From contig CAIIXF020000012.1 of assembly GCA_903813345.2 (NCBI GenBank), positions 35,570,528-35,634,527 on the forward strand: a stretch of DNA of 64,000 nucleotides, read 5' to 3'. Shown here one piece after another: positions 1 through 64,000 of the stretch. The position numbers and the translations under genes are program-made. Each line of letters starts with the position of its first letter. The stretch's first letter is position 1. The notes under the pieces are model-generated. The model was not told the DNA's origin and did no database searches. It saw only the letters and a program-made list of their open reading frames with translations. The DNA is from Owenia fusiformis. Taxonomy: Eukaryota > Annelida > Polychaeta > Sabellida > Oweniidae.

Positions 1-714
1 TAAAATGACCAAATACAAGTATACCTATGGCATCTGTGACTTATAAAATAACCAAATACAAGTATACTTATGACATATGTGACCTCTAAAATAATTCAAT
101 TCAAGTATGTCATTGCATTTGTTGACTCAACACTAGCACTGTATATATCAATTGTATCTAGAGGCTCTCTAAAATAATTCAATTCAAGTATGTCATTGCA
201 TTCGTGGACTCAACACTGTAATATATCAATTGTATCTAGAGGCTCTCTAAAATAATTCAATTCAAGTATGTCATTGCATCTGTGGACTCAACAATGTAAT
301 ATATCAATTGTATCTAGAGGCTCTCAAAAATAATCAAATTCAGACAAATCAATGGTATATGTGTCTTTTTCAACAATCGAATTCAAACAAATCAATTGTA
401 TATGTGTCTTCTTGAACAATCAAATTCAAACAAATCAATGGTATATGTGTCTTCTTCAACAATCAAATTCAAACAAATCAATCGTATAGGCTATGTGTCT
501 TCTTGAACAATCAAATTCAAACAAATCAAGGGTATGTGTGTCTTCTTGAACAATCAAATTCAAACAAATCAAAGGTATATGTGTCTTCTTGAACAATCAA
601 ATTCAAACAAATCAATGGTATATGTGTCTTCTTGAACAATCAAATTCAAACAAATCAATGGTATATGTGTCTTCTTGAACAATCAAATACAAGTTTATCA
701 GTAAATCTTTTTAC
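1..714 (-). repeat. Intron of left 2A gene: arrays of 43-bp and ~78-bp units
   Basis: Read on the minus strand, this is the part of the first intron next to the 2A exon that ends at 715. It consists of three tandem blocks. Positions 1-120 hold 43-bp units like those at 58245-58730. Positions 110-330 hold about three ~78-bp units containing CTCTCTAAAATAATTC. Positions 331-690 hold about eight 43-bp units containing CAATCAAATTCAAACAAATC. On the minus strand each unit contains a pyrimidine/T-rich stretch ending in AG (TTATTTTAG or TTGTTCAAG), so all three blocks look like descendants of one splice-acceptor-bearing unit. The gene body lies left of the window. Confidence 0.75.
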
Positions 715-886
715 CTAGTGGGTTTGGCCCTGGGTTGGTTTCAATCCCAGCTCTCATTAAAAGTTGTCGTATTAATCGTAAGGAGACGGGGCTGTTTCTG
801 TATGCTGAGGGGTCTCTGTTTTCCGAATGTCCTCGATGTATAAACATCCCTATGGCTCCGCGCCACTGTTGTGTTGAAATACCCAT
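715..886 (-). CDS. First coding exon with 2A-like leader, left paralogue (partial gene)
   Basis: This exon encodes 57 residues from the ATG at 886: a basic leader with WRGAIGMF, then a short hydrophobic stretch LLMRAG, then the 2A-like motif GIETNPGP and NPL. A 2A motif makes the ribosome release the chain between G and P, so the leader would come off as a separate peptide. The exon ends CTAG|GTAAAAAG, a good donor that leaves codon phase 1, exactly as in the right copy. Against the right copy (59147-59318) I count seven substitutions, five synonymous and two changing residues (E/A, R/Q), which supports real coding under constraint. The D of the usual D(V/I)ExNPGP consensus is G here, so skipping efficiency is uncertain. 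The downstream exon is outside the window. Confidence 0.75.
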
Positions 887-1358
887 GGTTCAGAGTCTCC
901 TCTCCAAATAGAATATGTCAGCTTGGTACAATAATCATATGGTTGAAAGTCCCTTTATGGTTCTGGGCTGAGCCACTGTAGTGTTGAAATACCCATGGTT
1001 TAGAGTCTCCACTCCAAATAGAATATGTCAGCTTGGCATAATAATCATATGGTTGAAAGTCCCTTTATGGTTCTGGGCTGAGTCACTGTAGTGTTGAAAT
1101 ACCCATGGTTCAGAGTCTTCACTCCAAATAGAATATGTCAGCTTGGCATTATAACAGGCCTGTCAACTTGGGAACACCTAACATGAGTGACTTGGAAATG
1201 TTGAACACCTCCCCTCAAAATGTGGACACCTTGGTCCAAATCTGAACACCTTGATCCAAATTTTGAACACCTTGGTTTAGATTTTATTACATCTTGCCAA
1301 ATTTTGAACACCTCAAAATTTTCGCGCTCGCTACGCTCGCGTTTCAGACATCCATCAA

Positions 1359-1393
<35 letters not shown>

Positions 1394-1860
1394 AGGTACG
1401 AAAAATTTCAAACGGAATGCGTGACATATCCGTAATTCGCGTGAAAAGTCCGAACAAAATGCGTACGTTTTTTTCCCGTCGTTCGTATTTTTGCTGTGTA
1501 GACGATCTTTTTTAGAAAATTTTCTCCAGAAATATTTTTGCGTGACAATTACCAGGTAAAATGCGTATTTGCGTGACATTTTCTGTCACGCAAAAATAAC
1601 TGGCGTGACTTCAAATTCTTCAGCAAATGCGTGACAAATACGCAAATTGCGGGACAGTTGACAGGCCTGTTATAATCATATGGTTGAAAGTCCCTTTATG
1701 GTTCTGGGCTGAGTCACTGTAGTGTTGAAATACCCATGGTTCAGAGTCTCCTCTCCAAATAGAATATGTCAGCTTGGCATTATAATCATATGGTTGAAAG
1801 TCCCTTTATAGTTCTGGACTGAGACACTGTTTTGACGATTGTTGTGATGTATTACCCATG
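887..1860 (-). repeat. Tandem repeats of the 5' end of the 2A exon
   Basis: Upstream of the left 2A exon, a ~110-bp unit is repeated about four times, interrupted by a MITE at 1154-1670. Each unit contains, on the minus strand, the start context and first codons of the exon (ATGGGTATTTCAACA), at ATGs 996, 1106 and 1737. In each unit this is followed by a rapid stop. The ATG at 996 opens MGISTLQWLSPEP-stop; the ATGs at 1106 and 1737 open MGISTLQ-stop. A more diverged unit at 1859 reads MGNTSQQSSKQCLSPEL-stop. The right locus has only the diverged unit. If these units are within the transcript they are upstream ORFs; if promoter, they are repeated core sequence. Confidence 0.7.
1154..1670. mobile_element. 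MITE with TIR ACAGGCCTGTCAACT, TATA duplication
   Basis: This 517-bp non-coding element has perfect 15-bp terminal inverted repeats (ACAGGCCTGTCAACT at the left, AGTTGACAGGCCTGT at the right) flanked by TATA at 1150-1153 and 1671-1674. A neighbouring unit of the host repeat, near 1770, shows the uninterrupted sequence GCATTATAATCATATGG, which confirms the insertion boundary. The boundary is ambiguous between a 4-bp TATA and a 2-bp TA duplication. The inside holds a run of about 33 G at 1360-1392 and many GCGTGACA-like words. No transposase is present. Confidence 0.8.
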
Positions 1861-4540
1861 CTTCAGTGGAATTGCCTCATCTACAAGTAGAATGTGTTAT
1901 ACTGAAATTTCTTTTTTACCTCATAGCAATTCAGATAATAAAGTTACCTTTTGACTTGATATTCAATCTAGTTTACTTTTAAAGTTTCATTTTGCCTTGT
2001 CACTCCAGATACCATACAAAATACTGATCTAAGTATAGTCTCAAACCCTGGGCAAACTAGTCTCATAGTAGACTAGTGTTATTAAATTACATACTGCTAT
2101 AGCTGAATAAATGGTGCCATATATCCTGACAATAAATGAAAGTCTATAGGCCTAGAATAATCTACACTGTTGCTCATGAATATGGAATATTTTCCAATTC
2201 ACCATTGATTTCAACTTATTCTATGCCCCCTCCAAGTTAAGTGAATGGGATTTTCAAATCTTATTTCATAGACCAGTCAGGAAAAATCAACAGAACACAT
2301 TTGTAATTAACAATATATTTCATTTCCCAGGAATCAATCTACCAGAATCCATTGAAATCTTGGAGAATATTTTTTGGTAAAAAGAGTGTATTCTTGGCAT
2401 ATATTTTACAGATTTTGTGATATGGCTTATATTCCATATTTATGGGCAATGGTAAGAGGAGGGAAAGCCCCAGAGTTTAAAGATGGCAGACATAATTACG
2501 TCTCTTGCTTACCACCTTCGTTCGTTCGAATTTTCATTGGCTAGTTATCAAATACTACACTTGTAATTGATTTAGGCATATTCCGTACACCTTTATTTAT
2601 CTTGAACTAATTCAGTGTAAACCATTATCTAAATGAATGCATGATCACCTTATAACCAGGACTCTAAAATATGGTTTAAAGTGCTTTACCCTTGCAGTAC
2701 CATTTATCTAATTGTTATTACCATCAGTATTACCAGTTTGATGGTGTTTAGTAGTTAGAGATAAGCCACCATATGAATAACAGTAAAAGAGCAAATAGTT
2801 TGTTTCAAAATGTGATATATTTGCGATTTTCGCTCAAATATTAGTAGGAAAAGGGTTAAATAATTAATGAACAAGGTATACTATGTTTTCAACTGTATGA
2901 TAATACATAATAACCATAACCTAATGATTTTGACAAGGTTTCTGACATCCATCCTTCATATTTTACCTTGTAAGGCTAGAAAATGACGCTTTTTGCCGTT
3001 TTTTACCATTTTTCGCAAAAACGTCGGTAGGGGGGGGGGGGTCAAACGTCGATTTTAGGAACCGAATTTTTTCAGCTTAAACTTTACTATCAAGAGCCCA
3101 TCTTGGCTGAACTGCATCTTGCTAGCATGAAAAAGCCATATTCTGGAACACCCTACGATCATTTGTTTGTCGACTTTTGACCAATCAGTGATGTATGTAT
3201 GTCATCTCAATAGAAACAGGTTTACATTATAAGCATATATCATCTTTGAACTCTGGTGTTATTCCCCCACCGAGCAATGGTGTTGTTAAAATGGGAATTC
3301 CCCTTAAATATTTGCAGCACTAATTTCCAGTTGTCACTTTTCATATTATTTTTTTATGTTATTTATGTAATATTTATTTACTTATGGCATTTATTTTGGC
3401 CAATTGGCAGTAGGATGTTTAATGAGTTGACTGATATAATTTTCCTATCAGACTATAGAGTATACCGTGAAATAAAGCTAACGATTGTGAAAATTATAAA
3501 CTGCTAACATTACATCTCAAAGGAAATAATAGACACAAAGGGTAACTCCCCTAAAACACACAAAGTCCATGTATTTTAAGAGCCCATGTAAAAACAACCT
3601 ATTGATAAATAAATTATGAATGTATTTATCCATATAATATTTCACTGTGGTCCTTTAATTGCTTATTTTCTAGATAATTCTGAACCAATTTTGTTTTTTT
3701 ACTTGATTGTTCATTAGTTTTGGAATGAGGGTTCAACCATTATACAGAAAAACTATAAAAATACAAACCTCACTCCTTGTTCATACTATTATTAAATGTT
3801 TAGAATAAACAAGAGTCTTGAAGATGCTTGATATTCTAGCTGATTAAATAGAAATGCCCCTGCATTATGTTTTCCTGATCATTGCCATTTGGATTCTTCC
3901 TAAAATGGGGATTCCCCGTAAAATACAACTCTGTAATTCCCAGGTCTCATATTAGCTTGTGGTGCCATCTTTATGTTTGCTTGAAATTTTTATTCATGTG
4001 TTCTTCATTTGTATTTCATATTGTTGCAAAGTATATTACTCAGTGACGCATGAGTGTAAGCCACATGTGAGCAAAGTTTTGTGGGGGGTTTGTGCGGTTC
4101 TTCCCCCAAGAAAATTTTGAAAATGAGATTGCAATTGGGGCGTTTTAAAATACAAAATTCTGACTTATATGGCTAAGAAAATGGGAATTATTTGCCAATT
4201 TTATCCATTTTCAAAGTATGTGGCGATTCAATCTAAAAAGGAACTCTTCTCATTTTGAGAGTATGTCATTGCGTTTTATGCGTATATGACGCTACGCCAT
4301 GATAGTAACTGATTAATGTTGGAGAGTGTTTAAGTAGATGGTGCAACCCTCGTAGTAAACATTATTGGGTGTTCATATAGATAACAACTGATAAAAATGT
4401 AGTTATGTGAAGAATATTCAAGCACATTGCTTTTTTTATAATTATATATTTTCACTTTGTTCATACAACCATTTGGGTGACTTGCATTTTGCATCAATGT
4501 TCAGCAATTAGCGTTTGGTGTTTGACATCTGTAACAAGTT
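1861..4540. other. Intergenic, no gene seen
   Basis: 1861-2150 is still alignable by eye to 59430-59740, for example CTCATAGCAATTCAGATAATAAAG and CCAGATACCATACAAAA, so the segmental duplication of the 2A locus ends near 2150. The rest is AT-rich sequence with no ORF I can attribute to a family. A short G run lies near 3030. I see no clear inverted repeat or tandem array. Confidence 0.5.
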
Positions 4541-5545
4541 GTTACTCTTTTTGTAATTTGCAAGTAGCGTGAATTCCTGCATGTTGCAATAATTGTATCC
4601 AAATTGTTACAAAATAATACACAGGGCCTTTAATGATCCATGTGCATGTTGCAATTATTGTATCCAAATTGGTTCAAAATAATACACAGGGCCTTTAAAT
4701 GATTCATCTGCATGTTGCAATAATTGTATCCAAATTGGTTCAAAATAATACACAGGGCCTTTAAATGATCCATGTGCATGTTGCAATAATTGTATCCAAA
4801 TTGGTTCAAAATAATACACAGGGCCTTTATATGATCCAGAATGATACATAGGGCCTTTAAATGATCAACCTGCATGTTGCAATAATTGTATCTAAATTGG
4901 TTCAAAATAATACACATGGCCTTTAAATGATCCACTTGCATGTTGCAATAATTGTATCCAAATTGGTTCAAAATAATACACAGGGCCTTTAAATGATCCA
5001 GAATGATACACGGGACCTTTAAATGATCCATGTGCATGTTGCAATTATTGTATCCAAATTGGTTCAAAATAATACACAGGGCCTTTAAATGATCAACCTG
5101 CATGTTGCAATAATTGTATACAAATTGGTTCAAAATAATACACATGGCCTTTAAATGATCAACCTGCATCTTGCAATAATTGTATACAAATTGGTTCAAA
5201 ATAATACACAGGGCCTTTAAATGATCCACCTGCATCTTGCAATAATTGTATCCAAATTGGTTCAAAATAATACACAAAGCCTTTAAATGATCCATGTGCA
5301 TGTTGCAATTATTGTATCCAAATTGGTTCAAAATAATACACAGGGCCTTTAAATGATCCACCTGCACGTTGCAATAATTGTCTCCAAATTGGTTCAAAAT
5401 AATACACATGGCCTTTAAATGATCCAGAATGATACACAGGGCCTTTAAATGATCCATGTGCATGTTGCAATTATTGTATCCAAATTGGTTCAAAATAATA
5501 CACAGGGCCTTTAAATGTTCCACCTGCATGTTGCAATAATTGTAT
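4541..5545. repeat. 66-bp minisatellite, about 14 units
   Basis: The unit contains GCATGTTGCAATAATTGTA and CACAGGGCCTTTAAATGATC and repeats every 66 bp, with several partial sub-duplications (GATCCAGAATGATACAC). Because 66 is a multiple of three, one minus-strand frame stays open for 299 codons with the period of 22 residues (..HLKALCIILNQFGYN..). I take that as a by-product of the repeat rather than a gene: there is no start context, no splice partner, and a second frame is also open in part. Confidence 0.85.
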
Positions 5546-5630
5546 CATATGGCAAGTGGTGACATTTTGCATGTTAATGCCTTGTGTTTTATCTCATTTT
5601 ATTTTACCTCCTTTGCAACTACAGCCAAAT

Positions 5631-5694
5631 TAAATAGATTAAAATTCCTCAATTCACTAACCTTTTATTGAATTGAGGAATTTTAATCTATTTA
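5631..5694. repeat. Perfect 26-bp inverted repeat with 12-bp loop
   Basis: The left arm 5631-5656 (TAAATAGATTAAAATTCCTC then AATTCA) is the exact reverse complement of the right arm 5669-5694. The loop is CTAACCTTTTAT. The words ACAGCCAAATT flank the left arm and recur at about 5727. It may be a small foldback or MITE remnant, or a recent inverted duplication. Confidence 0.85.
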
Positions 5695-5819
5695 ACCATA
5701 CACCTAACCAATGAACAATTTCGGATACAGCCAAATTGATGAACTTGATGTCCAGTGTTTGGATCTAACGAAAATGTAACCTTGATGGTTAGGTATTTTG
5801 AAGCTTTGATGCTTTGATA

Positions 5820-6384
5820 GCTGTTCGGCTCACACAGTGAGCCTATGGGATCGACCAGGTGTCCGTCTGTCAGTTGGTCTGTCCGTGTGGACCCTGAAGA
5901 AAGTTAACTAATATCACAATCAAATCAAGACAAATGAATGAAGACACTAATGCAGCAACGACAAATGACGTCCGTTGGTCCGTCCATCCATCCATCCATC
6001 AGCATTGGCCGCACAAATTAAAACTGCTATCCCAATTGAGTTATATCCACATTCATTTTATGCATATCCATAATGCCTATTTGGACTATCATCGCCATTT
6101 GCAAAGTTCGCCCAGTTTCGGAGAAATTGCTGATTTTGCCGTCAAAAAGTCAAATTTTCTGTAAATACTAGACACTTTGTTGAAGTAGAACTTTCAAATA
6201 ACTTGTAATAGTTGCTGTCAGTGGCGTAGGAACAATGTACGCCAAAACGCCAGTGCGTAGTGTTGAAAAGTGAGAATAAAAAAGAATTTTCCTATGTTCT
6301 TTAGTCATATTTTCTCATTGTTCATAAATTGTAAAAGTAATCTCGAGCACACTAGCCTAAAGAAATGTTTTGTGGATACCATAT
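5820..6384. other. Dispersed repeat remnant, no gene
   Basis: This stretch shares words with 38510-38990: ATTAAAACTGCTAT, CACATTCATTTTATGCATATCC and GTCAAAAAGTCAAATT. In both places a short frame reads (HNA..L.YH.H..S.P.F.EIA.F.VKKSN), so this is a dispersed repeat rather than a gene. CAGTGGCGTAGGAA at about 6220 resembles one end of a common animal DNA-transposon family, and its complement CCTACGCCCCTGG lies near 38492. Confidence 0.5.
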
Positions 6385-6948
6385 TGTGAAGTTTCTGGTC
6401 CTGCTTCCACAAAAATCATAGAATTGGTAACGTGCTCTATTAAACCAAAAACCCCGAATATGTCACTTACCGTCTTGTTCTCATTTATAAGGCTCTATGG
6501 AAGACTCACTGTGTGATTAATTGTGGACAAATGACAACTGTGGACAAGTATGATTTCGCAATTGTGGACAAAGTGTAATTGCACAATTGTGGACAAATAG
6601 TAATTGCACAATTGTGGACAAATGACAACTGTGGACAAAAGTGATTTCACAATTGTGGGCAAAGTGTAATTGTACAATTGTGGACAAATGACAGCTGTGG
6701 ACAAATATGATTTCACAATTGTGTGGACAAAGTGTAATTGTACAATTGTTGACAAATGACAGCTGTGGACAAATATGTCTGAGTTATATTAGGCCAGCAT
6801 GGGGAATATAAAATCGGTAAATAATATAAGTTGAAACTCAAGGAAAATTTGGGCAGCACTTCCCCTAGTATCAGTGAAAATCAGATTGGGGAGGGGAAAA
6901 TTTGGGCAGCACTTCCCCTAGTATGAGTGAAAAACAGATTTGGGAAGG
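6385..6948 (-). repeat. Element 2 3' LTR, distal part
   Basis: It matches 21633-22196 without a difference I could see. It contains a short-period array at 6520-6770 of CAATTGTGGACAAA-like words, alternating with TGACAACTGTGGACAAA, and two copies of AAATTTGGGCAGCACTTCCC. The LTR is interrupted after GGGAAGG by element 1. Confidence 0.9.
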
Positions 6949-7359
6949 TGCCAAAGAAGCCATCTACTATATTACCTTACGGAGTCCTCGCTGTAATCTC
7001 CTTGTGGGGCGCCCCGGACGTAACGATTGTCGATGTCGATATATATGTAGAGTACTTCATGTATTGTAATGTTGATAGTTACTTTTAATTCTAATTAGTT
7101 CTAACTAGGTTTCATCTGTGGTCCTAATTATCTTATTTCTAATCATCTCATTTCTAGTTGTCTCATTTCTACCCAGCTCATCTCATCTCTGCATTTTGCC
7201 TGTTTACTCTCAATGCAACTTTTCTCAACTGAACTTATGTGCACTTTGTTTCTGTGTTTTTGACCTCTATTGATTAGCCTCACTAATTATAAGCCTATTT
7301 GAATTCATAAAAACATTGTGATTTACTATTCATAACAACTTTCTTAATTTTATATCACA
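6949..7359 (-). repeat. Element 1 3' LTR
   Basis: A 411-bp terminal repeat starting TGCCAAAGAAGCC and ending TTATATCACA (plus strand), identical by eye to 13620-14030. Confidence 0.95.
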
Positions 7360-7375
7360 TCTCCCCCCTTTTAGA
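7360..7375 (-). other. Element 1 polypurine tract
   Basis: On the minus strand this reads TCTAAAAGGGGGGAGA immediately before the 3' LTR. It is the expected plus-strand DNA priming site. Confidence 0.85.
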
Positions 7376-7589
7376 GATGGCGATACTCAGCCAGCTTAAG
7401 GGGAAAAAAATCCTAAGTTCCTTTGGGATTACAAAAGTCTCTCAGATGGTTTATCTAAGCAAAATTCTTTTTTATTTTTTATTTAAAATTTCACTCTCAA
7501 GTATAAAATTATCACTGTCTCACCAAATCTAAACAAATAAGTGTCTCTTTCACTATTATATCTTCTACATTCTCATTTGCTACAATTTG

Positions 7590-10500
7590 TTACAATCTGG
7601 ATAATGCATCAGCACATCCATTGTTTATGCCAGATCTGTGTATAACCTTAAAGTCATATTGCTGTAAGGTTAACGACCATCTTGTAAGTCTGTGATTGGT
7701 ATTCAGCATCTTGTTCAGCCACTTTAAGGGATTATGGTCTGTTATGACCACAAATCTTCTCCCTAACAAGTAGTATCTCATGTATTGAACTGCCCATACG
7801 ATTGCCAAACATTCCTTCTCTATTACTGCATAATTCTGTTCTCTTGGTAGTAACTTACGACTTAAGTACATGATTGGGTGCTCTCCATCATCAAAATCTT
7901 GGCTCAAAACTCCAGAAATACCCACATCTGATGCATCTGTAATTACCAGAAATGTTCTTGTGAAGTCAGGACTACTCAAGATTGTGTCAGAACACAATAG
8001 TTTCTTCAATTGATCATGTGCTTTCTGTTCTCGGTCTCCCCATGGTATTTTCACTGGTATGGATTTCTTGGTCAATTCTGTCAGGGGGAAAGCAATTTCT
8101 GCATATTTTGGAACAAACTTCCTAAAATAGCCTGTCATTCCCAAAAATGTTCTCAAATTCTTCTTGGTCGTAGGTTTCTCCAATCTCTGTATAGCTTCTG
8201 TCTTCTCAATACTTGGCTTAATTGTACCACCTCCAACAATGTGACCCAGATATTCAACTTCTTCAAAAGCAAATCTACACTTTGACGGCTTTGCAGTCAA
8301 GTTGTGTTTTCTCAATCTATCAAGAATGTTTCTGACATCATGAAGGTGTGAATCAAAATCAGTGCTGAATACAACCAAATCATCGAAATATGCATCAGAG
8401 TATTCTTCAGCTCCTTCAAGCATCCTGTCCATTGCTCTCTGAAAGGTGGCAGGTGCACCATGTAACCCAAAAGGCATTCTTATAAATTGGAACGTGCCGA
8501 AGGGAGTTAGTACTGACGTCTTCTCTTTAGAATCACTACTAAGGGGAATTTGCCAAAAACCTCTGCAAAGATCCATTACAGTTATGAAAACAGCAGTGGC
8601 AAGACCATCGAGTATTTCATCTATTCTTGGCATAGGATATGCATCAAACTCTGTAACTTTATTCAAATCTCGAAAGTCTACACAGTCTCGGAGTTCTCCA
8701 TTTTTCTTTGGTACAAAAACAAAGTTTGAGCCCCATTCACTCATAGATGGTTCCATTATTCCCTTAGATATCATTTTATCTACCTTTTCCTTCATTAATT
8801 CAATGTATGCCTTAGGGAATCGTCTCAGCCTCTGTCTCACTGGTTTGTTGTCTTTGGTGTTGATGTGATGGGTAATTAAGTCTGTAATTCCAGGCTCATC
8901 AGACAGCACATCATTGTACTCATCAAGAAGTGCTACAATTTGCTTCTCTTGCTCTTCAGTGAGAGTTGGTGAAATGTTAAATTTATGTTCATTCTCTTTA
9001 TCATCTATAATCGGCCACTGTATTGACATGTACTCTTCTGCATCATCATTATCACTGTCTCTATCTATATCATCATTTTCAATGGTTTGTAGAGTGAAAC
9101 AGCAGAAATCATCAGAATTGTGATATCTTTTCAGGAGATTCACATGGTATGTTTTTGTCTTGTTGCCCATCTGTATGTCATAATTGACTTTGTTGCATCT
9201 CTTTATGATTTTAAATGGTCCTTGCCATTTTGCTTGAAGCTTCATCTCACTAGAAGGAAGCAATAATAAAACTTGGTCTCCTGGTTTATATTCTATGTCA
9301 CGAGATTTTTCATCATAGTAGGCTTTCTGGTTGTGTTTTGCTCTGATTACTTTATCTTTCACTATCTCATGCATTGATTCTAATTTTTCTCTCATCTTTG
9401 TGATATGCTCAATAACATTTGTAGAAACATCTCTTTTGGGTTCCCATCTCTCACTCAAAACATCTATTGGGCCTCTCACTTCTCTCCCATAAAGCAACTC
9501 GAATGGGGAAAACCCAGTTGTAGCATGTGGGACCTCACGATAAGCAAATAACAGGTATGGAAGAAAAATATCCCAATTTTCTGGCTCATCTTCTGTTAGC
9601 TTTTTGATCATTTTCACAAGTACTCCGTTGTATCTCTCTGTCTGACCATTTGTCTGTTGGTGGTATGGAGTTGTTTTTATCCCATTTATTTTCATCATCT
9701 TGTACATTTCCTGCATCAATTTAGAAAGGAAATTTGTACCTTGATCTGTTAAAATCTCTTTGGGAACTCCAACTCTACTGAACTGCTTCATCAATTCTTC
9801 AGCTACTTTCTTAGAATCAGTTTTTTTCATTGGTACAGCTTCTGGGAATTTAGTTCCGTAGTCAGTTGTAACTAAGATATACTTGTTTCCTCTTTTGGAT
9901 CTTTCTAAGGGACCAACTATGTCCATACCTATTCTGCTAAATGGTTCAGTAATGACTGGTAAGGGTATCATCTTGGCTCTGTTTGATAACATTTTCCTCG
10001 ATGTCTTTTGGCATACATCACAGCTGTTGCAAAATCCTTTTACATCTCTGTGAATTCCTGGCCAAAACATCTTCTTCATTATTCTTGAGGTCGTTTTCTG
10101 AATTCCAAGGTGACCAGACAATGGTATATTGTGTGCCAATTCTAGGACCTTCTTCCGACATTGGCGTGGTACTACTATCTGTTCAATAATATCACCACTT
10201 AAATTCTCAACTCTTCTGATAACCATATTATCTTTCTTTATGAAGTATGGTGTATCTTGTTGTTCAGCAGGCATATCTAAGAGTGCTTTTCTCACATTTG
10301 ATAGAGTTGGATCTGTGTTTTGTAACTGTATCAACTTATCTCTATTTATGTCATCTATGTTTATCTCTGTGTCGTCGTGTGTATATGCTTTTCTTCTTTG
10401 AAGTCTCTTTTCTCTTCTGCTCTTCTTTTGTTTCTCTCTTATTTGTGGATAAAATACTGATTCATCAAAGTTAAACGGTAATTCTTCCGAATTTGTGGAT

Positions 10501-12365
10501 GTCTCAGTTGGGATAACCTCAATCTCATTTTCACCTGTGAACAGTTTTGCTTCAGACTGGTCATTTTTCTCTTTCTCTGCTTTCTCTTCTTCGATCATGT
10601 TTTTGTACTGATTTCTTGTAGTCACGAAAGCTTCACTATTTCTCTTATATACATATTTGTCCATCTTTTCTTGGTCTAGTTTAGATAAAATATCTTGTCC
10701 AATGAGTACCGAAGCAGGGAGTGTATTTGAGACTGCTGCTTTGATTCTGTGAACATCATTTTCAAAGTGAATTTCTACCTCTGCTGTTGGGTATGACTGC
10801 TTATCACCATGTACACACGTCATCTCTACAGCTTCCCCATGAACAATTGTATCTTCACTGATAAGGTCCTTGTTTACAATGGTTTTGAAACTCCCTGTAT
10901 CCAATATCATTTCTACATCTTCATTATCATTGAGTCTGGCAATTACAGTTCCATCTTTTCTGGATCTATACTGTGTGAATATATCATTGGGCAATGTGCA
11001 TAAAAAGGCTGGTTTACTAGACCCTAGGTAACATTTCTCTTGGACGTGGCCATATTTATTACAACGTCCACAGTGTAAAGACTTATCTACCCGGCAGTCT
11101 TCAGTTTTATGATTTCTCATTCCACAGTTTTCACACTTCACAGGCTTTCTATCTCCATTGGTTGATGATGTTGTTCCTGGACCAGCTTTGAAGTTTAAGC
11201 TACACTCGCTTTCTTTGTGCCCAGTTTTATTACATTTTCTACAGATAATATCTTGAGGGCAATCTCTAGATCGGTGCCCTTTCTCCCTGCAGTTGAAACA
11301 TTCCCCAGGATTAACTGTGATTTGCTGTGATTTTCTCCAATTTGGATTATCTGAATTAGAGAACTTTCTGTTGAAATTTGCTGACTCATTGTTTTTTCTT
11401 TTCTCATTAGACTTCCAATAAACCGCATCTGTTTTTCTTGCTTCAAGGAAGTTGTCAGCGAACTTGATTACCTCATCTGTAGTTTTTGCGTCATTCTCTT
11501 TAACCCATGTTTGGACTTCTGTTGGCAAAGTTGTAACCAGTTGTTCTTTGATCAATATATCACTCATCAGTTCAAGTGTGGTCACATTTTTCATCCATTT
11601 TCTAAAAACATCTCTCAAACGTATGGTGAATGGTTTGATTCCCTCTCCATCATCTCTTTGTAGGTTCCGAAAACGTTTCCTGTAAGTCTCTTCATTAATA
11701 GCATATCGCTTAAGAATAGCTTCTTTAACGATTTCATAGTCACTTGCTTCTTCTTGGTCCACACTTGCGTAAGCCTCTTGTGCTTTGCCAGTTAAACTAG
11801 GTCCCAACTTCAGAGTCCAATATTCTTTTGGCCATTTACACATTGTAGCTGTCCTTTCAAAGATTGTTAGGAAGTTTTCGATGTCATCATTGTCTCTCAA
11901 TCTTGGGATGAATGGATCTTTTGGTTTATGTTTTTCTTCTTTATCTTCTTTTCTCTCTTTATCACGTCTTTTCCTTTCATCTTCAAGCTCCATTCTTCGT
12001 AGCTGTTCTTGGTATTTTCTTTCATCTTCTATCTCTTCTCTTCTAAGTTGTTCTTGTCTTTTACGATCTTCTTTCTCAGCTTCTAATTCTGCAAGTCGAA
12101 TCTTCTCTTGTCTCAGGAACATTTCTCTATCTTGTTCCGTCTTTTTCATCATTGTTGTCATCATCATCATCATTTGCTGTTGCATCTGCATTGGATTAAA
12201 TTGTTGGAACATTGTAGGATCAGTCCTTTCTTCTGTTGGTCCAACTGCTTCTTCGTGTTCTTCTTCTTTAAGTTTTTCTCTCTCTTTATCAGCCATCTTT
12301 ACTTTTGTTTGCTTTACTGGTGATGATTCCTTGCTATAAACTGTTTTCCTTGTATCAACTGGCAT
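7590..12365 (-). CDS. Gag-Pol polyprotein with integrase before reverse transcriptase (Gmr1 order)
   Basis: A single 1591-residue ORF. Residues ~50-150 are Q/M-rich, then a charged coiled coil. Residues ~150-320 form a SCAN-like capsid region (YRKRFRNLQ, RLRDVFRKWM, LVTTLPTEVQTWV). Four CX2CX4HX4C zinc knuckles lie at ~355, 375, 412 and 432. Protease follows, with MILDTGSF at ~487. Integrase is next: an HHCC zinc region (HNIPLSGH..CNSCDVC, ~745-785) and catalytic residues in GMDIVG (~812), TDQGTNF (~870) and TERYNG (~908). Reverse transcriptase follows (CVDFRDLN ~1225, YFDDLVVF ~1325), then RNase H (ITDAS ~1478) to the end. Integrase ahead of RT is the Ty1/copia-like order that defines the Gmr1 group of Ty3 elements. 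No frameshift or stop is seen. There is no ORF after RNase H. Confidence 0.95.
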   Translation of the reverse strand: MPVDTRKTVYSKESSPVKQTKVKMADKEREKLKEEEHEEAVGPTEERTDPTMFQQFNPMQMQQQMMMMMTTMMKKTEQDREMFLRQEKIRLAELEAEKEDRKRQEQLRREEIEDERKYQEQLRRMELEDERKRRDKERKEDKEEKHKPKDPFIPRLRDNDDIENFLTIFERTATMCKWPKEYWTLKLGPSLTGKAQEAYASVDQEEASDYEIVKEAILKRYAINEETYRKRFRNLQRDDGEGIKPFTIRLRDVFRKWMKNVTTLELMSDILIKEQLVTTLPTEVQTWVKENDAKTTDEVIKFADNFLEARKTDAVYWKSNEKRKNNESANFNRKFSNSDNPNWRKSQQITVNPGECFNCREKGHRSRDCPQDIICRKCNKTGHKESECSLNFKAGPGTTSSTNGDRKPVKCENCGMRNHKTEDCRVDKSLHCGRCNKYGHVQEKCYLGSSKPAFLCTLPNDIFTQYRSRKDGTVIARLNDNEDVEMILDTGSFKTIVNKDLISEDTIVHGEAVEMTCVHGDKQSYPTAEVEIHFENDVHRIKAAVSNTLPASVLIGQDILSKLDQEKMDKYVYKRNSEAFVTTRNQYKNMIEEEKAEKEKNDQSEAKLFTGENEIEVIPTETSTNSEELPFNFDESVFYPQIREKQKKSRREKRLQRRKAYTHDDTEINIDDINRDKLIQLQNTDPTLSNVRKALLDMPAEQQDTPYFIKKDNMVIRRVENLSGDIIEQIVVPRQCRKKVLELAHNIPLSGHLGIQKTTSRIMKKMFWPGIHRDVKGFCNSCDVCQKTSRKMLSNRAKMIPLPVITEPFSRIGMDIVGPLERSKRGNKYILVTTDYGTKFPEAVPMKKTDSKKVAEELMKQFSRVGVPKEILTDQGTNFLSKLMQEMYKMMKINGIKTTPYHQQTNGQTERYNGVLVKMIKKLTEDEPENWDIFLPYLLFAYREVPHATTGFSPFELLYGREVRGPIDVLSERWEPKRDVSTNVIEHITKMREKLESMHEIVKDKVIRAKHNQKAYYDEKSRDIEYKPGDQVLLLLPSSEMKLQAKWQGPFKIIKRCNKVNYDIQMGNKTKTYHVNLLKRYHNSDDFCCFTLQTIENDDIDRDSDNDDAEEYMSIQWPIIDDKENEHKFNISPTLTEEQEKQIVALLDEYNDVLSDEPGITDLITHHINTKDNKPVRQRLRRFPKAYIELMKEKVDKMISKGIMEPSMSEWGSNFVFVPKKNGELRDCVDFRDLNKVTEFDAYPMPRIDEILDGLATAVFITVMDLCRGFWQIPLSSDSKEKTSVLTPFGTFQFIRMPFGLHGAPATFQRAMDRMLEGAEEYSDAYFDDLVVFSTDFDSHLHDVRNILDRLRKHNLTAKPSKCRFAFEEVEYLGHIVGGGTIKPSIEKTEAIQRLEKPTTKKNLRTFLGMTGYFRKFVPKYAEIAFPLTELTKKSIPVKIPWGDREQKAHDQLKKLLCSDTILSSPDFTRTFLVITDASDVGISGVLSQDFDDGEHPIMYLSRKLLPREQNYAVIEKECLAIVWAVQYMRYYLLGRRFVVITDHNPLKWLNKMLNTNHRLTRWSLTLQQYDFKVIHRSGINNGCADALSRL

Positions 12366-13603
12366 ATTTTGTGAATTCCATGGTAAAAGATGTAAAAATT
12401 GAAAAAAAAAAATGTTGTTTTTTCTAACTCTTTCAAGTCATATCATAAATGAGGTAAAGTATCGCAAAGTATGACTCAAAGCTGACTGGCTTGATATAAA
12501 ATTTAATAAAAGTCCTTTGCAACAGCTAAGTTGAATTCATACAACCGCTTAACTTAATTGTTATAATATCTACTATTTGATATATATATATGTAATATAA
12601 TTTGGAATATCTTATGGCCCGTAGATTATTTGTTCGTATCTCTTGAAATCTGTAAACAACAGTAAAGTACAAATAACAATCAATTTTTGATAGTTTAAAA
12701 ATGAAATCTATAGGCCATCGTATTTCCAATTTAAAAATATTTTTATGATAAAGGCCACTGTATTTTAAGGCATTTGAATAAATTGAACCGAATGAGCAAT
12801 TGTATTTTTATAATATCTAAACACCATTCATATGTCACTATACTATAGAGATGTGTTGTTTAACTGAAGCTCTAATGCCACTGTACTGTATTGTATTACT
12901 GCTACATAGGCTAAGATATTTGTTGTTAGGATAATATGTAAACACTCTATAGGCCAAGGTACTATAAAAATATGTTAATCAACTAAACCTACTGGTCTAC
13001 TGTATTATGCATAGGCCAAACTACTACATAGGCCAAACCATTTTTTGTTGTTTGTTTATTGGCCACTGTACTCTAGGAATTGATAAAAACCTAACAGGCT
13101 GATCTATTGTCTAAACTAACCCTAAGCTGATTCAGTTGAATCAATTATGTAACTAACTGGAAAAAACTTGGTTGATTTTTGAGACTAAGCCAATTTTTAA
13201 CTATCAGCATCAATATTGAACCTAAGTACCATTTCTATTGCTAATTAGTTGACCAATGCTTGTGTGCAATATATATCAGACTCCAAATGTTTGCTTTGCA
13301 CAGTGCACTTTGCTTGTATTCAAAAAATGTTCACCAGTAGTTCAAACTTGAATCTATGGAAATCTCAATAGTTTCAATCCAATGTTTATTTTCTCAAAAC
13401 TAAATCTCTGTCTCAACTCAATTCTCTCTTCTCAAAATCTCAACTCATGAATTGCCTTTTTGCAAAATAAATCTGATCAATCTCAATCTCTTTTCTTTCT
13501 CCAAGAAATGTCAATTTATCTTTCTCATCTCAGGTTGAAGTCTCATTTTGGAAATTATAAAGTTCATCACTTACAGATCTCGACGACGTGTTGTTCGTAC
13601 AGT
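12366..13603 (-). other. Element 1 leader (5' untranslated region)
   Basis: A 1.24-kb AT-rich stretch between the primer site and the Gag start. It has no ORF of note. It contains scattered degenerate copies of TAGGCCACTGTACT-like words, for example near 12750, 12880, 12950, 13010 and 13060, suggesting an old short tandem repeat. Confidence 0.6.
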
Positions 13604-13619
13604 AGTTCCGCTGCCACCA
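13604..13619 (-). other. Element 1 primer-binding site
   Basis: On the minus strand TGGTGGCAGCGGAAC starts directly after the 5' LTR, complementary to a tRNA 3' end (CCA-ending). The first 12 bases are the same as in element 3. I do not assign the tRNA. Confidence 0.8.
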
Positions 13620-14030
13620 TGCCAAAGAAGCCATCTACTATATTACCTTACGGAGTCCTCGCTGTAATCTCCTTGTGGGGCGCCCCGGACGTAACGATTG
13701 TCGATGTCGATATATATGTAGAGTACTTCATGTATTGTAATGTTGATAGTTACTTTTAATTCTAATTAGTTCTAACTAGGTTTCATCTGTGGTCCTAATT
13801 ATCTTATTTCTAATCATCTCATTTCTAGTTGTCTCATTTCTACCCAGCTCATCTCATCTCTGCATTTTGCCTGTTTACTCTCAATGCAACTTTTCTCAAC
13901 TGAACTTATGTGCACTTTGTTTCTGTGTTTTTGACCTCTATTGATTAGCCTCACTAATTATAAGCCTATTTGAATTCATAAAAACATTGTGATTTACTAT
14001 TCATAACAACTTTCTTAATTTTATATCACA
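13620..14030 (-). repeat. Element 1 5' LTR
   Basis: A 411-bp terminal repeat, identical by eye to 6949-7359, followed by the GAAGG duplication at 14031-14035. Confidence 0.95.
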
Positions 14031-14035
14031 GAAGG

Positions 14036-14985
14036 ACAGATATTATAATTGCTATATCAGGCCATACATCACTTGTTAAAAAGGAACTGTGTCTTCAAGG
14101 TAAGGCTGTATCTTCCATTCAGGGGGTTGGGAATTGTAAAGTGGACAAATTACAACTGTGTACAAACCCAAATGTGGACAGAAGCAATTGTGGACAGAAG
14201 CAATTGTGGACAAAGTAGATTAATTCAGGTAAATGGTTGGTTATGACACACTCTGATCACCAATGATCCAACAGAAAAAGATATAAACTGCTAAAATAAC
14301 TTACTATCTTTATTCGTAAATGACTAAATTATATTCCGTCTACATGAATAGAAAGACAATCCAAAGATGAGATCAGAATCAGCAAAATTATTACGGCTAA
14401 ATAATATTGTAAACAGCCAGTGGAATCACCAAAATTATACACTAATATATCTCACCCAGTTTTCAAAGAGCTTTGTCGTCATCCCGGGCATGTTGGCCTT
14501 CTTTAGAAACACATCTTTGACTTCAAAGTGATTCTCTAGGCTTCAAAACGATTCTTGATTACGAAAACAGCTGATTTCCCAAACTATCAAAGGCTGTCCA
14601 CAATGTCAGAGTGTACAAGTTAATCTCGAAACTCAAACAAAACGTTTTTATACATCAAAGTCTTAACATATAACAATATGTTTGCAACATCAAAATACAT
14701 GATTGATAACATCATAAGAACATGTTACGTTCCAGTTAAGCTTTAAAAGTGCTCTTTATATGACAGAAAATCAAAAATATAAATGAGATAATTTCCTAGT
14801 CACATGACCATCCAAAATGGCGGCCTCCATGAAAAATGTAAACAAATTTAAAATCAAAACAGTTTCGTGAATTTGAAGCTCAATACAAAGTAATAATGCG
14901 TGAATTTCTCAACTACAAGCAAGATCAAGGTACCAGGTAAGGAGAAATGATATAAATATAGAAAATGACGAGCAGGATCGTCACA
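14036..14985 (-). repeat. Element 2 3' LTR, proximal part
   Basis: It corresponds to 22197-23146. The two differences I found are CAGAAAAAG versus CATAAAAAG near 14271 and GTGGAATC versus GTGAAATC near 14420. It ends GATCGTCACA and is followed by the polypurine tract. Confidence 0.9.
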
Positions 14986-15782
14986 CCTCCCCCTTCAAAA
15001 TGTAGGATTTACTCAAATCCTCACTGAAAAGTATATAGCAAATACCTATACTGTAATACATCATGTACCATTATAAACTCACTTCACAAATTATCATGAA
15101 CTGTTTCATAATGCGTAATACCTACAAGTCTCTAGCACCATATCAAAAATGTATACATGGTAAAAACTTACAAAGTATATAAAAGTATCAACATCCTTTT
15201 CAAAAAGGAACTCATCCTTTCGAAATTCTTATATCAGACTAGTTATTTCACATACATCTCGTCATAGAAACTGTCCATTTAAACAACTTATAACAATTAC
15301 ACAACATAAAACGACTAAAAAACATATTTACAGTAGAACAAAGTGTTCAAAACATCAGAATTACCTGGAAGGTAATATACACTCTTCACAATACAAAAAT
15401 AGTATCCTATACAAAATACACCCAAATACAAAATGTCGTCTGAGTCACTTTCGAGTATCTTTTTCTATACATCATAAATTATTCCTCAACTGTCCATGGC
15501 TAATACAGGATGACTTGATCAAGTATGTATCTCCAAGACTCCTTATGGCACATTCCAATTGTCCTTTTTCAGCAACCAATGTTCCGTCTCAGTAGATGAA
15601 GAATGATCACTACATATAAATGTTACTTCCTAATATGCACCATATACCATCATGGCATCACGAACTATAAGTCTTTTAACTTAGAAATAATAACAAGTTC
15701 ATCACTTCATGTCCTGTATCTCCAAATTGTCCCTTTGGTATGTTTAAGTACAATGAGTGTCCTTTGAGATCAATGTAATTAC
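14986..15782 (-). other. Element 2 polypurine tract and 3' untranslated region
   Basis: The minus strand reads GAAGGGGGAGG (14986-14996) next to the LTR start TGTGACG, the polypurine tract. The ~790 bp between it and the zinc-finger ORF contain no ORF I can name. Confidence 0.7.
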
Positions 15783-17114
15783 TTAGTCCTCCTCACTAGT
15801 CTCTGAAGATCCATAGTCGTTTAATAAAAGCAGACCACCAGCTATTGCTGAGAGAGGGTCTGGACCGACTTCTTTGTCTCTAACTGGGCTTGAAATGAAC
15901 ACACAAATTCTCTTTGATGAGACTGGGTGATCATCTCTCTCAACTTGTGTCTTTGAAGATTGTGGAGATTTTTTCACTTTCATCCTTGGGGATCTTGATG
16001 AATCTCTCTCCTCAAACCGTGACTTCATAGATCTTTGGGCTTCTTTAATGCTCTTAGGGACTGTGTCAGATTGATTATCACTATGTTTCTTCTTCATCTT
16101 GTCACTTGTCATACTACTTTTCCCAGCATTATTACCCCCTTCCTCAAAAGATAACTCACACTCAGAGAGTATCTGAATAATGGCAAAGTCTCCTTTTTCA
16201 GATGTTGGAGCTGGAGATCCTTCACTTGCAGTATGCTCCTTTTTGAGTCCGAGTCCAACTTCCTTGTGCCCGAAATACACTGTCCTCTCAACTGTTACTT
16301 TGTCTGTTTTATCATCATTAGAGGCTTCCATGCATTTGTCAGTACATATCTCTCCTACCTCTCTGTTCATATCACATTCTGCTTGTGACCCTACTTGATC
16401 TTGATCATCGAATCCACCAAATTTTACTGTTCTACTATCCGTGCCATCACTTGTACATCCATATGTATCATCTTTGACATCATCTGTATCATCACTTTTA
16501 TACCAATATTTATCATCTTTGACATCATCTTTGTTATCACTTTTATACCCATATTTATCATCTTTGACATCATCTGTGTCATCACTACTTGAGGTATCAA
16601 TAAACTGCTTTGAACATATCTTTCTTTTAGGGACATATGCCTTTCTTTGCCATCCCTTTGGCTTTAGCTTCCTATTTCGCCGTTTCTCCATCAGTTTTAT
16701 CCGTAGTGCTGTACTTCTCTTGGCTACCTTGTTAACTGGCTTCTCTTCAGGTTTTGGTACTTTGACTTCAGTGTCTTCATTAAGAATTCTGTTCACCTCG
16801 GAATCATCAAGAAATATTTCTGGATCGAAGTTAACATTTCCTGTAAATATATCTGTTAGGCTATCATCGAGGTTAGTTTCACCCACCATTTTTTGTTTAA
16901 GTACATCATGCATTTTCATATGTTTTTCCATCAAAGTTTTGCTTCTTCTGTCACAGGAATACATACATGGACGGCCTTCAGGGGATATGTATGTGCATTT
17001 GAGAGATAGATAGTGTTGTCTTACATGCAGGTATAGTGCACGCCAGTTTCTGCATCTTTTGTCGCAGAAGATGTAGTTTTCATTTTCATCTGTTCTGAGG
17101 ACAACACGGCATTG
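15783..17114 (-). CDS. Post-integrase zinc-finger protein of element 2 (probably from spliced RNA)
   Basis: A ~443-residue frame opens right after a splice-acceptor-like site (TTTTTGCTTACTTGCAG, AG at 17116-17115, phase 0). The N-terminus has two unusual C2H2 fingers with long Cys-Cys spacing: C-X13-C-X12-H-X3-H, then CX9C-X13-HX3H. The first in-frame ATG lies inside the second finger (KTLMEKHMKMH), so a complete finger region needs splicing or a non-AUG start. Next come an acidic stretch, a basic nuclear-localisation-like patch (KRRNRKLKPKGWQRK), a threefold acidic repeat (DDVKDDKYGYKSDD, 45 bp) and a Ser/Lys-rich tail. A similar two-finger ORF follows integrase in element 4. The role is unknown; nucleic-acid or nucleoprotein binding is plausible. 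It is intact although pol is gone. Confidence 0.75.
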   Translation of the reverse strand, partial: QCRVVLRTDENENYIFCDKRCRNWRALYLHVRQHYLSLKCTYISPEGRPCMYSCDRRSKTLMEKHMKMHDVLKQKMVGETNLDDSLTDIFTGNVNFDPEIFLDDSEVNRILNEDTEVKVPKPEEKPVNKVAKRSTALRIKLMEKRRNRKLKPKGWQRKAYVPKRKICSKQFIDTSSSDDTDDVKDDKYGYKSDNKDDVKDDKYWYKSDDTDDVKDDTYGCTSDGTDSRTVKFGGFDDQDQVGSQAECDMNREVGEICTDKCMEASNDDKTDKVTVERTVYFGHKEVGLGLKKEHTASEGSPAPTSEKGDFAIIQILSECELSFEEGGNNAGKSSMTSDKMKKKHSDNQSDTVPKSIKEAQRSMKSRFEERDSSRSPRMKVKKSPQSSKTQVERDDHPVSSKRICVFISSPVRDKEVGPDPLSAIAGGLLLLNDYGSSETSEED

Positions 17115-17120
17115 CTGCAA

Positions 17121-17596
17121 GTAAGCAAAAACATTGATAAGTTACCCCCGGGTAGGCTCATTTACATCTTATAAAATTCATAGCTTTCTAACTTTGAATA
17201 TAAATCACTCAGATTGATCAATCAGGGGCTTTAACCTTCCTTTTAGAACATACTCGGATTTCTCTTTGACCTCAGAAAGCTCATCTTTACCATCAAGGGA
17301 TTAAAATACAACAGGGTCTTGTAGGGGTTCATTAACATCATCATGTGTTCATTTGTGTTTGGTGGCACAATACTTTTATCAACTGATTGGCTGCAGAACC
17401 GCTTTAATTTATTCGCGTTCACTACCCGCCGATTGTCACCGATTTGAAATCATCAACACACGTTGCAAATCTGTTTGATCTGTGCCATCTTTTTACAAAT
17501 TTGAGAGTTTGACTTTTTCATGGGAACATACAACATACAACTTAATCATCAACATTTTGCAGATTGGCTTTGACATCATACTGGCTTTAAATGGCA
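17121..17596 (-). other. Element 2, deleted pol region
   Basis: In a complete relative this interval would hold RNase H and integrase. I find none of their motifs, only short frames. It must be a deletion scar or heavily decayed sequence. Confidence 0.55.
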
Positions 17597-17794
17597 TCAC
17601 CTACAATTCAAACTATCCCATATAATCATGGCTGCATCATCCTGGCTCATAAGTACCTGCCAGTACTCAGATCCAGCAAGGCTGTCAACGATTTCATCAC
17701 ACCGTGGCAGCGGGTAAGAATCTCCGACAGTCCTGTGATTCAACTTTCGAAACTCTACACCAAATCGTAAGCTTTTGTCCTTCAGAACTAACAT
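17597..17794 (-). pseudogene. Reverse-transcriptase fragment of element 2
   Basis: A 65-codon frame carries the first part of a Ty3 reverse transcriptase: GVEFRKLN (from the usual VDYRKLN block), YPLPRCDEIVDSLAG and SEYW. The palm YxDD motif and everything after it are missing; the frame ends in unrelated sequence. It is far too short for catalytic activity. Confidence 0.8.
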
Positions 17795-19201
17795 CAGTGC
17801 CAGTGTTGATTTTCATCTCTGTTGCATCCGTTTTGCGTATGTCTTGTTATTGGCAAATAAATAGGTTTACTTCAATCGATAAAAACAGTTTAACACACTC
17901 CACTTTTTCGGGAGAAAATAGTTGCACACTGTTCTCAAAAAGTATCTTCGAATGTTCTTGTACTTTGTCATCTTTTGCTACATCTGCCTCTTTTAATTCA
18001 GATTCAGATTTCACTTCCTCAACATCATCCGCAGAGTCGTCATCAAGGTCAAATTCAAGGTCAACATTGGATATTGTCATTCAATATCAAGTTCAATATC
18101 AAGTTTAGACCTGGCCAGGCATTTGTCAACAAAGGGATCAGACTCTGACTTCAAACATCACCACAATGTGTGTTCGGGACATCATTCTAGTTGATTGAAA
18201 CACCGCCAATATCTGTGACTTCACGTTCAGACGCTTGAAATGTGTCTCTGTAGCGGCTCGCCAAAAGCTATGGGTCTTTATACAGCATTGTTGGTTGGAG
18301 ACCATAATTGATCATTCTCACGAGAATCCAGTAGTTTGGATTTACATTATCCAAAAAATCTACCGATTGATATTCCCCTGATCTTGGCGTCCACATCCAT
18401 TTTAATTGCTTAGACATTTCCATGTAGGTTGCCTGGTGATTCACCTTTGACTACCACTTCACACATGGGCGACACTCTCACTGTTTGTTTCATCACAACA
18501 TGACACTTGGGTCTCAGGCTCAGTTGAGGGTTTACACTAAATCACACTCTAAGTTCATAGTGATATCTTCAAAGTCTATACATCCAAAACATTCTACCAA
18601 ATGTAACGCTTGTGTTATTTATCAAGACAATCAAGTAACATTAAAACATACTGATCATCTAATCCTCTCATCTCAATCTTTATTCCCAGTCTTTATCAAA
18701 ACGTCTATATACAAATGCAATGCATCACCATCATTTTCTGTGACTCTATATGTCATTAAAATAGCTAGTGTTACAGACTGAGATTCTTAATATTATTCAA
18801 AATATTTTGCTACAACAAAATAATGCATGATTGTTCAAGTAGACATGTTTTCAGTCTGGCCGGTTCTGAATACTGTGTCATATCTACTATTTCCAGTTGA
18901 AGAAAACAATGATGAATAGTTTCAATTACAAACAATTAGTTTTCACATGCACTCCTCACATTTAGTCTTTATTCATTCACACATGGGTAATAAGTCCATT
19001 TCATTTATTCAACCAACAGGATGAATGTCAAGTCTCCATCAGTGTATCCATCACAACTGTAAATTCAGCTTCTTAAATGTAATGTCTTTTTTCGCAAATT
19101 ACACATTTGTAGCCATCAATCAAGTTTCACTTTTGCATCTTTAATTCCAAACTCACACTTCACAATGCAATGCACTTCAACAGGTCTTCCATCAGTCATC
19201 T
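17795..19201 (-). pseudogene. Decayed gag-pol junction of element 2
   Basis: Between the protease remnant and the RT fragment only an acidic 77-codon frame is open (17847-18080, DLEFDLDDDSADDVEEVKSE). I see no other named domain; the interval is full of stops in all minus frames. Confidence 0.45.
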
Positions 19202-19396
19202 CTATGTTTGAGACATGGCCTTTGTTGATATATTCATCCATCTCGCCTTTGTGGGAATATTATACACATCAGATTCACTATCAACAATAGCTGGTATCAG
19301 GAACTTCCAAATATTAAAATGCACAGCAAGACCTTTGCGGGTTGTGCCATCAATTTTAGTGGGTCCAACAGAGGTCTCGGCTGATTCTGGACCCAC
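19202..19396 (-). pseudogene. Degenerate aspartic protease of element 2
   Basis: A 64-codon frame directly after gag, in a different frame from it, reads LAVHFNIWKFLIPAIVDSES DV. This looks like the retroelement protease active-site strand, where D-S/T-G is expected, but the G is replaced by E (DSE). A protease with this change should be inactive. The frame then closes. Confidence 0.55.
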
Positions 19397-19410
19397 TGAA
19401 TCAGTCTCAT

Positions 19411-21105
19411 CTAGTTTCCCGAGGGCTCGGGGCTGCCCTTGGGGCAGTCCATCACACCATGATTGTCTTCACCGCATCGGAAGCAAGCCCTTGATCCATG
19501 ATTCTTCGAATTGGGGTGCCTGAACTTACAATCAAAGATGGAGTGTTCCCTGCAGTCACAAAGTTTGCAATACACTCGCCTATTCTTCTTCTTGGGGTTC
19601 TTCTCTGTCTTTGTTGTCGGTTTTTGCATCAACTGCTTGCTTAGCTTCTCCATTTGTGACGTGACCAACCTTTGCATGTCTGCTTTGAAATCACTCGTCA
19701 CATCTTGAATTTGCTCCTTGTTCGGAGAAATAGCTGGTTCGTCCACAGCTGCTACTTTAAATGGTGTATCATGTTCGGCCACAATTCTCTTCTTGTGGCC
19801 TTTTGTGAATGCTTCACATTGGAGAGGTACACGCGAAACCCCATTCAATGTCTTAGGCTCGACAAATGACACACGGGTTTCCATATCGAAATCTGTTTGG
19901 GCTTGGTCTTCAATAAATACTCTTTCATCAGCTTCCACTCCAATAGCAGAATAAGTTGGTAGCTTTTCACCAGGGCATGCTTTGCGAGCTGGTCTTCTCA
20001 CATTGATATGGTCGTTCGATAGTGGTCTCTCATTCTGGTGTCTATACAGATCGGCACTGTGACTTCGGTCATCATTTCCAAGTTGTCTCAGCAATGGCAT
20101 TCGATAACCCTGGTCCAGCACATATTCTTGGGCTGTCATCAATCCTGTGTCATCAAGGTCTGAATCTTCCCATTGCATGCAATTGTAGGGTGATGAAACA
20201 TAAGGAATATGCACCGATTGGGAAAACTTTTGTGGGACAATTCTGTCTTTAGTTTCTGTTTTATCATCCTGGAATAGTGATGACTGTTGTCTCTGTGACT
20301 TCAGGTAGACTGCCTGTCTCTCAAAGCCATCACCGAGCAGCACTGAAGAATCATCCTTTGTATCTTCTAGTTTCACTATTGGAGCATATAATACATCATG
20401 GTAGTTCGGTTGTGGCATTGGCAGCTGATAGAAAGCATCTTGTCTTTTGAGTCTTGGCTTCGAAATTTCTGTCGGACAATCATTAGCTCCTTTTGGCAAT
20501 GCTGAGGGTGAAAAGAACTTTTCCTCTTCACAAGTCTGCTCTCTTCCTTTAATGTCTTGCATCACTTCATGCACATTCATGTGGGTTCTTTTTGGTGTTG
20601 CCCCAGCTTCTGACAATGACGGAGTCTCAATATTTGTAGATGTCGCATGTTCTGTCTTGATTTTCATTGGTTTCAGCAATGGTCTATTTTGTGAGTTCAT
20701 CTGTGTACTGGGCCTTTTCCACACCATATCAATCCTCAGATCTAAGGCATCAATAGTTGAAGATTTCGTTTGACTTCCATCATTCATGAAATTATCGGGG
20801 TACAAATTATCTTCAAATGGTACAGATCTCATTTGTTGGAGATCAGCAATTTTCTTCAGTTCATCAGTATCAATATTAAGGATATCTGTGTCACAGCATT
20901 CATAGGGCATCTTGTGTACATCTTGTTCCTTTCTTTGACTTCTAGACTGCAATCCACATTGTATTTCACCATCACCAAAAGCTGACTGTAGTAGCTCATC
21001 ATTCATGTCAAAATCTGTGGCTTCCATTTGCTCAGAAGATGCCTCAGTTGGTAGATCTGTGTTCTTTGTCGTCTTCAAAGTACTTTCAATAGTGGACGTG
21101 GCCAT
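19411..21105 (-). CDS. Gag-like protein of element 2
   Basis: An intact 564-residue ORF, the first in the element. Most of it is polar and low in recognisable domains. The C-terminus has a basic linker (TTKTEKNPKKKNRR) and two CX2CX4HX4C zinc knuckles: CKLCDCREHSIFDC at ~512 and CFRCGEDNHGVMDC at ~540. This is the nucleocapsid signature of Gag. The ORF starts about 530 bp inside the 5' LTR. It has stayed open while the adjacent protease and pol decayed, as expected if Gag works in cis for packaging and enzymes come in trans. Confidence 0.8.
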   Translation of the reverse strand: MATSTIESTLKTTKNTDLPTEASSEQMEATDFDMNDELLQSAFGDGEIQCGLQSRSQRKEQDVHKMPYECCDTDILNIDTDELKKIADLQQMRSVPFEDNLYPDNFMNDGSQTKSSTIDALDLRIDMVWKRPSTQMNSQNRPLLKPMKIKTEHATSTNIETPSLSEAGATPKRTHMNVHEVMQDIKGREQTCEEEKFFSPSALPKGANDCPTEISKPRLKRQDAFYQLPMPQPNYHDVLYAPIVKLEDTKDDSSVLLGDGFERQAVYLKSQRQQSSLFQDDKTETKDRIVPQKFSQSVHIPYVSSPYNCMQWEDSDLDDTGLMTAQEYVLDQGYRMPLLRQLGNDDRSHSADLYRHQNERPLSNDHINVRRPARKACPGEKLPTYSAIGVEADERVFIEDQAQTDFDMETRVSFVEPKTLNGVSRVPLQCEAFTKGHKKRIVAEHDTPFKVAAVDEPAISPNKEQIQDVTSDFKADMQRLVTSQMEKLSKQLMQKPTTKTEKNPKKKNRRVYCKLCDCREHSIFDCKFRHPNSKNHGSRACFRCGEDNHGVMDCPKGSPEPSGN

Positions 21106-21632
21106 ATTTCACACAAGTTATCCCCCATGTAAGTTTCACACAGTTTCACAGAGATCATTTATTACAGTTGACTTTATTCACAGAGATCATCTATTACAGT
21201 ATAACTTTATTCTTCACACAAATATGAAACAACAAGCCAGTAACAAAATTTATTTTTATTTATTTTATCATGCACTTGGTTCTTTCACTTAGAAAAACTG
21301 GCTGTGACTTCAAAAATCCAACATTGCATCAATGTGGACATTCGTCTATTCACCTCAGGTTCGCAGAACATAGAACACAAGAATACAAGCTGGTCATGTA
21401 TTTTAAAACAATATACAGTACATCCCAAATATAAAAAAGTATCACACAAAGAGTTTTCCTTTTGCAGATTGACACACGCCTGTTTACAATTTGGGAATGT
21501 ATAAATTTGTTTACACTGCCCGCAAAATGAGAAAAAAATGCAGCAAAACACGATCTTTATTTAACGCGTCAGCCAATCAGTTCACAAAAGTAGGTCACTA
21601 TCACTATCCTATCCCACCGATTTAGCCAACAC
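21106..21632 (-). other. Element 2 leader
   Basis: 527 bp between the 5' LTR and gag. The sequence next to the LTR (minus strand GTGTTGGCTAAATCGGTGGG) is not the TGGTGGCAGCGG site used by elements 1 and 3, so the primer is unassigned. Confidence 0.55.
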
Positions 21633-23146
21633 TGTGAAGTTTCTGGTCCTGCTTCCACAAAAATCATAGAATTGGTAACGTGCTCTATTAAACCAAAAAC
21701 CCCGAATATGTCACTTACCGTCTTGTTCTCATTTATAAGGCTCTATGGAAGACTCACTGTGTGATTAATTGTGGACAAATGACAACTGTGGACAAGTATG
21801 ATTTCGCAATTGTGGACAAAGTGTAATTGCACAATTGTGGACAAATAGTAATTGCACAATTGTGGACAAATGACAACTGTGGACAAAAGTGATTTCACAA
21901 TTGTGGGCAAAGTGTAATTGTACAATTGTGGACAAATGACAGCTGTGGACAAATATGATTTCACAATTGTGTGGACAAAGTGTAATTGTACAATTGTTGA
22001 CAAATGACAGCTGTGGACAAATATGTCTGAGTTATATTAGGCCAGCATGGGGAATATAAAATCGGTAAATAATATAAGTTGAAACTCAAGGAAAATTTGG
22101 GCAGCACTTCCCCTAGTATCAGTGAAAATCAGATTGGGGAGGGGAAAATTTGGGCAGCACTTCCCCTAGTATGAGTGAAAAACAGATTTGGGAAGGACAG
22201 ATATTATAATTGCTATATCAGGCCATACATCACTTGTTAAAAAGGAACTGTGTCTTCAAGGTAAGGCTGTATCTTCCATTCAGGGGGTTGGGAATTGTAA
22301 AGTGGACAAATTACAACTGTGTACAAACCCAAATGTGGACAGAAGCAATTGTGGACAGAAGCAATTGTGGACAAAGTAGATTAATTCAGGTAAATGGTTG
22401 GTTATGACACACTCTGATCACCAATGATCCAACATAAAAAGATATAAACTGCTAAAATAACTTACTATCTTTATTCGTAAATGACTAAATTATATTCCGT
22501 CTACATGAATAGAAAGACAATCCAAAGATGAGATCAGAATCAGCAAAATTATTACGGCTAAATAATATTGTAAACAGCCAGTGAAATCACCAAAATTATA
22601 CACTAATATATCTCACCCAGTTTTCAAAGAGCTTTGTCGTCATCCCGGGCATGTTGGCCTTCTTTAGAAACACATCTTTGACTTCAAAGTGATTCTCTAG
22701 GCTTCAAAACGATTCTTGATTACGAAAACAGCTGATTTCCCAAACTATCAAAGGCTGTCCACAATGTCAGAGTGTACAAGTTAATCTCGAAACTCAAACA
22801 AAACGTTTTTATACATCAAAGTCTTAACATATAACAATATGTTTGCAACATCAAAATACATGATTGATAACATCATAAGAACATGTTACGTTCCAGTTAA
22901 GCTTTAAAAGTGCTCTTTATATGACAGAAAATCAAAAATATAAATGAGATAATTTCCTAGTCACATGACCATCCAAAATGGCGGCCTCCATGAAAAATGT
23001 AAACAAATTTAAAATCAAAACAGTTTCGTGAATTTGAAGCTCAATACAAAGTAATAATGCGTGAATTTCTCAACTACAAGCAAGATCAAGGTACCAGGTA
23101 AGGAGAAATGATATAAATATAGAAAATGACGAGCAGGATCGTCACA
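21633..23146 (-). repeat. Element 2 5' LTR
   Basis: The complete 1514-bp copy. It carries the CAATTGTGGACAAA array at about 21770-22025 and, at 22187-22202, the unbroken version of the site where element 1 inserted in the other LTR. It is flanked on the right by ATAT. Confidence 0.95.
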
Positions 23147-23338
23147 ATATCATTATTGGTCTGTCTGGAAAATATCATTTAACAGATTGAATTCCCTTAC
23201 CAACATGCTTTATTTCATGAAAATCGAGCCACTATTGAATGTCTTATGAATACAATTTTGCCAAATATTCGTGAATCGCGTTCTCTTCACGAATTTGAGA
23301 GGAAAACATTTTTTTTTCAAAAACTACTTGATGAATAC

Positions 23339-25976
23339 TGTAACAACTAGCCTAATTTGGGTAGTGTGGATGGTTGTTATTTATTTAATTAGGCTAAGTC
23401 ACTTCGAGGGATACTTGGTGTACATTAAATACACGTGAAGATAGAGTGACACAACATCGAATATAAAATAAACACACATATATTGTTGCTTATCCAGCCC
23501 AAAAATGTATACAGATTAAATCGATGTAAATTGAGTTGTAGAGAGACTACTTGAAAGTCCTTTGTTTATGTGAAATATTAAAGTTTATATTAAAGAGTGT
23601 TTTTTTTCTTCTCTATCATTTGTCGAAAATTGCTATCTTTCTGACATCCGTTATATCTCCTCGGTTTCTGGACATCAGTTATATGAAATATTCCAAGCTT
23701 TTAGACATCAGTAGTTGAAATATTCTAAGTCTCTGGACATCAATAATCGAAATATTCTAAGTTTCTGGACATCAGTAATCGAAATATTCTAAGTTTCTGG
23801 ACATCAATAATCGAAATATTCTAAGTTTCTGGACATCAATGGTTGAAATATTTTAAGTTTCTGAACATCATTGGTCGGGAATATTCCATCTTTCTGACAT
23901 CAGTTATATCTTCTAAGTTTCTGGACATCAGTTACATGAAATATTCTAAGTTTCTGGACATCAATAGTTGAAATATTCTAAGTTTCTGGACATCAGTAGT
24001 TGAAATATTCTAAGTTTCTGGACATCAATAGTTGAAATATTCTAAGTTTCTGGACATCAGTAGTTGAAATATTCTAAGTTTCTGGACATCAATAGTTGAA
24101 ATATTCTAAGTTTCTGAACATCATTGGTCGGGAATATTCCATCTTTCTGACATCAGTTATATCTTCTAAGTTTCTGGACATCAGTTACATGAAATATTCT
24201 AAGTTTCTGGACATCAATAGTTGAAATATTCTAAGTTTCTGGACATCAATAGTTGAAATATTCTAAGTTTCTGGACATCAATAATCGAAATATTCTAAGT
24301 TTCTGGACATCAGTAATCGAAATATTCTAAGTTTCTGGACATCAATAATCGAAATATTCTAAGTTTCTGGACATCATTGGTCGGGAATATTCCATCTTTC
24401 TGACATCAGTTATATCTTCTAAGTTTCTGGACATCAGTTACATGAAATATTCTAAGTTTCTGGACATCAATAGTTGAAATATTCTAAGTTTCTGGACATC
24501 AATAGTTGAAATATTCTAAGTTTCTGGACATCAATAATCGAAATATTCTAAGTTTCTGGACATCAATGGTTGAAATATTCTAAGTTTCTGAACATCATTG
24601 GTCGGGAATATTCCATCTTTCTGACATCAGTTATATCTTCTAAGTTTCTGGACATCAGTTACATGAAATATTCTAAGTTTCTGAACATCATTGGTCGGGA
24701 ATATTCCATCTTTCTGACATCAGTTATATCTTCTAAGTTTCTGGACATCAGTTACATGAAATATTCTAAGTTTCTGGACGTCAATAATCGAAATATTCTA
24801 AGTTTCTGGACATCATTGGTCGGGAATATTCCATCTTTCTGACATCGGTTATATCTTCTAAGTTTCTGGACATCAGTTATATGAAATATTCTAAGTTTCT
24901 GGACGTCAATAATCGAAATATTCTAAGTTTCTGGACATCATTGGTCGGGAATATTCCATCTTTCTGACATCAGTTATATGAAATATTCTAAATTCCTGGA
25001 CATCAGTAATCGAAATATTCTAAGTTTCTGGACATCATTGGTCGGGAATATTCCATCTTTCTGACATCAGTTATATCTTCTAAGTTTCTGGACATCAGTA
25101 GTTGAAATATTCTAAGTTTCTGGACATCAATAGTTGAAATATTCTATCTTTCTGGGATGTCATAAATATTCTAAGTTTCTCAGCCTCTTAGTCCCTCGTC
25201 TGTAGATGAGACACTGCTACAGGAGCTCTTTCCTCTTCAAAAGTTTGGCTACGTGTCTCAAGAGCAATCTAAGGTGTGGTATTTATACCCAGGTCAAGTA
25301 TGTTTAGGTTTTGCACACGAACCTATCACGTGATCTAGCTTCAACATGCACAAATTATAAATTGCCCCAAAAAATGTCACAGAAACGGAAAAAAAAATAT
25401 ATAAACTGTCATCCGGGAAGGGAAGCAACAATCTAAACTTACGAATTATAATACTATTACAATTTAATCGAGTAATTTAGCAGTAAAGTGTGCACAATTC
25501 AATGGTCCCGGAAAAAGAGACCCCATAGTAAATGAGTAAAAATATGTGCTCTTGAAATATTAAACTACTAATACTGACGTGGTTAAGCCTTACTTGAAAT
25601 TGTAAAGTAGCTAATTATGTTCTAGAAATACTATTTGTATTTACGATTATGAATTAACAAACCAAATGAACCACTAACCTGATATATTTACGTTTGAAGT
25701 TGAAGAATTTTATATGGGATTTCCAATCTCAAAGAGGAAGTAACTCGAGAACGAGGTCAAGATGGCGCCAACCAGGTAACTTTTGAAACTTTGAAATAAT
25801 TTGAAAATTCCACTGTATCCCAGGAACTGAGCAACTTGCCGATATCACAAATCACTAGGTAAGTTAATAAAGATAAAGATTTCACCAGATAGAGCTACTA
25901 AGAGGGTGAGACATCAGTTAAACGAACACTCGTATCCAAAAATAAAAAATTTAAAATCTTCTAAAATTTTGTTACA
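23339..25976 (-). repeat. Element 3 3' LTR
   Basis: 2638 bp. About 1.5 kb of it (23670-25180) is a tandem array of a 32-bp unit containing ATTCTAAGTTTCTGGACATC. Variant units CATTGGTCGGGAATATTCCA recur as part of a higher-order pattern. The remaining ~800 bp is single-copy within the LTR. Confidence 0.95.
23670..25180. repeat. 32-bp minisatellite inside element 3 LTR
   Basis: Dozens of units of a 32-bp repeat. Three or four unit types (GTTGAAATATT, ATCGAAATATT, GGTCGGGAATATTCC, TATATCTTC) alternate in a higher-order order that is the same in both LTRs. The same array is present at about 35200-36680. Since both LTRs come from one RNA, the shared order only shows how young the insertion is. 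Confidence 0.95.
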
Positions 25977-25988
25977 CCCCACTCACCC
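25977..25988 (-). other. Element 3 polypurine tract
   Basis: The minus strand reads GGGTGAGTGGGG immediately before the LTR start TGTAAC. It is less pure than usual but correctly placed. Confidence 0.65.
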
Positions 25989-26985
25989 ATGGATCTTGGT
26001 GTTTACAACACCAAGCTATAAAGAAAAACAGATAACAAAATTTAGAAGAAATCTATGTTTGTAAGTTATAAACACAATGGTACAAAAATATAACTTGAAC
26101 TATAACTATTTATAAAAATATACGTTCATCTACGACTAGAGTCTATTCACTAGGCAAGTTTATCAATCTAATACTGTTTGTTTTGTTTTTTTCTTTATAT
26201 ATGCAACTTTAAATATTGTCCTCTAAATATGTGTCTATTACTCCAATGTTAAGTAAAGTTTCTATGAGTATACATTGTCTTGTCGCTGGCATGCGTTTCT
26301 ATGAGTATGTACTGTCTTTCCACTAGTCTGATCTTCGTGATAATAATATAACAGACTCGCAGGTGTCTTCACTATAGTTACATTTTTAGAATTCTCTTTC
26401 ACTGTAGTCATATGTTTCTAGCATGCATTCCTACTATACGTATATACTTCTAGCATTCTTTCTTGCGTCATAGTTTTAACTCTCTATGGTCCACATGTGC
26501 ACTGCTAAATAACTATAAATATATGTTTCTAATATACAGTCCTACTGTACTTATACGTTTCTGGCGTTATTTTGTGCGTCATAGTTCTCTATAGTTCACA
26601 TGTTCACTGCTAAATAACTATATGTATATGTTTCTAATATACAGTCCTACTGTACTTATACGTTTCTGGCGTTATTTTATGCGTCATAGTTCTCTATAGT
26701 TCACTGTTCACTGCTAAATAACTATATGTATATGTTTCTAATATAATTTGTACGTAAAATGCATATGGATGCTTACATAAATGTACTTGAAGAACTATAA
26801 TTACGACAAACTAAAACTTCAACGACATTTTTTTTTTTTTTTTTTAGTCTCCTAATTATCAGCAGTTATTATTCTGTATAATCTATCCCATGCATGTACA
26901 GTACCATAATTAAAGTAACTGTCTCCTTAACTATGAACATCCTGAGTTATTATCCCTGCATCTTCTTTATAACCATGTTCATCGC
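25989..26985 (-). other. Element 3 3' untranslated region
   Basis: About 1 kb, AT-rich. A ~120-bp unit is repeated two to three times at 26440-26740 (GTTCACTGCTAAATAACTATA, TACTGTACTTATACGTTTCT). A run of T lies at 26830-26845. No ORF. Confidence 0.65.
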
Positions 26986-28206
26986 CTATACATGAAGTTT
27001 AGCGTATCTAGTGATCAAAGTATGATCCTCCAACACCTGTCCATCACGCGCCAAGTACCTAAACCTCACTTCTATCTTTATTGGTGGCAACTCATCTACT
27101 CTAGTCAGGCGCACTTGGGGTTGAGAACACGCTTGACTACCCTCCTTATTGGCCACTTCCTTAACACTTGTATTAGATTCTTTAGTGACTTTCTTCTCTG
27201 ACACTAAAATCTTTTCCATCCTTTTCTCAGGGACTTTCTTATCCAATGATCTTTTTTCAGGGATGTCTTTCTCAGGAATGGCACTTTTCTTTTCTACTGA
27301 TTTTTTTTCAGGGACATCTTTTTCCGGAAGGAAACTTTTCTTGTCTACTTTCTTTTCGTCTCTCTTTTCAGGTAGTCGTTTCTTCTCAGTTTTCTCTTTC
27401 GGAATTTCCTCTGTCGTGGAACTCTTGTCTGTTCTCTTTTCAGATTGCACATTTTCCATCTCAACTTCTTGAATCGTCATCTTTTGTGGTGTTTTCTCAG
27501 ATGTCTTCTGTGTTTTCATGGTATCAACTTTAGCCTTTTCAGCCTTCTTTGACGCGACCTTTTGATTTTCACTGAAATAATCTTCCGTATCCGAGGAGGA
27601 ACTTAAACTAGTACTCTCATCACTAATATACTCTTTGGATTTGAATGTTCCACCTGTACCCCAGTCGATAGATTTGTTTTTGTCGACAACCTTACCCCAT
27701 AATGGCTCTTCAGGCAAGAACAACTTCTCAGGAATCTCTAATACATCAGTGGCACTGACTCCCGTCAGGGTCACTGTATCTTCTTTCGGCTGGGAGAGTG
27801 TTGAACTTGCTGGCCTATGTGGATTGATTTGTTCCCTCAAGTCGGCCACAGTTGTTGATGGAGTCAGGTTAGCCAATAAAGTTGCTAATGAGGCCGCCAC
27901 AGCCTCCGACGACACTTGTGTACTAGGAGTAGTATTCTCGCTCCTGCTCTGATGAGTAGACGTATGGCTAGGGGGAGAGTGACTCTGATGCAAAGAGTTG
28001 TCCCTAAACGTGGGGCGTTCCGAGCGAGACCAATCAGCTCTGGAGGAGGAATGGCTAGGGTTATATGATTCAACTCTGGGTGAGGCACTGTGATGCTGTC
28101 TTTTTGGACTCCGACTACGGTTTCTGTACCCACTGTAGCCTCCTCTTCTTTGATAGGGGTCGTTCCTCCACCACTCATCTCTGTTGAACTCACGCCCACG
28201 CGGCAT
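26986..28206 (-). CDS. Candidate separate RS/KE-rich protein from spliced RNA of element 3
   Basis: This is the last 406 codons of the polyprotein. They start at ATG 28206 (MPRGREFNRDEWW) only 10 bp after CTGTGTGCTTTCAG|G (AG at 28218-28217). The protein would have a basic RS-like N-terminal half and a K/E/P-rich half with repeated PEKK/PEKR words, ending in a short more ordered segment (IKIEVRFRYLARDGQ). Both the acceptor and the ATG fit translation as an independent product in addition to the fused form. No donor was identified, so this is inference from position and from the parallel in elements 2 and 4. Confidence 0.4.
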   Translation of the reverse strand: MPRGREFNRDEWWRNDPYQRRGGYSGYRNRSRSPKRQHHSASPRVESYNPSHSSSRADWSRSERPTFRDNSLHQSHSPPSHTSTHQSRSENTTPSTQVSSEAVAASLATLLANLTPSTTVADLREQINPHRPASSTLSQPKEDTVTLTGVSATDVLEIPEKLFLPEEPLWGKVVDKNKSIDWGTGGTFKSKEYISDESTSLSSSSDTEDYFSENQKVASKKAEKAKVDTMKTQKTSEKTPQKMTIQEVEMENVQSEKRTDKSSTTEEIPKEKTEKKRLPEKRDEKKVDKKSFLPEKDVPEKKSVEKKSAIPEKDIPEKRSLDKKVPEKRMEKILVSEKKVTKESNTSVKEVANKEGSQACSQPQVRLTRVDELPPIKIEVRFRYLARDGQVLEDHTLITRYAKLHV

Positions 28207-31200
28207 TTCCAACGACCTGAAAGCACACAGGGAGACTTGGTTGAGTTCATAGTCGGCGAAGCGTTTAGGAGGTTTCAACCTCCTACCCAACCTACCACGG
28301 TTTTTATCATCAGAAACTGGAAATTTCTCCTTCAGCTGATTCGTCTCATCATCAAGATCTTCAGTCTTCTTTGCCATTTTGCACATCTCATCATATGGAA
28401 GATCAGTCGTCTCTTCTGGTCCATTCCTTTTCTTAACGGGAACTTCATTTGTCTCTTCAGAGTGGTTCATCTTTTCATCAGAAACTTCAGTGGTCACTTC
28501 GGGTTGACACATCCCATCCTCAGGAAGTTCCATTTTCTCTTCGAAATTGTATGTTGTAGGGAGTCTTCTTTCCTCACTCTCTAACTCTAGTGGTCCATGT
28601 ATGGGATCATCCTTCCGAACAGATTCCTTATTCTTCAACGGATATTCTGGTATTGGATAAGACATCTCAGTCTCATTCATCTTCAGGGGATCCTCAGGTA
28701 GTGAAGGAGGCATCTCTGTTTCCATCTCATCACCAAGTATCTTCCAATTTTTTGGCAGGGTACTCTCATACGGTTTTAGTTGATCAAAATGGACCACCTT
28801 CGGCTTCAATTTACCCCACTCTATAATCCGATAGGTAACGTCAGAGAGTTTCTTCAAAACCTGGAAGGGCCCTAGCCATTTGCTCTGTAGCTTTGGAGAC
28901 TCCCCTCGCTTTTTGTTATTATTAACATACCAGACGGGGTCTCCCCTGGTATAACCTTTGCCGCCAACTCGTCGATCGTACGCAGTCTTCTGACGAATTG
29001 CAGACTTTTTCAACACCACTCTGGCTCTACTGTGGGCTGCCTTCAATCCCTGTCTGAGCTCAGTCACATAATCGGTTTCCTCTAAGTTCTCTATTGGAGC
29101 ATCAACAATCAAATCCAATGGCACATTTAACTCCCTCCCAAACATAACCATGGCAGGGGTCTCTCCAGTTGCCTCATGTGCGGAAGTTCTGTAGGCCATC
29201 AAAGCCAGTGGAATTTGTAAATCCCAGTCATACTGATATGGTTCTGGCTGGAGGAGCTTAGCAATGGTGTCTAGAAGTGTACGATTGTATCTTTCAACCA
29301 TGCCATCACTTTGGGGATGAAATGGCGTCGTTCGGGTTTTATGGATACCCATCAACTTGCAGACTTGTTGGAAAACCTTGGACTCAAAGTTACGACCCTG
29401 ATCTGAATGTAGCTCAGATGGCGCCCCAAATCTACAAATGACTTCTGTCACAAGCTTATCTGCCACAGTTATTGCTTCCTGATTTGGTAAGGGAAATGCC
29501 TCGACCCACTTAGAAAAGTAGTCCCCGCAAACCAGTATAACTTTGTTACCCCTTGGAGTTTCTGGAAAGGGCCCAAGAACATCAACAGCATATCTCTCCA
29601 TTGGTCCACTTACTCCCTGTAACTGAAGTGGAGCTCTCCTGGCCCTCAATGGTTTCCTTCTACTTCCACAGATACGACAGGTCCGTACTATGGCTCGAAC
29701 GTCAACTCGTTGCTCAAACCAATAGAAACGCTGGCGTGACTTCAAGAAGGTCCTGCGTACACCGAAATGTCCTGCTACTTTAGTTGCATGACACATCTCT
29801 AAAACAGTAGACTTCATGGGTGATGGGGTCAAGATTTGAAGATGTACAAACTTCCCACTGGCATCCTCCCACCGTTTACACAATACTCCACTTTTCATCT
29901 CCAGTGATTTCCAAAGATGCCAGTAATGTTTTGTGGCTGGGGAGTCATAACTTATTGATTCCCAAGTTGGTCTTAGTTTGGATTCCTCTAGAGCATCAAT
30001 GAGAGGCATCAATTCTGGGTCTTCTCGTTGAGCCTTTGCAATTGTCGCAAGATCCCACTTTGGTTCGACAGACACAACAGCCAACTCTAACTCAGTAACA
30101 TCAGGTTCTCTTGTGATCTCCTCGCAATGAGTGCATTGAGTACATGGTTCTGGTCGCCTAGACATCACGTCCGCATTGGCATGCTTGTTCCCAGGTCTAT
30201 ATTCGAGATGATAATCGTACTCTTGAAGTATTTGTATCCATCTAGCCAGTTGTCCCTCTGGGTTCTTAAAATTGGTCAACCACTTGAGTGACCCATGATC
30301 GCTCCTGATTGTGAATCTCACTCCATATAAATACTGACGGAAATACTTCACATAATGGACCACTGCCAAGAGCTCCTTCCTAGTTACGCAATAGTTACGT
30401 TCTGGTCTACTAAGTCTGTGGCTAGCATAATATATAACCCGTTCCTCATTGTCCTGAACTTGTGACAGAACAGCTCCCAACGACTCATAGCTGGCGTCTG
30501 TGTCTAATATGTAAGGACAATCGTCTCTTGGGAAGGACAGAATGGGAGCGGTTGTCAATTTCTCCTTCAACATTACAAAAGCCTCTTCAGCTTTCTGTTC
30601 CCATCGAAATCTTTGATTCTTGCGTGTTAATTCATGTAGAGGGCCAGCTATCTCTGCAAAATTCTCAATGTGTCGACGATAATACGAGGCCCCTCCCAAA
30701 AATTGACGCACTTGCTTCACTGTTCTGGGAGTGGGATAGCTGCACATCCACTCGATCTTCTTTGGGTCAGGTGACAGTCCATCTTTGGAGACCAGGTGTC
30801 CCAGGTAGTTGACCTGAGTTTGGAACAACGTGCATTTACTGGGTTTCAACTTCAAGTTAGCTTGTCGTAAGCGACCAAAAACTCGCTCCAGTCGGCTTAA
30901 TGCTTGCTCAAAAGTGGGAGCAAACGTAATGACGTCGTCCAAATAGACAAGAGATCCATCGTTACCAAGTCCACCAAGCACTTGTTCCATTAGTCTACAA
31001 AAAGTGGACGGGGCGTTGGACAACCCAAAAGGCATCACAGTCCACTGGAATAATCCTCCTCTTACTGTAAAGGCTGATTTTTCCCGAGCAACAGAATCCA
31101 AGGAAACCTGCCAGTATCCGCTGGCTAAGTCCAAAGTACTGAAGTACTGGGACCCGCTCATTCTATCTAAAGTCTCATCGATCCGGGGAATTGGAAAAGC

Positions 31201-34200
31201 ATCCTTCTTTGTAGCATCATTAAGCTTCCGATAGTCTACGCAAAATCTCCACGAACCATCCTTTTTCCTAACTAAGACTATCGGAGACGCCCAGGGACTT
31301 TGAGAAGGTTCGATAATGCCTCTCTTCAGCATATCGTCAATCAATTTATCCACTTCATCTTGTCGGCACTTTGGCAACATCCGATATCTTTGTCGTATTG
31401 GTGGAGTGTCTCCTGTGTCAATGCTATGTTGGGTCAAGGAGGTCTTTCCCAAATCTTGATCATCCTTGGCGAAAATATCTGAGTTCCGGCACAAGAAAAC
31501 TTGAAGTTGGTTACATTGTTCTTCAGTCAACCCACTACAACTGCGCTGGAATAACTCCTGAAGAAATTCTGGTAAAGGAGGAAGTGGTCTCAACTCTGGA
31601 GCAGGAAGACACGCAGATTCTTCCTCTCCTTTTCCGCTGAGATAACAAACATTATCTCCCTTTTTATCGTCTGAAACCTGATATATCCCATCTTCAATCA
31701 AGGTAAATACTCCCAATGTGGCGCCTCCTTTGACTTCAACTTCCAGGTCGCTAGGATTTCGAACTTCCAGAAAACTGGTCTTGCTAGAATCAACTAAGGT
31801 GGTTACTATCTCAAGTTCCTCAGCATCGGAGTTTTCCATCAAATCCTCAATGATTCCTGTTCCAGTCATAGAAGTGTGCAACTTAACTTCAACAAGAATT
31901 CCGGAAAAGGGAGGTACGAAAACACTATTCTCGGTAGCACTATAGCACAGAGTACTTTTCCGCCCAGTCTCCTCACTATCTTCATTTACATAGTCTCCCA
32001 ACGGAGCGTCCTCATCCTCCTGAGAATCTTGTGGAGTTTCTGGTATGATAATGGGAGAATCAGGAGGAGTTAAGAAAATGCTGAACTCATCTTCAGGCGG
32101 CGGTGTCTCTGGAATACATTCGAACACAACTTTTGATGTATCAGGAAAATATGGAAGGGAGTCATCATCTGTCTCTTCATCTAAATCAGATGAAGATAGA
32201 GGACTTTCCAGCTCCCTTACTGGACAGCTTTCCAACTTTACTTCAGCTACCTCGGAGTTAGGAGATTCCATGGCTACTACACTGGAATCGGTATCGCAAT
32301 TTGACAGATGCTCTATGATGAATGTTTCCATTCCTATGTTGTCTGGTGTAGTAGACTCAATAGATGTGGAACTGACTTTACTATTTCCAAATGTTATCAC
32401 TTTCCTATCATAATCAATTATGGCTTTTGCTGCTCCTAAATAATCAGTTCCCAGGATACCCTCAAAGTCAATATTAGCTACTATCACATCAAGTTCTTCC
32501 TTATGGCCATCAACATCTATGCTACAGCGAATCATTCCCATCACACTCAAAGCTTCTCCATCCGCTTGTAGCAGAATATGGGTTGGGGGAAATAACTTCG
32601 GCCGGGTGGACAGAGGCATTCTTCTATAAGTCTCTACACTCAAAATAGTACGAACAGCCCCAGAGTCTACTAGAAATGCGACATTGGTATCGCACACCTC
32701 TCCCAAAGCTATCACTTTTCTAACCTCACTGTTGACTGAATGATCAGACTGATTTCGCACTTCTCTACCCTGGTGATTTAGAAACTTAATTGGAGCTGCC
32801 CGTGTTTGGTTACTCTGACTGGTCTGTTCCAGCTGAGCTCGCTCCGCTGCCCGTTTTCTTGAATAGCAATCAGCTATCCTGTGACCAGGCTTGTGGCAAT
32901 AGAAACATTCCATTCTTTTAGATGGCTGACCTGATGATTCAGGCTCAGGCCTATTTTGTTTAGTTAACAACTCGGCCATCTTTTCCAAGTTCCTTTTACA
33001 TTCTGATTGGACACTCTTTTGAGTTTCTATCTTGATGCTCTCGACTAAATCAGCTATCTTCTTTAATTCATCAGCTTTATCTTCAATGGCATTTACTCGA
33101 CTGTACTTAGATTTTTGGCCTTTTCTAATTTTCTCAGATTCTATGTATGACTCTTCCTTGAGAGCAACTTCAATAGCCTTATCAAGGGTGTTGCACTCTT
33201 TTGTATGTATTGCTCTTCGTATTTCATCCTCCAATATTGCTTGTTCAAAGCTACGTCGAGCCAGACGGTCTTGGGCAGTCCTACTCATTTCAGGGTATGC
33301 TAAAGAGGTAAGGCGTCTAATATCTTGGCCCAAAGTCTGCAAAGTCTCCTTTGGTTTCCGTATACGGCCCACTAACTCTGCCTCATAAACTTCAGCTTTA
33401 CCCCCGGGACCAAAACGCTTCTCCAAGGCTAGGAGGAGTTGATCGTAGCTATAATCATGTTCCATCTCTAGTACTATTTGTTGGGCAGGTCCTCTGAGAC
33501 TTGTGGCCAAAAATCTCTTCTTCTCCTCTTCCGACCAGTTATTAGCTTCCCCACAAATCTCAAAATATGCTCTGTAGTCTTGCCATGGTGTAGTTCCAGA
33601 ATAAACGTCTGGTTTGATTTTGTTTCTGCTGGACTGTTCAGAAGTGCCTTTCACAAACCTATCACATAACTTGGAGCACATCTTAACAAGCTCTGCTGAT
33701 AGATTGGAATCATGAAGGCTATCATCATTTTCTGATCTGTCCATTGGACCAGTTGGCTTCGGACTAAGAGATCTCTTCGGCAGTGAATCTTTAGGTTGAT
33801 TAAGTGGCTCTTCCTTCCGGAATGGAGAAAAGCGTTGAAAAGAGGTGGAATCAGCATGCTCATCCCCTGACTTGTCCCCAATTGGAACAAAACCCTCTAA
33901 ATCTTCAGGTTGCTGCTGATTGAATTCCTGGCTTTTATCCTCCATCAAATTTGAACCGGGACTCAGCAAAACTTTATCTTGCCTACGCAGCTGCCAAGGC
34001 TTTGTCACACCTGAAGCCAATGGGGTAGGTGTAAAACAGTCTTCAAACCTGGTGATTGAGGTAGTTTTTGGCATTGTAGGCTGATGTTGGCTATCATCCA
34101 TCAAGGAAGTCTGCATTCTAGTGACATTTCCTGCATGACGGGGGTTATCATATGATGGTGGAATACTAGCTTGAATTTTCTCCATCTGACTCTTGATACC

Positions 34201-34821
34201 CTGTAGTTGTGTCTGTTGTTGATCCTGACAACTTTGAACTTGCTCAGCAATATGAGCAATGTTGTGTACTTGGGTATTTTGCGTCTCCACTACTTGCATC
34301 ATACACTTCTGCTGAGTTTCAGCCAGTTTTTGCATCTGTCTCTGCTGAGCCAACAAAGATTCTCTAAACACCTCCATCTTTCTGTCAATCTTGCTCTCCA
34401 TTAGGATTAAGTCTGGTCTTGAGTCCTCCTCTTCAAACCTCTCAGTTGGTCCGCCAACAACAGAAGTTGGAAGAAATCTTGATCTTCGTGGGAGATCTCT
34501 TCCATGAGATGTGGGGTTAAATGGTGTCCTAGGATCCATCATTACACCTCCTGTCCAATAACCTGTGCTCGATAAGCTGGGTAGCCCTCTCTCCTCAATG
34601 TCAATCTGAGTCATTTTAGGTCTGGCTCCTTCTGCCTGAGTGACATCCCCAGGGGACTGTCCCTGTTCTGCCGTATGTGTTATCTCTGGTGCTGTCTCAT
34701 CAGCGGCACCTGGATTATCGATTTCCATATCATCTGACTTAAGAAAAACTGTTTTCTCCAGGTCCCCCTCAGTTACGTCCTCAACAGCTGGAGGAGGTGG
34801 AAAGTCAGGTCCTTGTTCCAT
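26986..34821 (-). CDS. Gag-Pol polyprotein with RS-rich and K/E-rich C-terminal extension
   Basis: One 2611-residue ORF. Residues ~135-215 form a Q-rich coiled coil. A Gag capsid-like region at ~395-600 (PWQDYRAYFEICGEANNW) is followed by a zinc knuckle CFYCHKPGHRIADC at ~639. Protease has VDSGAVRTIL at ~719. RT has FCVDYRKLN and VYLDDVITFA (~1290). RNase H has DTDAS (~1437). Integrase has an HHCC region at ~1677-1714 and catalytic residues in AVDVLGPF, HSDQGRNF and VERYNR (~1745, 1807, 1840). Domain order is the usual RT-RH-IN. After VVHFDQLKPYE (~2013) there is an acidic linker, then an Arg/Ser-rich region (SRSPKRQHHSASP, ~2235 on) and a long Lys/Glu-rich tail. A splice-acceptor-like site sits at the head of the RS region. 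The ORF is intact. Confidence 0.95.
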   Translation of the reverse strand: MEQGPDFPPPPAVEDVTEGDLEKTVFLKSDDMEIDNPGAADETAPEITHTAEQGQSPGDVTQAEGARPKMTQIDIEERGLPSLSSTGYWTGGVMMDPRTPFNPTSHGRDLPRRSRFLPTSVVGGPTERFEEEDSRPDLILMESKIDRKMEVFRESLLAQQRQMQKLAETQQKCMMQVVETQNTQVHNIAHIAEQVQSCQDQQQTQLQGIKSQMEKIQASIPPSYDNPRHAGNVTRMQTSLMDDSQHQPTMPKTTSITRFEDCFTPTPLASGVTKPWQLRRQDKVLLSPGSNLMEDKSQEFNQQQPEDLEGFVPIGDKSGDEHADSTSFQRFSPFRKEEPLNQPKDSLPKRSLSPKPTGPMDRSENDDSLHDSNLSAELVKMCSKLCDRFVKGTSEQSSRNKIKPDVYSGTTPWQDYRAYFEICGEANNWSEEEKKRFLATSLRGPAQQIVLEMEHDYSYDQLLLALEKRFGPGGKAEVYEAELVGRIRKPKETLQTLGQDIRRLTSLAYPEMSRTAQDRLARRSFEQAILEDEIRRAIHTKECNTLDKAIEVALKEESYIESEKIRKGQKSKYSRVNAIEDKADELKKIADLVESIKIETQKSVQSECKRNLEKMAELLTKQNRPEPESSGQPSKRMECFYCHKPGHRIADCYSRKRAAERAQLEQTSQSNQTRAAPIKFLNHQGREVRNQSDHSVNSEVRKVIALGEVCDTNVAFLVDSGAVRTILSVETYRRMPLSTRPKLFPPTHILLQADGEALSVMGMIRCSIDVDGHKEELDVIVANIDFEGILGTDYLGAAKAIIDYDRKVITFGNSKVSSTSIESTTPDNIGMETFIIEHLSNCDTDSSVVAMESPNSEVAEVKLESCPVRELESPLSSSDLDEETDDDSLPYFPDTSKVVFECIPETPPPEDEFSIFLTPPDSPIIIPETPQDSQEDEDAPLGDYVNEDSEETGRKSTLCYSATENSVFVPPFSGILVEVKLHTSMTGTGIIEDLMENSDAEELEIVTTLVDSSKTSFLEVRNPSDLEVEVKGGATLGVFTLIEDGIYQVSDDKKGDNVCYLSGKGEEESACLPAPELRPLPPLPEFLQELFQRSCSGLTEEQCNQLQVFLCRNSDIFAKDDQDLGKTSLTQHSIDTGDTPPIRQRYRMLPKCRQDEVDKLIDDMLKRGIIEPSQSPWASPIVLVRKKDGSWRFCVDYRKLNDATKKDAFPIPRIDETLDRMSGSQYFSTLDLASGYWQVSLDSVAREKSAFTVRGGLFQWTVMPFGLSNAPSTFCRLMEQVLGGLGNDGSLVYLDDVITFAPTFEQALSRLERVFGRLRQANLKLKPSKCTLFQTQVNYLGHLVSKDGLSPDPKKIEWMCSYPTPRTVKQVRQFLGGASYYRRHIENFAEIAGPLHELTRKNQRFRWEQKAEEAFVMLKEKLTTAPILSFPRDDCPYILDTDASYESLGAVLSQVQDNEERVIYYASHRLSRPERNYCVTRKELLAVVHYVKYFRQYLYGVRFTIRSDHGSLKWLTNFKNPEGQLARWIQILQEYDYHLEYRPGNKHANADVMSRRPEPCTQCTHCEEITREPDVTELELAVVSVEPKWDLATIAKAQREDPELMPLIDALEESKLRPTWESISYDSPATKHYWHLWKSLEMKSGVLCKRWEDASGKFVHLQILTPSPMKSTVLEMCHATKVAGHFGVRRTFLKSRQRFYWFEQRVDVRAIVRTCRICGSRRKPLRARRAPLQLQGVSGPMERYAVDVLGPFPETPRGNKVILVCGDYFSKWVEAFPLPNQEAITVADKLVTEVICRFGAPSELHSDQGRNFESKVFQQVCKLMGIHKTRTTPFHPQSDGMVERYNRTLLDTIAKLLQPEPYQYDWDLQIPLALMAYRTSAHEATGETPAMVMFGRELNVPLDLIVDAPIENLEETDYVTELRQGLKAAHSRARVVLKKSAIRQKTAYDRRVGGKGYTRGDPVWYVNNNKKRGESPKLQSKWLGPFQVLKKLSDVTYRIIEWGKLKPKVVHFDQLKPYESTLPKNWKILGDEMETEMPPSLPEDPLKMNETEMSYPIPEYPLKNKESVRKDDPIHGPLELESEERRLPTTYNFEEKMELPEDGMCQPEVTTEVSDEKMNHSEETNEVPVKKRNGPEETTDLPYDEMCKMAKKTEDLDDETNQLKEKFPVSDDKNRGRLGRRLKPPKRFADYELNQVSLCAFRSLEMPRGREFNRDEWWRNDPYQRRGGYSGYRNRSRSPKRQHHSASPRVESYNPSHSSSRADWSRSERPTFRDNSLHQSHSPPSHTSTHQSRSENTTPSTQVSSEAVAASLATLLANLTPSTTVADLREQINPHRPASSTLSQPKEDTVTLTGVSATDVLEIPEKLFLPEEPLWGKVVDKNKSIDWGTGGTFKSKEYISDESTSLSSSSDTEDYFSENQKVASKKAEKAKVDTMKTQKTSEKTPQKMTIQEVEMENVQSEKRTDKSSTTEEIPKEKTEKKRLPEKRDEKKVDKKSFLPEKDVPEKKSVEKKSAIPEKDIPEKRSLDKKVPEKRMEKILVSEKKVTKESNTSVKEVANKEGSQACSQPQVRLTRVDELPPIKIEVRFRYLARDGQVLEDHTLITRYAKLHV

Positions 34822-34848
34822 ATTCGAATATTGTATTACTAATCAACA

Positions 34849-34868
34849 CAATCCCACCGCTGCCACCA
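34849..34868 (-). other. Element 3 primer-binding site
   Basis: The minus strand reads TGGTGGCAGCGGTGGG, one base after the 5' LTR. The first 12 bases are shared with element 1. The polyprotein ATG is 28 bp further on, so this element has almost no leader. Confidence 0.85.
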
Positions 34869-34869
34869 A

Positions 34870-37508
34870 TGTAACAACTAGCCTAATTTGGGTAGTGTGG
34901 ATGGTTGTTATTTATTTAATTAGGCTAAGTCACTTCGAGGGATACTTGGTGTACATTAAATACACGTGAAGATAGAGTGACACAACATCGAATATAAAAT
35001 AAACACACATATATTGTTGCTTATCCAGCCCAAAAATGTATACAGATTAAATCGATGTAAATTGAGTTGTAGAGAGACTACTTGAAAGTCCTTTGTTTAT
35101 GTGAAATATTAAAGTTTATATTAAAGAGTGTTTTTTTTCTTCTCTATCATTTGTCGAAAATTGCTATCTTTCTGACATCCGTTATATCTCCTCGGTTTCT
35201 GGACATCAGTTATATGAAATATTCCAAGCTTTTAGACATCAGTAGTTGAAATATTCTAAGTCTCTGGACATCAATAATCGAAATATTCTAAGTTTCTGGA
35301 CATCAGTAATCGAAATATTCTAAGTTTCTGGACATCAATAATCGAAATATTCTAAGTTTCTGGACATCAATGGTTGAAATATTTTAAGTTTCTGAACATC
35401 ATTGGTCGGGAATATTCCATCTTTCTGACATCAGTTATATCTTCTAAGTTTCTGGACATCAGTTACATGAAATATTCTAAGTTTCTGGACATCAATAGTT
35501 GAAATATTCTAAGTTTCTGGACATCAGTAGTTGAAATATTCTAAGTTTCTGGACATCAATAGTTGAAATATTCTAAGTTTCTGGACATCAGTAGTTGAAA
35601 TATTCTAAGTTTCTGGACATCAATAGTTGAAATATTCTAAGTTTCTGAACATCATTGGTCGGGAATATTCCATCTTTCTGACATCAGTTATATCTTCTAA
35701 GTTTCTGGACATCAGTTACATGAAATATTCTAAGTTTCTGGACATCAATAGTTGAAATATTCTAAGTTTCTGGACATCAATAGTTGAAATATTCTAAGTT
35801 TCTGGACATCAATAATCGAAATATTCTAAGTTTCTGGACATCAGTAATCGAAATATTCTAAGTTTCTGGACATCAATAATCGAAATATTCTAAGTTTCTG
35901 GACATCATTGGTCGGGAATATTCCATCTTTCTGACATCAGTTATATCTTCTAAGTTTCTGGACATCAGTTACATGAAATATTCTAAGTTTCTGGACATCA
36001 ATAGTTGAAATATTCTAAGTTTCTGGACATCAATAGTTGAAATATTCTAAGTTTCTGGACATCAATAATCGAAATATTCTAAGTTTCTGGACATCAATGG
36101 TTGAAATATTCTAAGTTTCTGAACATCATTGGTCGGGAATATTCCATCTTTCTGACATCAGTTATATCTTCTAAGTTTCTGGACATCAGTTACATGAAAT
36201 ATTCTAAGTTTCTGAACATCATTGGTCGGGAATATTCCATCTTTCTGACATCAGTTATATCTTCTAAGTTTCTGGACATCAGTTACATGAAATATTCTAA
36301 GTTTCTGGACGTCAATAATCGAAATATTCTAAGTTTCTGGACATCATTGGTCGGGAATATTCCATCTTTCTGACATCGGTTATATCTTCTAAGTTTCTGG
36401 ACATCAGTTATATGAAATATTCTAAGTTTCTGGACGTCAATAATCGAAATATTCTAAGTTTCTGGACATCATTGGTCGGGAATATTCCATCTTTCTGACA
36501 TCAGTTATATGAAATATTCTAAATTCCTGGACATCAGTAATCGAAATATTCTAAGTTTCTGGACATCATTGGTCGGGAATATTCCATCTTTCTGACATCA
36601 GTTATATCTTCTAAGTTTCTGGACATCAGTAGTTGAAATATTCTAAGTTTCTGGACATCAATAGTTGAAATATTCTATCTTTCTGGGATGTCATAAATAT
36701 TCTAAGTTTCTCAGCCTCTTAGTCCCTCGTCTGTAGATGAGACACTGCTACAGGAGCTCTTTCCTCTTCAAAAGTTTGGCTACGTGTCTCAAGAGCAATC
36801 TAAGGTGTGGTATTTATACCCAGGTCAAGTATGTTTAGGTTTTGCACACGAACCTATCACGTGATCTAGCTTCAACATGCACAAATTATAAATTGCCCCA
36901 AAAAATGTCACAGAAACGGAAAAAAAAAATATATAAACTGTCATCCGGGAAGGGAAGCAACAATCTAAACTTACGAATTATAATACTATTACAATTTAAT
37001 CGAGTAATTTAGCAGTAAAGTGTGCACAATTCAATGGTCCCGGAAAAAGAGACCCCATAGTAAATGAGTAAAAATATGTGCTCTTGAAATATTAAACTAC
37101 TAATACTGACGTGGTTAAGCCTTACTTGAAATTGTAAAGTAGCTAATTATGTTCTAGAAATACTATTTGTATTTACGATTATGAATTAACAAACCAAATG
37201 AACCACTAACCTGATATATTTACGTTTGAAGTTGAAGAATTTTATATGGGATTTCCAATCTCAAAGAGGAAGTAACTCGAGAACGAGGTCAAGATGGCGC
37301 CAACCAGGTAACTTTTGAAACTTTGAAATAATTTGAAAATTCCACTGTATCCCAGGAACTGAGCAACTTGCCGATATCACAAATCACTAGGTAAGTTAAT
37401 AAAGATAAAGATTTCACCAGATAGAGCTACTAAGAGGGTGAGACATCAGTTAAACGAACACTCGTATCCAAAAATAAAAAATTTAAAATCTTCTAAAATT
37501 TTGTTACA
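34870..37508 (-). repeat. Element 3 5' LTR
   Basis: 2639 bp, the same as 23339-25976 except for one extra A near 36920. It holds the 32-bp array at about 35200-36680. Confidence 0.95.
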
Positions 37509-37513
37509 ATACC

Positions 37514-40500
37514 TTTGACATTTTTTCTGCATTTTCCGTAATGCTTATGCAAACTATGGTATCATATAATTATAATGATGAACCTCTTTAAATTTAGATG
37601 TACATTTTTTTTATTCTCCCCTACCCCAATTTTTCAATTTCACTATCGATTTATATTCCGTTGCTATGCAAAATCATAGACACGAAATTATAGTTAAGTC
37701 AACAATTATCTATTTTCTTACTAAATCACTAATTGTTATTGGTAGTACCTTTTGAAATATGGATGTTAAAGACAAAAACAACTTGAAAATGCTGATTATT
37801 CAATTACACGTTCCATTGATTTCAGCTCTAGAAAAGCGATTACCTATTTTTTTTCATTTGAAAAATAATAGATTCTTGTTTTATAACATTTTTGGCATCC
37901 CCTAAGTCATGTTGACCTCGATTTGACCTTTGTGGTGGGTGTGTTTATTTGTTTCATTGATCACGAATGCGTTTCTTTATATCAACTGATCAAACTAGTT
38001 TCTTTAATCTTTACGTATTGTATTGCACGGTACACGATGGAATCAGACAATACTATATATCTTAATTCAATTATTCAAAAATGATTAAAAAATCTCTAAT
38101 TGTTTTTTGGAAATTGGTCGTCTCAATCGTTCGAGACATTTGCAAAGTGAGAATGATTTGTGTCGAGATTTAAAAGATAGGCTTTCCAAGTGATTTTAAA
38201 TGATGAAAATCATTCGAACATTTTAAAGCAAATTAAAAAGGTATCAGGGATTTAAAGCTTGCATATAAAATCAAAACACCAACCTATACGTATGACCAAT
38301 CGCCCATATAAATGCATCGCTTAAGTATTTCCGTTCACATTTAGGTTGTGAAAAACATTGCAAGCTTAAAATCTGTTACCATAAAATGACGTTTTACAAG
38401 CATAATATAGGCGTTTTGATATAGAATATTGACACAATTGTTTCATATTTTTTTGGCGGGATTTTTGGCGTAGTGTTGCATTTACACCTTCCTACGCCCC
38501 TGGCTGTATATGCAACTTATGTTCTCTGAAGATTTCAAAGCTCTTGAAATGACAGTTTTTGGGGTTTACTCTATAAAATTTGACAAAAAGTATGACTTTG
38601 GATGCATTATGGATGATTATATCCATAATGCCTTTTTGACCTATCATCACCATTTCTCAAGTTTGCCCGGTTTCCAAGAAATTGCCAATTTTGACGTCAA
38701 AAAGTCAAATTAATTGACTAACTGAACAATTGACTAACTGAAACTGATAGGCAAATCTGACTTGAGAAACTGAGGACTGAGTAACTAAAAACTGACTAGG
38801 TACCTAAGTCTAAAACTGAGTACATAAATTGAGTACTGAGTAACTAAGAGAATGAGTTTGTAAACGAAGTCTGTTCGTCCGTCAATCATTGGCCTTACAA
38901 ATTAAAACTGCTATTCGGATTGAGTCATATCCACATTCATTTTATGCATATCCACTAAACTGTGTGAGCACAGGACCATGGGTCCTTTATTGAATTGATT
39001 ATTTGGAAGGAAATATGGAGATTGATATTCTAACGGGTAGGGGGCTATTCAAGCACCCTGCCAGCCAGTTTAAAGGAAAAATCAATATAAGCGCTGAGCT
39101 ATAATCAAGATATTCTTGGGGTGTTTGGTTATAAATACGATGTCAGCTTTCTTTCCCAGGGGGATATTCTGTTAAATGATAAAATAATGCGTGTGAACAG
39201 GATAGATTCAGTGAATAATTTACACTCTTACCTTAATATTTTCAGAGTATGGTATGAATTCACAAGACAACAACAGTCTTCTATAGCATGCATGCTGTTG
39301 GGGAAATTAAGCAAACCAAGGTAATACACTTGAGACCAGTTTTTTTTAAATTGCTTTATTATATCTATCAGACTGAAAATTCAATTAGATCTGAAGAATA
39401 AGATCATTTTGTCTTATTCTAAGTACAATGTTTTTTCCCCTTTCTGACTTAATTGCACATTTTCTTACAGATTTGCTAGCCCCAGTTTGAAAAGATTGAC
39501 CAACTGTAGAACTGCATCGATGCCATTCATTTTGACCAACTGTAGTCCTGCATCAATGCCATTTATTTTGACCAACTGTAGTCCTGCATCATGCCATTCA
39601 TTTGACTGAGAGGCCAGTTGGATACAAAGCTCGCTAACAAAGATCAAAATTGTAGCGTAAGTGTAGACTTATGTGATAAAAGGTTGCTTTATTTCATATC
39701 ATGCTTTCTTTTTGTATGCCACTGTTGTCTCATAATATGCCTTTATACATTCCTTGAATTAAGATCGCATTTCTCAGGATTAGGTAATCCCCTTTTAAGC
39801 TCATTCAACATGTTCAATTGGGATTGGCAATAAGTCAGTTGACTCCTGTTAGCTCAAATATTTATGCATTCATTAATTCTTTCAGGAAATGACTTATGAA
39901 ACTGTTGTTTCCTCGGTTCCCAACCCACTCTGAGATTTAATGAAGTGTATTGGGGCAAGATGTCTAATGGATAAGGGTCAGGAAACAGTAATATGAAAAT
40001 TACAAGGTGAGACAATATGTACAATTTTTCCCTTTATTAAATCTTAAAGAGTTTTGTTTCTATTCCTTAACTCCTTATAAATATGTGATAAAATGTTGAA
40101 TGAGGATGAACCATGTTCTTTAAACTCTTTCCTCACATGGAAATGACGCATATCCTGGGACCTATACTTTTAATTTTATCACTAAAATACAATTTTTAAT
40201 GAGCAGTATCACATGTCAACAACTTGTTAAATTGTGGTGTAAAAATACTGAATAGAACTGAAGATATTGTCATTTCATTGATGTATGTAAATAAAAATAA
40301 TCAGGCCAAAAGGATCCTATCGTCCTGAAAGGTATAACGTAATACTAGGGCTCCATATGGAGCCTATCATCTTGAAAGGGTAAAATGGGTCATTTGGCTT
40401 ATGTGAATGGGAGCTGATTTATATGCAATGCCCCCATATCTCACCAATAATTGAGGTCTGATATAAAAAACACAAAATAACAACAAGTTAAGGTTATATA

Positions 40501-40620
40501 AAGTATATTTATTATTTGTCTGATATCCTTTTACTTCGATATAGACCTTAAAAAGATATTATGTAATTTGCCATTACATACTAAATTTTAATTTATTTAA
40601 TTAAGGACACTTGAGTGACA
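37514..40620. other. Intergenic, no gene; dispersed repeat remnants
   Basis: 38510-38990 resembles 5930-6180 (shared words GTCAAAAAGTCAAATT, CACATTCATTTTATGCATATCC) and belongs to the same dispersed repeat. 38720-38860 is a degenerate short-period repeat of AACTGAGTACTGAGTAACT-like words. 39498-39606 holds three 36-bp units (GACCAACTGTAGTCCTGCAT). No ORF here has a recognisable family. Confidence 0.5.
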
Positions 40621-40629
40621 GCTTATAGC

Positions 40630-41690
40630 AAATATAGAAATGGATGCATTTCTATAATTACAATTTGCACACACACACTTTATATTTTATTACTCTAGAA
40701 ATGGTTTATTTTACTGAACCTTGCATCACTTGACTGCATTAAACGTATCAGTCATTTGGCCACATTCACCAAAAATGCAATGAATGCATTTCTTCAGTTA
40801 CAATTCTCACACAAGTACTTTATAAAAACTGTTTATTTTAATCACATTGACTGCATAAACTCATCAGTCACTTGGTTACACCAAAAATGCAATGAATGCA
40901 TTTTCACAATTACAGTTTTACAATTTTCCCACAAGGTACATTATGCTTATTTTATTCAAAACAGTTCATTTTACTAGTAAATTATTTGACTGCATAATCT
41001 CATCAGTCATTTGACCACATTCACCAAAATGTAATGAATGCATTTCTACAATTACAGTTTTACAATTTTCCCACAAGGTTCATTATGCTTATTTTAATAA
41101 AAACAGTTCATTTTACTAGTACATTATTTGACTGCATAAACTCATCAGTCATTTGGCCACATTCACCAAAATGCAATGGATGCATTTCTACAATTACAGT
41201 GTTACAATTTTCACACAAGGTACATTATGCTTATTTTATTCAAAACAGTTCATTTTACTAGTACATTATTTGACTGCATAAGCTCATCAGTCATTTGGCC
41301 ACATTCATCAAAATGCAATGAATGCATTTCCACAATTACAGTTTACAATTTTCCCACAAGGTACATTATGCTTATTTTATTCAAAACAGTTCATTTTACT
41401 AGTACATTATTTGACTGCATAAGCTCATCAGTCATTTGGCCACATTCACCAAAATGTAATGAATGCATTTCCACAATTACAATGTTACAATTTTCACACA
41501 AGGTACATTATACTTATTTTATACAAAACAAATCATTTTACAAGTACATTATTTGACTGCATAAGCTCATCAGTCATTTGACCACATTCACCAAAATCCA
41601 ATGAATGCATTTCTACAATTACAGTGTTACAATTTTCACACAATGTACATTATACTTACTTCTTACAAACTATTCATTCTATCAATCTAA
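40630..41690. repeat. 142-bp satellite array, first block
   Basis: About seven units of a 142-bp repeat containing CTGCATAAGCTCATCAGTCA, CAATGAATGCATTTCTACAA and TTTTACTAGTACATTATTTG. Units differ by roughly 5-15 percent. Short plus-strand frames through the units are by-products of the repeat. Confidence 0.9.
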
Positions 41691-43540
41691 CAATGTAACT
41701 ATTTATATGGAATCCGATTTGAAATCGATAATAAAAGATACATACATAGTTACATAACAACGATGTATGATGACCTCCAAACATTTCTTTATGGTTGTTG
41801 CTATGGTAACTATGTCCACCTTGTTGCCATAGCAACAGCAGTTTCAGTTGGTTTGGTCAACTGTAGACCTCTCGGATTATGTTATCTTTAAAATCTGACA
41901 CTGTTTTTGGACTCAGCAGGTCATTTATACCTTGTATTGAAGTTTTCATAAAAATATTCATATTTGAGGAAAAGATACAGCATGTTATTTCTTATTATAC
42001 AGGTTTTTAAGGTATCGTATAAAAATATCAAAAGTGATTTTTAGAAAACAAAAACTAAATTAATTAATTGATAAATAGAAGTTGAGCAACAGTATCATAC
42101 ATTGTCCAATTTTATTCACTTTTTTGACCAATGACGTTTGATAACATTCTAATATTTTTATTTGGCCATTTCTATGGTAACTATGTCCACTTGGTTGCCA
42201 TAGCAACGACTGATTTTGTTGCCTTTCTCAACTGAAGACCTCCTGAATTATGTCCTTTCTAAAATCTGACAGCATTTTTGGACTCAGCATGTCATTTTTA
42301 TCTATTACTGAGATGTTATAAACATATTTAGATTTTACAAAATTATATTACATGTTAAAGTTTACTATGCAGGTTGGTATGTAGGAAATAAGGATCTCTT
42401 TCAATACATTAATGACTTTAGAGAAAAAATAATGGATGTTGAGAAGAACCATCAAACACTGTTCGGTCTTAATCAATTCTTTTTCTGATGATGTGTGATG
42501 ACCTTTTCATATTTCTGCTTGATTGATGCTATGGCAACTACATGTATGTCCACTGTGTTGCCATAGCAACGATGAATAAAGGTGATTTTGTTCATTGTAT
42601 AGCCGCAACTACAAGGTTACAGAAATATAACAATCTGACACCATATTTGGAATTACTGTAGTTAATCAAACTTACCTATTGTATATTCAAATATGGAAAC
42701 ATTTTTTAAGATACTAACTTTTTACAGCATATTGATGGTTACTAAGAAAATTTAAACCTAGGAAATGACAACAATTTATGAACTTTAAACCGAAAAATTG
42801 AACAAAATATGTCTTTCAGATGTCACCAAACACTGCCAAAATCTCAAATTTCATGAGTCAACTTCATGTGAATACTATATGACATATCTATTTTTGTTAC
42901 TATGGAAACCAGATGTTGCGTTAACCATAGCAAGAGTTATTATATACTCAGCAGGTAACCTTTAATATAAATGTTCTAATATAGTATCATGATGAGATAC
43001 AACATGTCATTGGTTACCTTGTTGGTTTGAAGTTTGAAAATTACAAACCATTCAAATTGCTCAATTCGATAAATTTAAGAAAGTTCAGAAACCATAGATG
43101 GTAAGGAGCAGCCATCAAACATTGCATAATTACATAATACATCCATACTTTTGGCATTAAATAACTTTGATATTACTGATTTGTCGTTGCCATGGTAACC
43201 ACTAACTTGTTTTAACATAGCAACCATTGTTTAAAGTTAATTTTTTCCATTGTAGACAAACTGGATTATAGTATCAGACACCATATTTGCAACCAAGAAA
43301 AAATTGTTCACCATTTTTTTTTACAAATATTCATAAATATGGATTATTTTGGGAGGGTTGAGGATTTTAATATACAGACACACAAATTAATCAATATTTT
43401 TTCATAATGCTTTGACATTTTTATTGTTGCTGTTGTACCAAAGTCCCCACAGCAATAAGAAGTTAATTTTTTGTTGTGCAGTGTGCACATCTTCAAACAC
43501 CCAAGAAGTGTAAAAATGAATAATGAATAGTTATACTTAA
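41691..43540. repeat. Old ~365-bp tandem repeat with RFX X-box-like palindromes
   Basis: Four to five strongly diverged units of about 365 bp share CTATGGTAACTATGTCCAC, CTGACACCATTTTTGGACTC-like words and a palindrome. GTTGCCATAGCAAC occurs exactly at 41823, 42194 and 42557; GTTGCCATGGTAAC at 43186; GTTGCTATGGTAAC at 41797. These fit the RFX-family X-box consensus (GTTNCC..GGNAAC style). No coding sequence. Whether the sites are functional is unknown. Confidence 0.7.
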
Positions 43541-43793
43541 ATTTTAACCAGTCCAGTGTACAGGCACCAGCACAACTGTCGCCAGTATAAAATAAATTAT
43601 AAAGATAAATCTTCTCAAGTTCACATGGTGTATATAATATCTATGTAAGATAAAAAATAATCAGTGTGGCTTAATGAATAAGAGTTGATGAATAAAATTT
43701 ATGAAACTGCATAACAAATATAAAACCCATCTGGATTTAATAGGGTGAACTTTTACATACAATATCTTAAATACTCTTGTAGGAATCTAGCTA
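43541..43793. other. Spacer, nothing seen
   Basis: AT-rich sequence between the ~365-bp repeat block and a MITE; no ORF or repeat recognised. Confidence 0.4.
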
Positions 43794-44105
43794 CTGTAGA
43801 TACACTTAATTTGGCTCCCGTTTTAATATGACGGATTGGCGAATTCAGAAAATCCGCCAAATTAAGAATCCATCAAATTTCAGTTTGGAATTTTTGTCCA
43901 ATGCACTTCAGAAATTAAACTCCAGGGGCCCCCTTTCCTGACAATATGTCATCAATTCTACATTATTCCAAAAGCAATACAGAAAATATTTTTGTAAACA
44001 CCTGTCCTAATGACATAAACATCTACAAAAATTAAAGAGCCACCAATATTCAGAATTGAGCAAATCCGTCAAATTGAGTAGCATCAAAATAAGTGTATCT
44101 ACAGT
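43794..44105. mobile_element. MITE, 312 bp, TIR CTGTAGATACACTTA, TA duplication
   Basis: Perfect 15-bp terminal inverted repeats (CTGTAGATACACTTA and TAAGTGTATCTACAG), each flanked by TA (43792-43793, 44106-44107), as in Tc1/mariner-type elements. Subterminal parts are also partly inverted (AATTTGGC near the left, GTCAAATT near the right). Non-coding. Confidence 0.8.
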
Positions 44106-44107
44106 AT

Positions 44108-47100
44108 AATTGCACTTAAATAGCTATTTACATGTTTGTTTAACAGCTCCTACGAGATCAAAGATGAGTGAAATTGATATTGAACATAGTTCAAATCAAG
44201 AGTCTAGTTCGCAGACTTTTTATAATTGACAAAATCTAAGACCTCGTCCTCTGATATTGTTTCAAGTCAATGATGACAAAAAAATATGCACATATTCTTT
44301 ACAATTGTTAATCATAAGAATTACAAACCACTATAATTTTAGAAAAGCAAGGGTTTATGAATACTGTACTCCTGGTAATTTTTGCATGGTATTATATTTT
44401 GCGCTTTAACGAGTTGTGGAAAATTCACAAAAAAATATAATAGCCACAGAGTTCCAATAATTCTAATTTGTGAAATACAAAATTCCCAGGAATTAGTTTC
44501 ATTTATTTAATAAAAGAAATTAGAAAAATAAGCTGAAAAAATGAAATTTAGTGAAAATTAAGTAGGAAAAGATCAAGGAAATCAAAAGCCCTGACTGATG
44601 TAGCTTTAAAAACTTGGTCCATTATCATCATCCTCATTCGAGTCATGATGCAAGCCAACTTTATGTTTATGTTAATTTAACATATTTTTGTCTATATTTC
44701 AGATGTCACTTTATGATAACAAGAAGGTAATTTTAAATTTGAGTGTGATTCAGGTCATGACGGTGATCATCAGCACAGATTAGAATCCAAAGTGATATTT
44801 GGTTGTGAACAATTTCACATTCAGGAATGGCATAACCTGGACTTATAATTTCATTGGACAGCTTACTATATGGATGTATCCTTCTTGATAACAGGATACT
44901 AGATGTAGCAGTGTATCAGAATCTCTTTCAATCTCTTTTCATTCAAATTAATCCACTAGAACCATATACATATTATCGGTAACTTTACATATGCTCTTAC
45001 TGTCACCATTTCATCCAGATATCCATATTCTGAACGATAGTACATCATTACTATGTATCTTTGGCATACAGCTTTAGATTTTATTGCTCAAGTCTATGGT
45101 TTTTGTTGTGTCATTGGCGAGCTAGTCTTTTGGAATATGTACCATAATAATCATTGTTTATTGGATCCAGCACGATCACCACCAGTGGTCCATATATTTA
45201 AAACTGCATATCCAGGATTGCCAAGATTGCCATGTACATGTACGTAATGGGAATAAAACTTGTTTGAGATGATTCATCAGTTGAGAAATCCTGGAATGGT
45301 AAAATGTATATTATGTATATGATTTCAAAGGAAATGTTTTTGTTTTTTTACAGAATTCAAATTTATTTCTAATAATCAATACAATAGAATACATATGAAC
45401 AATTTGCCATTGTTGATAAGTTAACATTACCGGCCATTGGAACAATGTTAATAAAATAAAAATTTATATTCAGAAATACACAAAAGAAATTGTATAAGTC
45501 AAATGATCTATAAAAACTCCACAGTATTTACGTTTCTATATGATATTCATGTTCTTATAAAAAATTAGTGAAAAGTTTATATCTAGTCTTTTGGATACAA
45601 ACCTTGTGATACAAACAACTGCACTTACATGTAGGCCTATTCATACTGAATACTGTACACTGATGAATTGGCAAGGTTGTTGCGGAGTCACTTTCATTTG
45701 CTGATTTTCCAGTAGATGATTTTCAAACTGCATAGCCAGGATTGCCAAGTTTTCAGAGGGCGAGATGATGCATTGTTGGAGAAATCCTGGAATTGGAAAA
45801 TGAATGTTCATATCATACACCATTCTACATGTACATGATGCATATTTCAAACGAGACGTATAAGTCCAATGATCTGAAAGCTCAATGACTTAAAAGTGTA
45901 TTCTCAAATTAGAATATCTAGCTTCCCATCACATCCAATGAACAAGACATAAACATTTCTCAATTTGTGATAAGATCAAAAAATCTGAAAAAACATTAAT
46001 ACATGACAGTAGATATATTGATCAATTGTTTACTAGCGAGCTGTAATTTCATTGATGTAAAAACGATTGCTTTTATCAATACAATTTATTGGTCTGAGAC
46101 CAGTTTTACTAAGAACAAGGTCAAGTGAAATTAGCTGATCTGGTAATATCAGATCATATTAATTAATTTGATAATTATCAAAATAATAGTGTATTGGAAT
46201 AATTTCATTTTTATTAAAACTATCGCTTTTATTACTATATGTAAGAAAACTTCAGGACTGATCTGAATTAGTTTTTCTGATTATATCAGATAATATTGAT
46301 GATAGCGCTAATTTTGATAAATATCAAATTCATCAATAATATCTGATAATGTTAATTTCATATGTGCTCTGTAGGTTATTCCATACTCCAAATTTATCGA
46401 TAATTGATGATTATCAAATTTATCGACTAATTTTATCACTACTAGAATTTATCGCTATTATTGATAAAAGTGAGTTTCTGCACCTAAATGGAACTGCCTG
46501 TATATTTGTATGAGTAATGTATATTTTGAAAAAAGTAAATGTCACACTCCGATGACTGACATGAAAAACAAGTCTTGCATAACCCCTGGTCTTTTCCCAA
46601 TCAGTCATTTTTAAATTGACCAATATGTAGACCAATATTTCCATACAGTGTCAAGGGATCAAAGGAAGACTGAAATATTGTTATGCAATTAATTCAATAT
46701 GGGATAATCATATCATTATATATCTCGTATTAATATTTTATTGTATTTTATTTACCAATTTACCTCAGTGTAAGCTGCTTGTGTCTGCTTGAGACCCGGG
46801 CTTGAGATTGGATTTTCAGCAAAAATAAAACAAATTGTTCCATCAAACTAGTCGTCGTTATCGTCCATAAATAAATCAGGCATCTCTCAGATGTACTTGG
46901 AACGGCTTATTGATAGTAAGTATCGATCTATCAACTCAAATACGGCAAGATTCATCGTTAAATAGACAGAACAACGACGAAATGTACAGAAAACTGAAAT
47001 TTCATGTTGACCGGAAATTGTTGAAAATCTCTGCCGGATTACGTTACAAGCGACGTCCTATTGGTCAATTCACATTGGCGCTAACGTAGCCATCTTTAAA

Positions 47101-47602
47101 ACTCCAAATTTTGTCAATAGTCAAATGCGGTAAGTAATTATTAAAAATTAGGGCTATAAATCGAAAATGTGCTCGCATAAAATCATTTTCTGGTATCTCT
47201 AGTATTGCCTCGAACGCATTTTGCGTCAATTCGTGCTAAATTGAAGATTTGTTTGTATGAATGCGGGAAACAAAAAATTCATCGAAATTAACAGTTTTCC
47301 AGCGTTCATTACTATATTAATGATCCGATTTTAACGATCATACTCATTTTTGTGGGGAAGGATATGCTTAATCTCTATGGAAAAAATCAGGTCAATCCAT
47401 GCGCTAGATCAAAAGATCCTGCGAGCGAAGTGCATTTTACACTTACTCTGTTAACGTACAGACGCCGGGGGTCATTTCCAAAAATTTCTAGCTTGTTATA
47501 TAAAAGTTACTAAACTTGTTTATATGATCGAATATGAATATTTATTGATCAGTGGCAATAAAATAAGGCCCAAAAGTACAAAAACCTGAATAACTAATCA
47601 CA
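44108..47602. other. Intergenic, no gene supported
   Basis: Two related ~140-bp segments occur at about 45200-45340 and 45725-45860 (AAACTGCATATCCAGGATTGCC versus AAACTGCATAGCCAGGATTGCC, GAGAAATCCTGGAAT), indicating an old local duplication. 46130-46460 is rich in GATAATTATC-like words. 46960-47130 is a GC-richer patch that ends in a donor-like AATGCG|GTAAGT at about 47128. No ORF convinces me. Confidence 0.45.
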
Positions 47603-49640
47603 GACCTCTAGTACATTGTTTGGCTGCATACGCTCATCAGTCATTTGGCCACATTCACCAAAATGCAATGAATGCATTTCCACAATTACAGTTTTACAAT
47701 TTTCCCACAAGGTACATTATGCTTATTTTATTCAAAACAGTTCATTTTACTAGTACATAATTTGACTGCATAAGCTCATCAGTCATTTGGCCACATTCAC
47801 CAAAATGCAATGGATGCATTTCTACAATTACAGTGTTACAATTTTCACACAAGGTACATTATGCTTATTTTATACAAAACAGTTTAATTTACTAGTACAT
47901 TTTTGACTGCATAAGCTCATCAGTCATTTGGCCACATTCACCAAAATGTAATGAATGCATTTCTACAATTACAGTGTTTCAATTTTCACACAAGTTACAT
48001 TATACTTATTTTATACAAAACAAATCATTTTACAAGTTCATTATTTGACTGCATAAGCTCATCAGTCATTTGACCACATTCACCAAAAATGAATTGAATG
48101 CATTTTTACAATTACAGTGTTACAAATTTCACATGTGGTAAATTATACTTATTTTATACAAAACAAATCATTTTACAAGTACACTATTTGACTGCATAAG
48201 CTCATCAGTCATTTGGCCACATTCACCAAAAATGAATTGAATGCATTTTTACAATTACAGTGTTACAAATTTCACATGTGGTAAATTATACTTATTTTAT
48301 ACAAAACAGTTCATATTACTAGTACATTGTTTGACTGCATCAAGCTCATCAGTCATTTGGCCACATTCGCCAAAAATGAATTGAATGCACTTTTACAATT
48401 ACAGTGTTACATTTTTCACACAAGGGAAATTATGCTTATTTTTTACAAAACAGTTCATTTTACTAGTACATTGTTTGACTAGCTCATCAGTCATTTGGCC
48501 ACATTCACCAAAATGCAATGGATGCATCACTACAATTACAGTGTTACAATTTTCACACAAGGTACATTATACTTATTTTATACAAAACAGTTCATTTTAC
48601 TAGTACATTATTTGACTGCATAAGCTCATCAGTCATTTGTCCACATTCGCCAAAATGAATTGAATGCACTTTTACAGTGTTACAATTTTCATATAAGGTA
48701 CATTATACTTATACTTATTTTATACAAAACAGTTCATTTTACTAGTACATTATTTGACTGCATTAAGCTCATCAGTCATTTGGTTACACCAAAAATGAAT
48801 TGAATGCATTTTTACAATTACAGTGTTACAATTTTCATATAAGGTACATTATACTTATACTTATTTTATACAAAACAGTTCATTTTACTAGTACATTATT
48901 TGACTGCATTAAGCTCATCAGTCATTTGGCCACATTCGTAAAAATGCAATGAATGCATCTCTACAATTAGTATAACAATTTTCACACAAATTACATTATA
49001 TTTACTTCATTTAAACTGTTTATTTTACTAAATACAGGGTTCTCACTAGGATTTTAGACTCCAGAGATTCTCTTGCTCCAGAGTCTAATAGCTTTTCCGG
49101 AGTCTAAAGTCTAATTTTACATTTTTGTCACATTCTTTGCTGTAAAACTCTCGAGAAAATACATAAAACTGGATACAAACAAGGAATAGGAAGTCAGACA
49201 CCTTTTAGAAATAAATATTGGGATAAGAATAGCATGATAATCTTAAGAAGTATGTTTAAAAGTATACTCATAGGATATCTTTGATCTCACAATGGGAGAA
49301 TTAGTCGCGATACCCCTAAAAAGTAGTCACAATACTGCCAAAAATTTACGGTCTAAATATTTTCTTGGTGAGAACCCTCAAATAGCACATCGTTTATTGG
49401 CATTAAGCATATCAGTCAATTGGCCACATTCACCAAAATGCAATGGATGAATCTCTACAATTAGTGCTACAATTTTCATTCAAATTACATTATATTTACT
49501 GTATCTATAGAAACTGTTTATTTTACTAAAAAGCACATCCTTTGGCTGCTTAAGCTTATCAGTCATTTTACTAAAACTTACCGAAATGCAATAAATGCAT
49601 TGCTAAAATTAGTATAACAATTTTCACACATTTCAGAATG
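47603..49640. repeat. 142-bp satellite array, second block
   Basis: The same repeat as at 40630-41690, about 12 units, many more diverged towards the right end, with a MITE inserted at 49035-49379. The two blocks flank 6 kb of non-satellite DNA. Confidence 0.85.
49035..49379. mobile_element. MITE, 345 bp, in the satellite array
   Basis: Terminal inverted repeats AGGGTTCTCAC / GTGAGAACCCT. AAATA directly repeats at 49030-49034 and 49380-49384 and fits a 5-bp duplication. The surrounding satellite unit continues on both sides. Further inverted words (GACTCCAGAG, GTCTAAA) lie inside. Non-coding. Confidence 0.6.
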
Positions 49641-50107
49641 CTCTTTCACATGGAACAATATTACAATTTTGATGGCTAAGACATATCTTCAAAAGCTTTT
49701 TAATGTTTGAGTAATAACAAATAAGGTCAAAATGTATTCAACTTGTGCTATACTAATATTAATTTGTGGTGGTATATGTATAGTATATGATGTCACAGTT
49801 AAGTATCCATATTATTGTCAACTTAGGGTGAAGCCTTTCGACTTGATGCCAGTACCCTCTTGCCATCCCCCCCCCCCTTCCCTGACTTTTCTCATTTGTA
49901 GGTTTTGTATGTTCATGATGAACCCAGACCAATGAACTTTGTTCAAATAACCGGGCGGTCATCCACTTTGTCTCCCAATTAACTCATTAGTTTACAATAT
50001 ACACTTAATATCTACTGTATTGATGTCAGCATGCATATTTTGTAAGTTGATACTTTTGATTGCCAATTGTCAATATACTTATGTTATAGTGAGTGTTCAT
50101 AATGTCA
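49641..50107. other. Spacer, nothing seen
   Basis: AT-rich; a short C run lies near 49870. Overlapping 67-codon frames on both strands have no family. Confidence 0.4.
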
Positions 50108-50109
50108 TA

Positions 50110-50510
50110 CTGTACGCCCGGTATTATTCGCGTGCGATTAACTTTCGCGCTTTTCGCGAGGGTGTTAAAATCGCGAAAAATTATCGTCGCGAAATTGCAA
50201 ATTAAATCCCCGGGAATTTGTTTTTACCCGGGGCTCTGATGCATTTCGTTTTATCTACTAGTTTGGATCGAGTTATAGTACTTCAATAGTACTGTGCAAC
50301 TCCATGACTTTACTATGCGCATGCGCGGCAATGAAAGCGCACGTGCGCACGATTGTTCACGTGATCGTAGCCTGCAATTTGATTGGACATCATATACTGG
50401 GGAATGCCCGAATACGATAAAATACAGTATTCGCGAAATTTAATAGCCGCGAAACCGTGTTTTCGCAAAATTCGCGAAATTAAAGCTCGCGAATAATACC
50501 GGGCGTACAG
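50110..50510. mobile_element. MITE, 401 bp, TIR CTGTACGCCCGGTATTATTC, TA duplication
   Basis: Terminal inverted repeats of at least 23 bp (CTGTACGCCCGGTATTATTC then GCG, mirrored at the right end) flanked by TA (50108-50109, 50511-50512). The inside is rich in TTCGCGAAA-like palindromic words. The structure is typical of non-autonomous Tc1/mariner-type elements. Non-coding. Confidence 0.85.
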
Positions 50511-50822
50511 TATATGAATATCCAGAAAATGCAGTATGCCTAATCTGTGAAAACTGAGTCCAGCAGAAGATTTAACAACTCTTCATCTGTCAGAAAACTT
50601 TGTGCCAACACCACTGTTCAACAGCTGGATGACTCTAACTGCAGTTAGCTTCATTCAAGATGGTTGCCAAGATTCTTTCGTCAATAAATCCCATATTTCA
50701 GCTAAACTAAGTTGAATCTTGATTCCAAAAGTTTTGCCATGCAAATTAATAAAACTACGATTGTATTCAACCACAAATGAATGCCCAAACACCCGCAATG
50801 TAAGAGAATTTTAAAGAGAACT

Positions 50823-50912
50823 GCATCACTTAGAATGACTCTAACTGAAGTTGATAACCTATGTCATCATTACGTCATCATCAACTTCAGTTGGAGTCAT
50901 TCTAGGTGAAGC
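50823..50912. repeat. Imperfect 33-bp hairpin
   Basis: Arms 50823-50855 and 50880-50912 pair at 30 of 33 positions around a 24-bp loop. The words GACTCTAACTG also occur in the outer inverted repeats of the surrounding foldback element. Confidence 0.7.
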
Positions 50913-51349
50913 CATTTTCTTCAAAATTCTCCAATATCGCGGTTGTTTCAGCATTTATTTGTGGTTATTATCCCATCGAACGAAGTTCGGAGGGATATAG
51001 GGAACGCCTCCGTCCGTCCGTATGTACGTCCATCCGTCCGTACGTACGTCCATCCGTCCGTACGTACGTCCGTCCGTCCGGGCAATAACTCAAATACCGT
51101 TGGCCCGATTTTCTTCATATTTTGTACACATATACCCTATGAGGGTAGAAGTTCTGCTCGAAAGCCGATTTTCAAAATGGCCGCTCATTTCAAAATGGCG
51201 GCCATTTTAGTGCCGAATTTACAGTAATTTAGGTGCAATATGTAAAACTGTAACAGCAATATGTTTTAAATGTAAAAAAAATTAGATAGGACATAAATAA
51301 AGCTAGAAATGTAGACATTAAAGAAGCACATGGCAGCCATCTTGAAAAA

Positions 51350-51960
51350 TGGCAGCCTTTACTCGTTATTTTACAATTTTTGCTGTAACTCGAAAAGTAG
51401 TGGAGCGATTTTGTTCATATTAAGTATGTGAATACTATAAACATTGCACACTGTCTAAAGACACTTTTGGTAGAAGGCGGCCATTTTGAAAAATGGCCGC
51501 CATTTTGAAAAATTACCACCATTTTAACGTATTTTACTATAACTTGAAAAGTAGTGAAGCGATTTTGTTCATATTTGGTATGTGAATACTACAAGCATGA
51601 CACACTGTCCTATGACACTTTTGGTAGAAGGCAGCCATTTTGAAAAAGATTTTGAAAAATGGCCATGGCCGCCATTTTAACGTATTTTACTATAACTCGA
51701 AAAGTAGTGGAGCGATTTTGTTCATATTTGGTATGTGAATACTATAAGCATGACACACTGTCTAATGACACTTTTGGTAGAAGGTGGCCATTTTGAAAAA
51801 TGGCCGCCATTTTAACGTATTTTACTATAACTTGAAAAGTTGTGGAGCGATTTTGTTTATATTTGGTATGTGAATACTATAAGCATGGCACATGGTCTAA
51901 TATAACTTTTGGTAGAAGGCGGCCATTTTGAAAAATGGCTACCATTTTTTGCTATATACT
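51350..51960. repeat. 132-154-bp tandem repeat, five units
   Basis: Each unit contains AAAAGTAGTGGAGCGATTTT, CATATTTGGTATGTGAATAC, GACACACTGTC and GGCGGCCATTTTGAAAAATG. The CGGCCATTTT / AAAATGGCC words form local inverted pairs. Confidence 0.75.
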
Positions 51961-52199
51961 TTGTTTGTAAAAATGCCATCCATGGCTGTTCGATGGGGTT
52001 CGCTACGCTTTGGCGTTGCCGTTGTTCTGGTTACCATCGTAGCTTTATTAATTTGTATGGCGAAACATTTGGAATCAAGATTCAACTTAGTTTAGCTGAA
52101 ATCGGAGGTTATCGAAAACGAAAGAATTTCGGCAACCATCTTGAATGAAGCTAACGGCAGTTAGAGTTATCCAGCTGTGGAAAAGTGAACACAAAGTTC

Positions 52200-53479
52200 A
52201 TTAAGAGGTCCATTCCATGAAGATCAATCCAGGTAAGAGATTTACTGAATGTGATTAAGTTGATTTAATACTTGTAGTTTTATAAGGAATAGAATGACAA
52301 GTTGTATTGATCCATTCAGTCAATGGTTAAGTTCACATAAAGAAGAGAGGTCGAATAAAAAGATGTAGGACTTGCTTTAAGTATCTGCTTAAACAAGATT
52401 TTGACAAAATAAGTGATAAATATCACAAGATGTCATTGAAAAGGATTGGCAGTCAGGTAGCTAACTTGTAGAAAATACCTATTTTCATGCTCTAAAGCAC
52501 TGCACCACTATCAGAGTAGGTCCATTTAAAGTTTCTTAGCGAGTTAGGCTAAGATATATGAAGCTGACAAAGTAAGTATACATTTATTTTCCTATGGACC
52601 ATTTTAAGAAATGATGCATTTTCAGGCATGTAGTAAGGCTTTATTAACTCATAGCTGACCAAAGCTATTCATGAGGTTTTCTGCTGGTGACTTGCTATTT
52701 TTATTTCTTATTTTTTGATGAAAAATTGAGCAAATTACCATATTTTGATATTACCATAATGGACTGGATCAACACCTCCTGCACTACTCTTTATGCCATT
52801 GTGAAGTCAATGACACTATATTTCAATTGCACCCAACCATGGTCTCCTAGTGACCCTTACAATATTTTGTAAGGTTATTGGTATAGATGGTGACATGCAT
52901 GACTGAACAGCACCCTGAGATATCTACGGGTTGTTAGATACGATTATGACGTCATAGATGAAATATCTCGGGGTTGGTCAGCAATGAGTTAACCAAATCA
53001 TTACTTGTTTAATTGACAAGTGACACCATACAGTATGTTAGCATTGAGGATATCCAATAGGATAATGCTCACCTTTTTTGGCATTAATGTTCAAGGGAAT
53101 ATACTGTAAAAATTTGCATCGGTATACTGAGACAGTGAAGTACTTTAGATATATAGAAATGAAGGAATATAATTATATGATAATATATATATATATAAAC
53201 CACTGTCCAAGCTAATTATACAGTTGCATGATTTGAAGAGTTGTCCAAAAGTTTAGAAAGGGAGTCTGAGTTTGGGTCGATATGGGGGAAAATAGGACAA
53301 AGGGACAATAAAATATCCTTATACCAAACTAGGCAGAATGCAAGAGAATTCATACATGTGTGTTATGAATTGTTTAAGGTAGATTCTTTCAATGTCACCT
53401 TTTTCTTTTAATTTTTCACATATTTCTCTTCTCTTCTGTCAGTCTGATCAAATGGTCTAATTTCTGAAAATCAGGATGA
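52200..53479. other. Intergenic, downstream of the TPR gene
   Basis: No ORF with a recognisable family. A short (AT)n tract lies at about 53185-53200. Nothing else noted. Confidence 0.45.
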
Positions 53480-54568
53480 TTATTTATTGGAATGTACCTG
53501 CTTGAATATAACAAGGCTCTTATTGTAGTAGTTCATTGCTACCTTATATTTACCCATAGCGTAATATACAATACCAATATTGGCAAATAACCCAGCAGTG
53601 CCAGTATGAGGATGATCACCATGAATCAGCTTCCACATGGTCAGACTCTCCTCATGTATTTTATAGACTTGTTATAGTCTCCTTTAGATCGATAAGCAGT
53701 ACCAATATTATTTAATGAGTCTGCTATGTCATTGTGAGGATGATCACCATGAATCAGCTTCCTCATGGTCAAACTCTCCTCATGGTATTTTATAGACTTG
53801 TTATAGTCTCCTTTAGATTTATATGCAATACCGATATTATTTATTGCGGCTGCTATATCAGTGTGAGGATGATCACCATGAATCAGTCTTCTCATGGTCA
53901 GACTCTCCTCGTGGTATTTTATAGACTTGTTATTGTCTCCTTTAGATTGATATGCATCAGAAATATTATATAATGAGTCTGCTATGTCAGTGTGAGGATG
54001 ATCACCATGAATCAGTCTCCTCATGGTCAGACTCTCCTCATAGTATTTTATAGACTTGTTATTGTCTCCTTTAGATTGATATGCAGTACCAGTATTATTT
54101 AATGAATTTGCTATATCAATGTGAGGATGATCACCATGAATCAGCTTCCTCATGGTATTTTATAGACTTGTTATTGTCTCCTTTAGATTGATATGCATCA
54201 GCAATATTATATAATGAGTCTGCTATGTCAGTGTGAGGATGATCACCATGAATCAGTCTCCTCATGGTCAGACTCTCCTCGTGGTATTTTATAGACTTGT
54301 TATTGTCTCCTTTAGATTGATATGCATCAGCAATATTATATAATGAGTCTGCTATGTCAGTGTGAGGATGATCACCATGAATCAGTCTCCTCATGGTCAG
54401 ACTCTTCTCGTGGTATTTCATAGACTTGTTATTGTCTCCTTTAGATTGATATGCATCAGCAATATTATATAATGAGTCTGCTATGTCAGTGTGAGGATGA
54501 TCACCATGAATCAGTCTCCTCATGGTCAGACTCTCCTCGTGGTATTTTATAGACTTGTTATTGTCTCC
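53480..54568 (-). pseudogene. Remaining TPR units of the 2A-nucleotidyltransferase-TPR gene, after the first stop
   Basis: The coding similarity continues for about eight more TPR units beyond the stop at 54569-54571. It stays in the same frame to about 54150. There 17 bp are missing between two CATGAGG repeats, which shifts the frame. Units 17-20 continue in the new frame to 53641, where one C is missing (TACATGAGG instead of TACCATGAGG). A last, more diverged unit (TAGLFANIGIVYYAMGKYK) then runs to a natural end VHSNK-stop at 53480-53482. AATAAA overlaps that stop and could be the polyadenylation signal. If not assembly error, these three changes remove the C-terminal third of the TPR array. 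Confidence 0.75.
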
Positions 54569-57500
54569 TTAAGATTGATATGCAATACCAATATTATTTA
54601 ATAAATTTGCTATATCAATGTGAGGATGATCACCATGAATCAGCTTCCTTATGGTCAGACTCTCCTCATAGTATTTTATAGACTTATTATAGTCTCCTTT
54701 AGATTGATATGCATTACCAATATTATTTAATGAGTCTGCTATGTCAGTGTGAGGATGATCACCATGAATCAGCTTCTTCATGGTCAGACTCTCCTCATAG
54801 TATTTTATAGACTTGTTATAGTCTCCTTTACATCGATATGCAGTACCAATGTTATTTAATGAGGCTGCTATGTCAGTGTGAGGATGATCATCATGAATCA
54901 GCTTCCTCATGGTCAGACTCTCCTCATGGTATTTTATAGACTTGTTATAGTCTCCTTTAGATTGATATGCATTACCAATATTATTTAATGAGGCTGCTAT
55001 ATCAGTGTGAGGATGATCACCATGAATCAGCTTGTTCATGGTCAGACTCTCCTCATAGTATTTTATAGACTTGTTATAGTCTCCTTTACATCGATATGCA
55101 GCACCAATATTATTTAATGAGGCTGCTATATCAGTGTGAGGATGATCACCATGAATCAGTCTCATCATGGTCAGACTCTCCTCATGGTATTTTATAGACT
55201 TGCTATTGTCTCCTTTAGATTGATATGCAGTACCAATATTATTTAATGAATTTGCTATATCAGTGTGAGGATGATCACCATGAATCAGTCTCCTCATGGT
55301 CAGACTCTCTTCATAGTATTTTATAGACTTGTTATAGTCTCCTTTAAATTGATATGCATTACCAATATTATTTAATGAGGTTGCTATATCAGTGTGAGGA
55401 TGATCACCATGAATCAGCTTATTCATGGTCAGACTCTCCTCATGGTATTTTATACACTTGTTATAGTCTCCTTTAGATTGATATGCAATACCAATATTAT
55501 TTAATAAATTTGCTATGTGAGTGTGAGGATGATCACCATGAATCAGCTTCCTCATGGTCAGACTCTTCTCATGGTATTTTATAGACTTGTTATAGTCTCC
55601 TTTACATCGATATGCAATACCAATATTATTTAATGAATTTGCTATATCAGTGTGAGGATGATCACCATGAATCAGCTTCCTCATGGTCAGACTCTCCTCA
55701 TGGTATTTTATAGACTTGTTATAGTCTCCTTTAGATTGATATGCATTACCGATATTATTTAATGAAGTTGCTATGTGAGTGTGAGGAAGATCACCATGAA
55801 TCAGCTTCATCATGGTCAGACTCTCCTCATGGTATTTTATAGACTTGTTATAGTCTCCTTTAGATTGATATGCAATACCAATACAATTTAATGAATTTGC
55901 TATACCAGTGTGAGGATGATCATCATGAATCAGCTTCATCATGGTCAGACTCTTCTCATGGTATTTTATAGACTTGTTATAGTCTCCTTTAGATTGATAT
56001 GCAGAGCCAATATTATTTAATGAATTTGCTATATCAGTGTGAGGATGATCAAGATGAATCAGCTTCCTCATGGTCAGACTCTCCTCATGGTATTTTATAG
56101 ACTTGTTATAGTCTCCTTTAGATTGATATGCATTACCAATATTATTTAATGAGGCTGTTATGTCAGTGTGAGGATGGTCACCATGAATCAGCTTCATCAT
56201 GGTCAGACTCTCTTTATGGTTTTGTATAGATCTGGTGTAGTCACCTTTAGAGCTGTATGCAAGGCCGATGAGGGATATTGAGATTGCTAACCTTATGTTA
56301 TGATGGTCCCCATACAATTGTTTCAACAATATCATACTCTCATTGATGTATTTTATTGCTATATTATTCTCTCCTTGTGATAGATACACTCTGGCTATGT
56401 TGTGTTTCACATCACTTAGCTCAATTTCATGACCTTTTGTTGTGAGTGATAAGATTCTTCCCTCTTCTTGTTTAAATGTCTCAATTGCACTGTTACAGAA
56501 ATTCATGTTTTTATACAGCTCAGCTTTTATTCTGTAACTTGTATCTATATACCTTTGTTTATTTTCAAGAGTTCTATCTACTTTTAAATGTTGCAGAAAT
56601 TCTGACCAAGGTTTAAATGTCATGAAGAATCTGAATATTGCTGTGTAATCCCGAACAGAAATCATGTTTGAATAATCAACTACGTTCCCTTTTGTTTCAA
56701 CGTTTGATCTTATTATGAATGATATAGGATCCTGTTGTTCATCATATCTGCCATAGACAAGATGACGCATATTAGTTACTATACAGGTCATTATTTGTAA
56801 ATCTTTCATTGCTCTCTCACTGAGGATTTTCCTTTGATGTAATTCCTCAAGTATATCAAGTGGGGAAAATGACTGACAGTTATGTAAAAGCTTCAATATG
56901 TTAATTGAGATTGTGGCAAATCTGTATATAGTGTGTTTTGTGTGTATTTTTTTACTAAATGACTCTGGCGCAAGAGGATTTCTAATGTAATTTTCTAAAT
57001 CCTCTGCCAGTGTTTCCAGCCCACGTTCCCTGCCTATTGATATGTTTGGGTTATTAGTAGAAGATGATGCTAGTATTATGTGAACCTTGTTATTATATTG
57101 TTCCCAGAGAGCAAGGTCTCCTTTTATAAGGGTGGATGTGAGAAGGACATCACTGAGATGATACCCTTCCTTAATGGACACATCTTCTTGCTGACACTGA
57201 GCCATCTCTTCAACAGTCATTATCAGTTCTAGACCTGTACATTTGTTAGGATTTCGTGTTGATTGCCTACCAAATGGAGTTTTGCTTGCTTTTGGTTGGG
57301 TACCATCAAAGCTAAGACCTCTCTTTGTGATTGTGTCATAAAAGTCATTGTTTTTCAAATGTTTAGGGAGTTTATCATTGAAATCATTAAGAACTGGGAT
57401 GTCAAGATTGTTAATCAATGTCTCCCCAAGATTTATTATCTTCATATGGAAATAATGCACAAGAGTTCTGAATTCTTGCTTTATTTCTTTGATTTCATTC

Positions 57501-58155
57501 TCTGTTTTGTCACCTGGGTCATACAGAATGGCCGACTCAAGATCTGACCAGGCCGTTGCCTCTTTTCGAGCCAGCGATCCTAGACCCAAAATGGCATACC
57601 TGCACTTTGGTGCCCCAAGGACTGATATGCAATCATCAAGCATTGTGTTATATAGAGATATAATGAACTCTATCAGTTTATCATAATAATCCCTGCTATG
57701 AGCAATTGTTTCATCTTCATTTTCATTAGTCATTTCAGATGTGACACTGTCAATTTGCATATCATTAATATGAATAGCATTTACAGTCTCATTGGAATAT
57801 TCCCTTAATTTCTCAATTTCTTCTTTGTATTTCTTTGTACAACTCAATGTTGGTTCAGTGTTTTTTTTACATACAGTTTTCAGAAAGTTGGTCTCTATTT
57901 GTTGCAGATGTTGGTTTATATAGTCAACATTACAATGACTATCTGAGTTTGTTACCTGATCCTTTTCAATCCGTTGTTTTGCAGAATTAAAGAGTGCTGC
58001 AGCCCAATTAAAGTGCCAACCATCTGATGTTTCTTTCCCTAGTTCTGCATATTCATTTCCAAGCTTACACATCAGTTCAGCTTGCTTGGTCAGCTCTCCA
58101 TCCTTATTGCATGCTACAATCTGATGGCCCAACTTATACATGGCATCTGTAGCCT
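54569..58155 (-). CDS. 2A-led nucleotidyltransferase (GlnD/DUF294-like)-TPR protein, main exon
   Basis: The exon starts after TTCATTTTAG (AG 58157-58156); its AG joins the single G of the 2A exon to give codon GAG (..NPL-E-ATDAMYKLG). About 1195 residues follow. First is a helical region, then at exon residue ~190-205 (G)LGSLARKEATAWSDLE, the GS..DhE signature of polymerase-beta-type nucleotidyltransferases as in GlnD and DUF294 proteins. GLSFDGTQPKASKTP and a helical segment (LSERAMKDLQ..RHLVYGRYDEQQD) match that family's C-terminal part. From ~560 on come kinesin-light-chain-like TPRs, the last 13 units nearly identical and 43 residues long (LNNIGNAYQSKGDYNKS). The stop is AAA to TAA inside unit 13. 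The 58309 ATG of the open frame is in intron repeats and is not used here. Function unknown. Confidence 0.8.
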
Positions 58156-59146
58156 CTAAAATGAACAGATACAAGTTTATAAATTTTTTCTGTTCCCTCT
58201 TAAATAATGAAATACAAGTCAACCAATGGCATCTATAACTCCTAAAATAACCAAATACAAGGATACTTATGGTATCTGTGACCTCTAAAATAACCAAATA
58301 CAAGTACACTTATGGCATCTGTAACCTCTAAAATAACCAAATACAAGTATACTTATGGCATCTATAACCTCTAAAATAACCAAATACAAGTATACTTATG
58401 GCACCTGTGACCTCTAAAATATCCTAATACAAGTATACTTATGGCATCTGTGACTTCTTAAATAACCAAATACAAGTATACTTATGGCATCTGTGACCTC
58501 TAAAATAACCAAATACAAGAATACTTATGGCATCTGTGACTTCTTGAATGACCAAATACAAGTATACTTATGGCATATGTGACCTCTAAAATAACCAAAT
58601 ACAAGTATACTTATGGCATCTGTGACTTCTTGAATGACCAAATACAAGTATACTTATGGCATATGTGACCTCTAAAATAACCAAATACAAGTACATGTAT
58701 ACTTATGGCATCTGTGACCTCTAAAATAATTCGATTCAAGTATGTCACTGGCAGTGCATTTGTTGACTCAACACTGTAATATATCAATTGTATCTAGAGG
58801 CTCTCAAAAATAATCAAATTCAGACAAATCAATGGTATATGTGTCTTCTTCAACAATCAAATTCAAACAAATCAATTGTATATGTGTCTTCTTGAACAAT
58901 CAAATTCAAACAAATCAATGGTATATGTGTCTTCTTGAACAATCAAAATTAAACAAATCTATCATATATGTGTCTTCTTGAACAATCAAATTCAGACAAA
59001 TCAATCTTATATGTGTCTTCTTGAACAATCAAATTCAAACAAATCAATGGTATATGTGTCTTCTTGAACAATCAAATTCAAACAAATCAATGGTTTATGT
59101 GTCTTCTTGAAAAATCAAATACAAGTTTATCAGTAAATCTCTTTAC
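58156..59146 (-). repeat. Intron of right 2A gene, made of acceptor-bearing repeats
   Basis: A 991-bp GT-AG intron. From the acceptor outward, 58245-58730 holds about 11 units of 43 bp. On the minus strand each unit reads TTGGTTATTTTAG then AGGTCACAGATGCCATAAG, close to the real junction TTCATTTTAG|AGGCTACAGATGCCATGTA. One ~78-bp unit (58730-58810) and about seven 43-bp units of the TTGTTCAAG|AAGACACATATACC type (58810-59115) follow. The left locus has the same order. Confidence 0.85.
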
Positions 59147-59318
59147 CTAGTGGGTTTGGCCCTGGGTTGGTTTCAATCCCAGCTCTCATCAAAAGTTGTT
59201 GTATCAATCGTAAGGAGACAGGGCTGTTTCTGTATGCTGAGGGGTCTCTGTTTGCCGAGTGTCCTCGATGGATAAACATCCCTATGGCTCCGCGCCACTG
59301 TTGTGTTGAAATACCCAT
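59147..59318 (-). CDS. First coding exon with 2A-like leader, right paralogue
   Basis: 57 residues from ATG 59318: leader MGISTQQWRGAIGMF.., RNSPVSLRLIQQLLMRA, then GIETNPGP-NPL. The expected ribosome skip is after G53, leaving a downstream protein that begins with P54. The exon ends CACTAG|GTAAAGAG in phase 1, matching the phase of the acceptor at 58157-58156. The stop seen if one reads through (GKEIY-stop) is in the intron. 2A leaders upstream of immune-type receptors have been described in sea urchin, where unskipped product can act as a signal sequence. A non-LTR-retrotransposon origin of such leaders is also known. Both are parallels, not proof. Confidence 0.8.
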
Positions 59319-59740
59319 GATTCAGAGTCTCCACTCCAAATAGAATATGTCAGCTTGGCATTATAATCATATGGTTGAAAGTCCCTTTATGGTTCTGGGC
59401 TGAGTCACTGTTTTGACGATTGTTGTGATGTATTACCCATGCTTCAGTTGAATTGCCTCAACTACAAGTATAATGTGTTAATATGAGATTTTTTTTAGTT
59501 TTGTAGTCAAATCATGCCCTCATAGCAATTCAGATAATAAAGTTACCTTTTGATTTGATAATCAATCTAGTTTACTCTTAAAGTTTCGTTGTTTCTTCTC
59601 ACTCCAGATACCATACAAAAATGCTAATTGAGGTAGTTTCAAACTCTGGGCAAATTAGAGTTATAAAATTACATACTGCTAATTAGCTAAATAAATGGTG
59701 CCTTAGATCCTGACAATGAATGAAAGTCTATAATATAGCC
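59319..59740 (-). promoter_or_regulatory. 5' region of right 2A gene, duplicated at the left locus
   Basis: Aligns by eye with the left 5' region (887-2150), including GACGATTGTTGTGATGTATTACCCATGC and CTCATAGCAATTCAGATAATAAAG. It contains only one short 5' unit (59320-59420), where the left locus has four. Presumed promoter and 5' untranslated sequence; no TATA box identified. Confidence 0.5.
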
Positions 59741-60575
59741 TAATATCCCAGATGCGAGTAGAAATAATCTTGATTTACGTCATTAAAAATTCACAATTCA
59801 GTCAAACTGATGTCATATTTGGAATCTACATGTAAAATTGCATTTAGAAATGTGGTTTTGAAAAGAGTTTAACAACTTTGAAAATTTAATTTTCTTTGAA
59901 AATGTGACTTCTAGGTCGGGGAGATTCCCCATAGACCCCATGTTGTAAAACCACAAAAAGTGAAATATCTTTTCTTGTGTTGGGCAGACAATATTTTATT
60001 TTACTGGACATATTTTAATTTGTAGAACTATCAGATACATAAAGGTAATATGAAAAGTGAACCACTAAAACTGATGCATATTCAAGTATAAAATACTAGT
60101 CCGAATAGCATACACAACTTATAATAATGTGGTAAGCGTGGTAAAAAGTGATGCAATGACTAGTCTTTTATTGTTTGCATTAATTAAGCAAACACAAAAT
60201 AATCAATTCAAATGAATAATAAAGTGCAAGCTAACCCACTACCAAAGTGCAATGGGTAAGATTTAGGTGGGGATGCAGGCAAAGGTTCACACAAAATCAC
60301 ACATAGATACAATGAATATGATTAAGATCGATGATTTTATTGTAAAACATGAATATGATAAATATAAAGAGTCATGCAATATGATATATGGAAAGTTATA
60401 TATATTAAAAGTGATAATCTAATATGTATAGGTCGATATATAATAACTACATGTATACTGTGATTAGAAATGCGGAAAATGCTTGAATTAGTTTTGTGAA
60501 AGTTTATGTAATACTCTAGATCTTTTCCCGGGGGATCTGTTTTCATGAACGTAAGTTCAGAATCATAATATCAAT
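59741..60575. other. Spacer, nothing seen
   Basis: AT-rich, no ORF of note. The duplicated segment ends near 59740. Confidence 0.4.
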
Positions 60576-61631
60576 TGTAACATGTAAAATGCTATCCAAA
60601 ACGGTTTTGTGTTATGATTTCAGAATATGAATTATCTGTTTACATATAACAGTATAAGTCTTGGTCTTGAAATAGTTAGCCTAGAAAACGTATGAATAAT
60701 TGTGTTGATAAATTGTCTTCGCACAAAGTTCAGACTTACAGACGCCAAGGAATTCAACCTTTGACCCCAAATTGCTTCTGACTGATCCAGAAAAGAATGT
60801 GTAAAATTATGTTAAGAAATTGTCTTAATATTCAATCTCTCTTTAAATTGTACTATGAAATTTCTAATGATTCAATATATCAGTAAGAATGTTGGCAAAT
60901 TAATAAACGGATGTGTTGGTAAACATTAGGTCACGTGATATCAACAAAAGCCGTCTGCTTTTATAAATGGCGCTAAAATATTCGATTCGCTACTCAAACC
61001 TGATATAACCATTCATCCCGCTACGGGGCCTTTATATTTCATGTGAAAGTAGATTCGCAATTCATAGACTTCTAAAATCAAGACAACTGATACGACAATG
61101 TCGATACAATGCCATCAAAACAATCAAAAAATGTCAAATATTTTTCCGGAAGTTTCAAACTCTTCTATCGGTTCAATTCGTTCTCAGTTATCTTGCTATA
61201 ATCTCGATATAGATTCTTTCAAGATCTAATATTCCATCTGTCAAACCTTACGAAGCTCAAAACTCACTCACCCACATATTTTATGTCTTCTCTCAGTCTC
61301 AGCTTGGCTTGTTTCAGTATCGAGCAGAAATGCAGAATGGCTGTGAAAATCAACTACGGCTTTCTCAAAATAGCCTCGCTTTAAATAGAGAATTCCTTAG
61401 GGGATTCCCCAAAACATCATATCCTAAATTTAGTAGATTTGTCGAAAAATATGAAACGTTTGCAACTTCTCATTGTTTACCAACATGGTTCGTAGTTCAT
61501 AGTTGATGGATCATTAACAGATGACTCAAAGATATTCATAGAAGCATAATATTTGGAAGTAATTGAAAGTAAGTGAAAATATAGTTGTTTTGATTTGACT
61601 TCCGGGTTATCTGAGATGACGGTATGTTACA
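60576..61631 (-). repeat. Probable 3' LTR of element 4
   Basis: The right boundary is firm: ..GGTATGTTACA (to 61631) is followed by a polypurine tract. The left boundary is a guess: TGTAACATG at 60576 mirrors the right end (TGTAACAT / ATGTTACA), giving 1056 bp. The second LTR is outside the window, so neither length nor target duplication can be checked. Confidence 0.45.
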
Positions 61632-61648
61632 ACTGCCCCCCTCTAAAG
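61632..61648 (-). other. Element 4 polypurine tract
   Basis: The minus strand reads CTTTAGAGGGGGGCAGT just before the LTR start TGTAACATACC. Confidence 0.75.
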
Positions 61649-62067
61649 AAAATATTTTGTCCTCAAAATACTAATTATGAGAATAAGATTAAAAATAATT
61701 CAATCCCATACAATACATAGTTTAAAGAATACAATACAATACATTCATTATACAATACAAATTCAAAAGATACAATACAACAAAATCCGGTAATACAATA
61801 CAATGATGGAAAATACAATACAATACAATAATATACAATACATTACACTACAATACAATACAAACACTTTATATACAATACAACATAATTTAAAATAAAC
61901 AAAAAGCTCTATAAAGATTTTGGCAATGTATATTATCTTAATATTAACACATGTTCTAGAAATTTAGTGTACGCCTTTAACCATACAAACAAACAAGTGC
62001 CAAGTTCCAAGGAAACAAATCTCAAAGGTTTATATATCTGGTTTGTATGACAGTCAATTATCAATCT
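61649..62067 (-). other. Element 4 3' untranslated region with microsatellite
   Basis: Imperfect (ATACA)n / (CAATA)n tract at about 61690-61880. No ORF. Confidence 0.7.
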
Positions 62068-62655
62068 TTAATTAAAGTCTAGTCCCAAGTCTGGCAGGTC
62101 ATTAAACATGTTGTCCAGTTCCGCCTCATTCGTTTTCATCATATTTGAAATGTCATTCTCTTCATTTTCTATGATGTCCATAACGTCATTTAGAGGCTGA
62201 TCTGTTCCATATGGCTCTGTCTCAGCGGCAGAAATAGTAGAGGCTGTGTCTGTCTCAGATGTATCCGTCTCAGATGATTCTGCATGTTTTGTTGTAGGCA
62301 AGGGTTTAACCGGTTCACAGTTCACTTGTGTGGGCTTGGGTTTAACTGGTTTGGAGATTGATGTAGAGGCTCTGATCTGACGCACGACAGCAGTTGAAGA
62401 AGAGGGTGGGAGTGCTAAGATCACAGGAGGCGCTGGAATCACTGGTAGCACATGTTCCCTCTGATGCCTGATAAGCTCATCTCTCTTAGCTTCCGCACAT
62501 GTGAAATAACACCCTATTCTTTCACATCGTAGAGTCTTCTTGTGTTCAAACTCCATATGTATCCAAAGTGCATTCTCACTGTGAAATTTTTTCATACATA
62601 TCCATGGCCTGTGCACTTTCTTCCCAGGTGGAGGGCTACACACACTCCTGCAGGT
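62068..62655 (-). CDS. Post-integrase zinc-finger protein of element 4 (probably from spliced RNA)
   Basis: A ~195-residue frame begins right after an acceptor-like site AATCATTTATTTCAG (AG 62657-62656, phase 0), 40 bp downstream of the integrase stop. It starts with two C2H2 fingers, C-X13-C-X12-H-X4-H (VCSPPPGKKVHRPWIC..HMEFEH) and CX4C..HX3H (CERIGC..HQREH). A Pro-rich linker and an acidic Ser/Thr/Glu-rich tail follow. The first finger's cysteines lie before the first ATG of the exon, so splicing is needed for a full finger. The frame is also open upstream to an ATG at 62799 that overlaps the end of pol in another frame. Same arrangement as in element 2. Confidence 0.7.
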   Translation of the reverse strand, partial: TCRSVCSPPPGKKVHRPWICMKKFHSENALWIHMEFEHKKTLRCERIGCYFTCAEAKRDELIRHQREHVLPVIPAPPVILALPPSSSTAVVRQIRASTSISKPVKPKPTQVNCEPVKPLPTTKHAESSETDTSETDTASTISAAETEPYGTDQPLNDVMDIIENEENDISNMMKTNEAELDNMFNDLPDLGLDFN

Positions 62656-62695
62656 CTGAAATAAATGATTTTTAACAAGTTCCATGACGAATAAT

Positions 62696-64000
62696 CTAAT
62701 AAATTTCATATTCGTCCATCCAAGCTGGCTTCCTGCGAGCCCTATGCCTTTCATTCCCCTTTGACTTGTTAATTTCAACTTCATCATCAATAGCATCACT
62801 TTTCATATTATCATTATTAGAATTGTCATTACTCACATAGTTCTTCAAACGATCATGATGTATGACTCTTGTATCCTTGTCCTTTATCCTGACCTGATAC
62901 CTCAAATCATCTATTCTATCCAAAATTTCAAAAGGACCATGCCATTTCAATGTCATCTTTGGACTTTGACCAACCTTCACTGCTGGAACATGAACCCAAA
63001 CCAAAGAACCAGGTTCATATCGTTTTGTGTTTGATTTAATATCATACCCACGTTTCTGTCTGTCACTTGCTATTTGTATATGTTTCCTAGCTACATCATG
63101 AATTTTTAGCAAAGTAGATTGTAAATCTTGACAATAGTTAGTGTAATAGGTACTATCAACAAGACCCCGTTCAACATCTGGCGGTGAGCCCAAAAACAAA
63201 TCAGTTGTAGTTCTAATTTCTCTACCGAACATCAAGAAAGCTGGTGTAAAACCTGTAATAGCATGAACTGCTGAATTGTATGAAGCTACAACAAATGGCA
63301 AGCACTCATCCCAATTCCTCTGATCTGATGCAACTATTTTTGACAACATTGCCTCAACAGTTCTATTGGATCTTTCAACCATTCCATCTGATTGGGGGTG
63401 ATAAGGAGTTGTTCTAGTTTTATGGATATCATACATACTACAAAGCTCCTTAAACAATTTGGATTCAAACTGAGAACCTTGATCAGAGTGGATTTGAAGA
63501 GGTGAACCATACAGGCAGAAAAATTTGGAAACAAGAGCTGTTGCAACAGTTTTAGCTTCCTGATTTTGTACTGGCACTAATTGTAAAATCTTACTGAAAT
63601 AATCCTCAATAGACACAATGTACTTGTTACCAAACAAACTCTCAGGTAATGGTCCTAAAATATCGATAGCAATCCTCTCCAAAGGTGCACCAACATTATA
63701 CTGTTTCATTGGGGTTCTATGCTTACGATTTGGAGGATTCCTTCTTTGACACAATTGACAAGCCGACACCCAACGAGCTAGATCTGCTTTAAAACCAACC
63801 CAGTAGTATTTTGCTCTCAATCTACCAATTGACTTGTTCACCCCAAAATGACCACTGTCTAATGCACCATGTGACGAAGACATGATATCCTCTCTAAATT
63901 TCAAAGGAACAACAATTTGCCAAATCACAACTTCAGCATCATCATGAATCCACTTCCTGTAAATTACACCATTCACAATCTTCAATCGATCCCATTGTGA
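62696..64000 (-). CDS. Pol polyprotein, integrase end (partial)
   Basis: Open from the window edge to the stop at 62696-62698, about 434 codons. It contains the integrase zinc region (HGALDSGHFG..CQLCQRR), catalytic residues in AIDILGPL, HSDQGSQF and MVERSNRT, and the C-terminal SH3-like segment (GPFEILDRIDDLRYQVRIKD, ..VIHHDRLKNY). It resembles element 3 integrase more than element 1. No internal stop. The start and the RT part are outside the window. Confidence 0.9.
   Translation of the reverse strand, partial: SQWDRLKIVNGVIYRKWIHDDAEVVIWQIVVPLKFREDIMSSSHGALDSGHFGVNKSIGRLRAKYYWVGFKADLARWVSACQLCQRRNPPNRKHRTPMKQYNVGAPLERIAIDILGPLPESLFGNKYIVSIEDYFSKILQLVPVQNQEAKTVATALVSKFFCLYGSPLQIHSDQGSQFESKLFKELCSMYDIHKTRTTPYHPQSDGMVERSNRTVEAMLSKIVASDQRNWDECLPFVVASYNSAVHAITGFTPAFLMFGREIRTTTDLFLGSPPDVERGLVDSTYYTNYCQDLQSTLLKIHDVARKHIQIASDRQKRGYDIKSNTKRYEPGSLVWVHVPAVKVGQSPKMTLKWHGPFEILDRIDDLRYQVRIKDKDTRVIHHDRLKNYVSNDNSNNDNMKSDAIDDEVEINKSKGNERHRARRKPAWMDEYEIY

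Follow-up and report, generated by a model that had tools for sequence, protein, structure and literature searches.

StopGo (2A) peptides, whose core follows the rule (D/G/C/N)(V/I)ExNPGP, are described in the available part of one account as mainly viral, with few examples in cellular genes (PMC12846837). In sea urchins, N-terminal 2A leaders of 26 aa occur on the SpNLR2A group of NLRs, as the text available for that study reports (PMC4981915) and as a sequence-only reading of the present locus had stated. The gene described here likewise has an N-terminal 2A on a repeat-rich host protein of an expanded family, but the SpNLR2A proteins have a NACHT/LRR body and an N-box goes unmentioned in the available text, whereas our gene joins a weakly hydrophobic leader to a nucleotidyltransferase (NTase) and a TPR array. 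The body plan has its counterpart in NEX2 of the chlamydial Neochlamydia, for which the accessible text (PMC4209131) gives DUF294 in mid-protein, C-terminal TPRs, OTU in 10 of 50 members and an F-box, which stands at the start of most members. Both have DUF294 followed by multiple C-terminal TPRs, with OTU in some members, but ours is an animal gene with a 2A leader and an intron, and exon 2 gave no F-box match at E ≤ 1. Branchiostoma DUF294-TPR proteins also share the TPR arrays and have NTase domains 36-44% identical to that of our gene, but NPGP is present in none of the 103 fetched. The earlier suggestion of a class not known as described fails for the OTU-DUF294-TPR body plan, known from NEX2. 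Our literature search, which covered mostly non-subscription papers, found no 2A leader on DUF294/TPR proteins and no annelid 2A.

The window, by which we mean the whole 64,000-nucleotide stretch of the Owenia fusiformis (annelid) assembly that was analyzed, carries on its minus strand a predicted two-exon gene. Exon 1 (59147..59318), translated as MGISTQQWRGAIGMFIHRGHSANRDPSAYRNSPVSLRLIQQLLMRAGIETNPGPNPL, encodes a 57-aa leader made up of an N-box and a 2A, plus the first base of a split codon, and exon 2 (54569..58155) encodes a helical N-terminal part, the NTase and a TPR array, ending at TAA. The donor CTAG|GTAAAG (59147) and the acceptor TTTTAG|AGG (58155) match in phase and would give a 1252-aa product, and both sites are shared by the paralogues, in agreement with the junction that had been proposed. 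The phase 1 intron between them (58156..59146, 991 bp) is mostly a 43-bp minisatellite (58189-58729 and 58812-59124) whose units copy the acceptor, such that TTTTAGAGG occurs nine times in these repeats, the true acceptor included. Only four of the 76 AG sites tested have an open frame into MYKLG, and TTTTAG|AGG is found at two of them, 58155 and 58284, the latter of which would add 43 aa. With 58155 the spacing from NPGP to MYxLG is 8 residues, near the 11, 11, and 10 residues of the relatives P0006, P0009, and P0124, which makes it the better-fitting acceptor, and 58284 was set aside on this basis. The acceptor sequence is identical in both neighboring paralogues, and the Owenia records P0003 and P0011 start at MYxLG, just inside exon 2 of the window gene.

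The leader begins with an N-box (MG-x5-WRxAIGxF; MGISTQQWRGAIGMF, 59274..59318, minus strand), shared by 10 of the 11 Owenia proteins that carry the leader, and ends with the octapeptide GIETNPGP (59157..59180, minus strand), which fits the canonical 2A core. The preceding context, RLIQQLLMRAG, is L-rich with a small residue and G at its end and matches the 2A motif by eye, so that the earlier identification of a 2A leader is borne out at the level of motif. A chance octapeptide is ruled out, since a six-frame reading of the window should give 9e-5 canonical matches and gave two. Exon 1 differs from that of paralogue A at five synonymous and two nonsynonymous positions (Fisher p 0.009), so any reading of purifying selection on the leader is drawn from seven differences in all. 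Taken alone, the N-box scores ≤4.1 bits or not at all in 7 of the 15 matches that do not carry an Owenia label, PHD proteins included. A leader search with residues 1-60 of P0017 returned only the self-match among 31 candidates, and the leader profile search recovered three of eight known leader proteins, the other five exceeding the length filter, so its list is incomplete. The NPGP of L006 lies outside a 2A context.

Two adjacent paralogues share the leader, donor and acceptor of the window gene, with dN/dS of 0.17-0.24, and the predicted enzyme is demonstrably under purifying selection. The leader exon of paralogue A lies at 715..886 (minus strand) as the second leader copy in the window, within a homologous region (1..2148, minus strand) of 5′ flank, leader and intron start, in which 3-979 is ~83% identical to 58460-59411 and 1715-2148 is ~83% identical to 59296-59732. 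The matching exon 2 of paralogue A falls outside the window, past its start, and is found in L026, where 540 aa align at 95% identity; copy C is frameshifted. The three-part architecture that the earlier reading proposed to look for recurs at other genome loci and in 8 of the 17 Owenia records from the NTase search, and several paralogues have an OTU protease behind the leader. An exact N-box DNA pattern has 87 genome matches, versus 1 for a control pattern, and genome-wide 30 of the 87 have a same-strand NTase locus ≤10 kb downstream, which accounts for 24 of the 54 such loci; the corresponding counts were 0 for the opposite strand, 0 for shifted positions and 2 for the wrong order. At the level of genome sequence, the linkage of leader and NTase is established. 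Of the N-boxes, 57 have no detected NTase ≤10 kb downstream, and 2 are downstream of a same-strand NTase; among the top 20 DUF294 loci, 12 show no octapeptide in the ~9 kb upstream (one region spans 4.4 kb and two overlap).

APE-type non-LTR retrotransposons reportedly contain 2A sequences, as Odon is said to have described in 2013. The Owenia LINEs have an in-frame 2A of this kind and share the N-box of the window gene, but that gene shows no endonuclease or reverse transcriptase, and its leader is a spliced exon. When five of the dispersed N-boxes were opened, four were found to head LINE endonuclease/reverse-transcriptase sequence, and the octapeptide is fully canonical in just one of the five leaders; the presence of the leader on predicted LINEs of this genome is clear. 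LINE endonuclease-reverse transcriptase proteins carry the same leader, so its most probable origin is capture from a LINE, which suggests that translation signals of mobile elements are reused in host genes.

Exon 2 matches DUF294 (PF03445) at 28.1 bits, above the gathering cut-off of 21, and the catalytic motif GSLARKEATAWSDLE (57536..57580, minus strand) has G, S, D, and E invariant in 30 rows, as expected from the earlier description of a DUF294-type NTase with intact GS...DxE. Of 40 columns that do not vary among 29 relatives, the window protein keeps 39, and in the remaining one, a start-Met column, it has a gap. The predicted fold of exon-2 residues 47-528 (56570..58015, minus strand) matches GlnE and DrrA, both protein adenylyltransferases, over about 310-320 residues, with an NTase plus helical domain fold and with TM-scores in Foldseek that are low (0.35-0.37 by model length). 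DrrA/SidM and GlnE share the GS...Dx(D/E) motif in addition to this fold, but they are only 12-14% identical to the window protein, in which a TPR array follows. The DrrA/GlnE motif is G-x11-D-x-D, versus G-x11-D-x-E in the window. Neither NACHT nor LRR is among the 22 Pfam families matched by exon 2 at E ≤ 1, which places the protein outside the NLRs.

Our best reading is that these AMPylase-like TPR proteins form an expanded family headed by a leader that LINEs also carry, and we hold the fuller model to be somewhat more likely than not. The first exon would supply the N-box followed by the 2A/StopGo peptide; most ribosomes would free the leader at NPG|P and go on translating, leaving the enzyme as a separate cytosolic protein that begins with proline. 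The GlnE/DrrA-like NTase would then most likely add AMP to a protein side chain on a target chosen by the TPR superhelix, and the leader, probably taken from a LINE, would have multiplied through gene duplication. Skipping, AMPylation, TPR targeting, any immune role and the direction of capture are all points that we infer.

The leader might instead belong to LINE insertions that lie upstream by chance and are not spliced to the NTase, and LINEs with the same leader are indeed dispersed through the genome. This is very improbable given the same-strand linkage of 30 of 87 N-boxes versus none in two of the controls, an intron composed mostly of the 43-bp repeats, a leader-intron-exon layout common to three paralogues, and Owenia records such as P0124 and P0006 in which leader and NTase are fused. 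That the copy in the window is dead, a pseudogene whose neighbors alone are of importance, comes close to an even chance. The TPR scaffold that had been proposed is evident (TPR_12, E 2e-143, in a profile search of exon 2), with 13 units of 43 aa counted in frame (54572..56251, minus strand), and the architecture assigned earlier stands, although that reading had overlooked that the open reading frame ends at a TAA (54569) inside the array. The 129-bp repeats continue past this codon to about 53600, and the remaining array and terminal cap (53480..54568, minus strand) have frame losses near 54145 and 53655, so the window copy is damaged at its 3′ end; neighbor A is intact and has a similar cap. 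Against a dead copy, exon 2 is open for 1194 codons and retains the conserved core columns, and B versus A gives a dN/dS of 0.206, although selection predating the damage would look alike. The window copy is without its C-terminal cap in frame.

A dual-targeting arrangement, with the leader acting as signal sequence plus StopGo so that the product is divided between a secreted or membrane-borne share and a cytosolic one, is the mechanism shown for SpNLR2A6 in the available text of PMC4981915, and most Owenia leaders are strongly hydrophobic upstream of NPGP (KD17 1.5-2.9 in the others). The window leader has R, Q, Q, and R within this stretch and reaches a KD17 of only 0.74, and dual targeting is therefore doubtful for this copy and unlikely overall; of the earlier proposal of a cleavable or targeting leader, the 2A core holds and the targeting is in question. 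A GlnD-type protein uridylyltransferase acting on a PII-like protein has on its side the database name 'Protein-PII uridylyltransferase N-terminal domain' and a weak match to a GlnD model (E 0.08). In GlnD, however, HD and ACT domains follow the NTase, and neither is matched by exon 2 among the 22 Pfam families at E ≤ 1, and the fold prediction points to GlnE and DrrA. We rejected the GlnD label of the earlier reading for want of HD and ACT and regard it as improbable; GlnD chains are absent from the best 50 fold rows, which excludes nothing.

A leader that recurs ahead of two dozen host loci and also sits on LINEs of this genome opens the use of StopGo in cells, and its origin, to direct testing, and the pairing of a conserved N-box with 2A suggests a function for the released peptide. 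More tentatively, and at somewhat less than even probability, the LINE leader may have been domesticated as an exchangeable first-exon expression cassette with a conserved N-box function, providing a shared StopGo start to at least two dozen AMPylase-like TPR (and OTU) genes; these would form a lineage-expanded recognition system that would AMPylate non-self or stress-altered proteins via variable TPR faces. Within the TPR unit, variation is greatest at positions 19, 33, and 40, and pN/pS among units is 0.73. PADLOC returned nothing for the window; for two relatives it gave TPR or weak matches. Through the body of the protein, this family of animal genes is linked both to AMPylase folds and to an architecture known from intracellular bacteria. 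A tree of the first GS..SDxE slice of each protein (42 rows: the window, 17 Owenia, 10 of 103 Branchiostoma and 14 of 15 bacterial loci, L001 being dropped as too short) says nothing firm on the direction of transfer; it places animals and bacteria on two sides (98/90), with P0022 as a long branch.

The leader exon of the window gene, paralogue B (59318..59147, minus strand), by translation encodes 57 residues ending in GIETNPGPNPL plus one base, and exon 2 (58155..54569, minus strand) completes the split codon. Joined in silico they form a continuous frame of 1252 residues, which bears out the sequence-only reading that the donor and acceptor leave matching phases. GIETNPGP matches the published 2A core, (D/G/C/N)(V/I)ExNPGP as quoted in an excerpt of PMC12846837, and the canonical octapeptide was observed twice in the six frames of the window versus 9e-5 expected. 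The domain model search proposed in the same reading returned both DUF294 (28.1 bits against a cut-off of 21) and TPRs in exon 2.

Three lines of evidence, from Owenia records, paralogues and an acceptor test, agree on this predicted join. Leader-NTase fusions are also present in the gene models of the Owenia fusiformis protein records P0006, P0009, and P0124. The neighbouring paralogues A and C are built in the same way: a leader is followed by a donor (GTAAAA or GTAAAG), an intron (1968 and 1116 bp) and the acceptor CATTTTAG/AGGCTACAGATG. The open frame is kept by only 4 of 76 AG sites tested as acceptors; the alternative at 58284 would add 43 residues, and 58155 fits the NPGP-to-MYxLG spacing of relatives, which is 11 residues in P0006 and P0009, 10 in P0124 and eight in the window. 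NPGP occurs in 8 of 17 Owenia proteins from the NTase search and, once three proteins from the leader search are added, in 11 of 20, with the N-box in 10. The intron (58156-59146) is mainly a 43-bp unit repeated ∼20 times; the core of the unit, TTTTAGAGGTCACAGATGCC, is similar to the exon-2 acceptor, so that the intron holds several tandem decoy acceptors. Repeats in the 5′ flanks (976-1106, 1717-1859, and 59420-59440) carry decayed N-boxes (MGISTLQWLSPEP and MGNTSQQSSKQ, each ending at a stop) as short upstream ORFs preceding the true leader. In the Owenia record P0016, EGF repeats are attached to the NTase-TPR body, perhaps through a gene-model fusion.

The association extends genome-wide. 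In the 498-Mb assembly, where the window is C12:35570528-35634527, a DNA pattern for QWRxAIG gave 87 exact matches versus one for a control pattern, and the DUF294 model gave 53 matches at E ≤ 0.001, which with copy A make 54 NTase loci. Within a 10-kb limit, 30 of the 87 N-boxes lie upstream and on the same strand of 24 of the 54 loci, the 30 being non-independent as several boxes share some loci and many loci are clustered. The corresponding counts were 0/87 on the opposite strand and 0/87 after a 300-kb shift, and the wrong-order control gave two. Among the best 20 of the 53 DUF294 loci, eight have a sense upstream octapeptide, which in six shares its frame with an N-box, and no locus has an antisense one. 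The local cluster comprises four N-boxes (C12 35551335, 35571376, 35629808, and 35661684). Elsewhere, one NTase locus has five upstream N-boxes within 1.8 kb (C8:34412072-34413793), which looks like a tandem duplication of the leader exon; three of the four read there (in region L043) stop before a 2A.

Aligned Owenia leaders start with MG-x5-WRxAIGxF and end with the 2A, with a linker of variable length between. A profile built from eight leaders matched, at E ≤ 10, six Owenia proteins and 15 without an Owenia label (best 3e-6), one from the termite Cryptotermes. Since these were all chosen by the same profile, the weight rests on a decoy test and on separate octapeptides. Scored alone, the N-box reached 9.8-38.8 bits in eight of the 15, versus 1.6 for the best of 300 shuffled decoys, and at most 4.1 bits or no score in the other seven; P0126, P0134, and P0135 were picked up by the N-box, each with a separate canonical octapeptide. 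Protein P0139 has a 2A and PHD and GDSL/SGNH domains, a make-up known from LINE ORF1 proteins, and its N-box gave no score, its start being alike by eye only.

The other 57 N-boxes, for which no NTase was detected within 10 kb downstream, include dispersed families. Four of five opened loci (L049, L050, L052, and L053) run into endonuclease and/or reverse transcriptase coding sequence, with a stop in between in L050, and no domain was found in the one ORF scanned at the fifth, L051. All five have a 2A-like sequence, which is fully canonical in one of them, L051. Because N-boxes head both NTase genes and LINE coding sequence, host genes and LINEs within a single genome have, as judged from sequence, this leader in common. 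In the four LINEs the N-box is followed by ∼135 residues with hydrophobic stretches, the 2A-like sequence and then the endonuclease and/or reverse transcriptase part. The window itself has two open Gypsy-like ORFs: one of 1615 aa (7590-12437, minus strand) with a SCAN-like part detected upstream and the unusual order of integrase before reverse transcriptase, and one of 2618 aa (26986-34842, minus strand) with the usual order and a C-terminal extension of ∼590 aa.

The TAA of the window copy (54569-54571) falls within a 129-bp repeat array that extends to about 53602; beyond it come frame losses near 54145 and 53655 and then a terminal cap. Given the TAA and frame losses, this copy is truncated or a young pseudogene. 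Neighbor A has 1068 open exon-2 codons with a similar cap at the end, and copy C has a frameshift near codon 540. Codon comparisons of the NTase part indicate that the gene family is under selection, with dN/dS of 0.206 for A-B (540 codons, Fisher p 3e-9), 0.167 for A-C (360 codons, p 1e-9), and 0.235 for B-C (360 codons, p 4e-6). The A and B leaders differ by five synonymous and two nonsynonymous changes (p 0.009); the leader exon is 96% identical, barely above the 91-94% of its flanks.

In the NTase tree, the window protein nests in an Owenia clade (14 rows, 99/97), with animals and bacteria apart (98/90). A prokaryote scan (one genome per species, two peptide patterns) gave 15 loci, by title from Rickettsiaceae/Rickettsia, Parachlamydia, Amoebophilaceae, Cytophagales or Alphaproteobacteria; the titles of these nearest bacterial relatives found are mostly of bacteria living inside cells. 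Of 10 ORFs scanned among the 15, eight have clear TPR arrays, L009 has a marginal match and L006 none, and no OTU or F-box was among the matches listed for the 10. The NEX2 family of Neochlamydia is described in PMC4209131 as having an F-box, OTU in ten members, DUF294, and TPR. By that description OTU, DUF294, and TPR are shared with Owenia, where OTU follows the leader in 7 of 11 leader-bearing proteins (P0009 by its precomputed domain list only). Hence the proposal of an undescribed class holds in part: 2A sequences are already known from host NLRs and from LINEs, as is the body plan from NEX2, and a literature search found neither a 2A leader on DUF294/TPR proteins nor an annelid 2A case, the N-box not being searchable by words.

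We propose that, most likely, ribosomes would move through the leader without forming the G-P bond of NPGP, the NTase would then begin with proline in the cytosol, and the TPR superhelix, whose units vary mainly at positions 19, 33, and 40, would bind a target for the NTase to adenylylate. The expanded family, its variable TPRs and its similarity to the sea urchin NLR case make an immune role possible. The SpNLR leader, according to an extract of PMC4981915, doubles as a signal sequence if the ribosome does not skip, a dual role that better matches the hydrophobic Owenia leaders than that of the window. Four OTU-type Owenia paralogues (P0005, P0007, P0122, and P0123) have the non-canonical GVHLNPGP or GVQLNPGP, variants that may tune efficiency; the excerpt of PMC12846837 lists H at p14 among rare functional 2A variants.
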